A stretch of 56,323 nt of DNA, taken from Gracilaria domingensis (taxonomy: Eukaryota > Rhodophyta > Florideophyceae > Gracilariales > Gracilariaceae). The notes beneath the pieces were generated by a model, which saw nothing but the letters and a program-made list of their open reading frames with translations, made no database searches and had not been told where the DNA came from. The position numbers and the translations under genes are program-made. The stretch is from NCBI GenBank assembly GCA_022539475.1, contig VCMS01000347.1:60689-117011 (forward strand), in the 5' to 3' direction. Below, one piece after another: positions 1 through 56,323 of the stretch. Each line of letters opens with the position of its first letter. The stretch's first letter is position 1.

Positions 1-188
1 GCACATATCTACACTACTCTTCTAGAATTACTTAATTCTAAATCTATCGAGACACTAGACTAATTGTCCTGTCCAATCCTGCGCTTGCGCGTCCCACGTG
101 GTACAGTAGACACACGTGCCCGGGAGCTCGTGACCTCACCACCTTGGTCTTGTAGAGCCCCCGTTGATCTGGGCCGAGCTATACTACA
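1..188 (-). repeat. E1 3' LTR (partial, cut by window start)
   Basis: This stretch repeats 11151-11325. The last ~120 bases match closely (differences include single-base insertions in CACCTTGG versus CACTTGG and GGGCC versus GGCC). The first ~60 AT-rich bases differ by several indels. The plus-strand end ACTACA at 188 is the TG start of the LTR read on the coding strand, and a polypurine tract abuts it. Confidence 0.9.
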
Positions 189-200
189 GACCCCCCTCCT
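189..200 (-). other. E1 polypurine tract
   Basis: On the coding (minus) strand this reads AGGAGGGGGGTC directly before the TGTAGT start of the 3' LTR. It would be the plus-strand priming site for reverse transcription. E2 has an equivalent tract at 43324-43336. Confidence 0.8.
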
Positions 201-1176
201 ACCGACAGGCACGCCCCGTGGCTGCGAAGGTCCCACGGCGTTTGCCGCCTTTTCACCAAACGGTCGTCGGCGCGCATCGCCTGGCGCACGGCGCGTCTCG
301 CGATGACGCGAAGATGGCGCGGTGCACGGCGCGTTCGCCACATGCACTGCAGCGCCATTACCCACGCCGCCGTACCCCTCTGTGGTAGGTGCGATCGTAC
401 CTTACGTCCCTCGTGGTATTGGAACGCGAAACCCGCGAACCGCGACCATTCAGGTTGATCTTGTCGCGCGCCTGGTACCACGTGTTGTCTTCGCCTCTTT
501 GGTCCCTCCCGGAGGAGTCCGTCACTCCATCTTCCCCTGTCCGTCCTCCCCCTGGGCGGGTTAGTCCGGCTTACCAGTTGGTTTCGAGCCTCCCTTCGGT
601 GGGGTTCGCAGTTGTCAACCGATCGGCACACCGCCCCCTCGTGGTGTCGCTCCTATTCTCTGTGGCCACTTGGTCTTGTGCCGTACTGAGGTGATACCTC
701 GTTGGTTCCGACACGTACTGTCTCTCCGCTTGAGTGAGGGCGCCACTGGGGTGTCCGTTGCCTGGGCGGCCGCGTCGAGGAGACTCCTGCCCGTGGCTCT
801 TCAGACTTCGTGACCGGTACCGGTGCTGACGCCGCTTCTACCTAGTGGTCTGCCTCATCGGGGTGTTCAGGCTTGCTTCAGGTCCAGCCGAGGGGTTTAC
901 CCGACTGCGTGGCGTTCAGCGCCCCTCCACCTGGTTCCTCGCGGTCTCCTTCCGTCCCTTAGGTTCCCTCTGGGGTGGTTGTACCCTCCCTGGTTCACGG
1001 AACCCGTCCAGCCGGCGCACAACCCTGGTCATTTCACGGTGTGTCAGCTCGCTCGAGCGGCGTGCCCGTTCTCTGTGACCCTCCGGTTTCATCTAGTCAT
1101 CCAATTGGTGGTGTTCCTCTCTCGGTTGGTATCCTCCGTGGCACGCTCTCGCTCCAACTCGCGCCTTTTATACCTC

Positions 1177-3900
1177 ATGGGTGATCAACCCGCTTCCCCA
1201 ACGGGGTGGTCGATGACGTTCGAACGCCGTGAAGACGGTGCCGAGGAGGGCATCGCGCGCGCCCTTCCCGTTGTGGTGACCCCCGGGGGTGAGACGGCGC
1301 CGTTTCAATCGAATTACCACGTGGTTGACTCTTCGCAGCCCTGTTTGCCGTCCCAGACCGGTACACCTGTGTCCTTTCCATCGGGCGCCGAGGCTCCCGT
1401 GGAGGCCAACCACTTGGTATTGGAGGAGCCGCACTTCGACCCTATAAAGGGATATTCGGCTTCTGAAGTCTCTCCCTCGGCGGAGGTCAACCGTTCGGTT
1501 CGCGAAACTGTTGCCTCCAGGTCGAGATGTCTGGCAAGACCCTGGGGTAGCGCGCGGCCGCGAGGTGGCATGTTCAAGCCTAACACGCGGTCGAGTACGC
1601 GTTCTCGTCAAGACCCTTACGGTCGCGGTGGGTATGATCCCTACGCAGCCGCCGCGGGCCCGAGCAACGTTAACCCCTCTTGCGGTGGCCGGTACGGTGG
1701 AGGCTCAACAGCTGAATCCTCATGACCTTAATAGGACGCACGGGCAGCCGCATGCCCACTATGTGGCACGCTTTGCCGATATCTCCGCCGAATTGGTCGC
1801 TCTGGGGAACTGGCCTTTCCACATCAGTTCCTCACTCTGTCCCTTGCGGTTCCGCCACATGGGTCTCACGCAGTATACCGCAATTGCCCGTTGGGATTGT
1901 CGCCGGTTGGAGGCGGTGCCTATGGCACCTCCTCCACCACGCAAGGCGAGAAGCAGAGCCGGTTCGGTCGACAACAGTGTTTCCATGCGCGGCAGCGACA
2001 ACGAAGTTTCTATACTACATCCCGTGGCCGTACCGTCGGATCTCCCCTTCATCCGCTGCGATGGGAGGTCCACTACTTCCGCCGTTTGGTAGATATCCTT
2101 CACCGCTTGGACGAACCTGCTACGCACATCGAGGTCGATCTGGAGTACGTCGCGTTTGAGCGCCCTTTAGACACCAATTATTGGACTGACCGTGGGAGGT
2201 GGGCGACCGATGCGATGGCTGAGAGCCGTGTTCGTCACCGTAACAACCGTACGCGGACCATGTTCCTGTTCCACAACGTTGAGTATTGGTCGCAGAGCGA
2301 CCACAACCGCCGGACATGGTATGTCAATCGACCCTCTTGGTGGACCACTATGAAGTATGTCAGTGGCTGGGAAGTGCCGACCCCGCCGGTCCTTGCGTAC
2401 TTTGGTAGTAGCATCTCCCTCGAGAGGAACAACGCCTATGCCGTTTGGTCGGTCGCGCGCAGCGAGTGGGCCGTCATGGTGGCTATCCTCGCCCTTCAGG
2501 CTTCCGTGGAAGGTGTGACTTGGGACACGCGCTGCCCTGACAAGTCTGTCGGGATCAGCGGAACTCAACCAGTTGGTCGTATCTTCAATATTCCCAACGA
2601 TGTGGTCGGCGACATTCGTGCCATGGGGCTCTCCAACATCGTGGAGGGCACCAAATATACTGCGCAGCAGTTGGATGGCTACCTCACTGCGGTAAGTAAC
2701 CACAATTGGGGGCCTGAACAGGGTTGGGATGTCTACGACCCGGAGGTTCATAGCATCGTGCCTCTCCAACAGCAGCACATGGCTGGCGAAGACCCATTTG
2801 GTAATGACGATACCGTGATGGTGGCTGCCGAGAACTATGAGTCCCCCGCATTGCCTCCGTCGGCACCTGTACAGGCTACTCCTCCGACCAGCGTGGCTGC
2901 GCCTGTTCCAAGTGGTCCGGCGAACCCTCAGGCGGCTGCTCACCCTCCCGGACGGGCTGCCCAGGGGCCTCTTCGGGTTGGTTTCCAGTCGCTTCCGGTG
3001 AATCCGGTGCCCCCTGGTGGTGATAGTGGCGCGATACGGAGCGCTCTGGCTCGTCTCAACCACGCCTCGATGGTGCACTTCAACCGTCCTGGTCCCAATG
3101 ATATCCTCACCGCTGTGGATACTCTTACCAACTTGCTCCCCGTGGTTGCTCACCACGAGCGGCGCACTTCTGAGCTGCGACAGTTCCGCGACTACTTCCA
3201 GCGCAATCTCTACCGTGAGGTGACAGCCTATGTTGGTCAGTTGAGCAACCTTGTGGAAGGCCACGCGCCGTTACATCGACCCCCTGTGGAAAGTTTCAAC
3301 CCGTACGCTTCTGCGTCACAGCAACCTGCGACCCCAATGGTAGGCTTTGGTGGCCTTGGTACGTATCAACTCCCTGGTGGACCTCCTGGTGGTGGTGATC
3401 CTGCGGCACCTTTCCATACTCCGCTTGGTCCTCACAACGTTCCTCTTCCTCCAGCAAGTACTGGGACAGGAGCACCAAGTGGTTTCTCAACTGGTTTCCG
3501 TTCGGCTCCGCTTCCGCCGACGTCCGGTGCTCCTAGGCCGCCTACTGGTCTGACCCCCGGTGCAGGGCCGTCTAGTGGTCTTGCTCCTCCGACCTCTGGT
3601 GGCATCCCTCCGTCTAGCTTACCGCCTTCCTTCCATCCACCCACTGGTCCTGCGAATACCATGCCGGTAGTCAGCAGCGGTACCCCTGCGGGACCTGCTG
3701 GTACTTCTGCTCCCTTACCAAGTGGTGGTGCGCCACCGAGCGCGGCTAGCGGCGGGGGCGGAAGCTCCGCCGGACCTATGTCGGTGTCCTCTGGTCGTGG
3801 AGGTTCCGCTTCATCTCGCGGGACCTCCCGTGGACGTGGTCGCGTTCGTGGAACCAGTCGTGGACGCGGACGTGGCCGTGGGTCCTCCAAGGCCTCCTAA
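1177..3900 (+). CDS. E1 antisense gene (aORF), unknown function, frame changes
   Basis: The gene is antisense to gag-pol and tail to tail with pol (153-bp gap). A plausible ATG is at 1177. One frame is open 1177-1725 and again to 3900, but around 1690-2060 another frame carries the coding signal: there L.RFR..G....Y matches the E2 antisense protein. Two frameshifts or small introns are therefore implied. The core (about 2150-2700) has an F.RP motif, PSWW, PP..YFGS and a SEWAVMV segment, all with counterparts in E2. The last ~370 residues are Pro/Gly/Ser-rich and end in an Arg-Gly tail typical of nucleic-acid-binding proteins. No known domain is recognised. An AATAAA follows the stop. A DNA- or RNA-binding accessory protein is inference only. 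Confidence 0.7.
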
Positions 3901-3939
3901 GTCACCTCGTGGTTCCCTCTTCGTGGATTCTTCTCGACT

Positions 3940-3945
3940 AATAAA
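3940..3945 (+). terminator. Polyadenylation signal for the E1 antisense gene
   Basis: An AATAAA lies 40 bases after the aORF stop at 3900 and is followed by T-rich sequence. It supports a real plus-strand transcript ending between the antisense gene and the 3' end of pol. Confidence 0.5.
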
Positions 3946-4052
3946 GTGTCTTGCATTGTGTTCTCTGATCTTCTTTTGTTTTCCTGTTAGGTTAGTTAGT
4001 TAGCTTTTCGTGTAGCGTGGCGTTTAACGGCTTCGATAACCCCCCCCCTTCC

Positions 4053-7000
4053 TTAGCGACGCGTACCACGCGAAGCAATACCAGTTGGTGGGGGCGTTCG
4101 CCCTTGTTTGCGCCAGTATCGGATGATGAAGTTGTTAGGGATATGACCAGGTGGTTCCATAGAGTCGTGCTCGGGCGACCATCCATACCATCTTACCCGG
4201 TAGCGCATACCCTTTGTGGTGTGTTCGTGACCTACAATGGTGTCAATGGCGCACTCCTGAGTGTCTACTTGAGGGTGTGACTCTTCCATTTGGTCATGGG
4301 GTGCGTGGCTCCCCGTGGGTGGTGTGACCCGTTGGTCTTGCCTAGGCTCGATCTCCTGTGCCGCTTGGGTCGTGGGGTCAGCCGTTACGGCTCTGGTGGA
4401 AGGTTGACCGCTCGGCTGACTCATCATAGGAGGGGGTATGGGAGACGTTTGCTCCCTCTCCGCTTCCTGCTGCGTTGGCTCACCTATTGGTTGTGCATTC
4501 GCTGTCGTCGGTTGTGCGGCCTTGACAATCCTGTCGATGGAGACCGTGTTCTCCAAACCTTCCATTATGACCGTAGCGGTATGCTCGTCGGAGCGAATCA
4601 CCTTGTATGGTCCCGTGGACTTGGGTAGTAGTTTAGAATTGATATCCTCCTCAAGGCGGATGTCCTCTTCCATCTCCGCTGGGGTTGGTCGCTTACCTTT
4701 TGGTGGCACGTCGAGGAAGACCATGTCTCCTGCTACCACTTTGGTCACTTTGCTCACCGTTCGGTCATAGTCCGCTTTATACCGTTCTTGGGCTGCTGTC
4801 ATCTTAACTTTGGCAGCAGCCAAAGCGGCGCGTAACTTCTGGAGTATGTCTCTCTTGACCTTCGTCGGTGTGAGTGTCCCGGCCGCTTCCGAGCGGTCAG
4901 GTCCGGGCTGGACGATAATACCATGTGGTGTTCGCGAAAGTACCAGGTCGAATGGGGTTGTTTGAGTGACCCTGTGGACCTGGAGGTTGTACGCATATGT
5001 CAATGGTTGGACATACTCCGACCATGTGGTTTGGTGCTCTTCGACATAGTGCCGTAGGCGTGCCACTAGGGTCTTATTGAAGCGTTCCACTTGGCCGTTT
5101 GTTTGCGGATGATAGGCCGTGGTAAAGTAGTGCTTGACCCCTAGCATTGTACAAACCGCCTCGAAGAACTTAGAAGCTAGGTTCGAACCGTTATCGGTCA
5201 GTAGGTACATGGGAGCACCGTACGGGTAGACCCAATTCTCCAGGAAGGCTGTCGCTAGTGTCGTTGCCGTTTGGTTCTTCAGAGGTATGGCTCTGGTGAG
5301 CTTTGTGAACCTGTCGGTTATGACTACTACAAAGCGATAACCCTCTGAGGTCTTGGGCAGGGGCCCCAGTATGTCGATTGCTACGAATTCCAGGGGCCCC
5401 GCCGCCGGGAATAGCTTTAGGTACTTCCTGTGCTTCGCCACACCACCTCGGGTCTTAATGCACGAATTGCATTGCGCCACATAGGTATATACATCGTTAG
5501 CCATATGCGGCCAGTAGAATTGCCTCCGAAGGGTATAGTACAACCGCGTGGCTCCAGGGTGCCCCGAAAGCCGTGGATTGTGTGACAGATATAACACCCT
5601 TTGTCTTAATGACTCAGGTACGACCTTCTGGAGAGATCCGTCTAAAGGTGAGCGTCTGATGAGGTACCCATTGTGGTCGACGTCGAAATGAGAATCCTTC
5701 CTTCCAAGTACGTCAGCGAGCGTTTTGCACAACCTATCGGTCGACTGTTCGCGTAAGAATTCCTCACGGGTGATTGGAGCGTGTTCCCCTTCCTCCACAG
5801 GAAGGAGGGTCTCCACTACCACTTGGTACGTACTGTCATCATGCCAATATCCCTTCAGAACTTCATTGACCTCGTGGTTAGCTAGTTCTATAGTAAAGCA
5901 TGGGATGTCGTCGTCCACTGGGTCAGTGTCCAATCCTTCGGTATTCAACCGGGACAATGCATCCGCCACTCGGTGCTTGACCCCGGGGCGGTACTGCACA
6001 TCGTACTCAAACTCCGAGAGTCTCAGACGCCATCGGGCCAGACGACCCGATGCGTCCGCCAAGCCTAATATCCACCTCAAGGAGTCGTGATCCGTTCGGA
6101 GCGTGAAGCGCACACCATATAGGTAAGGACGTAGCATGAGCATGCTCCAAACAACCGCTAGGCATTCCTTCTCCGTTACGGTGTAGTTCTGCTCCGCTTG
6201 GTTAAGAGCTCTACTCCAATACCCAATTGGTGCGAGCTTGCCGTCCTCCTGTTCCTGCATTAGGCAGCAACCTATTTGGGCGTCCGACGCATCCGTGTCC
6301 AGTGTATACGGGAGTCCCGTTTTGGGCAATGCCAGTACCGGTGGGGAGAGAAGCGCTGCTTTCAATGTATAGAACGCCTCTACCTCGTCCTCTTCCAGGT
6401 GGTCAAAGTGTGTGGGCTGCCCCTTCTGCAACCTCCGGTTCAAGGGTGCGGCTATCTTTGCAAAACCCTTGATGAACCGCCGGTAGACGTTGCATAGACC
6501 TATAAAGGATCGTATGTCCGTCTGCGACGTAGGGAGCTTCGCTTCCTGTACCGCTCGGATATTCCGTTTGGTCACTTCGAGTTTCCCGGGGCTTATTGTA
6601 TGCCCTAGGTACTCTACCTCTTGGTTGAAGAACATACACTTTCGTAGTTTGAGGGTCACGCCTGCCTCTTGTAGCAACTGCAGTACCACTTGGACGTGCG
6701 AGAAGTGCTCCTCTATGGACCTCGAGTAGATGACTACGTCATCTATGTATACCAATGCGGTTGTCCACTTCACTTTAGACAGTATGATGTCTAACGCCCT
6801 TTGGAAGGTAGCGGGGGCGTTTCTTAAACCAAACGGCATGCGTAAGAAGCGATACAGGCCTGCGTGGCATGTAAACGCAGTCTTATCACGGTCACCCTCT
6901 GGTATTTCGATCTGCCAATACCCGCAGTTGGCGTCCAGTGTGGTAAAGATGTTCGCATTTCCTAGGGAGTCGATGCATTCATCCATCCTCGGGATGGGGT

Positions 7001-8495
7001 ACGAGTCCCTTACCGTTACGGCATTAAGTTTTCTGTAGTCAATACAGAACCTCATACGGGTCTCTCCTCGTTTTTGGACTAGCACTACAGGGCTAGCCCA
7101 TTCCGAGTTTGCCGGTTCTATAACCCCCTCGCGAAGCATCCGCTCTACCTCCTCCAGCTCTACCTCACGGGCCTTATGTCCCGCGCGGTATGGCTGTTGG
7201 TGGATGGGACGGGAGTCCGGTTTGAGGTCAATCCTGTGCTGGGTGGCCTTAATGGCTCCCAGCTTACCCGACCACATGGTACTGAATGGCTCCAGGAGTC
7301 CAAGGATCCGAGCTCTGAGCTCTTCCCCTTCAAGTCCTATATTCACCTCCGTCTTCCAATTGGTCACTGGGTCGAGCTCCAGTTTCTGGTCTTGTCGCTC
7401 AGCTAGTCGCTGCACCATATGGTCTGTTCGCGACGAATTGACCGAATTGACACTGCCCCCCCCTTCCTTAGCATCCACGACCTCGTGGGACCATTGTGGT
7501 ATAATCGTAAAGATCGTACGGGGAGCCGGTAAGGCAAGACCAATTACGGTGTGTTTTGGCAACTTGACCGGGCGGTTGCTGAAGTTACTGAGGTAGACCT
7601 GAAACGGTTTTGTCGGTATGTTGTCGACTATACCATTCGCCATTAAGGTCATGTGTCGTTCGGCCAACCGTGAATGGTTCTGAATGGATAACAGGCCAGG
7701 TTGTTGGCATGTGACCTTCACTACCAAGTGGTTCATAGGCGGTATTGTTACCGCCTTTGCCAATCGCACCTTGTTGGAGAGTGTGTTTTCCGGGACCGGT
7801 TGGTGTCGAGTGCGGTTCTCTTTCGGAGAGGCACCCTTGTGGTTACCAATAATGGCGATCCGGGGGCCATTATGGAACAGAACTGTCTTAGAACGTGGAA
7901 AAATTGCCCTGACATGCTGGTCTATAAAGGTTGTGCCGAGGATACAGTCTGTTGCCAGTTGGTTAACGACTATGAAGCGAACTCGGACCCTCATGGTGTC
8001 AATCAATACCATTATGGTAAGCGCTCCCATGACGGTTAGTGGTCTGTTGTTGGCGTCAACCAGTGGGTTAGTTAATGTACATGGCTGAAGCTTATTAAGT
8101 TGTCTGTTAGTTAATAGTTTGGCATTCACCAGATTGGGTCCTGCCCCGGTGTCCAGGACAGTGACGCATGGTACCAAGTGGTTAGAAGTAAACCCGAGGG
8201 TGATGTTTACCTTATAGTTACTATGCTTGAGAAAGCATATCGGTTCGGTGCCGTCCATGAGGCTCTCCTCCCCTGTAACCAATGGGTAATTGTCCATACT
8301 TGCACCACTTGGTTCTGGAAGGCCTTCCGTCTTCGGACAGTTGGGAAGGCCTCTATCCCAACTGTTCGGCGTTTTCCGCCTGCGGGGCGGGATCCGTTTG
8401 GTCCTGCTCCGTGACGAGGTGTACCTGATGAGGTGTGGCTGCATTGGGTCGCGCATTTGCGTGTCCCGTGCCTGCGCTCCGTGCCGGGGGCCCAA
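4053..8495 (-). CDS. pol: E1 Pol: protease, reverse transcriptase, RNase H, integrase, chromodomain
   Basis: A 1480-codon open frame. An aspartic protease with DTGA is near residue 114. The RT (about 470-640) has FCIDYRKLNAV and the catalytic YIDD near 583. RNase H (about 735-860) has TDAS, a catalytic Glu and the TDH motif. The integrase has an HHCC zinc segment near 960-1010 and a DDE core with AIDILGPL, LTDNGSN and HPQTNGQVERFN. A chromodomain lies at about 1395-1455 (YRVRWYGWSPEHDSMEP). The first codon of the open frame is TTG, so Pol is presumably made by frameshifting from gag. The two frames overlap at 8353-8495, with pol in the +1 frame relative to gag, as in yeast Ty3. All catalytic residues seen are intact. 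Confidence 0.95.
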   Translation of the reverse strand: MGPRHGAQARDTQMRDPMQPHLIRYTSSRSRTKRIPPRRRKTPNSWDRGLPNCPKTEGLPEPSGASMDNYPLVTGEESLMDGTEPICFLKHSNYKVNITLGFTSNHLVPCVTVLDTGAGPNLVNAKLLTNRQLNKLQPCTLTNPLVDANNRPLTVMGALTIMVLIDTMRVRVRFIVVNQLATDCILGTTFIDQHVRAIFPRSKTVLFHNGPRIAIIGNHKGASPKENRTRHQPVPENTLSNKVRLAKAVTIPPMNHLVVKVTCQQPGLLSIQNHSRLAERHMTLMANGIVDNIPTKPFQVYLSNFSNRPVKLPKHTVIGLALPAPRTIFTIIPQWSHEVVDAKEGGGSVNSVNSSRTDHMVQRLAERQDQKLELDPVTNWKTEVNIGLEGEELRARILGLLEPFSTMWSGKLGAIKATQHRIDLKPDSRPIHQQPYRAGHKAREVELEEVERMLREGVIEPANSEWASPVVLVQKRGETRMRFCIDYRKLNAVTVRDSYPIPRMDECIDSLGNANIFTTLDANCGYWQIEIPEGDRDKTAFTCHAGLYRFLRMPFGLRNAPATFQRALDIILSKVKWTTALVYIDDVVIYSRSIEEHFSHVQVVLQLLQEAGVTLKLRKCMFFNQEVEYLGHTISPGKLEVTKRNIRAVQEAKLPTSQTDIRSFIGLCNVYRRFIKGFAKIAAPLNRRLQKGQPTHFDHLEEDEVEAFYTLKAALLSPPVLALPKTGLPYTLDTDASDAQIGCCLMQEQEDGKLAPIGYWSRALNQAEQNYTVTEKECLAVVWSMLMLRPYLYGVRFTLRTDHDSLRWILGLADASGRLARWRLRLSEFEYDVQYRPGVKHRVADALSRLNTEGLDTDPVDDDIPCFTIELANHEVNEVLKGYWHDDSTYQVVVETLLPVEEGEHAPITREEFLREQSTDRLCKTLADVLGRKDSHFDVDHNGYLIRRSPLDGSLQKVVPESLRQRVLYLSHNPRLSGHPGATRLYYTLRRQFYWPHMANDVYTYVAQCNSCIKTRGGVAKHRKYLKLFPAAGPLEFVAIDILGPLPKTSEGYRFVVVITDRFTKLTRAIPLKNQTATTLATAFLENWVYPYGAPMYLLTDNGSNLASKFFEAVCTMLGVKHYFTTAYHPQTNGQVERFNKTLVARLRHYVEEHQTTWSEYVQPLTYAYNLQVHRVTQTTPFDLVLSRTPHGIIVQPGPDRSEAAGTLTPTKVKRDILQKLRAALAAAKVKMTAAQERYKADYDRTVSKVTKVVAGDMVFLDVPPKGKRPTPAEMEEDIRLEEDINSKLLPKSTGPYKVIRSDEHTATVIMEGLENTVSIDRIVKAAQPTTANAQPIGEPTQQEAEREQTSPIPPPMMSQPSGQPSTRAVTADPTTQAAQEIEPRQDQRVTPPTGSHAPHDQMEESHPQVDTQECAIDTIVGHEHTTKGMRYRVRWYGWSPEHDSMEPPGHIPNNFIIRYWRKQGRTPPPTGIASRGTRR
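8333..8369 (-). other. Hairpin at the gag stop, possible frameshift-stimulating structure
   Basis: ACAGTTGGGA (8337-8346) pairs with TCCCAACTGT (8356-8365) across a 9-base loop, with partial pairing beyond. It straddles the gag stop codon (8353-8355) at the end of the gag/pol overlap. A role in frameshifting is inference. Confidence 0.4.
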
Positions 8496-10620
8496 ATATA
8501 TCCTGGTGGTTCTGCTGGCGAGCAGTCAGGAGAGCGTTCCTGTTCTGCGGAGCCACACTTGGGCACGCTGTTGCCAAGTGGTGGGGCGACAAACAGAACC
8601 AACAGAGGAGATTGCCGGTTGTGGGGTCCTTCATTGCGAGCGACGACGCGCGCGATGGAGGACGGCTTCCAGTAGGTACTGCACTCCGTTGCTGCGGGTA
8701 TGGTCCTTGTTCACCATATTGCTTGAATGGTACCGCTAGGACCGGGCTGACCGGTACGGATACCTGTGATGGTGGAGCTGAGGTTTGTCTTGAGGGTGGC
8801 TCGCTGGATAGCGAGCTGGACCAAGAGGTATTACCGTGCGATCGAGTTGTCGGTTGCGCATGCACCAAGTGGACTGGGTGACCCTGGGAGGCGTATTGTG
8901 TGGACGCCTCCTCCGTAGTGGTCTCCTCTTCCTCTACGTCAAACACTGACCGCCTGGTCTTTCCTTTCTCCTTCGATGGTTTGCCGAGTGGTGCGGAGTC
9001 TTTCCTGGCCCCTGACCGAACGGTGTCGCCTAGTCCCTGTGCATGGCGGGCTAGTGCGTTGTAGTCGACCGTGCGGTTGGTAGCTAGGTAGTTACGAACC
9101 TGTGATCGGATAGACTTCGCCACGTTGTCGGCGTACATCGATTTCAACCTTTTAGTAGTAAAGACGCTTCCACAGCGGGAGGCTAATGCCCATAAGGAGC
9201 GAGCGAATTCCAATTCGGTTTGTCCCGCGCACTGGCGGTACGCAAGCACCTCTGCGTACGCCTCCTGGATTACCTCATCGGTCGCGTAGGTTTCCAGTAG
9301 GAAGTTAACCACCTGTGGGTATGTTGTCAACATTTCCGTTTGGTCTTCGTCCACCGCCATGGTGTTCCCTTGGAGGCGGCTGTGGAGCAACGCTCCAGCC
9401 TGACCAGTTAGGTAAAATTGAAACAGCCACATGGCTGCTGCCTCTGAAAACCCATTCTGATCACAAGCGATCTTGAAACTTTGAAGGAAATCAATGATCG
9501 CAATAGGGTCATCCCCGCTAAAGCGAGTTTCACCCAGTTGGAAACGAAGCTTCCTATGATGCTTCGTTATCTTCTGAGCTACCTCTTTGGTATACTCAGC
9601 CTGTCTGTTCTCTAACCTATAGGTACGATAGTCAACCGCTTTGGTGAATAAATCATTGAGCGGCGTAAGCACCTCTAGGTCAGTCTCCTCGTCGGAAGTT
9701 GAGTCCGAATCGTTATACCTTTTGGTCTTACCCTTGCGGGGATTCTTTCCTTTCTTCTTGCGAGAGTCCTTCCTCTTGCGTCGTGAACCTGTACGGTCGT
9801 CGTCTCCTGACGAATCCGAATCGGTGTCTGAGGACGAAGAGTCCGAGTCCGACCGGCGACTCTTTCTCTTTCCCCTTTTGGTTTTCTTCTTCTTACCATT
9901 TGGTTTACGTCGACGCTCGTCTCCTGAGCTCGACGAATCTCCATCAGGGTCTCCACCACTTGGTCCTGACGGAGCTACACCAGTAGGTTGGGGGAGGTAA
10001 ACGTACCTCGGGCCCTCCATCCCTGGAGGCTCTGCCACTTTCCCCATGCGGTCGATAAATCCTTCACCAGTCGGTTTTGTAGGAAGGTTGGGGTGGAGAA
10101 TACCAAGTGGTTTGGTGGCGTCTACTGCAGGCGGGGGAGCTTGCTTCATGAGCGCGGCCTGGGCCACCATCTCAGGTTGAAGCTTAGCCCCCTGCTGCTG
10201 CAGAGCCAGCATAACCAATCGGTCGATGTGTCCTCGCACCTCGTTTTCGAGGTACTGTAACACCACCACAGGTACCTTGTCGAGGACCTCCTGGGAGGCT
10301 CGATCAACTACCACTCGGGTGACCTCGTCCAAGTCCAGTCGCGGTCCGACTGGCACCTCCATTTGGTCTACCACTGGGGTTGTTACAGGAGCGGGCTCCG
10401 CCCTTGCGGAGCCTGCTCCTCCGTCCACTTGGTCAGCCCGGGGAAGGGTCGAGGGGCCCCCAGCCTCTCGGTCTACCTTCTTCCCCCTCGGTGGGCGTTC
10501 CTTCCGAATCAGGTCCTCCGGGTTATCCAACACCGGATAGGACACTGAACCCCGTATGGGGTGACCACTTGGTGGAGCGCTCGGCGCCCTATTTGGGTAG
10601 CGCGCGCCCCGTTTCTCCAT
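8353..10620 (-). CDS. gag: E1 Gag (capsid and nucleocapsid)
   Basis: 755 residues from ATG at 10620. Residues ~225-320 are a Ser/Asp/Lys/Arg-rich low-complexity tract. The following segment (about 350-520) has the FSGDDP...FL pattern of retrotransposon capsids. A perfect CCHC zinc knuckle, CWFCLSPHHLATAC, starts near residue 673. The stop at 8353 lies inside the open pol frame. Gag would form the virus-like particle and package element RNA. No internal stop is seen. Confidence 0.92.
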   Translation of the reverse strand: MEKRGARYPNRAPSAPPSGHPIRGSVSYPVLDNPEDLIRKERPPRGKKVDREAGGPSTLPRADQVDGGAGSARAEPAPVTTPVVDQMEVPVGPRLDLDEVTRVVVDRASQEVLDKVPVVVLQYLENEVRGHIDRLVMLALQQQGAKLQPEMVAQAALMKQAPPPAVDATKPLGILHPNLPTKPTGEGFIDRMGKVAEPPGMEGPRYVYLPQPTGVAPSGPSGGDPDGDSSSSGDERRRKPNGKKKKTKRGKRKSRRSDSDSSSSDTDSDSSGDDDRTGSRRKRKDSRKKKGKNPRKGKTKRYNDSDSTSDEETDLEVLTPLNDLFTKAVDYRTYRLENRQAEYTKEVAQKITKHHRKLRFQLGETRFSGDDPIAIIDFLQSFKIACDQNGFSEAAAMWLFQFYLTGQAGALLHSRLQGNTMAVDEDQTEMLTTYPQVVNFLLETYATDEVIQEAYAEVLAYRQCAGQTELEFARSLWALASRCGSVFTTKRLKSMYADNVAKSIRSQVRNYLATNRTVDYNALARHAQGLGDTVRSGARKDSAPLGKPSKEKGKTRRSVFDVEEEETTTEEASTQYASQGHPVHLVHAQPTTRSHGNTSWSSSLSSEPPSRQTSAPPSQVSVPVSPVLAVPFKQYGEQGPYPQQRSAVPTGSRPPSRASSLAMKDPTTGNLLCWFCLSPHHLATACPSVAPQNRNALLTARQQNHQDIFGPPARSAGTGHANARPNAATPHQVHLVTEQDQTDPAPQAENAEQLG

Positions 10621-10730
10621 TTAGGTAACTGGCGTCGGAGCCAATTGCTTCGGCAACGGGAACCAAACCACTCGGGTATCTCGTGACTTCCAAATCCTCT
10701 CTTCCCAAAACCACTTGGTAATCCACAGAT

Positions 10731-10748
10731 TTCTAGGTCGGGAGACCA
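10731..10748 (-). other. E1 primer-binding site
   Basis: Plus strand TTCTAGGTCGGGAGACCA ends in CCA like a tRNA 3' end, so the coding strand carries its complement next to the 5' LTR. E2 has the identical 18 bases at 52649-52666 in the same place. Read as a tRNA it would have T-stem CTAGG, acceptor TCGGGAG and discriminator A. The tRNA was not identified. Confidence 0.8.
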
Positions 10749-10753
10749 AAATA

Positions 10754-11325
10754 TGTGGTATAGCCGATCGGTGCGAGCTGCTAGTGGGGAGCCCTGCGTG
10801 GGCTCGACCCGGCGGAGGAGTGAAACACGTGACACCTAATAGGTCGGCAGCACCCACCGTTGCCTATAGTGCACGGTGACCAAGTGGTAAATACGCCTGC
10901 ACTGGTGTGCGGCAGGCACGTATAACCCTCGAGGTCAGCAAAACTATTAGAGGACTACTAGACTTACCAATTGGTGACTGTAGAACCGAACTGGTGTCAA
11001 ATTAGTCTAGTTGGTGCTTGACTTTACCATTTGGTGTGGGAGGTTGGCGTCTCGGGGGTTTAGTACACCCGAGCGCCCCTCCGGCTCTCACGGGCCTAGT
11101 GCCACGTGGGCCACCGGGAGGTGCATTTGTGGTGCACCACCCCGGCCACATATCTACACTACCTAGTAATTATTAATTCTAAATTATCGAGAATAGACTA
11201 ATTAGTCCTGTCCAATCCTGCGCTTGCGCGTCCCACGTGGTACAGTAGACACACGTGCCCGGGAGCTCGTGACCTCACCACTTGGTCTTGTAGAGCCCCC
11301 GTTGATCTGGCCGAGCTATACTACA
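10754..11325 (-). repeat. E1 5' LTR (572 bp)
   Basis: On the plus strand it runs from TGTGG, just after the primer-binding site, to CTACA at 11325, where the interrupted integrase reading frame of E3 begins. Positions 11151-11325 match the partial LTR at the window start. Like the E2 LTR it contains CTTGCGC followed by GTCC and CACGTGG. Four CCANNTGG sites lie inside (10880, 10967, 11027, 11278). Confidence 0.85.
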
Positions 11326-11327
11326 CG

Positions 11328-11837
11328 GTGAAGAAGGCCATCAAGAAGACGGTGATGCGCCCTGGGATAGACTGGGAAGAGGCGTTGCCGAAGGTCGTGT
11401 ATGGCTATCGAAGGCGTCCCCGTGGAGTTGTAGCCTCACCGTTCGAGTTGATGTATGGAGTGAAGCCACGTATGATGGCGAACGATGCCATGGCCCTTCT
11501 TACAGACGCCACGCCTGAACAGCGAACGCTGGAATTGCTGGGCGTTGCAGGGAAGAGAGCCATGCAAGTCGCGCGGGGCTTCGTCCCCAGGGAGGAGAAG
11601 AAGCAAGTAAGGACGTTCAACGTCGGGGACGAGGTGCTTGTGGCGCATGGACAAGCGCTGAACCCGAAGAAGAAGTGGCCGGCATTCGAGTCCTTCTTCT
11701 ATGGTCCGTGTAAGGTGACGAAGGCCCAGCATCCTCGTTACGAACTGGTGTCTTCGCACGGAAGGGTGACGAGAAATGCAGTACACGCCCGTAGGTTGGT
11801 GTTGTACAAGCGTCGCCCCATCCACCTTCGAGCCTAA
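11328..11837 (+). pseudogene. pol: E3 integrase C-terminal fragment (5'-truncated by the E1 insertion)
   Basis: 169 codons to a stop at 11837. The motifs WEEALPKVVYGYR, SPFELMYGVKPR, VGDEVLV and a YGPCKV...YEL stretch are the integrase region after the catalytic core and the GPY/F-like domain of Ty3/gypsy-type elements. No chromodomain follows, unlike E1. The frame has no start of its own: it is broken at the E1 LTR, and the upstream protease, RT and integrase core must lie left of E1. Confidence 0.8.
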
Positions 11838-12081
11838 GTCCTGTGGTTGAACTGGTTTCAGAACAGACGGTAGGTCTTTTAGTCGCTGAGCGGGGGCGCA
11901 CCAGAGGTTGTGTGCCCCGTCGCGCAGTTGAGGAAACATCGCCGTCGAAAGTCAAAGGAAATAAGCGAAGTAAATGGAAGGCGAAGAGCGTGGAGATAAA
12001 CGTTAAAAACAAGGGGAATGTTCTCAAGTTTACGCATTTGGGATGTCTACTTACGTACGCTGCTAAGTCGAGACCTAATCA

Positions 12082-13479
12082 TTAGCCATGATGGCTCTGG
12101 GTGAAGAACACCTCCCGAACCTCAGTCACCTTGGGGTTCCCACCTCCACCGCAAAGGGCCAAGCTCTCCGGGCAAAGGTGCAGAGGCTGTTCTTCGACCC
12201 CATCCAGAATCATGAGACTTGCAGAATACACCCCGACGACATGGTCGACTTCATCCCCCTTCATGAGGCGAACCAGCAAGAACGGGCCGCGGCTGTAGGC
12301 ATGGGCGATAGCGTCGAAAGTTCGCAGTCGAGCACGAGTGCGGCGCAGCCCGAGGCCGATCCCCAAACTCTCGACGAAACGCGTCGCGGAGGAGATATTG
12401 CGGAATGTAACCGGGGACTCGGACAGGCGAGAAAGAGTGTAATTCGCAGCCGAGGTTCCCGCCATACGGTGAATTACGTTCACGAGGGATGTGACGACAC
12501 AATTTCGCCCCCCGTCAGAAGTCATAAAAAGGCGGCGGGAATTGGTCGCGAGAAAAGGGCGGGTTGCGGCGTTGAATGCCCTTGTACCAGGGCCACCGAT
12601 CTCAAGTTTGCACCCAGGAAATAGGCAGGCGATCCGAACGGCACGAGAAGCAATGCCGGAATTGCGCGTGGCGCTACGAAGGCGCCTGTCGGGTAGAGTG
12701 AAGAGATCTGTATCGGTGTTGATGTTACCCACATCAAACTGTTGGCTTCTTTCGGTGCAGTGACGGATGCCAATGACAGGAAGATTGTTTGTCAACGGCT
12801 CCATGTTGAAAGTGCCTCTGTGGATGGGATAGAAATGTTCAAGACCTCCGTTACGACGTGCAGAGCCATACAACCTCCCCTTTTCGAATTCTACGTGCCC
12901 AAACTTTGTACCGTCGCCGAACATGATGCACTCCAACCTCCATTTGGGGACGGCCTGCTGGTTGGGCGCAACATTTCTGCCGTCCATGGCGTCTTCGAAG
13001 GACAGATCCGATTCATTCGCGCTGCCCGAAGAAGAAGAAGAGGTAGATGCCAGGTCAATGACGGCTCCGGTCATTGTAACAGAGGGGTCGTGGAACTTCC
13101 TGCGCCTGCCACGGGAGGTAGGTGGACGATGCACACGGGTCATGACGACTTCGTCGTCAGTACCAGAACGAACCGAGGGGTCCATCATGGCAGAGCTTGA
13201 GAGATCTAGCGCGTCTTCATTAGTACCCGCGACTTCAAGATTCGAAACGTTGGCCGAAGACTGTGCAACCTGTACCGAGGAAGAAACAGCCGGGCCAGAG
13301 CGGTGGGAAGATCTTCGGTTTTGATGAGACGAGGTAGGGCGACCAACAGAGCGTGCGTTGTTCGGCGCAGACGATCTGTGGCCTTTGTTTCGACGGCGAC
13401 GACGACGAAGACGACGGCGCAAATCCTGTTGACTGTCGTTTGCATCGACTCTTGTAGCAAAGTCCTGAGTCCCGTCCAT
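12082..13479 (-). CDS. E3 antisense gene, possible papain-like cysteine protease fold
   Basis: 465 residues from ATG at 13479, tail to tail with the integrase fragment (244-bp gap). The N-terminus is basic (runs of Arg), then Ser/Asn-rich. The middle (about 165-300) is ordered-looking and contains several Cys. The last ~140 residues show GRNCVVTSLVNVIH, then GPFLLVRLMKGDEVDHVVGVY, then MILDGVE. A Cys before a helix, followed by a His-strand and an Asp, is the order of papain-like/C39-like proteases. That reading is inference. It shares no evident sequence with the E1 and E2 antisense proteins but has the same position and orientation. The frame is uninterrupted. Confidence 0.7.
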   Translation of the reverse strand: MDGTQDFATRVDANDSQQDLRRRLRRRRRRNKGHRSSAPNNARSVGRPTSSHQNRRSSHRSGPAVSSSVQVAQSSANVSNLEVAGTNEDALDLSSSAMMDPSVRSGTDDEVVMTRVHRPPTSRGRRRKFHDPSVTMTGAVIDLASTSSSSSGSANESDLSFEDAMDGRNVAPNQQAVPKWRLECIMFGDGTKFGHVEFEKGRLYGSARRNGGLEHFYPIHRGTFNMEPLTNNLPVIGIRHCTERSQQFDVGNINTDTDLFTLPDRRLRSATRNSGIASRAVRIACLFPGCKLEIGGPGTRAFNAATRPFLATNSRRLFMTSDGGRNCVVTSLVNVIHRMAGTSAANYTLSRLSESPVTFRNISSATRFVESLGIGLGLRRTRARLRTFDAIAHAYSRGPFLLVRLMKGDEVDHVVGVYSASLMILDGVEEQPLHLCPESLALCGGGGNPKVTEVREVFFTQSHHG

Positions 13480-13826
13480 TGTCGGGTCCGTACAACTTCA
13501 ACCACCAAGGCCTAACAACGAAAAGATAGGGCTCAACGCTTCGTTGCTCAACCTCTGGCCGCGGTGACGAAGGCTAGACAATGACGCGAATCTCCAGAGA
13601 TATCCCTTGATCTGGCCAGAGGGAACGTGGAAGCGGAACCCACAACAGAGCGATGCAGACTTTGTGGTTGGAGAAATACAAGCCACCAAAAGGAAGGAGA
13701 ACGCAGCACAACCGCGCAGAAGGCGAGCAAGGCCACCGGAGGGACGCGGCGACACGAAAAACGCGGCGAAGCAAGAGGCGCGGCACAGCGGCGAGAGCGG
13801 GTGCGTGCTAGGACGGGGTGATGGTG

Positions 13827-13857
13827 ATGGAACGGGGAAGAAAGGGGGGAAGAAAGC
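13827..13857 (+). other. Purine-rich tract, candidate E3 polypurine tract
   Basis: An almost pure A/G run that includes six consecutive G, followed by TGA. Its place between the antisense gene and the hairpin-rich terminal region fits a polypurine tract, but the LTR start cannot be confirmed from one copy. Confidence 0.35.
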
Positions 13858-13906
13858 TGAAGGCAGAGCAAATAATCAAAGAGGTTGAACAGCGCACTGT
13901 TGCGTG

Positions 13907-14093
13907 CGCTGCTGCGCTGGCTTTTTTCGGGTTGCCAGCGCAGCAGCGTGACTGTTACAAATTTAAATTTTATTGGCCCGTGCCACGGTGGCACGGGCTG
14001 AGTGGGGGCGTGTCAGCCACGTGTAGTGCGCGCGGCACCACACGTGGCTGGGGAGCTCACTTAAGCCGCCGCCGTCGTTTCGGAGCGACGGCG
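13907..14093. repeat. Cluster of four stem-loops in the E3 terminal region
   Basis: (a) 13907-13921 pairs with 13934-13948 (15-bp arms, 12-nt loop). (b) 13977-13997 is a perfect CCCGTGCCAC/GTGGCACGGG hairpin with a 1-nt loop. (c) 14016-14048 pairs GCCACGTGT with ACACGTGGC and partly further inward. (d) CGCCGTCG 14070-14077 pairs with CGACGGCG 14086-14093. An AT-rich TTTAAATTTTATT lies between (a) and (b). Terminator, packaging or regulatory roles are possible. Confidence 0.7.
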
Positions 14094-14399
14094 ACTGGAA
14101 GAAGACAACAGAAAAGCAAGAAGAAAAAAAGGGTAGCTGGCCCTAGTTTGTTGTGCAGCTTTCACGGATGTGGGCGTCCGTCCAGAAGGTCATAACCTCT
14201 AGCGTAACTAAACGCTTGGCAAGAAAACTCCCTTCACACAAATCTCTCGCACAATACCTTCATATCTCTCGGACACAATAATATCAAAGTGAGAGAGCCT
14301 TCACATCCAGCTTGAAGAAAAAATCGTATCAAAGCTACCAGACGCGCAAGGTTCAATCCAACTTCCCTACCTTCCTTCTCTTCTCCATCTACACAGAAA

Positions 14400-15294
14400 A
14401 GCATTGATTGGTTTTGTTGAGTACAGTATCAAGTTTAAGTTGGGTACTGCTGGGTATCGGACACTCACATCAACCGTTGATACCGTTATTCACACTCACG
14501 TTGTGGACATGATGAGGTTAAGATTTGTTTTTACTTTAGACCATGTTTGGAACGGTTATCCTTCTTATACTTCGGGTTTGGGAAAAGGTGTCCCACAATG
14601 CATTGCTGAGGAAGGCATCGTCTAGGAATTACAGTACCGTCGAAATACGATTCGTCCTCTTAGCTGCACACAAGTTCGACTAGGTTATTGAATCTGCATC
14701 AAAGATTCGTGAGCGCACAATCGGCGTGCGGTGCAGGCTGGGCGGTGCTTTTGTAGCATTTTCATCAGGGCAGTCCCGGACGAGAGCTAAGAGGGCTATA
14801 AGGATACCATTGGAGGAGGAAAGTAGCGGAGGTTCTCCGCTCTATGTACATGAGCACTAAATCTGTTGCGCGCGTATTCTAACCGGCGCATCGCTCTCTT
14901 CGATGTCGCGCTGATCTGCTCTCTCTGCTGCGAGCAAGGTACAGAAACTTGGGTTTTCGCAGGGTCGTCTGTGACCCCGAGTGTGACCCCGAGATGTGAC
15001 CTCTCTCTCTTCCTTGCAGACCATTACATCCCCCTGACCACCTAGACCAAAGTCTTCCCGGCGGCCGCGCAGCGCGTCCTCTGCAAGTGCGTTGTTCACA
15101 CGCATGGGAAGAAGCGGTGTCCACATCCGCGCAACACGCGCAAATACGCAGAACAATGACAGTAGAGCAGGCAGGTATATACCTGTATCGGAGGGTATGT
15201 GTCTGCCGAAACGGTTTGACTCTCGCTTGTAGCGCAGAGCCGTTTCAATACGGCATATTTGACTTAAATCACTCAAAACTGTGCGCGCAATGAA
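14400..15294. other. Intergenic stretch, no supported gene
   Basis: Between the E3 remnant and the DUF760 gene there are only short frames, for example 14404-14625, without recognisable content. The right part is presumably the 3' UTR of the DUF760 gene. Confidence 0.4.
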
Positions 15295-16578
15295 TCAGTT
15301 GTCGGCATCACTCAAGGCGGACTCGGCATACGCCTCGGTGTTCTCAAAAATCTTGGTCATCTCCATGCGCTTCTCAATATTGCGCAAGTTGTAGCCAACT
15401 AGCAGGCACCAAAACGTAAGCTGTGCCATATAATCCCTGGTGGTCGAGTAGGTGGTCTGCACCTTTGAAACGTTGAGCTCACCCAGTACGCTCTTGACCA
15501 GGCTCTTGAACGCCTCCACAACATCCTCACTCAGGTGGGCCTGTAACTCGGTCAACTTTTGCGGGGTGAGCGTTCTCACAAAGGCCATCAACTTGTTGCG
15601 ATTAGCGCCGTTCAACTGCGCAGCTGTGAGGCGTTCTCGCAGCAGCTCGTTTTCGGCTTCCAGTTTGGCAACGTACTCGGACGCCGTGAGCTCTTGCTTG
15701 GCTTCGCGCTCAACGTCCCACCATCGCACCACACCGCTGACTCTGCTGGTATCGAACTTTGCCCGTCGCGGCACACTGTGCATGTACGAAGGCTCAGCGG
15801 CAAACAAATCGCGCACGGCCGAAGTGTCGTGACGTCTCCGATCGTGTTGCGAGCGCGAGGAGTTCATATTCTCGTTGAGTAGCATGCGGAATTCGGCGTT
15901 GCGCAGGGCATAGCCCGTGGACAAGGAACTATGCATAAGACGCGACATGCCACTGCGATCGGTGGTTATGATAACATCGTACACGTCCGACGGCATATTG
16001 CCCAACACGCCGACGACAACGTCGCGAAAGGTGGCGGCCGCGCCCTCCGACGCAAGCTGGCGCAGACGATCGAGGTCGTGCGGGCCGGCGGTATTCCTCC
16101 GAACGGCGACAAACAACGGATTACGGTCATCACGATCGGCGTGGTGCGGCGGCTGCGCGCCATGCGGCGGCGGCTGCTCATCATCCGACTGCAAGCGCGC
16201 AAAGTCGGCGCGGTCGACGGAGCGCTGCGCGCGGCCCCACGGCTCGCCCGTGGCGTCGAACAAGTCGTAGTCGGGGCCGGCGTCGTCGTGCGGCGCGCCG
16301 CCGGCGTCGTTGTCGTCGCTGTCGTCATGCTCTCCCTGCGGCTCGTCGTCGCCAAACGCGTCGCTCCAAATGAAGACGGCGCGCGCGGGCACGCGACGCG
16401 GGCGGCGGCGCGGCGGCGCAGCGGGCAGGCGCGCGCGGCGCGGCGCCAGCGCGGCGGCGGCGCGCTGCGACGGCGGCGCGGCCAGCCCGCGCCACGCGGA
16501 CGCGGGCGCCGCGAACGCGGCGCGCGGCGCGCAGCGCGGCGACGGCGCGGGCGACGGGGGCGGCGGCGGCGACGGCAT
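15295..16578 (-). CDS. DUF760-family plastid-type protein (two DUF760 repeats)
   Basis: 427 residues from ATG at 16578. This start is chosen because it gives a Pro/Ala/Arg-rich leader with AAF near the N-terminus, a plausible plastid transit peptide; the frame is open further upstream with Met at 16752. An acidic linker precedes the first repeat (about 150-240), which contains VLGNMPSDVYDVIITTDR, then MSRLMHSSLSTGYALRNAEFRM. The second repeat (about 320-410) contains LTPQKLTELQAHLSEDVVEAF, then STTRDYMAQLTFWCLLVGYNLR. This paired organisation matches the DUF760 family of cyanobacteria and plastids, whose biochemical role is not established. A coiled-coil-like segment (ELTASEYVAKLEAENELLRE) lies between the repeats. 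It is the best evidence that the host has a plastid. Confidence 0.85.
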   Translation of the reverse strand: MPSPPPPPSPAPSPRCAPRAAFAAPASAWRGLAAPPSQRAAAALAPRRARLPAAPPRRRPRRVPARAVFIWSDAFGDDEPQGEHDDSDDNDAGGAPHDDAGPDYDLFDATGEPWGRAQRSVDRADFARLQSDDEQPPPHGAQPPHHADRDDRNPLFVAVRRNTAGPHDLDRLRQLASEGAAATFRDVVVGVLGNMPSDVYDVIITTDRSGMSRLMHSSLSTGYALRNAEFRMLLNENMNSSRSQHDRRRHDTSAVRDLFAAEPSYMHSVPRRAKFDTSRVSGVVRWWDVEREAKQELTASEYVAKLEAENELLRERLTAAQLNGANRNKLMAFVRTLTPQKLTELQAHLSEDVVEAFKSLVKSVLGELNVSKVQTTYSTTRDYMAQLTFWCLLVGYNLRNIEKRMEMTKIFENTEAYAESALSDADN

Positions 16579-17993
16579 GGTGCGGCGGGCGGGTGCGGCG
16601 GGGAGAGGGCGGCGTGGCAAGCGGCGCGGCGCGCGCGGGCGCGCCAAGAAGACGGCGCGGCGGCGCGGCGCGCGCAAAAATCTGCGGCCGCCGCGGCGCG
16701 CTGTGCGCACGTCGGCCGCGCGCAGATCGCCGCGATTCGTTGTGTTTTCCATGCTGTTTTCGCCCAAAAGTGCCGAAAAGGTGCGCCGCGTGGCCACGGC
16801 GCCACGGCGCCAGCGCGCGTGCCGTGGCCACGTCGCGCCGCGGGCCGGCGCGCACATGCGCGCGCCGTGCCATCGACCGCGGCCGATGCCGTTAGCTCAC
16901 GTGACACGCGCGGGAAACGCTGCACGTTGGCGCGCGGGTCATGCGTGGCACGTATGCTCTGCTGATGTCACCAATTCGTGCGCGCGGCCTCGCGACGCAC
17001 TTGCGACCTTCATACAAACAGCATCTGCATGCCTCGTTGCCCCGCTCCAAGTGCGTCCTCACTTGTCCGTCTTCTTGCCGTGCTCTTCGCTCGATCGTCG
17101 CGCGATCATTGCGCAATGCAAAAGCCGCCGCCGCCCCTTCCAGTTTTGTGATCTTGAGCGTCCGCGTTCCTCAAACGGCTGTGACGTGCTTGAGGTGGCT
17201 GCAACGTAGCATCAATCAAGTTCTCTTTCGTCGAAACAGGGCGTTGCTCACCTGTAATCACAAACGCCTCACACGTGCTCAGACCATTGCGCAATGCGTA
17301 CACACTATGAGGCGCTTCCAGATGCCTCCGCGAACCTCAGTTCTCTACGCGCACCTCGCCAGCAGTGGTCATCGCAATACGTTCCGAACCTGGTCAGCGA
17401 ATCTCTTGTCTTATGCTCGACGCATTTCAAATTTTCATGCCAAACCTTCTCCTCTCTCCCTTCACTTATGGAAACGGTGTAGCGAACTACGCTCCTCTAC
17501 ACGTGCTTTTGCTCAACACCTCCTATCCACCGCCCCTCTGGAGCTTTATTCCAGTGCCAAAAATAAGAGACACTGCGGTAGCCTCTTCCTTCAAACATGT
17601 CCTCGTCACCTCTCGCGTTTACAAGTGCAATGACCTCCCGCATCAATAGAAACCTTCAACATGTGCTCAGAGTTGTCACAAGTCATGGTGCGATCAAGCT
17701 CGTCTCGACCGCGTTTCCGTACCCGGACCAGTTTCTAATCGATTCAAAACTGTCTTGTCAATAATCATGCCTCAGGTTTTTACTAGAGCAGAAAAAATGC
17801 GAAACATACAGCACATATCGAACGCAGAAACTCTCCCGAACAACATTATTGGCTATCTTGGTTTAAACTGCTCACATCTCACCCTGACTTTTGATGCAGG
17901 AGCAAGGAGGTGCAGGAGGAAACGAAGCAACCCACAAGTGCACTCCGCTATCGCGTTATCGTTTCCAAAAACGTCATCGGTGCAGGCGCCCAC
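16579..17993. other. Intergenic: DUF760 promoter side and bZIP 3' side
   Basis: No supported gene. 16580-16900 is extremely GC-rich. The 12-bp perfect palindrome CATTGCGCAATG occurs twice, at 17107-17118 and 17285-17296. Other frames here look like shadows of base composition. Confidence 0.45.
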
Positions 17994-18551
17994 TCAAAAC
18001 GGATCACCGTAGAAGCCTGGGCTGGTGGTCGGAGACGGCGGCGCGTTGCGCCGCCCTGACCGCGAGCCACTGTCGCGCTCCTCCTCCTCCATGATCGCGG
18101 ACGTAAGGTTGTCCACCTGCTGCTCCAAGTGCTGAATTCGCGCATCATTCTCCGACATTCGCCTCCTCATGTCCTCCTCCTCTGCGCGCTTTCGCTCGCG
18201 ACTCCGCCTCGCGCTCTCGTTGTTCTGCTTTCGGCGAATGGCGGTGCGCAGCTCTGGCGGCGCGTTTCGCACACTGTTCGGCAGCTGGGCCGTGGCGGTG
18301 GACGACGAGGCGGATGCTCCGAGGTTGATGTGCGCGGACGGGCCGGAGCAGTTGGAGGAGGAGGAGGAGGACTTGGATTGGCGGTGCGTGCGACCGGAGG
18401 AGGAGGGACGGGAGGAGGGACGGGAGGAGGGAGACGACGAGGTCGAGGACTTGGGCGAGCGCTTCTTGACACCCTTTTCAACGTGCGACGGCATTTCTGT
18501 GGGTTTGGATGGATCGGGCGGATTGTTTCGGTTGCCTGAAGACGAAGACAT
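17994..18551 (-). CDS. bZIP transcription factor
   Basis: 185 residues from ATG at 18551. The N-terminal half is Ser/Pro-rich and basic. The basic region RRKQNNESARRSRERKR (about residues 106-122) carries the bZIP DNA-contact signature NxxSAxxSR and is followed by a short amphipathic zipper (DARIQHLEQQVDNLTSAI, about 135-152). The zipper has only about three heptads and is less regular in Leu than usual. A Ser/Pro tail follows. It is expected to bind DNA as a dimer in the nucleus. A TATA-like box lies about 140 bp upstream. Confidence 0.88.
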   Translation of the reverse strand: MSSSSGNRNNPPDPSKPTEMPSHVEKGVKKRSPKSSTSSSPSSRPSSRPSSSGRTHRQSKSSSSSSNCSGPSAHINLGASASSSTATAQLPNSVRNAPPELRTAIRRKQNNESARRSRERKRAEEEDMRRRMSENDARIQHLEQQVDNLTSAIMEEEERDSGSRSGRRNAPPSPTTSPGFYGDPF

Positions 18552-18690
18552 GACGAAGAAGGTCTGAATGTCAGAGGGCGGAGTTTTGTGAGGGGCGGGG
18601 AAAGGTAAGGCGGAGGGGGGGAGGTGAGGGGGGAATTGGGCTACTTCAAACTTACTGTTGAGAGGTACGGCGCGCGCGGGTTGGGAGCGT

Positions 18691-18700
18691 TTATATAAAG
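18691..18700 (-). promoter_or_regulatory. TATA-like box of the bZIP gene
   Basis: The minus strand reads CTTTATATAA about 140 bp before the bZIP ATG, in otherwise GC-rich sequence. Confidence 0.45.
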
Positions 18701-20451
18701 TTTTGTGTGTTGTGAGAGCGGCGCTTGTTGTTGGTAGTATGGCGCAATGCTAATGTGCGCAATTGGATATTTTGATGAAAGTGATTGGGATGGAGGAGAA
18801 GAACGACGGGACTGAGAGGGCTTTTATAGAGAGGGAAATGCTTGCGTGGTGGTGGGGGGGAAGGTAACCATGATGGCGATGGAGAGCAGCAGATTGGTGA
18901 CGGGGGCAAAGAGGGGGATCAGCGGCAAGCGGCAAGGCGATGGCGAGAGCTGAGCCAGTAAGTAAGGTGCGGGCGGTGCGGGGGGACGGTGGAGGGGGGT
19001 GGACGGGCGGGCATGCGGTGGCAGATTGCAAAGCGCGAGGAAGAAGGACAAAGTGGAGAGATGCAGGCGTAGAGAGGCGTGGCGTGGCGTGGCGTCTGGG
19101 AAAGCGGGTGTCAATCTCACAAGCTGAGCATATGGAGGGCGGTGGTGAGAAGGCGACGAAATTGGAACGCCAGTGGCGGGTATCAAAAAAATCGCAGCGC
19201 GGTTGCAAAAGCAAAAAAAGAAAAAGGTTTTGAGTGCACGCTTTCCCGGGCTGTTTCGCGCGCGATTGCTGAAGTCAGAAGCGCGAGCGAGGCGCCATCA
19301 TGGAAACCGGCGCGGCGGTTGGGCCGGTCGCGACGGCGCGCTGTGATTGGCGCGCCACTGCGCCACTGCGATCTCGCGAGGCGGTTGTGCGCTTTTGGCG
19401 ACGGATTTTTTCGGTGGCAACTTGCGCGCGCGCGCGCGCGCCACGAGCGCGAGCTGTCACCAGCGTTCCATGCTGTTGCGTTGCCTCGCAGTGCCAGCGC
19501 CGTTAGCGCCAGCGGAGACTCGGGCGGCGCCAGTATGGATGCGCGCACTGTCTTGACTCCAAGTTTGTTGCTGTTGCCGTGGTGGCGGGCGTATGGGCAG
19601 GGGGGCGAACGCACGGGATGCTGTGGGGGACGCTGTGCATGGATGCGGATGCGCAGGTGGGTGCTTACATTGCGGGCGGCATGCGCGCGCGAGCTTGGTC
19701 GGCTACGCGCGCCGTTATGTGCAAGGTTGCCGCAGCGGGGCGCCAAGGTATGACACACGACGGCGTTGAAGGTATAAGGATACCGACGGTACCGAGGGTA
19801 ACATCTATCTTTCCGCTGGCAGTCGGCGTGACGCGCGCCTCGCGTCGCCTGCGGCGCGGGTCTCACGACGGCGACGGCGCGCGCGCAAATGCGCGCGCGC
19901 GCGCGCGCCAGCTGTGCAGCTGTGCGGCGTGCGCCACGGCGCACAGCGCGCACAGCGCGGCGGCGCTGGCGCGCGCCGCCACAGCGCGCACAGCGCGCGC
20001 CGCTGGCCACGCGGCGCGCGGCGCCGAAGCAGCGTGCACTGGGGCGAGCGGCGGCGCGCGCGAAGGGCGCGCGCGCCGGTTTACAGCGGCGCGCGCGCCG
20101 CGACGAGCCGTCCGACAGCCGCGCGCCGCGCGCGCGCCGCTGTCCCAGCCGCGCCGGTTGTTGTCGCCGCGCGGCGCCTCCCCGCCGCCGCGCCGCGCTT
20201 ACAGCGCGCGTGCTACCGGCCCCCCCCGCCGCGCGCGCGCGCGCTGCGTTGTTGCCGCCGCCGCCGCGCGCGCGCGCGCCGAGTGCGGGAATACACGCAG
20301 CGCATCTCTCGCGCGCCGCGCCGCGCGCCAGCTCCGCGCGCGAGATACACGCCGCCGTGCGCGCGCCGCGCGCGCAGATTCAGCGCCGCGCCCTGAATTG
20401 GCGCCGCGCGCGCCGCCTCGCGCGCGCCTCCGCTCGCGCGCGGCCGGCCGC

Positions 20452-20482
<31 letters not shown>

Positions 20483-20962
20483 TCCGCGCCGCGCGCGCAC
20501 GTTTTAGTGACGCGCGGCAGTGCGGCGCGCGCCACGCTTCCGCGCCGCGCCGCGCCACGCGCCGTGCGCGGCGCGCCGTGCGCCGTCCATTCAGCGCGCG
20601 CGCGCGCGCTCGCGCGAGCGTGCACGCGCGCGCGCTCACGCGCGCATCGCTCGCTTGTCGCAGCCAAGCCGCGCCGCGCCGCCTTCGCCGCGCGCCCAAA
20701 ATATTCCCGGCCCCCCACCCCCCCCCCCCCCCCCGCGCTCACCCCCCGCCCCGCCGCCGCTGCCCGCCGCCGCCGCGCCGCCGCCCCCCCCGCCCCGCGC
20801 GCCGCAGCCAGTCGAGCCGCGTCGCCCGCCGCTGCGCCCCAACCGCCCAACCGTCGCTCATCGCCGCGTCGCCCCGCGCTCGTCGCGCACCCGCTCCCCC
20901 GCCGCCTCGCACTACGTGCCCCGTCGATAACCGCGCCCCCCCCCGCCGCATCCCCGAAAGCC
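18701..20962. other. Intergenic between bZIP (-) and the malectin-like gene (+)
   Basis: Divergent upstream region with no supported gene. A short GGCGT repeat is at 19077-19096. Composition shifts from moderate GC to extreme GC after about 19850. Long frames in the GC-rich half lack recognisable protein content. Confidence 0.5.
19860..20700. repeat. Extreme CpG/GpC alternating tract upstream of the malectin-like gene
   Basis: This stretch is dominated by GCGCGC runs and CAGCGCGCACAGCGCGC-type short repeats, followed by a poly-C run around 20720-20735. Alternating purine-pyrimidine GC sequence can adopt Z-DNA. It lies directly 5' of the next gene. Confidence 0.75.
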
Positions 20963-23900
20963 ATGAGCGCCCCGTCGCGACCGCGCGCCCTGCGCGCCGC
21001 CGGCCTGATGGCCGCGCAGCTGGCCGCCGCGCTCGCCGTGTCCGTGCTCAAGTACAACGTGGGCGGGCTGGCGCTGTCGGGCTACCAGCCGGATCCCATC
21101 GCCTACGTCACCGGCGTCGACCTGTACTACCGCCCGCCCGCCATCGCGGGCCTCACCGTCGGCGCGTCGCACCGCTGGGCCGGCAAGAACGGCTTCGCGT
21201 ACAACATCCCCACCGGCCCGGGCTCGTACACCGTGCAGCTCGTGTTCGCCGAGATCTACCAGCCCACGCAGGCCGTCGGCAAGCGCCTGTTCAACGTCGC
21301 CATCCAGGACAAGCTCGTGCTGGAGGGCTTGGACGTCTTCGGCGAGGCCGGCGCCAACAAGGAGCTCGTCAAGACCTTTGAGAACGTCAACGTGCCGGAC
21401 GCCGCGCTCACCATCGCCTGCATGAAGGGCGCCGCCGAGAACCCAATGCTGTCCGCCATCGTCGTGCAGAGGACCGACGGCGCCGACATCCCCATCGCCG
21501 ACCCGGTCACCACGGGCGAGGGCGTGTCCGCCCCGACCTCGCTCACGGACAAGGAGTTTGACCACCAGGCGCACGCCGTCGCGGGCGACACCTACCTGGC
21601 CACCGACTTCAACAACGACGGCAAGGCCGAGGTGCAGATGGACGGCACGCTCTCGCACTCGCACTACAACAACCCGGCCACGGGCGAGAGCGGCTACATC
21701 GCCAAGTACGAGTGGTTTGTGGGCACCACCCTCATCAGCACCAAGAACAAGTTCAAGGCCAGCTTCAACATCGGCGTCACCGACGTCAAGCTCACCGTCA
21801 CCGATCAGACCGGCGACGTCGCCTCCGCCTTCACGCAGGTCAAGGTGTCGCCCTCCACCTCCGGCGGCGCCTACTGCTACTACTACGCGGGCGCCACCGC
21901 GCTCGCCTACTCGGTGGCGGAGGGGCAGAAGCCGGACGAGGGGCACGCCGCCAACATTATCGACTTCCAGAACGACGAGTTCCCGTACACCAAGAAGGAC
22001 GAGCCGCAGGGCCAGTCCGTGTGGGCGGCGCGTTGCGTCACCTACTTTTCGAGCACCATCACCAAGCAGCACACCTTCAGCGTCACGTACCAGGGCGCCG
22101 GCGCCGTGTTGCTGGTCAACGGCGTGGAAAAGGTGTCTGGCGGGCCCAGCCCGGGCGCCAAGAAAACCATCAGCGCCGTGGTCACCGTGCCGGTGGGCGA
22201 CGTGCCCGTGCAGGTCATCTACTACAAGTCCGCCGTCACGCCCGTGCCGTGGTTGACGTTCCTGGTGGACAGTGTGGTCGTGCCGCCCAGCGTCATCGGC
22301 TACCGCTCTGCCGAGATTGTGCCGGCCATATCGGGCACGAGCTCGGCTACCGCGCCGCTCAATGGCGGCGGCCAGCTGCAGATCATTGGAACGGGCTTTT
22401 TCAACGGCGTTTCCGTCGCGATTGGCAAGGCCACGCCGTCGTTTACGCTCATCTCCGCCACGCAGATTGTGGTGAACAGCATTCCGTCCGCGGCGGCTGC
22501 GGGTGGAAACGAGGTGTTTGTGGTCGTGTCCAACTCGGCGGGCTCTTCAAACGCCTTTGCTCTCACGTACAATAATGTGGTCAAGGCGGGCGTGGGCTGG
22601 GAACAAACGTTCCTCAAGAGCGCGGGTGGAGGCAAGTATTCCATCAAACAGGTCACGTCAGTGACGATTGGCCCGGATGCCAAGTATTACATGGGCTCGC
22701 TCGCTGGAATTGTGTACCAACTGTCCGTTGACAAGGCGCTGCTTGTCACGGGCCAATGCAAGTCGGCCAAGATTGGCGACAGCCGTGGCATTCTCGGTAT
22801 CGCGTTCAACCCCAAGTCGAAAGACCTCCGCGTGTACGTGACCACGAGCTCGCTGTACTGGGGGTTTGGGGGGCCGCTGTCCGGCTCGCCGTCTGGCTGG
22901 GCCAATGGCGCGGTGGACACGCTGGTTGCCGGCTGTGGCTGCCTGTGCTACGAGAAGCAGATCATTTCAGGGTTGCCGGTCTCGAATCACGACCACGGTG
23001 TCAATTCGCTGCTGTTCTTGAACAACGGCGACCTTCTCATTGCGGTGGGCGGTGCCACGAATGCCGGGCACAATACGCCAGGCAACAAGCTCGGCGGCAA
23101 GCCGGAGACGCCGCTGTCCGCGGCGATTGTGGTGGCCAAGCTCTCCAAGGGCGGCGCGTTCAACGGCAAGATTACGTACAACCAGTATGCGCAACCTGAA
23201 AAGTCGGTTCAAACCGGGGGCGACGTTTCCGTGTACGCCTCTGGGCTGCGCAACTGTTTCGGCATCGCGCTTCGTACGAATGGGCAAGTGTGGGCCACAG
23301 ACAACGGTGGCAACTTTGGATACGGTGACATCAGCACCTCCTGCAGCACGCATGTCAAGTTTTCGAAGAAGCAGTTTGACGAGCTGAATCTGATCGTGCC
23401 CGGAAGTTACTATGGGCACCCCAACCGCAACAGGAAGGAGTGCTCGTTTGGCTCGGGTGTCGGCCCCAAGGCGACGATGGTCAGCGCAACGACGGGAGTG
23501 GTCGAGTACACGTCAAACGTGTTCCACGGTGATCTGAAAGGTGAGCTGATTCTGTCCAAGTACGCCGCCTCGGGTTCGGGTACAACGTGGAGGACAAAGG
23601 TGAAGGACAACAACGTGAACTTGATTCAGATGACCGGCTACTCCGGGATCAACGTGATCAACGGCTTGTATGGTGAGCTGATCATGCCGCGAGTTCAGCA
23701 GGGCTTTGTGGCAGTGCTAAAGCCCAAGTATTCCGCTGGCAGCGCACCATTTGTGATCGCCGTGACTCCAAGAAGAGGCGTGGCCGGTAGCCAGGTGTAC
23801 GTTTCTGGCGAAAACTTTGTGGAAGGCTCTGTGGTGAAGTTTGGAGGAACAGTTGCCACAGTGAAGTCGTTTGTGAGCAAGAACGGTATGTTTGTGACTG

Positions 23901-23992
23901 TGCCGCCGGGGAAGGGAGCCGTGTCCGTGGTGGTTTCGTACGGCGTGTCGTCTAGTAGTGTGTATCCCGGATACGACTTTATCTACGTATAG
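20963..23992 (+). CDS. Secreted malectin / IPT-TIG / glucose-sorbosone dehydrogenase-like multidomain protein
   Basis: 1009 residues from ATG at 20963, chosen because it begins a signal peptide (hydrophobic core about 12-28) after a GC-rich leader; the frame is open further upstream. The malectin-like domain (about 29-170) starts at KYNVGGLALSGY and is a carbohydrate-binding fold. A PKD-like segment (about 190-300) includes FNNDGKAEVQMDG. A PA14-like region (about 305-440) has WAARCVTYFSSTI. A first IPT/TIG domain is at about 450-540. A beta-propeller related to glucose/sorbosone dehydrogenases follows (about 545-920: RGILGIAFNP, NHDHGVNSLLF, ASGLRNCFGIAL). A second IPT/TIG domain ends the protein (about 925-1009). 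It probably acts on or binds extracellular polysaccharide; the reaction is unknown. Confidence 0.85.
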   Translation: MSAPSRPRALRAAGLMAAQLAAALAVSVLKYNVGGLALSGYQPDPIAYVTGVDLYYRPPAIAGLTVGASHRWAGKNGFAYNIPTGPGSYTVQLVFAEIYQPTQAVGKRLFNVAIQDKLVLEGLDVFGEAGANKELVKTFENVNVPDAALTIACMKGAAENPMLSAIVVQRTDGADIPIADPVTTGEGVSAPTSLTDKEFDHQAHAVAGDTYLATDFNNDGKAEVQMDGTLSHSHYNNPATGESGYIAKYEWFVGTTLISTKNKFKASFNIGVTDVKLTVTDQTGDVASAFTQVKVSPSTSGGAYCYYYAGATALAYSVAEGQKPDEGHAANIIDFQNDEFPYTKKDEPQGQSVWAARCVTYFSSTITKQHTFSVTYQGAGAVLLVNGVEKVSGGPSPGAKKTISAVVTVPVGDVPVQVIYYKSAVTPVPWLTFLVDSVVVPPSVIGYRSAEIVPAISGTSSATAPLNGGGQLQIIGTGFFNGVSVAIGKATPSFTLISATQIVVNSIPSAAAAGGNEVFVVVSNSAGSSNAFALTYNNVVKAGVGWEQTFLKSAGGGKYSIKQVTSVTIGPDAKYYMGSLAGIVYQLSVDKALLVTGQCKSAKIGDSRGILGIAFNPKSKDLRVYVTTSSLYWGFGGPLSGSPSGWANGAVDTLVAGCGCLCYEKQIISGLPVSNHDHGVNSLLFLNNGDLLIAVGGATNAGHNTPGNKLGGKPETPLSAAIVVAKLSKGGAFNGKITYNQYAQPEKSVQTGGDVSVYASGLRNCFGIALRTNGQVWATDNGGNFGYGDISTSCSTHVKFSKKQFDELNLIVPGSYYGHPNRNRKECSFGSGVGPKATMVSATTGVVEYTSNVFHGDLKGELILSKYAASGSGTTWRTKVKDNNVNLIQMTGYSGINVINGLYGELIMPRVQQGFVAVLKPKYSAGSAPFVIAVTPRRGVAGSQVYVSGENFVEGSVVKFGGTVATVKSFVSKNGMFVTVPPGKGAVSVVVSYGVSSSSVYPGYDFIYV

Positions 23993-25993
23993 TAGCAATC
24001 TTAATGTAATCATTACTGGCCAATGTTTCGATGTGGCCATGTCTACAAATCTTAACATCATGTTCTCGTTGTGGCTTCGTGCCTTGAATATATATCCAGT
24101 CCGCTTGACGGACCACATATCGAATTCAGGGTAAGCAGCCCCGACTTTTTCTTTCTTTTTTTTTCTTCCGCTCTTGCTTCCCGCAGTTGCGGCGTTGCAC
24201 TTGTGTAACGTACCAGGGGTAGAAGCATACCTTTGACGGTAACTTGCGCCGGGTAGATGAATCATCAACACTGTGAAATGAGAACGTTGAAGCCAGACGT
24301 GGCTTTCACGAATTGTACAGTATTTGAGACAAACAGAAGAAACCCGTTGGGTCGGCCATGGTTCCATGGCAAAAGACTCATATGGCTGGCCGTCGACACG
24401 AGAATGAAAGGGAGTGACGGAGCTGTCACACTGTTGAAATTTGTAGCATGTTGACACTGCTCTTGCGCTTTTGACGCTCTCCGAGCGGCTCTTCATGAGA
24501 TAGATTTGTCATGTGCCATAAATCACGCATAGATGTATGATACCTCGTACGACCATGGGTCGTCGGACGACAACGGCAACTCTTTCTTTTTTTTTCTTTT
24601 CATCTCAAATCAACTCGGCGGATCAAACATGATGAGACGTATGAGACGCAGCGTGAAAGGCGGGCGGCAAGAACAAGTCAAACATAGCTGCTGACAACAA
24701 GCGTGAACAGTTGGCCAAACACGTAATTGTATGCACGACGTGATATGACATGACGGAAGCAGCTTTTTTCTTTTTTTTCTCCACAGTGAAGGAAGCCACG
24801 ATCGGTCCCCATTTGTTTCGGGCGCGTTTGAGAGCGTGTGTTGCGCATGTGTGAGGGTGGGGTGACTCAGCCAAAGCCTCGGGGCTGCGAGCGATCGAGA
24901 CTGTATCTCATTTACGCCGCCCAAAAAAAAAATATCTGCAGCTCTCATGAAAGGCGCGGGCGGACGGGAGGCGGCACACGGCGTGAAGAGCGGCGGCGGT
25001 GGCGGGACAGCAATTTTTGGGCGCGTTTCATTTGAGCGCCCCGTGGAGGGGTGGCTGTACCGCTGTACGTTACAGACGGACGAGGCGAGCGGTGGTCTAA
25101 TTCGCCAGTATCAGTGGCAAATAGTGTGGCAATGCTGAAAGAGGTTTGGGATTGGGCGAGTTAGGTATAATCGCAGCGTGATTGGTGAGCAAGCGAGATC
25201 AACACGTGAACACAAGTATGGCAACGGTTGCGCGCGCGATGCTGCACCGTGAGCAGCGGCGCGGAATGGAGGCACAACAATTGCAAGCAGGGGGGCGTAC
25301 ACATGGTGTGGGGCGGATTGTTTTCGTTTTTGCTTTCTTTAATGAGTAGCGAGCGAGAGAGAGAGAGATCGGCAGCATTTTCGTTCATATACACAGCTAG
25401 TGACCGGTGTGTGATGATGGTGGTGGTGGTGATGATGATGATGATGATGATGGTGATGATGGTGATGATAATGGTGATAACGGTGATAACAGTGGGCGGT
25501 TCAAGCCGTTGGCACGGCAGTGTGTTCAAGCCACGGCGCGGGCGAAGTGAAGGTTCTCAGACACGGTTGTTGTGGTTGTCGTTTTTGATGTTGTTTTCAT
25601 GTTGATGTTGATGTTGTTGTTTGGTTGTTGTTGTTGCAAGTTAGCATCTGTGTTGGGGTTGGGGGGGGGGGGGTGAGCATTGAGAAGCTTGCGGTGTGTT
25701 TTTGGCGCGTCGGTGGCGATGGACAGGTTTCGAAGAAGTGCAAAAGGGGGCTGTTCTGTGTCGGGTGAAAAGATGAGCGGGGTTGTTCCAGAGTGGGCGG
25801 TGCATACATTGCGTGGGAGGATGGCGCGGCGCCGTTGGGGGGCGCCATTGGCAATTTTTTTTTTGCCAGCAGAGCACGAATGCGCGCGCATTGGCGGCCG
25901 GTAGAGTTGGTTGGAATTGGTTAGCTTGGCGGGGATTACGGGTTGGAGAGCGTGGGCAGGGGGCAGACGCGCGCAGATAGAAGTAAGAGCAAT
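23993..25993. other. Intergenic with simple repeats, no supported gene
   Basis: About 2 kb between the convergent malectin-like gene and SAP30-like gene. It contains pyrimidine runs, a GA run near 25352, a GAT/GGT microsatellite (25412-25487), a TTG/TGTT-rich stretch (25565-25640) and a G run near 25662. Short frames look random. Confidence 0.5.
25412..25487. repeat. Degenerate (GAT/GGT)n microsatellite
   Basis: Mixed ATG, GTG and GAT trinucleotides run for about 75 bp in non-coding sequence. Confidence 0.85.

Positions 25994-26037
<44 letters not shown>
25994..26037. repeat. (CAG)14 microsatellite, read as (CTG)14 right after the SAP30-like stop
   Basis: Fourteen uninterrupted AGC units end five bases from the SAP30-like stop codon (26042-26044). 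In the gene's sense direction the 3' UTR therefore opens with a CTG run. Confidence 0.95.
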
Positions 26038-26038
<1 letters not shown>

Positions 26039-26041
26039 GTG

Positions 26042-26558
26042 TCATTCGGCGCCGGCGGGCGACGACGCGCCGCGGCGCGCAATGTGGCGCAGAAAGCTGG
26101 TGATGACCTCCGACTCGTTCACCTTGGCCTTCTCAAAGTGCTTCTTGACGGCGCCCACCAGCTCGTCCTTGGAGCAGTCGTTGGCCACGTCCAGCTTGTA
26201 CACGGAGCGGTAGCGGCGCAGGCTGGCCACATTGAGCTTGGAGATGTTGGCCTGCGGCTTGGCAATGGGCGGCGACGCCGACAGGCTGGGCGGCGCGCGC
26301 CGATTGGCAAACTTGAGCACGTGCAGCGCGTTGCGCTGCACGCGCACAATGCCGCCGTCCGTGAGCGACACCTCGTGCCAGCCGCCCAGCGTCTGCGCCG
26401 ACAGCACCGAGCCGTGGCGCCCGATGAGGTCCCACTTGGTGCGGTTGTTGCCCGTGATGCGCACGCGCGTGCCCGGCGGCAGCACCGGGTCCGTGTGCGG
26501 GTTGGAGCGGTGGTGCGACGGCCGCGCGCGCGCGCGCGCGGGCGCCGGCGCCGCCGGC

Positions 26559-26597
<39 letters not shown>

Positions 26598-26784
26598 GAG
26601 GAGGGCGGCACGGCGCGCGGCGGGTGCGGCGGCGCGTGCGGGTGCGGGTGCGGGTGCGGGTGCGGGTGCGGGTGCGGCGGCGGCGTGGTGGGCGACGCCG
26701 GCGACGGCGGCGAGCCGCGCGGCGACGACGGCGGCGGCAGCGGGCGCGTGGTGGCGGACGGCGACGACTGCTGCGCGGCGATGC

Positions 26785-26815
<31 letters not shown>

Positions 26816-26899
26816 GTGCGCAGTTGGCGCGGCGCGCGGCGCGGCGCGGCGCGGCGCGGGCGGCGCGGGCGCGCGGCCGTGCGGCGGCGGCGACGACAT
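26042..26899 (-). CDS. SAP30-like protein (Sin3 corepressor subunit)
   Basis: 285 residues from ATG at 26899. The N-terminal ~140 residues are Pro/Ala/Arg-rich low complexity with a (His-Pro)7-type run near 70-85 and an Ala run near 97-112. A small beta-rich segment (about 143-197: GTRVRITGNN, GRHGSVLSAQTLGGWHEVSL) resembles a KOW/SH3-like fold. The C-terminal domain (about 214-275) has ISKLNVASLRRYRSVYKL, then SKDELVGAVKKHF, then SEVITSFLRHI. This is the Sin3-binding domain of SAP30, a subunit of the Sin3-HDAC histone deacetylase complex, so chromatin repression in the nucleus is expected. The zinc finger of animal SAP30 is absent. Confidence 0.78.
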
Positions 26900-27232
26900 G
26901 GCGCGAGGAGGTAGGGGGGCGGGGGAAGGCGGCGGCGGGCGGCGGCGGCGGGGGGGGCGGGCGCGGCGCGGGGCGTGGGTGGCGGCGGGCGCGGCGCGGC
27001 GGTGAACGATGCGGCGGGGGGGGGGGGGTGCGCGGCGGGCGATGCGCGCGCGCGATGGCATAAGGCGATGCGCGCCGCGTGGGTGGAAGACGCCAATGGG
27101 CGCGCGCACGCGCCAGCGCCGCTTGCACGTCGCGTGCGCGCGCCGCCAGCGTGGCCACGTGCGTCGCGTCGCCGCGCGCGCCGCCGCCGCCGCAGTTGAG
27201 AGCGTCGCCGCCGCCGCCGCGCGCCGCGCGCC

Positions 27233-27267
<35 letters not shown>

Positions 27268-27270
27268 CGC
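26900..27270. promoter_or_regulatory. Shared divergent promoter region (371 bp)
   Basis: This is the only DNA between the divergent SAP30-like and zinc-ribbon genes. It is GC-rich with G runs (27011-27027) and a GCC repeat just before the ATG at 27271. No TATA box is obvious. Bidirectional control is inferred from layout. Confidence 0.45.
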
Positions 27271-27911
27271 ATGGCCGCCTTCTGCGCGCCGCCGCCGCTG
27301 CGCGTGGCGCCGCCGCGGCCGCCGCGCGCGCGCGCGCCGCGCCTGCGCGCGCGCGCCGCCAGCCCGCCGCGCGCGCCGCCGCGCCGCCGCTGCGCCGCCG
27401 CGCCGCCGCCGAGAGCACCCCCCGCGCCGCGCGCGCCCTCCGCGCCGCCGCGCGCGCCCCCCGCCGCGCCCCCCCCGTCGCTGGAGGCGCGCCTCACGGC
27501 GCTCGCGCTCAGCCGCGGCGCGCTGGGCCGCGGCGTGCGCGCCACGCTGCGCGCCTTCCACCGCCGCGCGGCCGCGCTCAAGCTGCATCTCGCGCACCTC
27601 GACGCCGGCGCCGGCGCCGACGCCGACGCCGCCGACGCCGACGCCGCCGTGTACCTGGAGATCGGCCCCGCGTACGTGCTGGCGTCCAACGACGCGCGCG
27701 AGCGCGTGACGCGCTACGCCGTCGAGCAGCGCGCGTGGCCCGCGCTGCGCGCGCTGTGCGGCTGGCGCGAGGAGTCGGCCGCGGCCGCGCGCGCGCGCGG
27801 CGCCGTGCTGCGCGCGCTGCCGCCGGGGCTGCGCTTCGGGCGCCATGTGTTCGTGCGCCGCGCCGCGCTGCGCGCCGTGCTGCGCGCCGCCGCGCCGTTC
27901 GCGCCGCCGCG

Positions 27912-27942
<31 letters not shown>

Positions 27943-28231
27943 CGCGCGCCGCGCCGCGCGCCGCTGGAGGCGGTGCTGCACCTGGCGCGGCGGCCGCTGC
28001 CCGGCGTGCGCACGGTGGCGGCGCGCTGCCCGCGCTGCGCGAGCGGCGCGCGGCGCGCGTCGCTGGTGCTGTGGATGAACGGCGACGGGCGCTCGGGCGG
28101 CGCGCTGTGCGCCGTGTGCCGCGCGCGCGGCCGCTCCGTCGCGTGGCGCGTGCGCTTCCTGCAGCCCGCCGTCGCCGCGCTCTACGCGCCGCCGCGCGCC
28201 GCCGCCGCCGTCGCGCCGCCGCGCCGCGCGC

Positions 28232-28278
<47 letters not shown>

Positions 28279-29166
28279 TGCCGCGCGCCGCCGGCGCCGG
28301 CGCCGGCGCCGGCGCCGGCGCGGCGCGCGGCGGCGGCGGCGGCGGCGCCCGTGGGCGGCTGCGTGATGGCGGCGCGCAAGCGGGCGCACGTCGGGCACGT
28401 CATCTCCATGGCGTACGTCGCGGCGTCGCTGCGCACGCACCGCAGCGCGCGCCACACGCGGCTGCGCAGCGCCGGCACGCGCGCGCGCCACAGCTGCCCG
28501 GCGCAGCTGCTGCTGTGGAGCGAGCGGCGCAGCAAGGGGCCGCTGGTGGCGCAGCGCGTGCGGCACGCGGCGTGGTACGCGCGGCAGATGGCGGCCGACG
28601 CGCCGCTGCGCGCGGAGCAGTGGCTGCCCGCGCCGCTGCTGTCCGTGTGCACCATGCGCCCGGCGGCGTGGCGCGACGTGGCGGCCGGCGGCGGCGGCGC
28701 GCGCGTGTCCGTGCCGGCCGCGTGGGAGCCCACCGCGCAGCAGTGGGTGCTGTTCGACCTGCGCGGCGTGCGCGCGCTGCGCGCGCGCGAGGCGGCCGTC
28801 GCCGCCAAGCTGGTGCTGGTGGCGCGCCGCAACGCCGAGCTCAGCGGCCGCTGCGTGGTGGTGGCGGCCGGCCCGCGCGCCGTGCAGCTGTGGGCCGAGC
28901 TGCGCGAGCCGCGCGAGCAGCCGCGGCAGTGGTTCCGCAAGCCGCGCGTGCGCGAGTGGTACGCGCAGCTGGGCGCGCGGCTGCTCGCCGCCTGCCACCG
29001 CGCCGGCGCCACCGCCGGCGTCGTCGACATGAGCGCGTGCGCGGCCGGCCGCTTTGCGCGCCGCCCCGGCTGGAGGCTGCTCAGCGACGGCTCCCTGTTC
29101 CGCTGCCGCGTCGTCATGCACGTGCCGGGCGCCGTCAAGAACCGCAAACCGAGGACGCCCTTGTAG
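27271..29166 (+). CDS. Unrecognised zinc-ribbon protein, possibly plastid-targeted
   Basis: 631 residues from ATG at 27271. The start MAAFCAPPPLRV, followed by a Pro/Arg/Ala-rich leader, resembles red algal or glaucophyte plastid transit peptides, which carry Phe near Met. Two CxxC pairs (CPRC near 253-256, CAVC near 280-283) suggest a zinc ribbon inside a region with strand-like RASLVLWMNGDGRSGGAL. A poly-Ala and Pro-Ala linker (about 312-352) leads to a C-terminal ~270-residue domain with several Trp and the segments WVLFDLRGV and GVVDMSACAAGRF. GC content is extreme, so codon use inflates Ala and Arg. No family was recognised. The ordered termini and lack of stops argue it is real. Confidence 0.65.
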
Positions 29167-29210
29167 ACGCGTGTTGTTCTTCCAACTAACCTGTATATAT
29201 TATCTACATA

Positions 29211-29260
29211 TCAACAACAACAACAACAACAACAACAAAAAAAAAAAAAAAAAAAAAAAA
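29211..29260. repeat. (CAA)8 followed by A24 between convergent genes
   Basis: Eight CAA units (29212-29236) run into 24 consecutive A (29237-29260). Only 100 bp separate the stops of the zinc-ribbon gene (+) and the kinase gene (-), so this lies in both 3' ends. Confidence 0.95.
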
Positions 29261-29266
29261 CACGCG

Positions 29267-32200
29267 CTAATCTTCCGTCACATCGCTTTCCATGCTGCGA
29301 CCAGAAGCAGTGCGCCGCAGCGCAGACAGGCTGCGCCGATTCCTCCTCCGCATCACGCGCTTCTGCTGCGCCGCCTGCTTCAGCTTCGTGCTGCATATCG
29401 CCTTGAGCGTGCGGCAGATCTTCAGGAACAGCCCGCTCTCGCCGTCTTCCAGCCGCACCTCGATAAACGGCTGAAACTCGTCCTGCGGCGGCGGCCTGCG
29501 CGACGACACCTCGCCCCTGCGCTCCCCGCCGCCGTCTTCGCTGCTCCCCGTCGCGCCGCGCTTCGGCTCCTCCATCAGCGCCTTGCCGTCGCCGCACCAA
29601 AGCTCCATTTTCTCCGCAAGCTCTGCCGGCGAGCAGCACGGCACCCTGGATATCTGCGGCGACTGCGGCGAAATCGCTTTCGACGGCCGCTGGCACAGCT
29701 TGTGCGCAATCTCGTTGTCCGTCTGCGACGCAACCGAGTGCAGCCGAGACGCCAGCTCGTCGCCAAACTTCTTCTGCGCCGGCTCGGCGCCCTCGGCCTT
29801 CTCCGCCGCCTGGGGCGCGCTGTCGCCGTCATCCGCAGTCGCCTCACCCTCTTGCACGCTGTGCGCGCCGCCTCGCTCGGCGCGCCCCGGCGCGGGCGAC
29901 TGCGGCCGGTCAAACTTGAGCTTCCTCGCACTTTCGGGCATTTGGCGCTTGGGGTAGATCTTCTGGTACGGGAACGCGTCCACTGTAGCAGAGCGGTTCA
30001 GTCGCGTCAGATTTCCGCTCGGGTTCTCGAAAGAGCGCCACTTTCCGTTGCGCCTGCGGTCATCCGCGCCGCACGCCTTCCACTCGCTGTCCTTGATCGC
30101 GAGCATGTCATCCCGGAACGTTCGCGCCGGGAACTGGTCCGCATTTGCACTGCCGTCCAAATCGAGTATCTCTCCAAAACCGAGCGACGTGAAGCCGTTG
30201 CCGCCAGACAAGCGCAGCTGCACCGCAACGTCCATGGGAGTGATCTGAAACACGCGCCTTCTGTGCGGAGGGCTCGGCGTCGAAAACTCGGAAAAGCTGT
30301 CGGACGGCGTCTTGAGTGCGTGCGAATGAGACGCGCTCGCGCCGCCTCCATGCGCGCCGCATCTTGTATGCCTGCCAATCACCACTTCATGGTCCGAGCG
30401 CTTTCTTATCAATGGATTGGTCGTGGACGGCGGTTCGGACAGTGTTGAAAGACTGACGGGTGACGTCAACTGCGAGCTTCGTTTCCGCCTTCGATATGTT
30501 TCCGGCTTGCGCGTGAACAACGACACGGTGAACTTGATGTCATTCTTCGGGCATAGACATTTCAATGTCCAGTCCTGGCCTCGGAGGCTCAGCGGAGCCG
30601 CCCTGGGGTTCTGCGTATCTGCCAGATGGAAATGAAGATGGTGCTGGTATATTGTCATGGCCATGATCATCTCCGCAATATCGGGACGCTTCTCGAAAAA
30701 CTTGTCCACCGGGATAACAACCACGTTCATCGAAGGGCCGAACTCCGGTCCGTCGTAAAACCAGGGATGGTGCAGCATCTGCTGCAACGGAATGCGCTCT
30801 TCGGGAGCTCCGCGTATCATGCAGCGGATGAAGTCGGCGGCACTCGGCGAAACAAAGTCTGGGATTTCAAAATCACACGCAAGCACTCGCTCCAACAGCG
30901 CATTCACCTCTGGCTCATAAAACGGCGGCCTCCCTACAAGAAGGCAGTACACAGCCACACCCGCCGACCATATATCGATTCTCTCTCCGCTATAAACGTG
31001 CCCCATAATCTGCTCGGGTGATAGGTTGTACACAGAGCCTACCAGAGCGCTAGAGAACATGTCCCAGCCCGGCGTGTACATGCCACTGTGGCCAAAGTCG
31101 GTGATTTTCATGTTGCCTTCATTGTCCAGCATCAAATTATCGAGACGCACATCGCGGTGACAAATGCCGATGCTATGGCAGTACGAAAGCGCTTCCAAAA
31201 CCTGTCTCAAGAAGAACCTGGCCGTCTCCTCGGGCATCCTCTCCTCAGGATACAGGCGAACAATGTCGATCATGGAACCGCCGCCACACAGCTCCATGAC
31301 AATATGAAGATTGTTGTCCGACTCGAGCACCTCGCGCAGCGCCACAATGCTCTTGTGCTCCGCTGCCATGAGAGATTGGATTTCGCGATCCAAGCGGCTG
31401 AGATCCGAGCATTTGCCCTTCTTGATAATCTTGATGGCGACCTTTTCGCGGGTGCCGACATGCAACGCGTAGCGAACGACGGCGCTGCTGCCGCGCCCAA
31501 TGGTTCTGCCCAGCTCGTAGTCTCCCACTCGTTCCAGGTGGCGGTTCTCCCAAAATTCATACTCTCGGGTGATGAGATCTGCCAGCACCATGAACTCGTC
31601 CCTGGTGAGCATGCCCGCGTGGGTGGTGTCAAACTCGTTGATGATGCTCTCTTCCAGCGTGGCCTGCGGCTCTCTGTAGAACACGAGCTCTTGCAGATCG
31701 ATGTTGTCCTCCTTGAGAGCTTCCAGCAGCACACGCAGCTCGTCCAGCGTGATGACGTCGGTGGCGTTGAAGTTGACGAGGCGCCAGAGCCATGCCATAA
31801 ACTGCTCGCGCGAGCCGTCGACGTGCAGCATGTCGGCGAGCTTGTGAATGTTGGTGCGCATGATGTTCTCCAACACGGCTGCGCCGAGCGCGGTGCGCTT
31901 GCTGGGGTCGTGATCAAACTCGGGCAGCGACGCGTCGGACTCGCTCTGCGGCGGGTGGGCGTGGCGCGCCGGCGTGAACTCAAACTCGCGCTGCGACGCA
32001 AACATGGCGACGGAGGGCATGGTGGTGGGCGTGCGCGCATACTCGTCCGCGTGCTCGTCGTGGTCGCTGGAGAGCGACGACGCGCTCGACGGCTGCACGC
32101 GCGCGTGGTGCGCGGGGTCGGGCGGCGGCACGTGCGCCGAGTCGAGCGAGCTGCGCGACGGGATGTGGTGCGACTGGTCGCTCGGCGACGACGACAGCGG

Positions 32201-32665
32201 CACGCTCGGCTCGGACGGGTACGGCGGCGGCATGGCGGCGGACACGTCGGCGGGGTGCGAGTGGGTGCGCTGCGACGAGTACACGGAGCGGACGTTGCGG
32301 AAGGAGGAGAAGCGGCGGTACGAGGTGCGGCCGTGCACGGAGCAGTCCTTGACGCCGGCGAGCGACGCCTTGTAGATGAGGTCGCGCAGCGGCTTGTCGT
32401 GCTTCATGGAGGCCTCGATGTTGCGCTTCTCGGTGTGCAGGAAGCGGATGAGGTGCTGGAACTCGCTGGCGGTGAGGGTGCCGTCCTTGTCCTGGTCGAA
32501 GAAGAAGAGGGCCGGGAGGGAGCGCAGCGTGGTGAGGTCGGCGCTGGGGCCCTCGATGAGGTCCTTGAGCGTGAGGTAGCCTTTGCGCGCGGCGTCGAGC
32601 TGGTTAAAAATGGCTCGCGTGTCGTCGGACGCAAACGGGCGCGGCATGGCGATGGCGTTGCCCAT
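29267..32665 (-). CDS. EF-hand plus Ser/Thr protein kinase, possibly myristoylated
   Basis: 1132 residues from ATG at 32665. The start MGNAIAMP fits an N-myristoylation signal. A canonical EF-hand loop, DQDKDGTLTASE, is at 57-68, with a weaker hand before it. A Ser/Pro-rich linker leads to two EF-like helices-loops (about 270-370). The kinase domain (about 385-650) has IGRGSSAVV, VAIK (near 410), HRDVRLDN (near 500), DFG (near 521) and SPE in place of APE. The usual Lys of HRDLKxxN is Arg here. A long C-terminal tail (about 480 residues) is basic and Ser-rich. Unlike plant CDPKs the EF-hands precede the kinase. A calcium-regulated kinase is likely; the substrate is unknown. Confidence 0.88.
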   Translation of the reverse strand: MGNAIAMPRPFASDDTRAIFNQLDAARKGYLTLKDLIEGPSADLTTLRSLPALFFFDQDKDGTLTASEFQHLIRFLHTEKRNIEASMKHDKPLRDLIYKASLAGVKDCSVHGRTSYRRFSSFRNVRSVYSSQRTHSHPADVSAAMPPPYPSEPSVPLSSSPSDQSHHIPSRSSLDSAHVPPPDPAHHARVQPSSASSLSSDHDEHADEYARTPTTMPSVAMFASQREFEFTPARHAHPPQSESDASLPEFDHDPSKRTALGAAVLENIMRTNIHKLADMLHVDGSREQFMAWLWRLVNFNATDVITLDELRVLLEALKEDNIDLQELVFYREPQATLEESIINEFDTTHAGMLTRDEFMVLADLITREYEFWENRHLERVGDYELGRTIGRGSSAVVRYALHVGTREKVAIKIIKKGKCSDLSRLDREIQSLMAAEHKSIVALREVLESDNNLHIVMELCGGGSMIDIVRLYPEERMPEETARFFLRQVLEALSYCHSIGICHRDVRLDNLMLDNEGNMKITDFGHSGMYTPGWDMFSSALVGSVYNLSPEQIMGHVYSGERIDIWSAGVAVYCLLVGRPPFYEPEVNALLERVLACDFEIPDFVSPSAADFIRCMIRGAPEERIPLQQMLHHPWFYDGPEFGPSMNVVVIPVDKFFEKRPDIAEMIMAMTIYQHHLHFHLADTQNPRAAPLSLRGQDWTLKCLCPKNDIKFTVSLFTRKPETYRRRKRSSQLTSPVSLSTLSEPPSTTNPLIRKRSDHEVVIGRHTRCGAHGGGASASHSHALKTPSDSFSEFSTPSPPHRRRVFQITPMDVAVQLRLSGGNGFTSLGFGEILDLDGSANADQFPARTFRDDMLAIKDSEWKACGADDRRRNGKWRSFENPSGNLTRLNRSATVDAFPYQKIYPKRQMPESARKLKFDRPQSPAPGRAERGGAHSVQEGEATADDGDSAPQAAEKAEGAEPAQKKFGDELASRLHSVASQTDNEIAHKLCQRPSKAISPQSPQISRVPCCSPAELAEKMELWCGDGKALMEEPKRGATGSSEDGGGERRGEVSSRRPPPQDEFQPFIEVRLEDGESGLFLKICRTLKAICSTKLKQAAQQKRVMRRRNRRSLSALRRTASGRSMESDVTED

Positions 32666-32736
32666 GGTTGCAAACAAGAGCGCGGGAGGGGGTGGAAGGG
32701 TTGGGGCGGCGGTGGGGGGAAAGGGGGGCGGAAGCA

Positions 32737-32803
<67 letters not shown>
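32737..32803. repeat. (GGC)22 run in the kinase 5' leader
   Basis: About 67 bp of uninterrupted GGC lie 72 bp upstream of the kinase ATG. They read as a CCG/GCC run in the kinase sense direction. Confidence 0.95.
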
Positions 32804-32804
<1 letters not shown>

Positions 32805-32830
32805 GGGACGACGGGAGGAAACGGTGGGGG

Positions 32831-32890
32831 TCAGTCGAAGAAGTCGTCGGGCTCCAAATCTTGGTCTGAAACGGCTTCCTGAAGAGCCAT
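32831..32890 (-). CDS. Candidate upstream ORF of the kinase mRNA (19 aa)
   Basis: ATG at 32890, stop at 32831-32833, product MALQEAVSDQDLEPDDFFD. It is not GC-skewed like its surroundings and ends 165 bp before the kinase ATG. If the transcript starts upstream of it, it would be a uORF. The transcript start is not known. Confidence 0.3.
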   Translation of the reverse strand: MALQEAVSDQDLEPDDFFD

Positions 32891-33710
32891 GCGCCGCGGA
32901 GGAACGAAGCACGCACGCGGGGGGGGCGAGGGGGGCGGGAGGGGAGGAGCTGCGGGGGGCGGCTGGCGGACGGGCGCGAGCGCGAGCGCGAGCGCGGCGC
33001 GGGGTGTTGGGGGGGGGGTGGGGGGGAGAAAGGGTGGGGGGGCGGGCGGGCAGCGGGCGCGGCGGCGGGGAGGCGCGCGGACGCGGCGCGGCGCGGCGCG
33101 GCGGGCTCGCGTGCTTGCGCGAAGCGCGGCGGCTGTTGCGAACGGCGCGCGGCTCGGCGGGCGGGCGGGCGGGCGGGCGGCGGGCGGGCGGCGGCGGCGC
33201 GCTCGGGGCGGCGCGCGTTGGGCGCGGCGCGCGCGCGCGCGCGCGTGCGCGTGCGTGCGGCGCTGCGCGCGCGCGCGCGCGCGCGCGCCCCCCGCCGCGC
33301 GCGTGGCGGCGCGCACAGCGCGCACGCGTGGCCGCCGTGGCGCGCGCGCAGTGGCGCGCGTAGATTTGGTGCGCGCGCTGTGCGCCGCGCGCGCGCGCGC
33401 GCGCCATGCAAGCGCGCCGCGCCGCGCCGCGCGGCGCGCGCGGCCGCGCGGGTGGCGGGCGGCTCCGGGCGGCGGGCGGCTCCGGGCGGCGGGCGGCTCC
33501 GGGCGGCGGGCGGCGGCGCGGCGCGCGTCGCGTGAGCGTTTTGCGCGCGCGCCTCGCGCGCGCAGTTTAGCGTTACCTTCAGCCGCTTATTATTATCGGC
33601 GCGCCGCTTACGTTGCGCCGCCGCGCCGTCTCGCGTGCGCGCGCCATTCCAGCGCGCGCGCGCGCGCCGTGTTGGTGCTACCCAAGCTGTTGCGACGCAA
33701 CATTCGGATT
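32891..33710. other. GC-rich intergenic region upstream of the kinase gene
   Basis: No supported gene. It contains G runs (33007-33043), alternating GCGCGC (33228-33290), and three ~18-bp GGCTCCGGGCGGCGGGC units around 33461-33515. Composition drops sharply to AT-rich after about 33700. Confidence 0.5.
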
Positions 33711-34552
33711 GCCGCCAATTGCAATACACTGCTACACCGCAATCGCGATTGCATCTCCCGTTTCATTCGCAATCCCGATTGCGATTGCAGTCTGATCAGC
33801 AATCGCAATTGCGATCAAAGCGTACAAGCAGCGGTTGGTACAATCCGATTGCCACAAATGGCAATCACCCCTTCCCCTCTGCAATCGCAGTTGCAATTGC
33901 AGTCACCCTTTCCGTTTGCAGTTGCGATTGTAATCACCCTTCTCCCTCGCAATCGCGATTGCGATTGGCAGTCTTTCTGCAATCGCAATCGCAATAGCAA
34001 TACAACGTAGACCTGGCAGCTCTCGTTAGCTTCTACATTGAATGCTCAACTCGAGCCTAATCTCAAACACAATATCAAAAAGTGTAGAGAAAGCTTTATT
34101 TACGTACCACTAACATACTCAGTCAACGGAGACGTTCTTTTCACCTTTCTCCAGTAAATGAACAGCTCTTTGCACGAGCTAGGCGCCGCAAAACCGTTAG
34201 CTTCAAACAGTCGTGGTGTAATCTTCATGCGGTTTGAGCTCAAAATATTACCCGCAATGGACCACAAACGTTCAACTTCCGCTGTTGAACCCAGAACAAA
34301 GTCACAATTTCCGTAAACGTTCAATAGAACAGATTCTTGCCATATCCAGGCGATATATTAACTTGGAGCGGCCTAACATGATAACAAGCAGTACGCTCTT
34401 ATGAACGGCGCTTTTTCGCATGTCAACAGCATAGTCGATTGCAATCTGGTTGCAATTGCGCTTGCCATTTGCAATTAGACTGCAATCACTCGCTGTTGAA
34501 GCAATCGCTGATTGCGATTGCTGATAGCGCAATCGATTGCGCAAGCAATCGA
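33711..34552 (-). mobile_element. hAT-like transposon relic, copy A
   Basis: It contains a transposase C-terminal remnant (34100-34324) flanked by sequence packed with GCAATCGCGATTGC-type words (33711-34005 and 34441-34552). The right end (34530-34552) is nearly identical to 37312-37334, which ends copy B, suggesting a family terminus. Boundaries are approximate. Confidence 0.5.
34100..34324 (-). pseudogene. hAT transposase C-terminal dimerisation domain, degraded
   Basis: 74 codons containing CDFVLGSTAEVERLWSIAGN, then LSSNRMKITPRLFEA. This is the hAT family dimerisation signature (S..VERLFS.AG.I...R..L.P). The rest of the transposase is not visible in frame nearby. Confidence 0.7.
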
Positions 34553-34852
34553 AAAAAAACCAACTCCTGCCTAGAACCAATACGAAACAATTACAAGCTT
34601 CTTCAAGGTAAAGCATGATCAAGCAAAAGCCCATAGCAATCATAAACAAAGCACTTTTAACTGCAAGATAACTTCTAGACAAACATTAGGTTCAACATGT
34701 GTTCTGCAAACGGTCGTTTGCCAGCAAAAACATTCAAGAGCGAAATCTGGTATCATACAAAGCATCACGAACAGTGTACATGTCGCAAAAGCCACTATGA
34801 ACTCGCTAAAAGATCAAAGCCTCAAACGGCTAACGGCGAAAATGGCTGACAA

Positions 34853-35257
34853 TCATCTCCAAATATATATAAGTCGCAATTGACCAAGCCTTTCAACTTC
34901 GGCAACAGAGCCAATAATAAAAACGCAGTCATTGCACTTGAGGCTGCATATTTTGCGCTTCTTGCGTCTGTCTTTTCGTTGAGTAGACAATGACGACGCA
35001 TCATTGCAAGTGTCATCCGCTACATCACACTCCTCCACTTCCAATAAGAGCCTCTGGCATGCTTGCCTCTCGACTACTATCAATTCGTGAGCCCTGCTCG
35101 ACTGGAGCTTGCAGACGCCACTCTCAAAGATTGAATTGGGTAGTATTTGTATTCTTGCATTTTTAGCAATGCACTCAGGCGTCAAACGCAATATATCAGG
35201 TTGAATCGATATTGCAATACGGGTATTGCAATACGGAATTGCTGGAGAGGAGGACAA
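34853..35257 (-). pseudogene. hAT transposase relic, copy B
   Basis: 134 codons. Near the end, CVFIIGSVAEVERLGQL matches the copy A sequence CDFVLGSTAEVERL and then diverges. The preceding ~100 residues, including ESGVCKLQSSRAHELIVVER and a basic KDRRKKRK stretch, may be the upstream part of the transposase. It is truncated and lacks the end of the dimerisation domain. Confidence 0.5.
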
Positions 35258-36080
35258 AGAAACGCTGTATTGCTTCCTGGGAAACTTGTATTGGTTCTTT
35301 TCTTTCTTTCTTTATTGGAGACATGTTATTACGCTCTAACGCCTTGCTAAAAAGGTAGCCACCGACTACAGAACTGTATTGGTTCAAAAATGCAATACAG
35401 ATATATTACTGAGATAAAAACGTTCACAGGTTCTTTACGGTCTGTCTCCAGCCAGGGCTCCTCACAATATTATTGCAATATATTGCTCTACAGAACGCAA
35501 TATCCAATATTGGCTATCAAAACTAATTTTTGCGCAACAAATATTGCAATATAAAAACTTATCTGCAATATTACTGCAATAATATCAGACAGTAGCAATA
35601 AGTTGTCAATTGAACTCATGCTTTAAGAATATGTTCATGGCTCAGCTCCTTGAAAAATCAAAAACATTTTGCTTTGCTCGTAATCTGTTTTGAATTTACT
35701 TGTTGCTTGAAACGAGAGCAAAAGTTCTGAAAACAAGCAAACGTTTCAAAAGCGTTTCATTTGAATTGTGATTTGTACTGTTTTGTTTATTTTTTGAAGC
35801 CATATATCACTTTGCAGAAAATTCAAACGTACGGTGTATCTGAATTTACTCTTCACAACATGTGTAGCAAGGTTAGCACTAAAAGTAGACCAACGCATGC
35901 TAGTGACATGTTTCCAATCAAGACGCAATAATCTAGCAATATCTTCTCAGTCCTACAATAATAATTGCAATAAGAAGAAGACTGCAATAAAAATTGCAAT
36001 ATGTTCAGGAACATACGATAACGCATTGATATTGCTTGTTGCAATATATTGCAATTGCAATTTATTGTTGAGGACCCCTT
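35170..36080. repeat. AT-rich stretch dense in GCAAT/ATTGC palindromes
   Basis: Words such as GCAATATTGC, TTGCAATATA and ATTGCAATTGCAAT recur, especially 35170-35240, 35460-35590 and 35955-36065. They differ from the CG-containing GCAATCGCGATTGC words at 33711-34005. They are probably transposon subterminal repeats. Confidence 0.6.
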
Positions 36081-37202
36081 TCCCCAGCACATCAGGTTCG
36101 ACAGTCTGTTCTGGGCTCTGATTACAAAGATTCATGCATGACAGCACTCAGCTGCCCACGGGTCCCGCACTCCACAACACTGAATTTATACGAAAGCAAC
36201 AGCAAAATACCATAAGCACGAACAGCACCGTCGGCGACCAACCATGCGTGTGCTCGTGACGCATTCCCGTCTTGATCCGCTTTGTTTAAGCATAGCCATG
36301 AGGAGCGACAGGGTTGCGCAAAGACTGCATGAAGATAATTTCCAGATACAACTTGTTGAAACTTAAAAGATGGCTATATGTACATCGTTGGCTTTCATTC
36401 TTGCTTGGCTTCTTGATATTGCTTGAAACCTCCAATATATTGGTTCTTCTTCAGTAAAGACTCCAAAATTATATTGGTATTGGAAATTGGTTTATCGTCT
36501 CCAACGCGCTCCAATAATATTGTTCCGACCCCTGAATGTACTCATTCTTCAAGAAGCATCGATAAAAGCCCGAATTAGAGTCATTGAACCCGGGTTAAAC
36601 ATCTTCCATGAGCATATGCAAAGCAACTTGATAATCGAACAAAGACAGGCAGGAGAGCTGTAAATACTTGGTTACCTCATCAATTTGTTTTAGTTGTGTG
36701 GCTTACCTCTGTACTTTGTTTCTAAACCCAGTGCTCTTATCCATGCTAAATGTTGACCTTTCATCACTGCAAGCCTCCAGAAGATGTTCTCGAATTCTTA
36801 TAAAGCGCTCTAGCATGTACAGCTTTCTGGACCATCTGGCGTTGATATGAATAATTGGTCTTAGGTCAACGAGATTTTCCAGAAGTGCAGAGATTGCTTA
36901 CAATCTGGAATTTTGCTGTGAACCGATTCGATGACATTACCAAGATCTGGGACACTCTTCACCATTTTGTTCACTTCGAAATTAAGAAGAAGATGGTTCT
37001 TGCTACAAGTGGTACTCCAAGAAGCTCCGCTATACCGGCAATCTGGCATTGGATCTATATAGTTGCGAGAGATACTTTTGATTTCAACCTTATCAATTGA
37101 ACTTTACAGAAATCTTTGACAACGTTCTTGCTAGCAGCTTATCTTTTGGGAACTCAGTTCTCAAACAAAACTATTCTCTGCAACTAGCTAGAGAGCTCGT
37201 GA
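36081..37202. other. AT-rich intergenic, no supported gene
   Basis: Only short frames of about 60-80 codons without recognisable motifs. Probably old transposon sequence. Confidence 0.4.
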
Positions 37203-37334
37203 TTGCAATTGCGAGAATCTTTGCCATCTCGATTGCGATTGCCAAAGGTATTGGCAATCGGCATTGCAATGTACTTCCCGATTGCAATCAGAGAGTGTGG
37301 AGTGCAATCGCAATCGATTGCACAAGCAATCGAT
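37203..37334. repeat. GCAAT/ATTGC-rich terminus, likely end of the second hAT-like copy
   Basis: Repeated ATTGCAATTGC and CGATTGCGATTGC words end in CAATCGATTGCACAAGCAATCGA (two parts: CAATCGATTGC, then ACAAGCAATCGA) at 37312-37334, one base different from 34530-34552. The host gene's stop lies 34 bp further on. Confidence 0.55.
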
Positions 37335-37808
37335 CGCGTCCCGTGCGCACGCCCCCGCGCTTCTTCTCTAGCACCACTGGAAGTCGTTCAGCGTGCGCAG
37401 CGCGCGCCGCTCCTCGTGGCGGCGCCGCTCCAGGTGCGACGCGATTTCGTCGCGCCCGCGCGAGTCCTTGCACGAGCTCAGCACGTGTCCGAGCACTTTG
37501 CCGTGCCCGTACGAGACCCTCACGCGCGACGCCATGCAGCCGCCCATCGTCAGCGTCACCACCAGGAACACCTTCACGTTGTTCACCTCGCTGCCAACCT
37601 GCGTCACCACCGTCGCCCCCTTCAGCTTCTCCACAAACGTTTGCTCCACCTCCACGGCGCGCCCGTCCAGCAGCAGGTCCTCCACGCGCCACACCACGTC
37701 GCCGGGAGTCTCCACGCTCAGCGCCTGCTTGTAGTCCTTCACCAGGTTCACGTTCTCGAGGTCGTCGTCGTATATCGCCAGGTGAGAGCAGTCGCGTCTC
37801 CCGCTTTC

Positions 37809-37820
37809 GAACCACGAAAT
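37809..37820. repeat. Target-site duplication, left copy
   Basis: GAACCACGAAAT, identical to 38624-38635, flanks the 803-bp insert. Confidence 0.9.
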
Positions 37821-37985
37821 GACCCGGGATGTCGTTAAACTCGCCCCAGTGATTGGCGCACCGATCGCTGCCACAGACTCGGGAAGTCGTTAAACTCGCA
37901 TAGGTGATCGGCGCACCGACCGCCTCCCCGGACTAGGGATGTCGCTAAACTCGACCAGGCGATCGGTCAACTCGCCGATCGCCCT
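37821..37985 (+). repeat. 55-bp tandem repeat, about three units, at the 5' end of the retroposon
   Basis: GGGATGTCGTTAAACTCG-type words recur at 37826, 37881 and 37936, exactly 55 bp apart, each followed by a diverged GTGATCGGCGCACCGA-type segment. Confidence 0.85.
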
Positions 37986-38623
37986 CACGGACCTGGGTGG
38001 TACGTCGTCAAAAGACCCCCGACTAGCTGCACGCAAACAGCAGGCCACGAGCCGACCATCGGAGAACGATCTTGCCGTTGTTTTCCCTGGCTTTCCCCCC
38101 TCATGGAGTGAATACTCCAACGGAGGCAACCATGTGGGGGTTTTCTCCAGGGTTTTTCTCGGAGATTCTGTTACGCACCTGCCCAGGGTCGGAGAACGAT
38201 GTGAAGCGACTGGCTGTTCTTTCATCTGGTTTCGCGAATGAAATGAGAACTGAGTGAAGGAATGCCGACATAACCTCTTGTAAGGCAAAGAGAGGCACGT
38301 GCTGATCGCCTTGTCGTGGTGTGCCCCTTAGCCGACGAGCTCAGAGAGGATGACTGAAGTGGATAAGAGATAAAGCAAAAGATGAAACGGCGATAATCGA
38401 CGGTGACGAAATGATCTGGCAGACGAGACAACCTTAGAGGTCTAATTCTTTTCCGGGAGACTAATGTAGTCATGAAGTGAGCGTAACACGGTTGTAAGTT
38501 TGCAGCCAGTGACTAGACTTTCCTGGAGAGGTATTATAGGTTGCTGGGGGCTTGCTTATTTCTCATTATAGCCCCTCGCGGTACGAGTAATTAATGTAAC
38601 GCGCTCATAATAAAGAAGAAGAA
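37821..38623 (+). mobile_element. 803-bp non-autonomous retroposon (SINE- or truncated LINE-like)
   Basis: It is bounded by identical 12-bp direct repeats. The right end has AATAAA (38609-38614) and a short GAA-repeat tail directly before the target duplication, the pattern left by target-primed reverse transcription. No coding capacity. The left end holds a 55-bp tandem repeat. No pol III A or B box was recognised near the left end. Confidence 0.75.
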
Positions 38624-38635
38624 GAACCACGAAAT
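38624..38635. repeat. Target-site duplication, right copy
   Basis: GAACCACGAAAT; see 37809-37820. Confidence 0.9.
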
Positions 38636-39964
38636 ATCCCGCATGGGCGTCTGCAGGATAACGCTCGCCCGGCCGGCACGCACCACCCCGTCGGCCCACG
38701 ACCGCAGCCTCACCAGGTCTTCCATGAACGTGCTGCGTGACGGCTCCAGGTACCGATCGCAACCTCGGCTCCGAATCAGTTCGGAAACCGTCAGAAAGCT
38801 TTCGATCGGCGTGCGCGTCGTCACCAGATGTTGCAGCATGTCCACGTCATCGCCCCAGTCGTGCGTCATGCCGGGCCCAATCTTCGCACACGCCTGCTCA
38901 AGACGCAGCCACAGCCGGTCGTCTTCGGTGCCAGTCACTCGAGAGCGGATGGTCGGGAACACCAGGTACGGCACCAGACCGAGCGCAATCCACGAGTAGT
39001 CGTCGCGGTACACCTGTTTGTCCACCCACAGAGACATCTTCTGCACGCCGGCCATCAGAGCACACCGCTTGGCCTCGCGGTACACTTCTCTCCAGTCCGC
39101 GTCAAACATACCCATGTCCTTCCGACCTTGATGCTCCGGTACGTCCTGGCAGGTGCATCGCATGCGAGAGTTACTTCTCGTACACTTCTTGACAATTCTA
39201 CCTTTATCCGCGCTACTTTGATGCCTGTAAGATACGCACATGTACATCACGTCATCCGCCAGCTCTGTTTGGCGACCGTGTTTGATGGTGCATGCAACTT
39301 CTGAAACAAACCGTTCCTCCTCATCTGGAACGGTGACATCATAAATATCAGACAGGCCCCGCATCACCACTATTTTGAGCTCCTCTGAAAGCTGCGTCAC
39401 AGCCGCTCTAGGGTACGCATTGTGCACCACCTCCTCCCACACATGTCCTTGCAGTCGCTCAAGAAACTGTTTGGAGCTGTCCACATATTCTTTGAACTGG
39501 ATGGAGCCGGTGTAAAGCTTCCACTTCGAACGGAACACACTCTCGGAAGAATACGGGCGAGCAGTCGAGGTGACACTTCCATACGCTGCAATGCGCTCCT
39601 TAATCAGCTCAACGGCGTCCGGAATGAAGTCAATATTTTGCTCACGATCTTCTTTGAAAACGGCAGCGACGTAGCGAGAAAACGACGCTTCGAGTTCCTT
39701 ATAATTATCGCCAACGACCAGAGTGCTCATGAAGGCAAATGCCGTGACGGCCACACCAGCCGCCAAGAAGGCGTAAAACGGGCCGTACGTCCAACCCCAC
39801 ATGGTGAGATAGCCTGTAGGGCTGATTACCGCTAGGTTCCAGCTGGTGTACGTCATCCAAGAGATAGAGACGGCAGCACTTGCCGACGCCCCGCCCAGAA
39901 TTTTGAGCGTTTGACGCAGCCAGCCCGGAGCTCGGGTCTTGCGACCACGGCGGACGGTACGCAT

Positions 39965-42341
39965 GATATCGATGAACACGCCCTGGAGGCAACAAGCTTC
40001 GTAGACGGACGCCAAGATGGAAACAGTCTTTGCTCAAGACAGAAGAAGCCTGTTTGTACTTGACCAAGTTACCAGACAAGCGATGATAAAGCTCTACAGA
40101 CAGGCATCACGTGTGCCCTCGTACCATACGAGCCGCATGTACGTGTACTTAGACGTTTGGTACCTGACAACAATCAAGAGTACTTCCAACTGTGAACTCT
40201 ACGCACGGTTCATCTGCCTTGACGTCCCGGTATTGTCCCGGCAACGCATGTCACGCTTACTTTTTGAGTGCCCACCAATGTATGGATTGCATGATGCAAT
40301 CAGTCTGATCGTCGATGCAATTTGCATCGATGGTCAGACCGAGTGTATTGCTGTCAGCTGCAGATGGCAGTCACAGACGGTCACGATAACACCTCCGCAG
40401 TGCAAGTTTGAGGGCCACACACACTGGAGCGGCCATAGCTCAATCGGTAACCACCTTCGTGTGCTTTTTGTGTGAGCTCGGAGTCCTGGGTTCGAATCCC
40501 GACTCTGCTTTGCTCCCCTATCAGTACACCACAATGATCACCGAGGCTTGACGTGAATCTGCAGATCCAGTGTGTGTCTTAGGCACTGCTTCAGAATTTC
40601 AGCGTGCGGCGCCACCATCTGCTAGTGGCGCAAGGCAACAGTGACTTTCTTCTTCGTCTTCTGGAAGCTGCTGAAGCTAAATATGATTCTGGGACTTGAA
40701 GCACCTACCTTCGCGTCTGAAGGCAGAAAATATGCAAACTTATTGAAAGAGTTTAAGAATTAGATTCGTTCCTGCCAGAATTCCATGCAGGGTAAATCGC
40801 ACATCTCGCGAGTCTTGATCAATCATTCTCGATCTTGTATCCTTTACTGACATCAGTTCGCGTCTCCATGTAGCTTCCCTCCCCATTTTGTTTTCGTTCT
40901 CGAGCTACAGACGTGGGTAAGCCCATTCTCGGTTTAGACTTCCAATGGATCTCCTTCATTGTAGGCTCGCTTTCAATCCTGTCGGCTTGCAGAAAGGCGT
41001 TTTCTCAACGCTGCTAGCTTTTCGCCAATCCAATATCACTCTATTCACTCTCAACATGCATTTTTATACGGTGCAGCATTCCAGGCAACTCCAGAGGGCC
41101 TACGTGCATTTCCAGAAACTAGTACCCCTCTCACGATAATGACTTTGCCCTTTTCGATTTTCGTCAATCGCCTGAGAAGGGAGCCAGAGTCATGGGGTCT
41201 TTGTCATTATATTTTTTGAACCCTCGTACAGATCACTTAAGCATGACTGAATCGTTCGTGAAGAGCGAAACCAAGCCTTGTTTCAACATTACCTTGAACT
41301 ATATCTTTTCTTTGAAATTAATTTTCGTCTTTCTAACTGAAGATTTGGATATAAAAGCAGATTATTGTTGTCGACACAAGAAGCAAAATCTTTAGTTTAT
41401 ACTCTCAATCAATTTACTTTTGTCTTGTACCAATAAAACAAAAAAAGATTAGTTTGGTTCGCGAAATTGCTTAAAAGTATATTCGACTGAAGAATAAAAT
41501 AGTACATTGACGAATAAATGTAAGCCTTCTCTTTTCTGTAAACTATTTTATTGTAAAGAAGATTTTAAAAAGGCAGATAGAAATGCTATGATTATGGCTT
41601 TCATAGTTGTAGAGAAATCGACAAAAACTAAATATGCACTTGTATTGCGCAATAAATCCACTTTCAAATACTTTCTTATACGCTTCTCCCAAAGAGGCCC
41701 GTAAAGGGGCTGTATGACACGGCGCATTTCTATAAGAACTTCAGTGAATTGAGTGCATCCAGAATAAACAAAAAAGCCAGCCGTCCAAATATACTCCAAT
41801 AAACACTATTCTTTTTGTTGGGGGTAACGACATTCTCAAAGAAAAACAGAAACTTCCTTACATTGACGGCAGAACCATCGAAGTAAATCACACCAAAATC
41901 AGAAAACCCACACCCTCCTTGAGAGTACCATGCAGACGCCATTTCTTGTAATCAGACAGAACGGCGCGAGTGATAAAAACCCCAAACAAAGCAAAACAAT
42001 ACAAACGTCCGAAATTACTAGCCTAAACGGCAAAAAATAATACGGTAGCTCCGCAATAAACGCAACAGCCGAACCAAAAAACTTAAACAACACGGCCTGA
42101 CTCAATATTTACATCAAAACCAATACCAAACAAAGAGAAGCAGACCGATCATCTAGTAGACGTACGGCACGTTTCACGTTCGTAAGATGAACAACAACTT
42201 TGGTACGTTTCCAAGCGCCGAAATGTGTACACGAACCCAACAGAGGGCCACACACAACAAATTCAACGAGGAGGCCGGGCGACCGAGCCGCCTGTAGATA
42301 AAAAGAAAGAAAGGGGGAAGTAGGTCGATGGCAGGGAAACA
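39965..42341. other. Intergenic, increasingly AT-rich, no supported gene apart from a tRNA-like unit
   Basis: Contains the tRNA-like element at 40427-40515. From about 41200 on it is AT-rich with overlapping short minus-strand frames (41548-41799, 41730-41942, 41899-42105). These hint at a decayed retroelement gene but show no diagnostic motif. Confidence 0.4.
40427..40515 (+). repeat. tRNA-like unit with pol III A and B boxes (SINE head or tRNA pseudogene)
   Basis: A box TAGCTCAATCGG (40436-40447) and perfect B box GGTTCGAATCC (40489-40499) are spaced about 50 bp. The 5' and 3' ends do not form a seven-pair acceptor stem and the T stem is imperfect, so a working tRNA is unlikely. Confidence 0.6.
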
Positions 42342-43323
42342 TGTGGAGCAAAACCCCAGCAATGGGATCTTATCTCAAGGCGTTCGAGTCCTTGCCCTCT
42401 AGACGAGGTGAACTCAGTGGTGAGCGCTCCAAACACGAATAGTGCGGGTTCGAGACCGCCCGTGGTACGGGATATACCTACGGAGGCTGAGGGGTGAACG
42501 GGCCTATTCCAGGAATCCGGCGAAAAGTGACGGAATGGTCGAGGAGGAAGAGTACCGTAGAGCGGTGTAAGCCCTAGGCAAAAAGGGAGAAAGAAGGGAA
42601 ATAGAGGAGGAAAGGGGAGAAATCCCGCGGCGGGACGTGCGGAAAGCGGCAACAGACCCGGCGCCGGGAGACGACGATGTATATTAAGCCCACGCGGCAC
42701 AACTCTATACAGAGACGGAAACGCTACCAATTGTGGTGAAAGCAGTACAACTGCACAAATAAGAAACAAGAACAGTCCGAAGACACGGAATAAAACAGCC
42801 CGAGGGCAAGGCCACAATGGTCAGTATTGCCTGAATAATCCCGAGGGATGAAGCTGAGTCGTACCGTACGCGATGTTTCTCCGGAGGGAGTTGTACACTT
42901 TGCGATGGCGAAACAGTTGAGAGCCGAACTTGGTTACCCTTTACTGAGGGGCGGAGGTGGCCGCGAGGTGACCTCCTTATATCGTAACCGATTACTTAGT
43001 TAAACTAAATTAAAGTAATAAAGTTCCCGCTTGCGCAGGTCCACACACGTGGAAGGTGTGCAACCCGCGGCAGCGGCCAGTAAACTATTCGACAATCATA
43101 ACAAAACATGTGTAAACACACCCATTCCTATACACGCGTACACGCGACCAATACTCATCCGCGCCACGTCATGGCCGACCCCTCAGGGTGCCATACCTCA
43201 ATGCGGCCAAAAGGTATCCCATCAGTGGGCCAATATTCATACCTTCCGAGTACCCGGAACCATTCTTACCAGGGGTTTATGAAAACAATCCCCGTGTATC
43301 GGGCAAGCACGTTTTGCTCTACA
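42342..43323 (-). repeat. E2 3' LTR (982 bp)
   Basis: On the plus strand it runs from TGTGG to CTCTACA, next to a polypurine tract. The first ~450 bp repeat at 52669-53116 with few differences. Like the E1 LTR it contains CTTGCGC followed by GGTCC and CACGTGG. It includes tRNA-like A and B boxes (42411-42457). The flanking 5 bp are AAACA (42337-42341); the partner flank is lost. Confidence 0.85.
42411..42457 (+). promoter_or_regulatory. tRNA-like pol III promoter boxes inside the E2 LTR
   Basis: A-box-like AACTCAGTGGTGAGCGC (42411-42427) and perfect B box GGTTCGAGACC (42447-42457) have tRNA-like spacing, and GCGG/CCGC flanks the B box as in a T arm. Another B-like GTTCGAGTCC is at 42382-42391. 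In the right LTR the B box is mutated. Orientation is opposite to gag-pol and the same as the antisense gene. Confidence 0.5.
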
Positions 43324-43336
43324 TATCCCCCTCCTT
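43324..43336 (-). other. E2 polypurine tract
   Basis: The coding strand reads AAGGAGGGGGATA directly before the TGTAGAG start of the 3' LTR, matching the E1 arrangement. Confidence 0.8.
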
Positions 43337-43403
43337 AGCGCAGGAAACATCCGGTTTGCAAGCGGAGACTCATCAGCGAGCTCGCATATAAGCGTGGTCC
43401 ACC

Positions 43404-45218
43404 ATGGACATATCCGAGATTCCGGTTCCTCGTCACAACGAGACACACGTGCAAACGCACTCAGCTTCTCTGCACTCAGATGATTCAGTACCTGAAGTTT
43501 CTTCTGCGATCGACGATTCGATGAACCCTCACCAGGGCGACGAGCAGCCTTCCCAAACCGGGGTTCCGAACGTTTCGGGTCCCGCAACTCCTGCGACAGG
43601 GTATCTCGGCGGTTTCGCCTCCGCTCCTCTGCCTCAGAGTCAACATTACACGTCTACACCGAGTCCGGTCGACGTCGCGGCGTGGAATTCCGCTCAGGCG
43701 CTGCCCTTGCTGGCGACTCCAGCTGGCTGGATAGCGCGTGAATCGCTCCTTGTTCAAGATCCGACTACCGGAGGAAGCTGGGCCTATTCCAGAGCGCCCT
43801 GGTTTCACCCGACAGCGGTTCGCAACAGTGCGTTGATGGATTCATACACCGAGAACGGTATGCTGCCTGGCGGTCTGCACCGAGATATGGTGGATTCCTG
43901 GGATTGGAGACAGCGCGTGGCGGTTGCACCTCACGTGTTGTCACGAAAACGGGGCGGCCGTGGATACGAAACGCTGGATGAAGCGCGCGCGGCTATGGCG
44001 CGATTGGCGTACTTTCGGAAGGACCGAGCCTCGTTCCCCGAGAGGATCCCCGAGTCATACGGGTTCGACCTTTCCCGGTTCCGAACTTACGGAGAGATCA
44101 AGTATGGCGCGAACCTCGCGGACTTCCAAGCGACGGAAAACTTCCCGGATTCGATGCCGGCGGACATTCTCCTGTTCAACAGGCCTATCCTGCGAGCGGA
44201 GTTCCGATATCTACATCGCCCTTCGGGAGAGGGAAGCTTCTTCGACCGATTGCGAAACGAACGCAAGTGGCGATCCCGGTTCGGGTATCTGATTCCACAC
44301 CAGAACATGGAGGTTGAACGTTTGCGTCCGGACGCACTAGCGGGTCGATTCGCTTCACTCCCATCGTGGTGGGCTCACTATGAGGTACCACGCGGGTGTT
44401 TCGCGGAATTGCCTCCGTGCATCTCCTATGTGGGGTCACGCATTATTGCGAATCCGCACTCGGAGTACTGGATGCTCTTCATCGCCGAATGGGCCGCTCG
44501 CGTTGCCGCGTTTATGCTATGGGAAGCATACGACCAGAACCGTGTTTGGTATTTGCCTCCGAGGTTACGGAATATGATTAGATCACTGGACTTATACACC
44601 GCGCTCGGTTAGGACGGCAACGTCAGCGAGGTCATCAGCCTTATCGATCTCATCGATTCCATTGATTGGAGTACCGTTCCGGCGGAAAACGTCCCCAGGG
44701 GCACTCGCTCGCACTACGACCGTTCGCCAGGGCGAAGACATCCGGGTGCCGGTGACTTCGTGTACTACGATCCCTGGGAGGGAGTTACAGTCCCGAAGGA
44801 GCGGGCTCTCGTCCTACGCGGACTTCCTCGAGTGGTTCCGAGCGATCACCCTATTGGGTTTATGTTTTCCGACAACTATTACTCCGTAGCAGAGGAGGAC
44901 GATCCAATGGTGGATGACACTGTGGAAGACCCGGCAACGGGAGGCCCGTTGGCGGCTTCCGCACGAGTTCCGGTTGTCGGAAGGGCGGCTGCGCCAGTTG
45001 CTCCTATCGGTTGGGGCGTGGGCCCTTCGCAGGGGAATATTGACCCTCGCGTGATAGCGATGCGCAACCAACTCCTCGGACTTGGGGTGCCGGTTCCACC
45101 GGATATGTACGACCTCGGCCAGCTGTTGGCATTGGTAGTGCAGGCCTTCGCGAGTCAGCCTCCCCAAGCGGGGCCGTCCAACCCTGGAGGTGCCGGTCCT
45201 TCGACAGGATGGCAGTGA
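43404..45218 (+). pseudogene. E2 antisense gene (aORF homologue) with one in-frame stop
   Basis: ATG at 43404. One frame is open to 45218 except for a TAG at 44610-44612 (about 604 codons). The N-terminus is Ser/Pro/His-rich. The core (about residues 190-400) has LSRFRTYGEIKYGA, FNRP, PSWW (44361-44372), PPCISYVGS, IAEWAARVAAF and LPPRLRNMIRSL, each aligning in order with the E1 antisense protein. Homology to E1 continues past the TAG (ISLIDLIDSIDW), so the stop is probably a mutation, though readthrough is possible. The C-terminus is Pro/Gly-rich but lacks the Arg-Gly tail of E1. It is tail to tail with the chromodomain frame. Function unknown. Confidence 0.72.
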
Positions 45219-45608
45219 TCCCAACGGTGAGTTCCCTCCATGATGGGCTGTCGTAGGCTCTGCGACCAACGCACTCCGCAATAGCTAGCGGTACAACTTC
45301 TCCTTAGAATGAAATCGACTTCGATGTCACTTCCCTCATAACCGGTTTACGGTTCAACGCTTCTTCGCGTATCGTCATTCCAAGACGATCGTCCAGACTG
45401 CGTGTAGCTTCACGACATGTTCACATGGACCGTTAGACGTTAGTTCGCTTCTTTCCGATAAATCGGCGTCCGTTAGACGGAAATCATCTTTTCTTCTTCA
45501 TCCCTTTGATACTTCCTTCCTTGGGAACAAACCAAACTTCTTGGGAGTACCATCAATGATTCTCCCACAAGTGGGTCCGTCGATTGCCTTTACGACCCGG
45601 CGGCACTG

Positions 45609-45842
45609 TCACCCTACTTGGGCCTTATCCAAATCTGGAGGCAGCGCTAGCCGCTTACGCCGGTAGTAGGTGAGAACCTTCGATCGAGGTAGATGTTCGA
45701 TCGGCTCGAATGTATCCTCCTCAGGGGAGTATCCGTACCAACGGACTTGGTATTCAGTCTCCCCATCGGGGTTCACGACGTGACTCACGATGCGTTCGAT
45801 AACGAATTCCTGTGGGAACACTTCCCGTTCGCGGGCCTCCAT
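45609..45842 (-). CDS. E2 chromodomain, separate from the integrase
   Basis: 77 codons from ATG at 45842. EFVIERIVSHVVNPDGETEY, then QVRWYGYSPEEDTFEPIEHL, is a complete chromodomain with the aromatic residues expected to cage methyl-lysine. In E1 the domain is fused to the integrase; here 1.1 kb without a matching frame lies between it and the integrase tail. It may need splicing, or may have been disconnected by an insertion. Chromodomains steer chromovirus integration to chromatin. Confidence 0.8.
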   Translation of the reverse strand: MEAREREVFPQEFVIERIVSHVVNPDGETEYQVRWYGYSPEEDTFEPIEHLPRSKVLTYYRRKRLALPPDLDKAQVG

Positions 45843-46934
45843 GGTGTATGAGCCACTCCTGCTGACGCAGTATCACCTAGAGAGGTTGTGCAATTGCGCT
45901 AGCGTCCCTCAGGTGAGGCTTTCCAAGTGTTGGAGACGTGCTTACTTCCGCGTTCCTCGCCAAATCCCGCTGCGGCGGCCATACTGTAACTCGCGTCCTA
46001 CGCGTCCTGTCCTCGAGCTAGAGCGATAGTTGCAAAGCTCTCGAACAGAAGAGTACAACGGTATCACGTTATTCGATGATAGTCGAGAGACCGACAAACG
46101 GTAGTACTTTCGATTGACGAACTTCCCGGGCTTCACGGGGATAACCGTTTCGGTGACGGGGGTATGTAAAACACTCCCTGGGCAGGGCGGCGGTTCACCC
46201 GGTCCACGGGGCATGTGCCATGAGCTCTGATTGGCTCCGCGCCACAGATTGGCGACCACGACAACCGTGCGCGTGCCGTGCTCGGCCATCCGTTCGCGAA
46301 AGGTCGCCGACCGCTCATTGGGGCATTCCACGTTGTAACGTGCCACCACGTGGCACGCGCCTGGTTTTGTCAGGCCCCGTGTCACGGAGATTGCACACGT
46401 GCAGCGGCGATGGAGCGCCAGGGCTCCATTCCACGCCCAAGGTGGTGCACACTGTAGAGTGACGGCTTCCAAGAAAGAGTTCAAAATCCCACAAGGGAAT
46501 CCACAATGAATGGTCACATTTGGCACAACTCGTTCACGAGATCCCCCAGTTCAGAGTCGCAGCGCTATTCTTCCGCGTGTTGCGGCTGGTCTGGATCAGC
46601 GAAAACGGTTTTCACAGTTTGACTGTCCTTTTCAACGCGGTTTCGCGACTTCGGGCGGTTAGCGATCCCAGGCTGGGCAGCTGCTTCTGCGGCGACGCTC
46701 CGCCTCTCGCGGGGAGTACGGATATCTTCCGTGATATCGTCGGACGATACGGCGAAGTTTCCGCGGTTGGGGCGCGTCGAGGCGGCCGTGCCACTAGATT
46801 CTCCTACGGGAGCGACTGGATTGTCAGTGTGGTCACATTTCCCGTGGTTTGGGAACCGTGCGACACCGGAGCGTCAGTGCCAGTTGCAGCAACTGCAGTG
46901 TCCTCCCCCTCCTTAGGTGGCGCCACGGGCTCCA
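45843..46934. other. Gap between E2 integrase tail and chromodomain
   Basis: No frame here continues either neighbour. One 194-codon minus frame (46526-45942) has no recognisable content. A CGTGCCACCACGTGGCACG near-palindrome lies around 46340-46358. It could be an intron, an inserted element or decayed linker. Confidence 0.45.
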
Positions 46935-49900
46935 TCAGAAGATGGGGTGGGGGGTGACTCTTGTAAATACTCGTGCAGAGTCGTTTAAATTTGTCCAAGT
47001 AGTAGGAAGTTCAGTTCTGTGGTCAGAAGTACCTACTGTAGGTAGATCTCTTAATTCTCGATCCGGGTGCGGAAGAATCGCGGGACGCGATGGCGTAGCA
47101 TCTGTTGACGGAACTTCTTCCTGTAGAGGATCCCCTGATTGGGTATTGGTTGTAGATTGTCCGGAAGGCGGAGTAGGTGCCAGTACGACGCGATCACGCG
47201 ATACACGCTCGTGTTGCCCATCAATGTCGATCACGACGGTATCTGGAGTGACAGAAATAACGTGATACGGTCCGTCGGCGATCGGAGACAGCTTATGTCG
47301 TCGTTCCTTCTCAGGATTATAATACTCCTTTCGTAGGAAGACGTAGTCATTAGCTTTCACCATTGATGGTTTGCCGCGTAATCGGCTATCGAAATTTCGC
47401 TTGTACGCGAGTTGAGCCTTGTCCATGGCCTTCCGGGCTACCGGTACCATCTTCTTCAACCAATTTTTCCAGGTGTCCCTGTACAAACCCGTCGACGGGA
47501 AAGACGATAGCGTCGCTTGAGCTTCAATTGCCACAGTGGTGGAATCCTTGAGAGGACCAATTCAAACGGCGACAGCGACGTAACCCGATGTACCTGGGTG
47601 TTATATGCGTAAGTTATCGCATCAGTGTACAGGTCCCAATCCTTTGGGTGATCCGCAACGTAGGATCTCAATGCGTTTAGCATCGTACGGTTAAACCGTT
47701 CTACCTGCCCATTACACTGGGGATGATAGGTTGTTGTGAACAAATTCTTGATATCCAAGATGCGGCATACGTCCATAAAGAACTTTGACGCAAACTGCGA
47801 GCCATTGTCTGAAAGCAGAATAACGGGTGGCCCGTAAGTGAAGACCCAATGCGTCACAAATGCTTGTGCAACTGTTGCTGCAGTGATCCGCTTCAACAGA
47901 ACCGTTCGCATTAACTTCAAAAACCTGTCCGTGATAACCAGGAGATATCTGTGACCGCGTGCGGTTCGAATTAATTCGCCCAGAATGTCGATAGTGACGA
48001 ACTTCAAAGGAGCCCAGGCTGGGAACAGCGTCATCGACTTCGAGTTTCGTCGAAGTTTGACGTTGTTCTTGGCGCATTCCGTGCATGAACGGCGTACTGC
48101 GTAGCAGTCGAATGCCATAGCTGGCCAATAAAAGTCCCTTCGGAGAGTTAGATACAACTTCCTGCCACCAGGGTGTCCCCCAATCTTTGCATAGTGGGAT
48201 ATATGGAGAACCCTCCCTTGTAGGGAGTGTGGAACCATAATTTGAGGGCGTGGCCCAACAATCCTAACAAGGAATCCCTGATCGTTGATTAGAAAGGGTA
48301 TCTTGAATCCCCCGTTGAGTCGGGCCCTTATCTGAGTACAGAAAGGATCCCCGTGTTGTTCACGTATTACCTCTTCAGCGGTAATGGGTTCAAATGAACC
48401 GGGTAACGGTGTAACCGGTCCGGTGGCGAGTATGTCGTCGCAGACGTCGTCCAGAAAGTCTGGTTCTTCCTCGAATTCTTCAGCCAAGAAGCAGGGGATG
48501 TCGTCGTCATCGACAGGTTCTGCTTCACCAGAAGTTCCCAAGCGGGAGAGCGCATCTGCCTGCAAGTTCAGGGTTCCCCGTTTGTAACGGACTTCGAAAT
48601 CAAATTCCGACAACCGGAGACGCCATCTCATAAGGCGGCCTGATGGCTCAGATATCTCCATAAGCCAACGGAGTGCCGAATGATCGGTGTGCACCTGAAA
48701 ATGAGTTCCCATGAGGTACGGTCTCAGAGTTGAGAGTGCCCATACAACGGCAAGACATTCTTTCTCGGAAACCGAGTAATTGCGTTCATGCACATTCAGG
48801 GAACGGGACCAGTATCCCACTGGGCGTCGTAAGCCATCTTCCGAAACCTGGAAAAGCGCACAACCAACTTGGTATTCACTTGCATCAGTATCCACTTCAT
48901 AAGGAAGCCCAGGAGTGGGTAATTCCAAGACTGGCGGAGACGTTACGGCGGCGACAAGCGCCGAAAAGGCGGACGCTTCCGCGTCGCCGAATGGTTCCAG
49001 TTTAACTGGCTGTCCTTTCATGAGGAGAGAATTGAGAGGAGCTGCAGTATCAGCGAAATTCGGGACGAACCGACGGTAGACATTACACAAACCGAGAAAT
49101 GATCGGAGTTCCGTTTGAGTTGTCGGATGTTTCGCTTCCTTCAGCGACTTCACCCTTACCTCGTCGACCGAGAGTTTCTCTGGGCGGATAATGTGGCCCA
49201 GGTATTTCACCGAGTCGGTAAAGAATTCGCACTTCTTGAGCTTCAAGGTAACACCTGCGTCACGCAGAACTTGCATGACTTCCTTCACATGGGACATATG
49301 TTCATCCATACTGTTGGAAAATACGGCGATGTCGTCCAAGTACACAAGACAAGTCTTCCACTTGAATATGGCCAACAGAATGTCAACCGCGCGCTGAAAC
49401 GTAGCGGGAGCATTCGTTAGCCCGAAGGGCATCCGTTTGAAACGGTACAGTCCTTGGTGACATACAAACGCGGTCTTGTCGCGATCTTCCTTTCGAATTG
49501 GAACCTGCCAATAACCCCAATTGGCGTCAAGGGCGGTAAATACTCTGGCGCTTCCCAGCGAGTCGATGTACTCATCCATCCGAGGAATCGGATACACGTC
49601 TTTGACGGTAACGGCGTTGAGTCGCCTGTAATCGATGCAAAAACGCCACGATTCATCTGACTTCGGAACAAGTACAACGGGCGATGCCCATGACGACTGA
49701 GCTGGCTCAATTACGTCGGCAGGTAGCATCTTCTCGACTTGAGACTTTTCTTCTTCCCGCGCTTTCGGGCCTGCCCGATACAGGTGTTGCGCGATTGGGC
49801 GAGTATCTGGGAGCAGATCAATACGGTGCTCCGTAATTCCAATTGTTCCAAGGGAACCGTCCCACATGGGAGTAAATTCTCTGAGCATGTCTCGCAAATT

Positions 49901-51115
49901 CTCGCGATGAGACGCTGGGACATGGTCCAGATTCAACTTCTCTAATTCCTCAACAGGATTCGTCTGTTCTGTGCCAGAGGGTAGCGCTGATTTAACCGGA
50001 ATGAACGGTCGTTCTTGGCCCGAATTAACTAGATTCACCTCTTCAGTAGCGACTGCTTCCGGTACGGCGGAGTTTCCATTTCTGGAGGAATCCGACAAAA
50101 CGGAGTTTCCAGGACGCACCTCCCCCTCCTTGGCTACGGGCACACCGAGAACCTCGGACGTTAGGATTCTCGCCTGTACGAGCGCCTTCGGATGCGGCAG
50201 GACCGACCCCAGTACCTGGTGTTTGACTAGCCACTGAGTGGTTTTGCCAAAGTTGGCAACCAGTACCTTGAAAGGTTGATCGGGCTCGATAGAAACAACA
50301 CCATTAGCTAAAGCGAGCTGTCGCTGATCGCATAACGATGAAGACGGTTGAACTAGTCGAATTCCACGTTGTTTGGAGACGCACTGCACCCACACCTGGG
50401 ATTCCGGCGGGATTGAAACGGATTTCGCTATGCGAAGCTTTGTTGATTTCGGATCCACGTTTGGAACCTCCTCAGCCATAGGTAATGGAACCCGCTTCCG
50501 GATTGCGCGCCTCAAGGGCTTCCGAACGATCGGAATGGTTGTACCGTCTTCCATTTCCACGGTTTTCGCCCTTGGGCGTATCGCTTCGACAAAGCGGTCG
50601 CAAAAATCACAACCGAGTATAATCGGTGCAGCGAGTGAATCGCAGACAACAAATTCAAGTTTCACCACGTAGGTGCCAAGTCTCACTGTGAGAGTTAAGT
50701 AACCAACCGTGCGCAACGGGTTATTGTTCGCGTCAGCGATATCCAAGCCTGGACCATAGCGAACGAATTCCCGAAGTGCCGGGGGCACTAACGAAGAGTG
50801 AATAAGATTTGTCGCAGCGCCCGTGTCCAACACGGACCGTTGACGAACCATAAACTGGTGTGATAAGCCGAGGTAGGCGTAAACCTTATAATTCCTCTTG
50901 GCCATCACAAAGACTTTATCCGGGTTACGGAAATTTCGGGACCGTACCCACGGACGACGGAGAACCGTTAAAAGCTCTGAGTCCACGTCGGATTGAGCCA
51001 TCTTCCTCGTAAGGATCTTCCTTTTAAGGAAAGGGACCGGGGAGCGAAGCGGCGGCGCCTCGGGCGTCTCCGACTTCGGCTCAGGAGACGCCCCTCCCGC
51101 AGAGGGAACTCCCAA
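46935..51115 (-). pseudogene. pol: E2 Pol: protease, RT, RNase H, integrase, with one frameshift
   Basis: The frame 51115-47456 holds a protease with DTGA (SVLDTGAATN), RT with FCIDYRRLNAV and YLDD, RNase H (DTDASEYQVGC, TDHSALRW) and an integrase with a zinc segment and DDE core (TIDILGEL, LSDNGSQF, HPQCNGQVERFN). Near 47530, after LVLSRIPPL, the coding signal moves to another frame (VAIEAQATLSSF to 46935) carrying the integrase C-terminal GPY-like region (DGPYHVISVTPDTVVIDI). A single-base change explains the break. The two Pols are clearly homologous but well diverged. Confidence 0.9.
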
Positions 51116-51360
51116 GTTTAGTTTTTCTGGGCGGGGTTGGCCGGCGACGGCAAACTCTGCTCAGAGTGGGAAACAGAATTCCCGGGTTCGGGGTTTGTCG
51201 CAGTCATCTGTTCGGTCGCATTCCAAGTTTCGTCTACGCGAACGTTCTGTCCTGTACCAGGGTTGCCAAACATGGCCTTCTGCGCTTCATAATTCTTACT
51301 CGGTACACGAGCCTTGTCAGCTGATGACAGAGATTCATACCATCCGATAATTTTCGGTAA

Positions 51361-52451
51361 CTACCGAGCGGGCAACATGCACACAGGTGCAATATGACCG
51401 TGTCGGTAACAAATGTGACAGATGGTCGTCACCGACTTATTGAAAGATCGATTACCAAGTTTAATACCAGAATCGGATCTTCGCCATCGAATTTCTTCGT
51501 AAAGACGATATTCAGTCTTCTGATGTGATCCTTCACCTTGCCAGTGCTTCGCGAGGTGCGACGTGACGATGAATCGTCTAATCGGTAATAACGATACGAT
51601 AACAGCTTCCTGTAGAGGAGATTCGTTGGTTTCAACTCCCTGAGTCCAAGATGACGTCTACCTTTCTCGCGAGAGCGAATCACTCCTTGAGTGGCATATG
51701 TCGCCTTCGACTTCGTTCCGCGGGATCGACTCCCATACCGTTCTCGGGCTTCCTCACTGTCCGAAGAACTGGATGAAGTAGATTTCGCAGAGCGAATGCT
51801 AGAATTGGAACTAGACGAATCCGAGTCGTAACGGAGTTCCTTTTTGGATCGTCGATTTCCGTCATGCGGAGTATGGCGTGCCGAGCGCCTAGAGGCTTCT
51901 TTCTTAGCATCCTTCGCATCAGATGCGTTATCCATCGGGATGATCTCATCGAGAGTAGACAACCAGGTGGTTAGGCGATCGATTTCAGCTCGATGCTCCT
52001 GAATAGAGGAATGGTAAGCTTGAACAAAAGCGGCTGGTGCACCCAGACTTTCCAAAATGGAATTCACGTCTTGACGTAAGACACGAATGTCATTGGTTGG
52101 ATCTCCGATTTCAGCTTGGTCAAGCTTCCGTCTGAGATACTGCAGATCCTCGAACAACGAGTTTTGCGCGAGCTGACTGACACGCAGTTGAGCCTCGAGG
52201 TACGAGTATCCAGGGGTTTCAACCACATCGTTTGGTCTCTCCGTGGCCGGAGTACCCGTAACGGGCGGAGCTCCTGCCGTAGAAGCGGCCATCGGACCCG
52301 ACGTGACTGACGAAGCTCTCCGGGGTTCCGGGACCTGTTCATTGTCAGGCGACCTTGGGGGTACGGAGGCGCGAGAACGCGGAGGCCTAGGCGGAGGCAC
52401 ACCAGCATCTCTGGCCACACCGTTTCGAGGGTTCGGCGCAGGTGGCGCCAT
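51361..52451 (-). pseudogene. gag: E2 Gag relic, central capsid deleted
   Basis: ATG at 52451 begins a Pro-rich then Ser/Arg-rich region (to about 51500) resembling the E1 Gag N-terminal half. At FDGEDPILVL, which aligns with FSGDDPIAII of E1, the frame soon ends (51429). In another frame a perfect CCHC knuckle, CHICYRHGHIAPVC, follows at 51420-51379, ending at a TAG (51361). Most of the capsid (several hundred residues in E1) is therefore missing, with a frameshift, while the nucleocapsid finger remains. Confidence 0.75.
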
Positions 52452-52648
52452 ACCTGGCCACGGTGTACCGAACAGCAGTAAGATCAAATTAACAACGAGA
52501 GGTCTCGATACTCCAAAGAGTAAGTAACGAATAACAAATAAAACACTCTAGAGAGTCCACTGTTCCATAGTAGCTTCCCAAAAACCAATTGATCACTAAT
52601 CGTGAGACTCCTCGACAAGAACGAGAACGAAAGAAAGAATCCAACCCG

Positions 52649-52666
52649 TTCTAGGTCGGGAGACCA
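52649..52666 (-). other. E2 primer-binding site
   Basis: TTCTAGGTCGGGAGACCA on the plus strand, identical to E1 at 10731-10748, two bases before the TGTGG of the LTR. Confidence 0.8.
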
Positions 52667-52668
52667 CT

Positions 52669-53116
52669 TGTGGAGCAAAACCCCAGCGATGGGATGCTCT
52701 CTCAAGGCGTTCGAGTCCTTGCCCTCTAGACGAGGTGAACTCAGTGGTGAGCCCTCCGAACACGGATAGTGCGGGTGTAAGGCCGCCCGTGGTACGGGAT
52801 ATACCTACGGAGGTTGAGGGGTGAACGGGCCTGATCCAGGAATCCGGCGAAAATTGACGGAATGGTCGAGGAGGAAGAGTACCGTAGAGCGGTGTAAGCC
52901 CTAGGCAAAAAGGGAGAAAGAAGGGAAATAGAGGAGGAAAGGGGAGGAATCCCGCGGCGGGACGTGCGGAAAGCGGCAACAGACCCGGCGCCGGGAGACG
53001 ACGATGTATATTAAGCCCACGCGGCACAACTCTATACAGAGACGGAAACGCTACCAATTGTGGTGAAAGCAGTACAACTGCACAAATAAGAAACAAGAAC
53101 AGTCCGAAGACACGGA
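52669..53116 (-). repeat. E2 5' LTR, truncated (448 bp left)
   Basis: It matches 42342-42793 closely with a few substitutions, then homology stops abruptly after GAAGACACGGAA. The remaining ~530 bp of the LTR, including its transcription-proximal end on the coding strand, is absent. Confidence 0.85.
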
Positions 53117-53150
53117 ACGTCTGTCTCTTGCAGATGCTAGTTTTTGGCGA

Positions 53151-53250
53151 GGGTCGTCCAGAAATTGGCAAGGGTCGTCCAGTAAATTTTTTGAAAAAAT
53201 ATCGAGATCAATTATTTCAAAATTTGCAGATAATTGCTTGGGTCGTCCAG
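53151..53250 (+). repeat. Three direct copies of GGGTCGTCCAG
   Basis: Copies at 53151-53161, 53172-53182 and 53240-53250, right after the broken E2 LTR. They may be binding sites or the end of another transposon that caused the truncation. Confidence 0.6.
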
Positions 53251-53527
53251 AATCGCTGTGCAGTAAATACTGGTGGGTTTTCCACTCGTGCTAGTTCTTT
53301 AGTCGAGGGCTACCTGAACTGTATTTCGCGAAGTCTAGGTTCAGTTTCCATTAAGGTGCACATTACACGATACCTTCTGCGGAATGATACCCTGCAACGC
53401 ATGGAATACTAGTGCTAGTACAGATGATGCCCATTATGAAATCATACCGTTTTATTCGTATCTATTCTTCTATCGACCGCTTTTGCTAACCACTACTTCG
53501 CTATATTACATGTACCATATCCCCATG

Positions 53528-53700
53528 ATGGAGCGGGTGTAGGCGCAATCTGCGGCAGATGCCGCAGACTGCACCTCCACCATCGGCTGTATTGGTAGAA
53601 CAAATACGCACTCCGAGAAGATGAGGCGCGAAGCGCCTCATCCTCTCCGTTCCTCATGTAGAGAACCATGCCCAGATGCATGGTTCCCTACTTGAGGAAC
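53528..53700. repeat. Series of three stem-loops
   Basis: (a) TCTGCGGCA/TGCCGCAGA at 53549-53568 inside a longer imperfect inverted repeat (53528-53586). (b) GATGAGGCGC/GCGCCTCATC around 53630-53652, 3-nt loop. (c) 53649-53671 with 53678-53700, 23-bp arms with two mismatches and a 6-nt loop. Confidence 0.8.
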
Positions 53701-53745
53701 CTGCACCTGCAACTCGTGAGCTACCTCCGCATCAAAAGTCATTTA

Positions 53746-54632
53746 CCTGTATACGCAAGCAGAAAGTATCAATAAGTTAGTCAATGATCCGTTGGATACA
53801 TTTGAAATGCGATGGAACGTACCATTGATAAACCAAAACAGAAACGTTGCGCTAGAAAATTCGAGGGACCTAGTAACTCGCAAAATGAAAAAGAAGAAGG
53901 AAAGGGATCGGTTAGATTACCAGCCCACCATCATCGTAAAGCGCGAAAGGTGTCGAAGCGAGAACTCACAACCAAGGACACCAAGAATGCCCATGCAGCA
54001 AACATACCTCAAGATGCGATCAACGAAAGAGCAGCCTATGTCCCAACCAAGTACCAGAATCGCCTATCCCGAACAGCCAGAAATCGATCTTGAGAGACGA
54101 AATGAAATTGGTCGTTTACCTGTATACGCAAGCAGAAAGTATCCATATGTTAGTCAATGCTCCGTTGGATACAGTTAAAATGCGATAGAACGTACCATTG
54201 ATAAGAGCAAAACAGAAACGTTGCGCTAGAAAAGTCGAGGGACCTAGTAACTCGCAAACGGAAGAAGCAGGAAAGGGATCGGTTAGATTACCAGCCCACC
54301 ATCATCGTAAAGCGAGAAAAGGTGTCGAAGCGAGAACTCACAACCAAGGACACCAAGAATGCCCATGCAGCAAACATACCGCAAGATGCGATTAACGAGA
54401 GAGCAGCCTATGTCCCAACCAAGCACCAGAATCGCCTATCCCGAACAGCCAGAGATCGATCTTGAGAGACGAAATGAAATTGGTCGTTTTCCTGTATACG
54501 CAAGCAGAAAGTATCCATAAGTTAGTCAATGCTCCGTTGGATACAGTTGAAATGCGATAGAACGTACCATTGATAAGAGCAAAACAGAAACGTTGCGCTA
54601 GAAAAGTCGAGGGACCTAGTAACTCGCAAAAG
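53746..54632. repeat. Tandem repeat, 2.4 units of ~372 bp
   Basis: CCTGTATACGCAAGCAG begins units at 53746, 54119 and 54491 (spacing 373 and 372); the third stops near 54632. Units differ by few substitutions and small indels. Short frames cross the units, with segments such as QKRCARK.EGPSNSQ and VRLPAHHHRKAR, but none is clearly a gene. Confidence 0.9.
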
Positions 54633-54763
54633 TAACCCAAAGCCGTTTTCTTGCCGTGTACATGTCGCAGAGCGCGAAGAGACGTGGTGAGGATTGGTTA
54701 GTTTAGAACAAAGATACGTAGAAGAAAATGGAAGCACGTACGAAAAGACTGCACGGAATACAT

Positions 54764-54797
54764 CCGCCCTCGCACTTCGTAGCGAGTGCGAGGGCGG
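54764..54797. repeat. 13-bp perfect stem-loop
   Basis: CCGCCCTCGCACT (54764-54776) and AGTGCGAGGGCGG (54785-54797), loop 8 nt, with CGTACG words on both outer sides. It lies between the tandem repeat and the transposase gene. Confidence 0.85.
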
Positions 54798-55035
54798 AAA
54801 AACGTACGACGGAGCGGAGTAGAACGCGAGGATTGCACGGATCACGACGGTAACAAAAGGTCGGACGTCGGACTGGCGGGGGCGGCGGCGGAGGGAAGAG
54901 ATTTATTTTTCTGTGCGAGATTGGACAAGTGTACAGCGTACAACGTTGGGAAACAACAGGTTTATAACCAGTGGTAGATAATACGAGAAGTACACCCTTG
55001 TGTTGAGGTCGACGTGTACCTACGTTCCTTTTTGA

Positions 55036-56323
55036 ACGAAAGCACGTGATTTAAACTCAAAATATATTCTCCGTTCTCAGCATGACGTCGATCTTGACTG
55101 TCGCTCGACCTCCTTCTCCCTTCGGACGCCCTTCCCTTGCAGTCTTTGTCGTCGTTTCTCGTTCAGTTCTCTTCAGCTATACTGTACACATAAGAAGCGT
55201 GGGTGCCCCTTCGTTACTCGCCGAGGAGTCTTATCTCTTCAACAGCATGTCAACCATTGCCCGTTTCGTCTGAAAGTAGCGCTGGAAGACGACAATATCC
55301 GGCCCATTCGGAGAAGCAAGCGTCTCAAGCTTTCCGCGCCCGCGCCCGCATCTTCCGAAACGGTCACTGCCCCTTGTCGCCTTCCCGAGCCTCCAGTGTC
55401 CGAGGACATCGTCGACCCCACTCCGTGCGCCCCTCCCATTCCGGACACTTCGCATTGTGTTTCTCCTTCCCCGGGTCCCGCGTCATTAGAGCGAGAACAC
55501 GGAAGCACTTCCCGCCCAGTGCCTTCTGAGGAGGCCCTCGGTGATTTGCATATGGATTATCTCACGGTTTGTCTGGCTTCAGTAGCTTCCAACCTTGGTC
55601 ATCGTGAGGCGGACGAGCTAATTGGGCTACTTCGGGACCCGCGATTCTCGCAAAAGCGATTCAACGAGACCATAACCAGTTCCAAGCGCTGTACAGAACT
55701 GAAGAACGCCATTTTCGAACGATACGCCTCAAAGGACGGTTTCAATCGCAGAACTGTCTCGCCAGAAGGATGTAAGTTCAGCGCCACCCTCTACACGAGA
55801 GACCCCGTTCAGACACTTGTGAAACAGCTCCAGTTGGCTAACAACGAAAACACATTCTTCCACCCTATACCTCAGACCCACTCCACGAAAATATCTCACC
55901 CCATGTCCGGCTCTCTCGCAAGAGACGCCACCTCAAAACTTAAGGAAATGGTCATGGGCTCTTTGGATAGTAGAATAGTGTGGTACTCCCAAGAAATAAG
56001 TTACAGTGAATCTTTCGTAGGTCTTCTGCAGGTATACACCGATAAGTCTTCAACAACTCTAAAGCAAACATCGGTTACCGCCTATCCTCTTCACCTCATA
56101 TTTCTCAACTTCTCCGACGAGCTTCGCCGTAAGTGTATCCGTGATGACCTCACAGTAGTGGCATACTTCCCTACCACACTGATCGAGGTTTCCGCATCTG
56201 AAGCAGACGCAATGCCATTCGTTTCTAGCAAGTCTCTACGCGAGTCCAGGATGCAAATCCTTCAAGAATCTCTTCGTCAAGTCCTGGAGCCCATTCTAAA
56301 TCTCACGCAAGAAAGGTTTTCAG
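55036..56323 (+). CDS. Plavaka/CACTA-like transposase, N-terminal part, runs off the window
   Basis: One frame is open from after the TGA at 55033 to the window end, with no ATG before 55552, so the true start is unclear (upstream exon or spliced leader). At 55183 a zinc-finger-like unit begins: CTHKKRGC, then LSLQQHVNHC, the type that opens Plavaka transposases. A Pro-rich linker follows. Further on come SATLYTRDPVQTLVKQLQ, then LLQVYTDKSS, then AYPLHLIFLNFSDELRRK and VAYFPTT, matching in order the Plavaka pattern of a DPV...L stretch, a metal-binding YxDK and a YP.....N.S...R.K block. No disruption is seen in the portion present. Confidence 0.6.

What the first reader, a model, noticed from the sequence alone, without database searches (positions are those of the whole stretch)
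574..11285. E1 is saturated with an element-specific palindrome, CCANNTGG (consensus ACCANNTGGT)
At least 38 exact copies were found by eye in 11.3 kb where about 2.8 are expected; 19 are CCACTTGG/CCAAGTGG against about 0.3 expected. In the other 45 kb I found only one CCACTTGG/CCAAGTGG (26432). Copies occur in LTR, leader, gag, pol and antisense gene and in several codon phases, so neither coding nor base composition explains them. Arabidopsis VANDAL elements show a precedent: short motifs accumulate in copies recognised by their own VANC anti-silencing protein. A comparable system in a retrotransposon would be new. The binding protein is unknown; the antisense gene is one candidate.
Basis: partly seen in the sequence, partly recalled or inferred. 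Interest (0 to 1): 0.88.

Follow-up and report, generated by a model that had tools for sequence, protein, structure and literature searches.

The report
Retrotransposons saturated with family-specific DNA palindromes
A jumping gene in a red seaweed, and its relatives there, carry dozens to hundreds of tiny mirror-image DNA sites spread through their genes, in patterns that differ between families, and each also carries a reversed extra gene that may make the protein that reads those sites.

Summary
E1 (window 1-11325), a Ty3/gypsy chromodomain element of Gracilaria domingensis, holds 47 CCANNTGG where shuffles average 4-7. The better core is ACC-N4-GGT: 63 against 5-8. The excess survives synonymous-codon shuffling in gag, pol and antisense gene. 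Two E1-lineage antisense genes, 78-80% identical, keep the density (9 and 12 sites; 2.4-2.8 in simulations) although only 5 and 7 of 10 sites coincide.
E1 is one of five families read here that carry a homologous antisense gene; all five have excess palindromes. ACC-N4-GGT is confined to the E1 lineage among them. E2-E4 carry generic Watson-Crick palindromes about 12-13 bp wide. Wobble pairs are as depleted as other mismatches on either strand, so the signal lies in DNA, not RNA.
Best reading: dyad sites read by a dimeric element protein, most likely the antisense product (dN/dS 0.14 against E1; Arg-rich; no PDB match). VANC-like in logic, but probably not acting on 5mC: no DNA methyltransferase hit, no CpG decay. 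Binding and function are untested; the generic pairing of E2-E4 is unexplained.

The parts
1..11325 (.). E1: Ty3/gypsy chromodomain LTR element, gag-pol on minus strand; carries 63 ACC-N4-GGT (85 sites in the union with CCANNTGG)
2..188 (-). left-hand (3') LTR of E1 as far as the window shows it; an N stretch lies directly to the left
   Evidence: 93.1% identity over 189 columns to the right LTR
11148..11325 (-). right-hand (5') LTR of E1
1177..3900 (+). antisense gene of E1, convergent with pol; start at the ATG of 1177 by eye; interrupted in this copy (open frame 1735-3897); uninterrupted 935-codon frames exist in other copies
4053..8495 (-). E1 pol ORF: RT, RNase H, integrase, chromodomain; a protease-like stretch is below cut-off
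8353..10620 (-). E1 gag ORF (named by position; its Pfam hit is weak and below cut-off)
573..582 (.). ACCANNTGGT site
1316..1325 (.). ACCANNTGGT site; in L072/L073 the specified bases are kept while the spacer differs
1409..1418 (.). ACCANNTGGT site, absent at this place in L072 and L073 (turnover)
2568..2577 (.). ACCANNTGGT site conserved in both diverged relatives
3474..3483 (.). ACCANNTGGT site in the antisense gene; still ACC-N4-GGT in both relatives
5818..5827 (.). ACCANNTGGT site in pol
8173..8182 (.). ACCANNTGGT site in pol
9955..9964 (.). ACCANNTGGT site in gag
10710..10719 (.). ACCANNTGGT site in the leader, the region with most ACC-N4-GGT per kb (9.5)
11277..11286 (.). ACCANNTGGT site in the right LTR
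42339..53117 (.). E2: second Ty3/gypsy element, gag-pol on minus strand; 380 palindrome centres (arm/gap 4/3, 4/4, 4/5, 5/3) where 125 are expected; one ACC-N4-GGT
42339..42790 (-). E2 LTR (96.2% identical to the other)
52666..53117 (-). E2 LTR
43404..45215 (+). E2 antisense gene, homologous to that of E1; one in-frame stop after 44609
47456..51115 (-). E2 pol ORF (RT, RNase H, integrase)

Best explanation
These red-algal Ty3/gypsy elements carry a self-recognition code: short dyad-symmetric DNA sites written along the element, through LTR, leader, gag, pol and antisense gene, with half-sites and spacings that differ between families (E1 ACC-N4-GGT, often ACCANNTGGT; E3 mostly ACC-N6-GGT; E2 and E4 looser C-rich/G-rich palindromes 12-13 bp wide). 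Shown: the sites exceed shuffled controls in five families and synonymous-codon controls in E1, E2 and E3; density is maintained with turnover in two E1 relatives; the symmetry in E2-E4 is Watson-Crick only, so it belongs to DNA; each of the five families read carries a homologous antisense gene; that gene is under purifying selection in the E1 lineage. Inferred: the antisense protein binds the sites as a homodimer and coats copies of its own family. Inferred, less sure: the coat keeps the element expressed or accessible, as VANC does for VANDAL DNA transposons, but through transcription or chromatin rather than removal of 5-methylcytosine.
For: E1 counts against Markov and synonymous controls. 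Of 25 spacings tried for ACC..GGT in E1, 4, 5 and 6 stand out: 63, 34, 21 against 8.2; the next highest is 14, at spacing 22. Two E1-lineage antisense genes, dS 0.77-0.93 and dN/dS 0.14 from E1, hold 9 and 12 sites where 0 of 2000 substitution simulations reach that; 54/60 and 56/60 specified bases are kept against 78-80% identity overall. Families: arm 4/gap 4 palindromes 184 vs 44.8 in E2, 109 vs 37.6 in E3, 105 vs 33.8 in E4, 35 vs 12.7 in E5 (L004); ACC-N4-GGT is at background in E2-E5 (1, 8, 3, 1; expected 3.1, 5.2, 2.9, 1.5). Palindromes cover 40%, 35% and 30% of the bases of E2, E3 and E4 where 13% is expected. Antisense proteins are homologous between E1, E2, E3 and E5; E4 was found by homology to E2. 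22 of 53 listed E1-type matches cover all 935 codons without a stop. Residues 241-300 of the E3 product are net +10, with 8 basic positions kept in at least 13 of 15 rows. Pairing in E2-E4: Watson-Crick 1.86x, G.U 0.71x, A.C 0.68x, other mismatches 0.69x. Over 30 E2 loci, shared variants in palindrome arms are 0.75-0.83 of matched expectation and singletons 0.97-1.01. The remnant at 11326-14000 and the tail 53118-56323 are at background.
Against: No binding was tested, and no known DNA-binding fold or Pfam domain was found in the protein. A single dimeric protein predicts one preferred half-site on both sides, yet in E2-E4 all four base pairs are raised symmetrically; that is not explained. 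ACC-N6-GGT is raised in E1, E2, E4 and E5 as well as in E3 (21, 15, 9, 6; expected 8.3, 3.0, 2.9, 1.5), so only ACC-N4-GGT is strictly lineage-specific. A control spacing (4/11) is also raised in E3 (55 vs 36.9), in the control repeats L001 and L005 (21 and 22; about 11 expected) and in host 34-42.3 kb (54 vs 36.0), though far less than the true spacings in E2-E4. The conservation signal in E2 copies is modest (z -1.7 to -2.3 over six non-independent references), and in the cruder pooled test other spacings also gave low P values (0-3, 4-5 and 17-19 bases). Variation among 30 near-identical E1 copies was too scarce (6 shared and 1 single variant at 107 site positions; 153 and 170 at 3879 others). 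Half-site tests in the E1 lineage were mixed (P 1e-5 to 0.85), and dN/dS between the two relatives is 0.33.
Confidence: 0.55

Rival explanations
1. The palindromes are read by an element protein, but not the antisense product: for example integrase, the chromodomain tail or Gag binds them during nuclear import or integration.
For: Pol and Gag also differ between families; E1 pol ends in a chromodomain. No binding data separate the candidates.
Against: Ty3/gypsy elements in general lack such sites, to my knowledge (recalled). What the five families share beyond gag-pol is the antisense gene, whose product has a basic conserved stretch.
Confidence: 0.17
2. The sites are DNA mini-hairpins (single-stranded cDNA or cruciforms) selected as structures, not as protein sites.
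For: In E2-E4 all four Watson-Crick pair types are raised about twofold and wobble pairs are not; arms of 4-5 with gaps of 3-5 look like stem-loops.
Against: Polarity: left arms with CC far exceed left arms with GG (78 against 18 in E2). In E2, arm 4/gap 4 stems are extended outward no more often than chance (33 of 184). E1 prefers one sequence, with A..T across a 2-base gap. Compensatory double changes are not enriched, though counts are small.
Confidence: 0.15
3. RNA hairpins in the genomic RNA, for example dispersed packaging signals bound by Gag.
For: Palindromes would form stem-loops in RNA of either strand; spacings of 4-8 suit loops.
Against: G.U pairs are as depleted as non-pairing mismatches, whichever strand is taken as the RNA: 509 seen/721 expected and 501/733, with Watson-Crick 2908/1566.
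Confidence: 0.04
4. E1 accumulated E-boxes (CANNTG) for a host bHLH factor.
For: CCANNTGG contains CANNTG, and CANNTG is raised overall (75 vs 44.8).
Against: CANNTG without the C/G flanks is not raised (28 vs 38.4) and ACC-N4-GGT without the E-box is (38 vs 7.5). The other families' palindromes are not E-boxes.
Confidence: 0.05
5. Mutation or composition bias (template switching, codon use) makes the palindromes.
For: GGT and ACC are common in E1 (352 and 265; 224 and 166 expected from base composition).
Against: Markov-3 and synonymous shuffles do not reproduce the counts. Singletons in E2 copies fall in arms at the expected rate while shared variants are fewer. One other repeat family and one remnant in the same genome lack the pattern.
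Confidence: 0.04

Closest known systems
VANDAL DNA transposons and VANC anti-silencing proteins (Arabidopsis)
   Same: Transposon-encoded protein family; short motif accumulated in the element's own copies; motif differs between related families
   Different: VANDAL is a DNA transposon; VANC motifs lie in non-coding tandem repeats, and the word palindrome does not occur in the main text of PMC5735166; VANC carries DUF1985/DUF287 and induces loss of DNA methylation (PMC5735166, PMC10398659, passages). Here: LTR elements, dispersed sites also in coding DNA, dyad symmetry, different protein, no sign of 5mC
Retand/Grande/RIRE2 antisense ORFs between pol and the 3' LTR (aORF-3R, often TRP28)
   Same: Antisense extra gene at the same place; proposed nuclear or DNA-binding role; function unknown (PMC7264820, PMC11963269, passages)
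   Different: TRP28 (PF04195) is reported only from flowering plants; the red-algal protein has no such Pfam hit, and no saturating target motif is mentioned in the passages read
Antisense-gene proteins of Gracilariopsis chorda (BWQ96_10156, BWQ96_03215)
   Same: Homologous proteins, 39-40% identity to the E3 product
   Different: Named only 'hypothetical protein'; their DNA context was not available here
DNA uptake sequences and similar genome-saturating words of bacteria (recalled, no call)
   Same: Short word saturating coding and non-coding DNA and marking 'self'
   Different: Bacterial chromosomes, not transposons; one word per species

Membership tests
Ty3/gypsy chromovirus | pol order RT-RNase H-integrase with C-terminal chromodomain | tested here: met
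   RVT_1, RT_RNaseH, Integrase_H2C2, rve, Chromo (25.7 bits, cut-off 25.1) in E1; E2 pol showed no chromodomain
VANC/VANDAL system | DUF1985/DUF287 protein | tested here: not met
   no such match up to E 10 in three antisense proteins; domains named
VANC/VANDAL system | carried by a VANDAL (Mutator-like) DNA transposon | tested here: not met
   LTR element with gag-pol
VANC/VANDAL system | motifs in tandem repeats of non-coding regions | tested here: not met
   sites in pol, gag, antisense gene, leader and LTR, several codon phases; no tandem repeat in E1
VANC/VANDAL system | family-specific motif accumulated in own copies | tested here: met
   for ACC-N4-GGT in the E1 lineage; less strict for E2-E5
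VANC/VANDAL system | protein binds the motif | not testable with these tools
   needs EMSA, DAP-seq or ChIP-seq
VANC/VANDAL system | acts by loss of DNA methylation | tested here: inconclusive
   no PF00145 hit, CpG o/e 0.92-1.17 in E1-E4, little CpG bias of C>T singletons (0.280 vs 0.245 in E2 copies, 0.028 vs 0.034 in E1 copies); argues against, not a direct methylome
Retand-type antisense aORF (TRP28) | antisense ORF between pol and 3' LTR | tested here: met
Retand-type antisense aORF (TRP28) | TRP28 domain PF04195 | tested here: not met
bHLH E-box array | CANNTG raised irrespective of flanks | tested here: not met
RNA hairpin packaging signals | wobble pairs tolerated in stems | tested here: not met
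   (E2-E4)

The most novel reading that the evidence does not exclude
The antisense genes define a new class of self-recognition proteins of LTR retrotransposons, with no fold match in the PDB, each co-evolving with a private palindromic code written through the coding sequence of its element: a site every 133 bp on average in E1 and one excess palindrome per 42-64 bp in E2-E4, in a genome without evident cytosine methylation. The generic Watson-Crick symmetry of E2-E4 would then be the record of many successive or coexisting homodimer specificities.
Probability: 0.4. Interest if true: 0.92.

Novelty: new variant of a known kind. Interest (0 to 1): 0.8.

Why it matters
The function of antisense genes in LTR retrotransposons is stated to be unknown in the two papers seen on them (passages). 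A family-specific site code points to a testable job, recognising the element's own DNA, and provides natural families to swap sites and proteins between. If true, TE-encoded self-recognition arose in LTR elements as well as in VANDAL DNA transposons, works without cytosine methylation, and can constrain the coding sequence of a whole element.

Tried and rejected
Rejected or uninformative: a viral-contig scan with the antisense alignment found no relative. A homology search with the interrupted window ORF found nothing; the E3 protein did. PDB and BFVD fold searches of two AlphaFold models (BFVD for the first only) gave no match. Simple half-site conservation tests were mixed. The first conservation test (ratio 0.53 for differences, 0.66 for shared variants) was inflated by choosing palindromes in the reference copy; after excluding positions private to the reference the shared-variant ratio was 0.75-0.83. 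Compensatory changes among E2 copies: too few, no excess. Site-spacing periodicity in E2: no helical (10.5 bp) period; longer periods were not interpretable with that test. Singleton and shared variants inside E1 sites: too few. Paper searches for a precedent or background: (listings only), with passages of PMC5735166, PMC10398659, PMC7264820, PMC11963269, PMC10388701, PMC10538959 and PMC12459048 read by term. None of the listings or passages described such a code, but the library lacks most subscription papers and preprints.
Full report
Setting. The window is G000:C347:60689-117011 of a 77.9-Mb, 680-contig genome. A kinase gene in it (29270-32677, minus strand) is 100% identical, over 43% of the query, to a protein recorded as Gracilaria domingensis on a 117,011-bp contig, the length of C347. 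The host is therefore that red alga. E1 runs from the left edge of the window (an N stretch lies before it) to 11325, with short LTRs at 2-188 and 11148-11325 that are 93% identical. Its gag (8353-10620) and pol (4053-8495) are on the minus strand, and pol carries RT, RNase H, integrase and a chromodomain that just passes its cut-off. Between pol and the left LTR lies a gene on the plus strand, convergent with pol.

The observation. CCANNTGG occurs 47 times in 1-11325 and 14 times in the remaining 45 kb. Shuffles keeping 1-, 2- or 3-base context give 3.9-6.6 on average and never more than 15 in 200 runs each. Scanning 3-base and 4-base palindromic words with gaps 0-12 puts ACCA-N2-TGGT (25 seen, 1.0 expected) and ACC-N4-GGT (63 seen, 8.2 expected) first. 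Over 25 spacings ACC..GGT stands out at 4, 5 and 6 (63, 34, 21; expected 8.2; the next highest is 14 at 22), while GGT..ACC never exceeds 12. Shuffling synonymous codons within frames gives 8.7, 3.0 and 1.6 sites in pol, gag and the antisense ORF, where 25, 15 and 8 are seen; the maxima of 300 shuffles are 18, 8 and 6. Sites lie in several codon phases, and the density is highest in the leader (9.5 ACC-N4-GGT per kb). No tandem repeat was found in E1. The E-box reading fails: CANNTG without the C/G flanks is not raised, and ACC-N4-GGT without the E-box is.

Is it maintained? E1 copies are young: 40 of 136 candidates were scored, and these are 99-100% identical over 1 kb, so they say little; variants at sites are too few. 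Diverged members of the lineage exist (77-93% in protein). Two of their antisense genes were fetched, 78% and 80% identical in DNA to E1. They hold 9 and 12 ACC-N4-GGT. Of the 10 E1 sites in aligned columns, 5 and 7 coincide, and the rest are gains and losses. Placing the observed substitutions at random, matched by type and codon phase, leaves 2.4 and 2.8 sites on average; none of 2000 runs reaches the observed totals, and the kept numbers have P 0.018 and 0.0015. Specified bases are kept at 54/60 and 56/60, spacer bases at 32/40 and 34/40, a difference in the expected direction but on small numbers. dN/dS of the gene between these relatives and E1 is 0.14 with dS 0.77-0.93; between the two relatives it is 0.33 with dS 0.25. 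The half-site test is mixed, with P from 1e-5 to 0.85 depending on direction and word.

E1 is not alone. E2 (42339-53117) in the same window has an antisense gene in the same place, and its product matches that of E1 (BLASTP 4e-6). A search of the genome with it scored 103 of 1174 candidates, ranging from 100% to 53% identity. ACC-N4-GGT is at background in E2-E5 (1, 8, 3, 1; expected 3.1, 5.2, 2.9, 1.5). E3 is richest in ACC-N6-GGT (27 seen, 5.2 expected), but this word is raised in the others too (E1 21/8.3, E2 15/3.0, E4 9/2.9, E5 6/1.5). E2 has 184 inverted repeats of arm 4/gap 4 (44.8 expected), 141 of 4/5 (45.9) and 52 of 5/3 (11.9). E3, E4 and E5 show 109, 105 and 35 of arm 4/gap 4, with 37.6, 33.8 and 12.7 expected; E5 is not clearly raised at 4/5 (17 vs 13.0). 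In E1 arm 4/gap 4 is only mildly raised (83 vs 47.5; all). Counting distinct centres of four arm/gap types, E2 has 380 (125 expected), E3 284 (100), E4 219 (94), E5 63 (34) and E1 195 (130); palindromes cover 40% of E2 where 13% is expected.

Controls. The remnant at 11326-14000 and the tail of the window are at background. An unrelated multicopy repeat (L001, L005) is at background at 4/4 and nearly so in distinct centres (39 vs 31), but raised at the control spacing 4/11 (21 and 22, about 11 expected). Host 34-42.3 kb is slightly raised at 4/4 (49 vs 35.0) and equally so at 4/11 (54 vs 36.0). E3 is also raised at 4/11 (55 vs 36.9), well below its 4/3 to 4/5 excess. GC-rich host DNA is raised at every gap because of CG runs.

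What kind of palindrome? In E2-E4, flanking and inner pairs around CC..GG at spacings 6-8 are Watson-Crick about 1.2 to 2.5 times as often as independent bases would give, with all four pair types contributing at the best spacings. Taking 12- and 13-mers with three of four pairs matched and looking at the fourth, Watson-Crick pairs are 2908 against 1566 expected, G.U in gag-pol-sense RNA 509/721, G.U in antisense RNA 501/733, and purine-purine and pyrimidine-pyrimidine each 990/1439. Wobble pairs are thus treated like any mismatch on either strand, which argues strongly against selection on RNA stems and points to DNA. The correlation falls away beyond 12-14 bp. Arms with CC on the left exceed those with GG (78 against 18 for E2 arm 4/gap 4; 4-11 and 5-13 at gaps 9-14), and arms with neither are also raised (88 against 20-26). 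Preferred half-sites differ, loosely: A-C-C-A in E1, A-C-C in E3, C-C-C-G with some T first in E2 and E4.

Selection in E2. Thirty loci (3.1-3.6 kb usable) were compared with six of their number as reference, leaving out reference-private positions and matching trinucleotides. Variants shared by two or more copies are 0.75-0.83 of expectation in palindrome arms (z -1.7 to -2.3 against circular shifts). Variants private to one copy, mostly made after insertion, are 0.97-1.01. Control spacings give 0.86-1.23 for shared variants. The effect is modest, and the six references are not independent. It is what selection on the replicating lineage, without a mutation bias, would leave.

The candidate reader. 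The antisense proteins have no Pfam match up to E 10 other than one at 0.28, far below its cut-off. Relatives in public proteins are two 'hypothetical proteins' of Gracilariopsis chorda and ten without a name. AlphaFold gives a confident core (pLDDT 89.7, pTM 0.90, 378 residues, 14 sequences) with no PDB match at E 0.001 or better. Residues 241-300 of the E3 product are strongly basic, and eight Arg/Lys positions there are kept in at least 13 of 15 proteins. Of the 53 listed E1-type matches, 22 run through all 935 codons without a stop; the window copy is interrupted.

How it probably works, and how sure. The cheapest reading is a homodimeric element protein that recognises its own family's DNA. 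The antisense product fits because it is the shared extra gene and because its clades and the site types seem to change together (E1 apart; E2 and E4 alike; E3 different again), but this rests on five families. What the bound protein does is inferred by analogy with VANC. Removal of cytosine methylation is unlikely here: no PF00145 hit in the genome, while the same search rings in 10 of 14 control genomes (prokaryotes by the names listed), and CpG o/e 0.92-1.17 with little CpG bias of C>T in copies. Activation of transcription, exclusion of repressive chromatin, or packing of element DNA remain open. The generic symmetry in E2-E4 does not follow from one fixed half-site. It may reflect many homodimer specificities over time, or DNA hairpins.

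Known or new. Antisense ORFs between pol and the 3' LTR are known in plants, their function is said to be unknown, and TRP28 proteins are predicted to bind DNA (passages of PMC7264820 and PMC11963269). VANC shows the logic of a transposon protein with a family-specific motif (passages of PMC5735166 and PMC10398659). I found no account of an LTR element whose coding sequence is saturated with its own palindromes in searches, which cover open-licence papers only.

Noticed in passing
window 11326-13480: E1 abuts a remnant whose frame 11328-11834 reads like the end of another Ty3-type integrase (by eye; no Pfam hit); it lacks the palindromes and serves as a control.
   Followed up: partly
window 53738-54642: Three head-to-tail copies of a roughly 372-bp unit beside the right end of E2.
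   Followed up: no
G000 as a whole: No DNA methyltransferase (PF00145) hit and no CpG decay in repeats: Gracilaria domingensis may lack cytosine methylation.
   Followed up: partly
L001, L002, L003, L005: A multicopy repeat with long frames that line up between the loci, each holding ACCACTTGGT, apparently at the same place by descent; not related to E1 by eye.
   Followed up: no
L070:486-2336 and relatives: The antisense-protein core is a confidently predicted fold with no PDB match.
   Followed up: partly
G000, PF07727 search: 150 scored copia-type reverse transcriptase matches out of 764 candidates; many long open frames, several on the same contigs (for example C435, C344).
   Followed up: no
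window 20400-33500: Host stretches with long GCG/CGC runs up to 73% GC next to transposon stretches near 50-56% GC.
   Followed up: no
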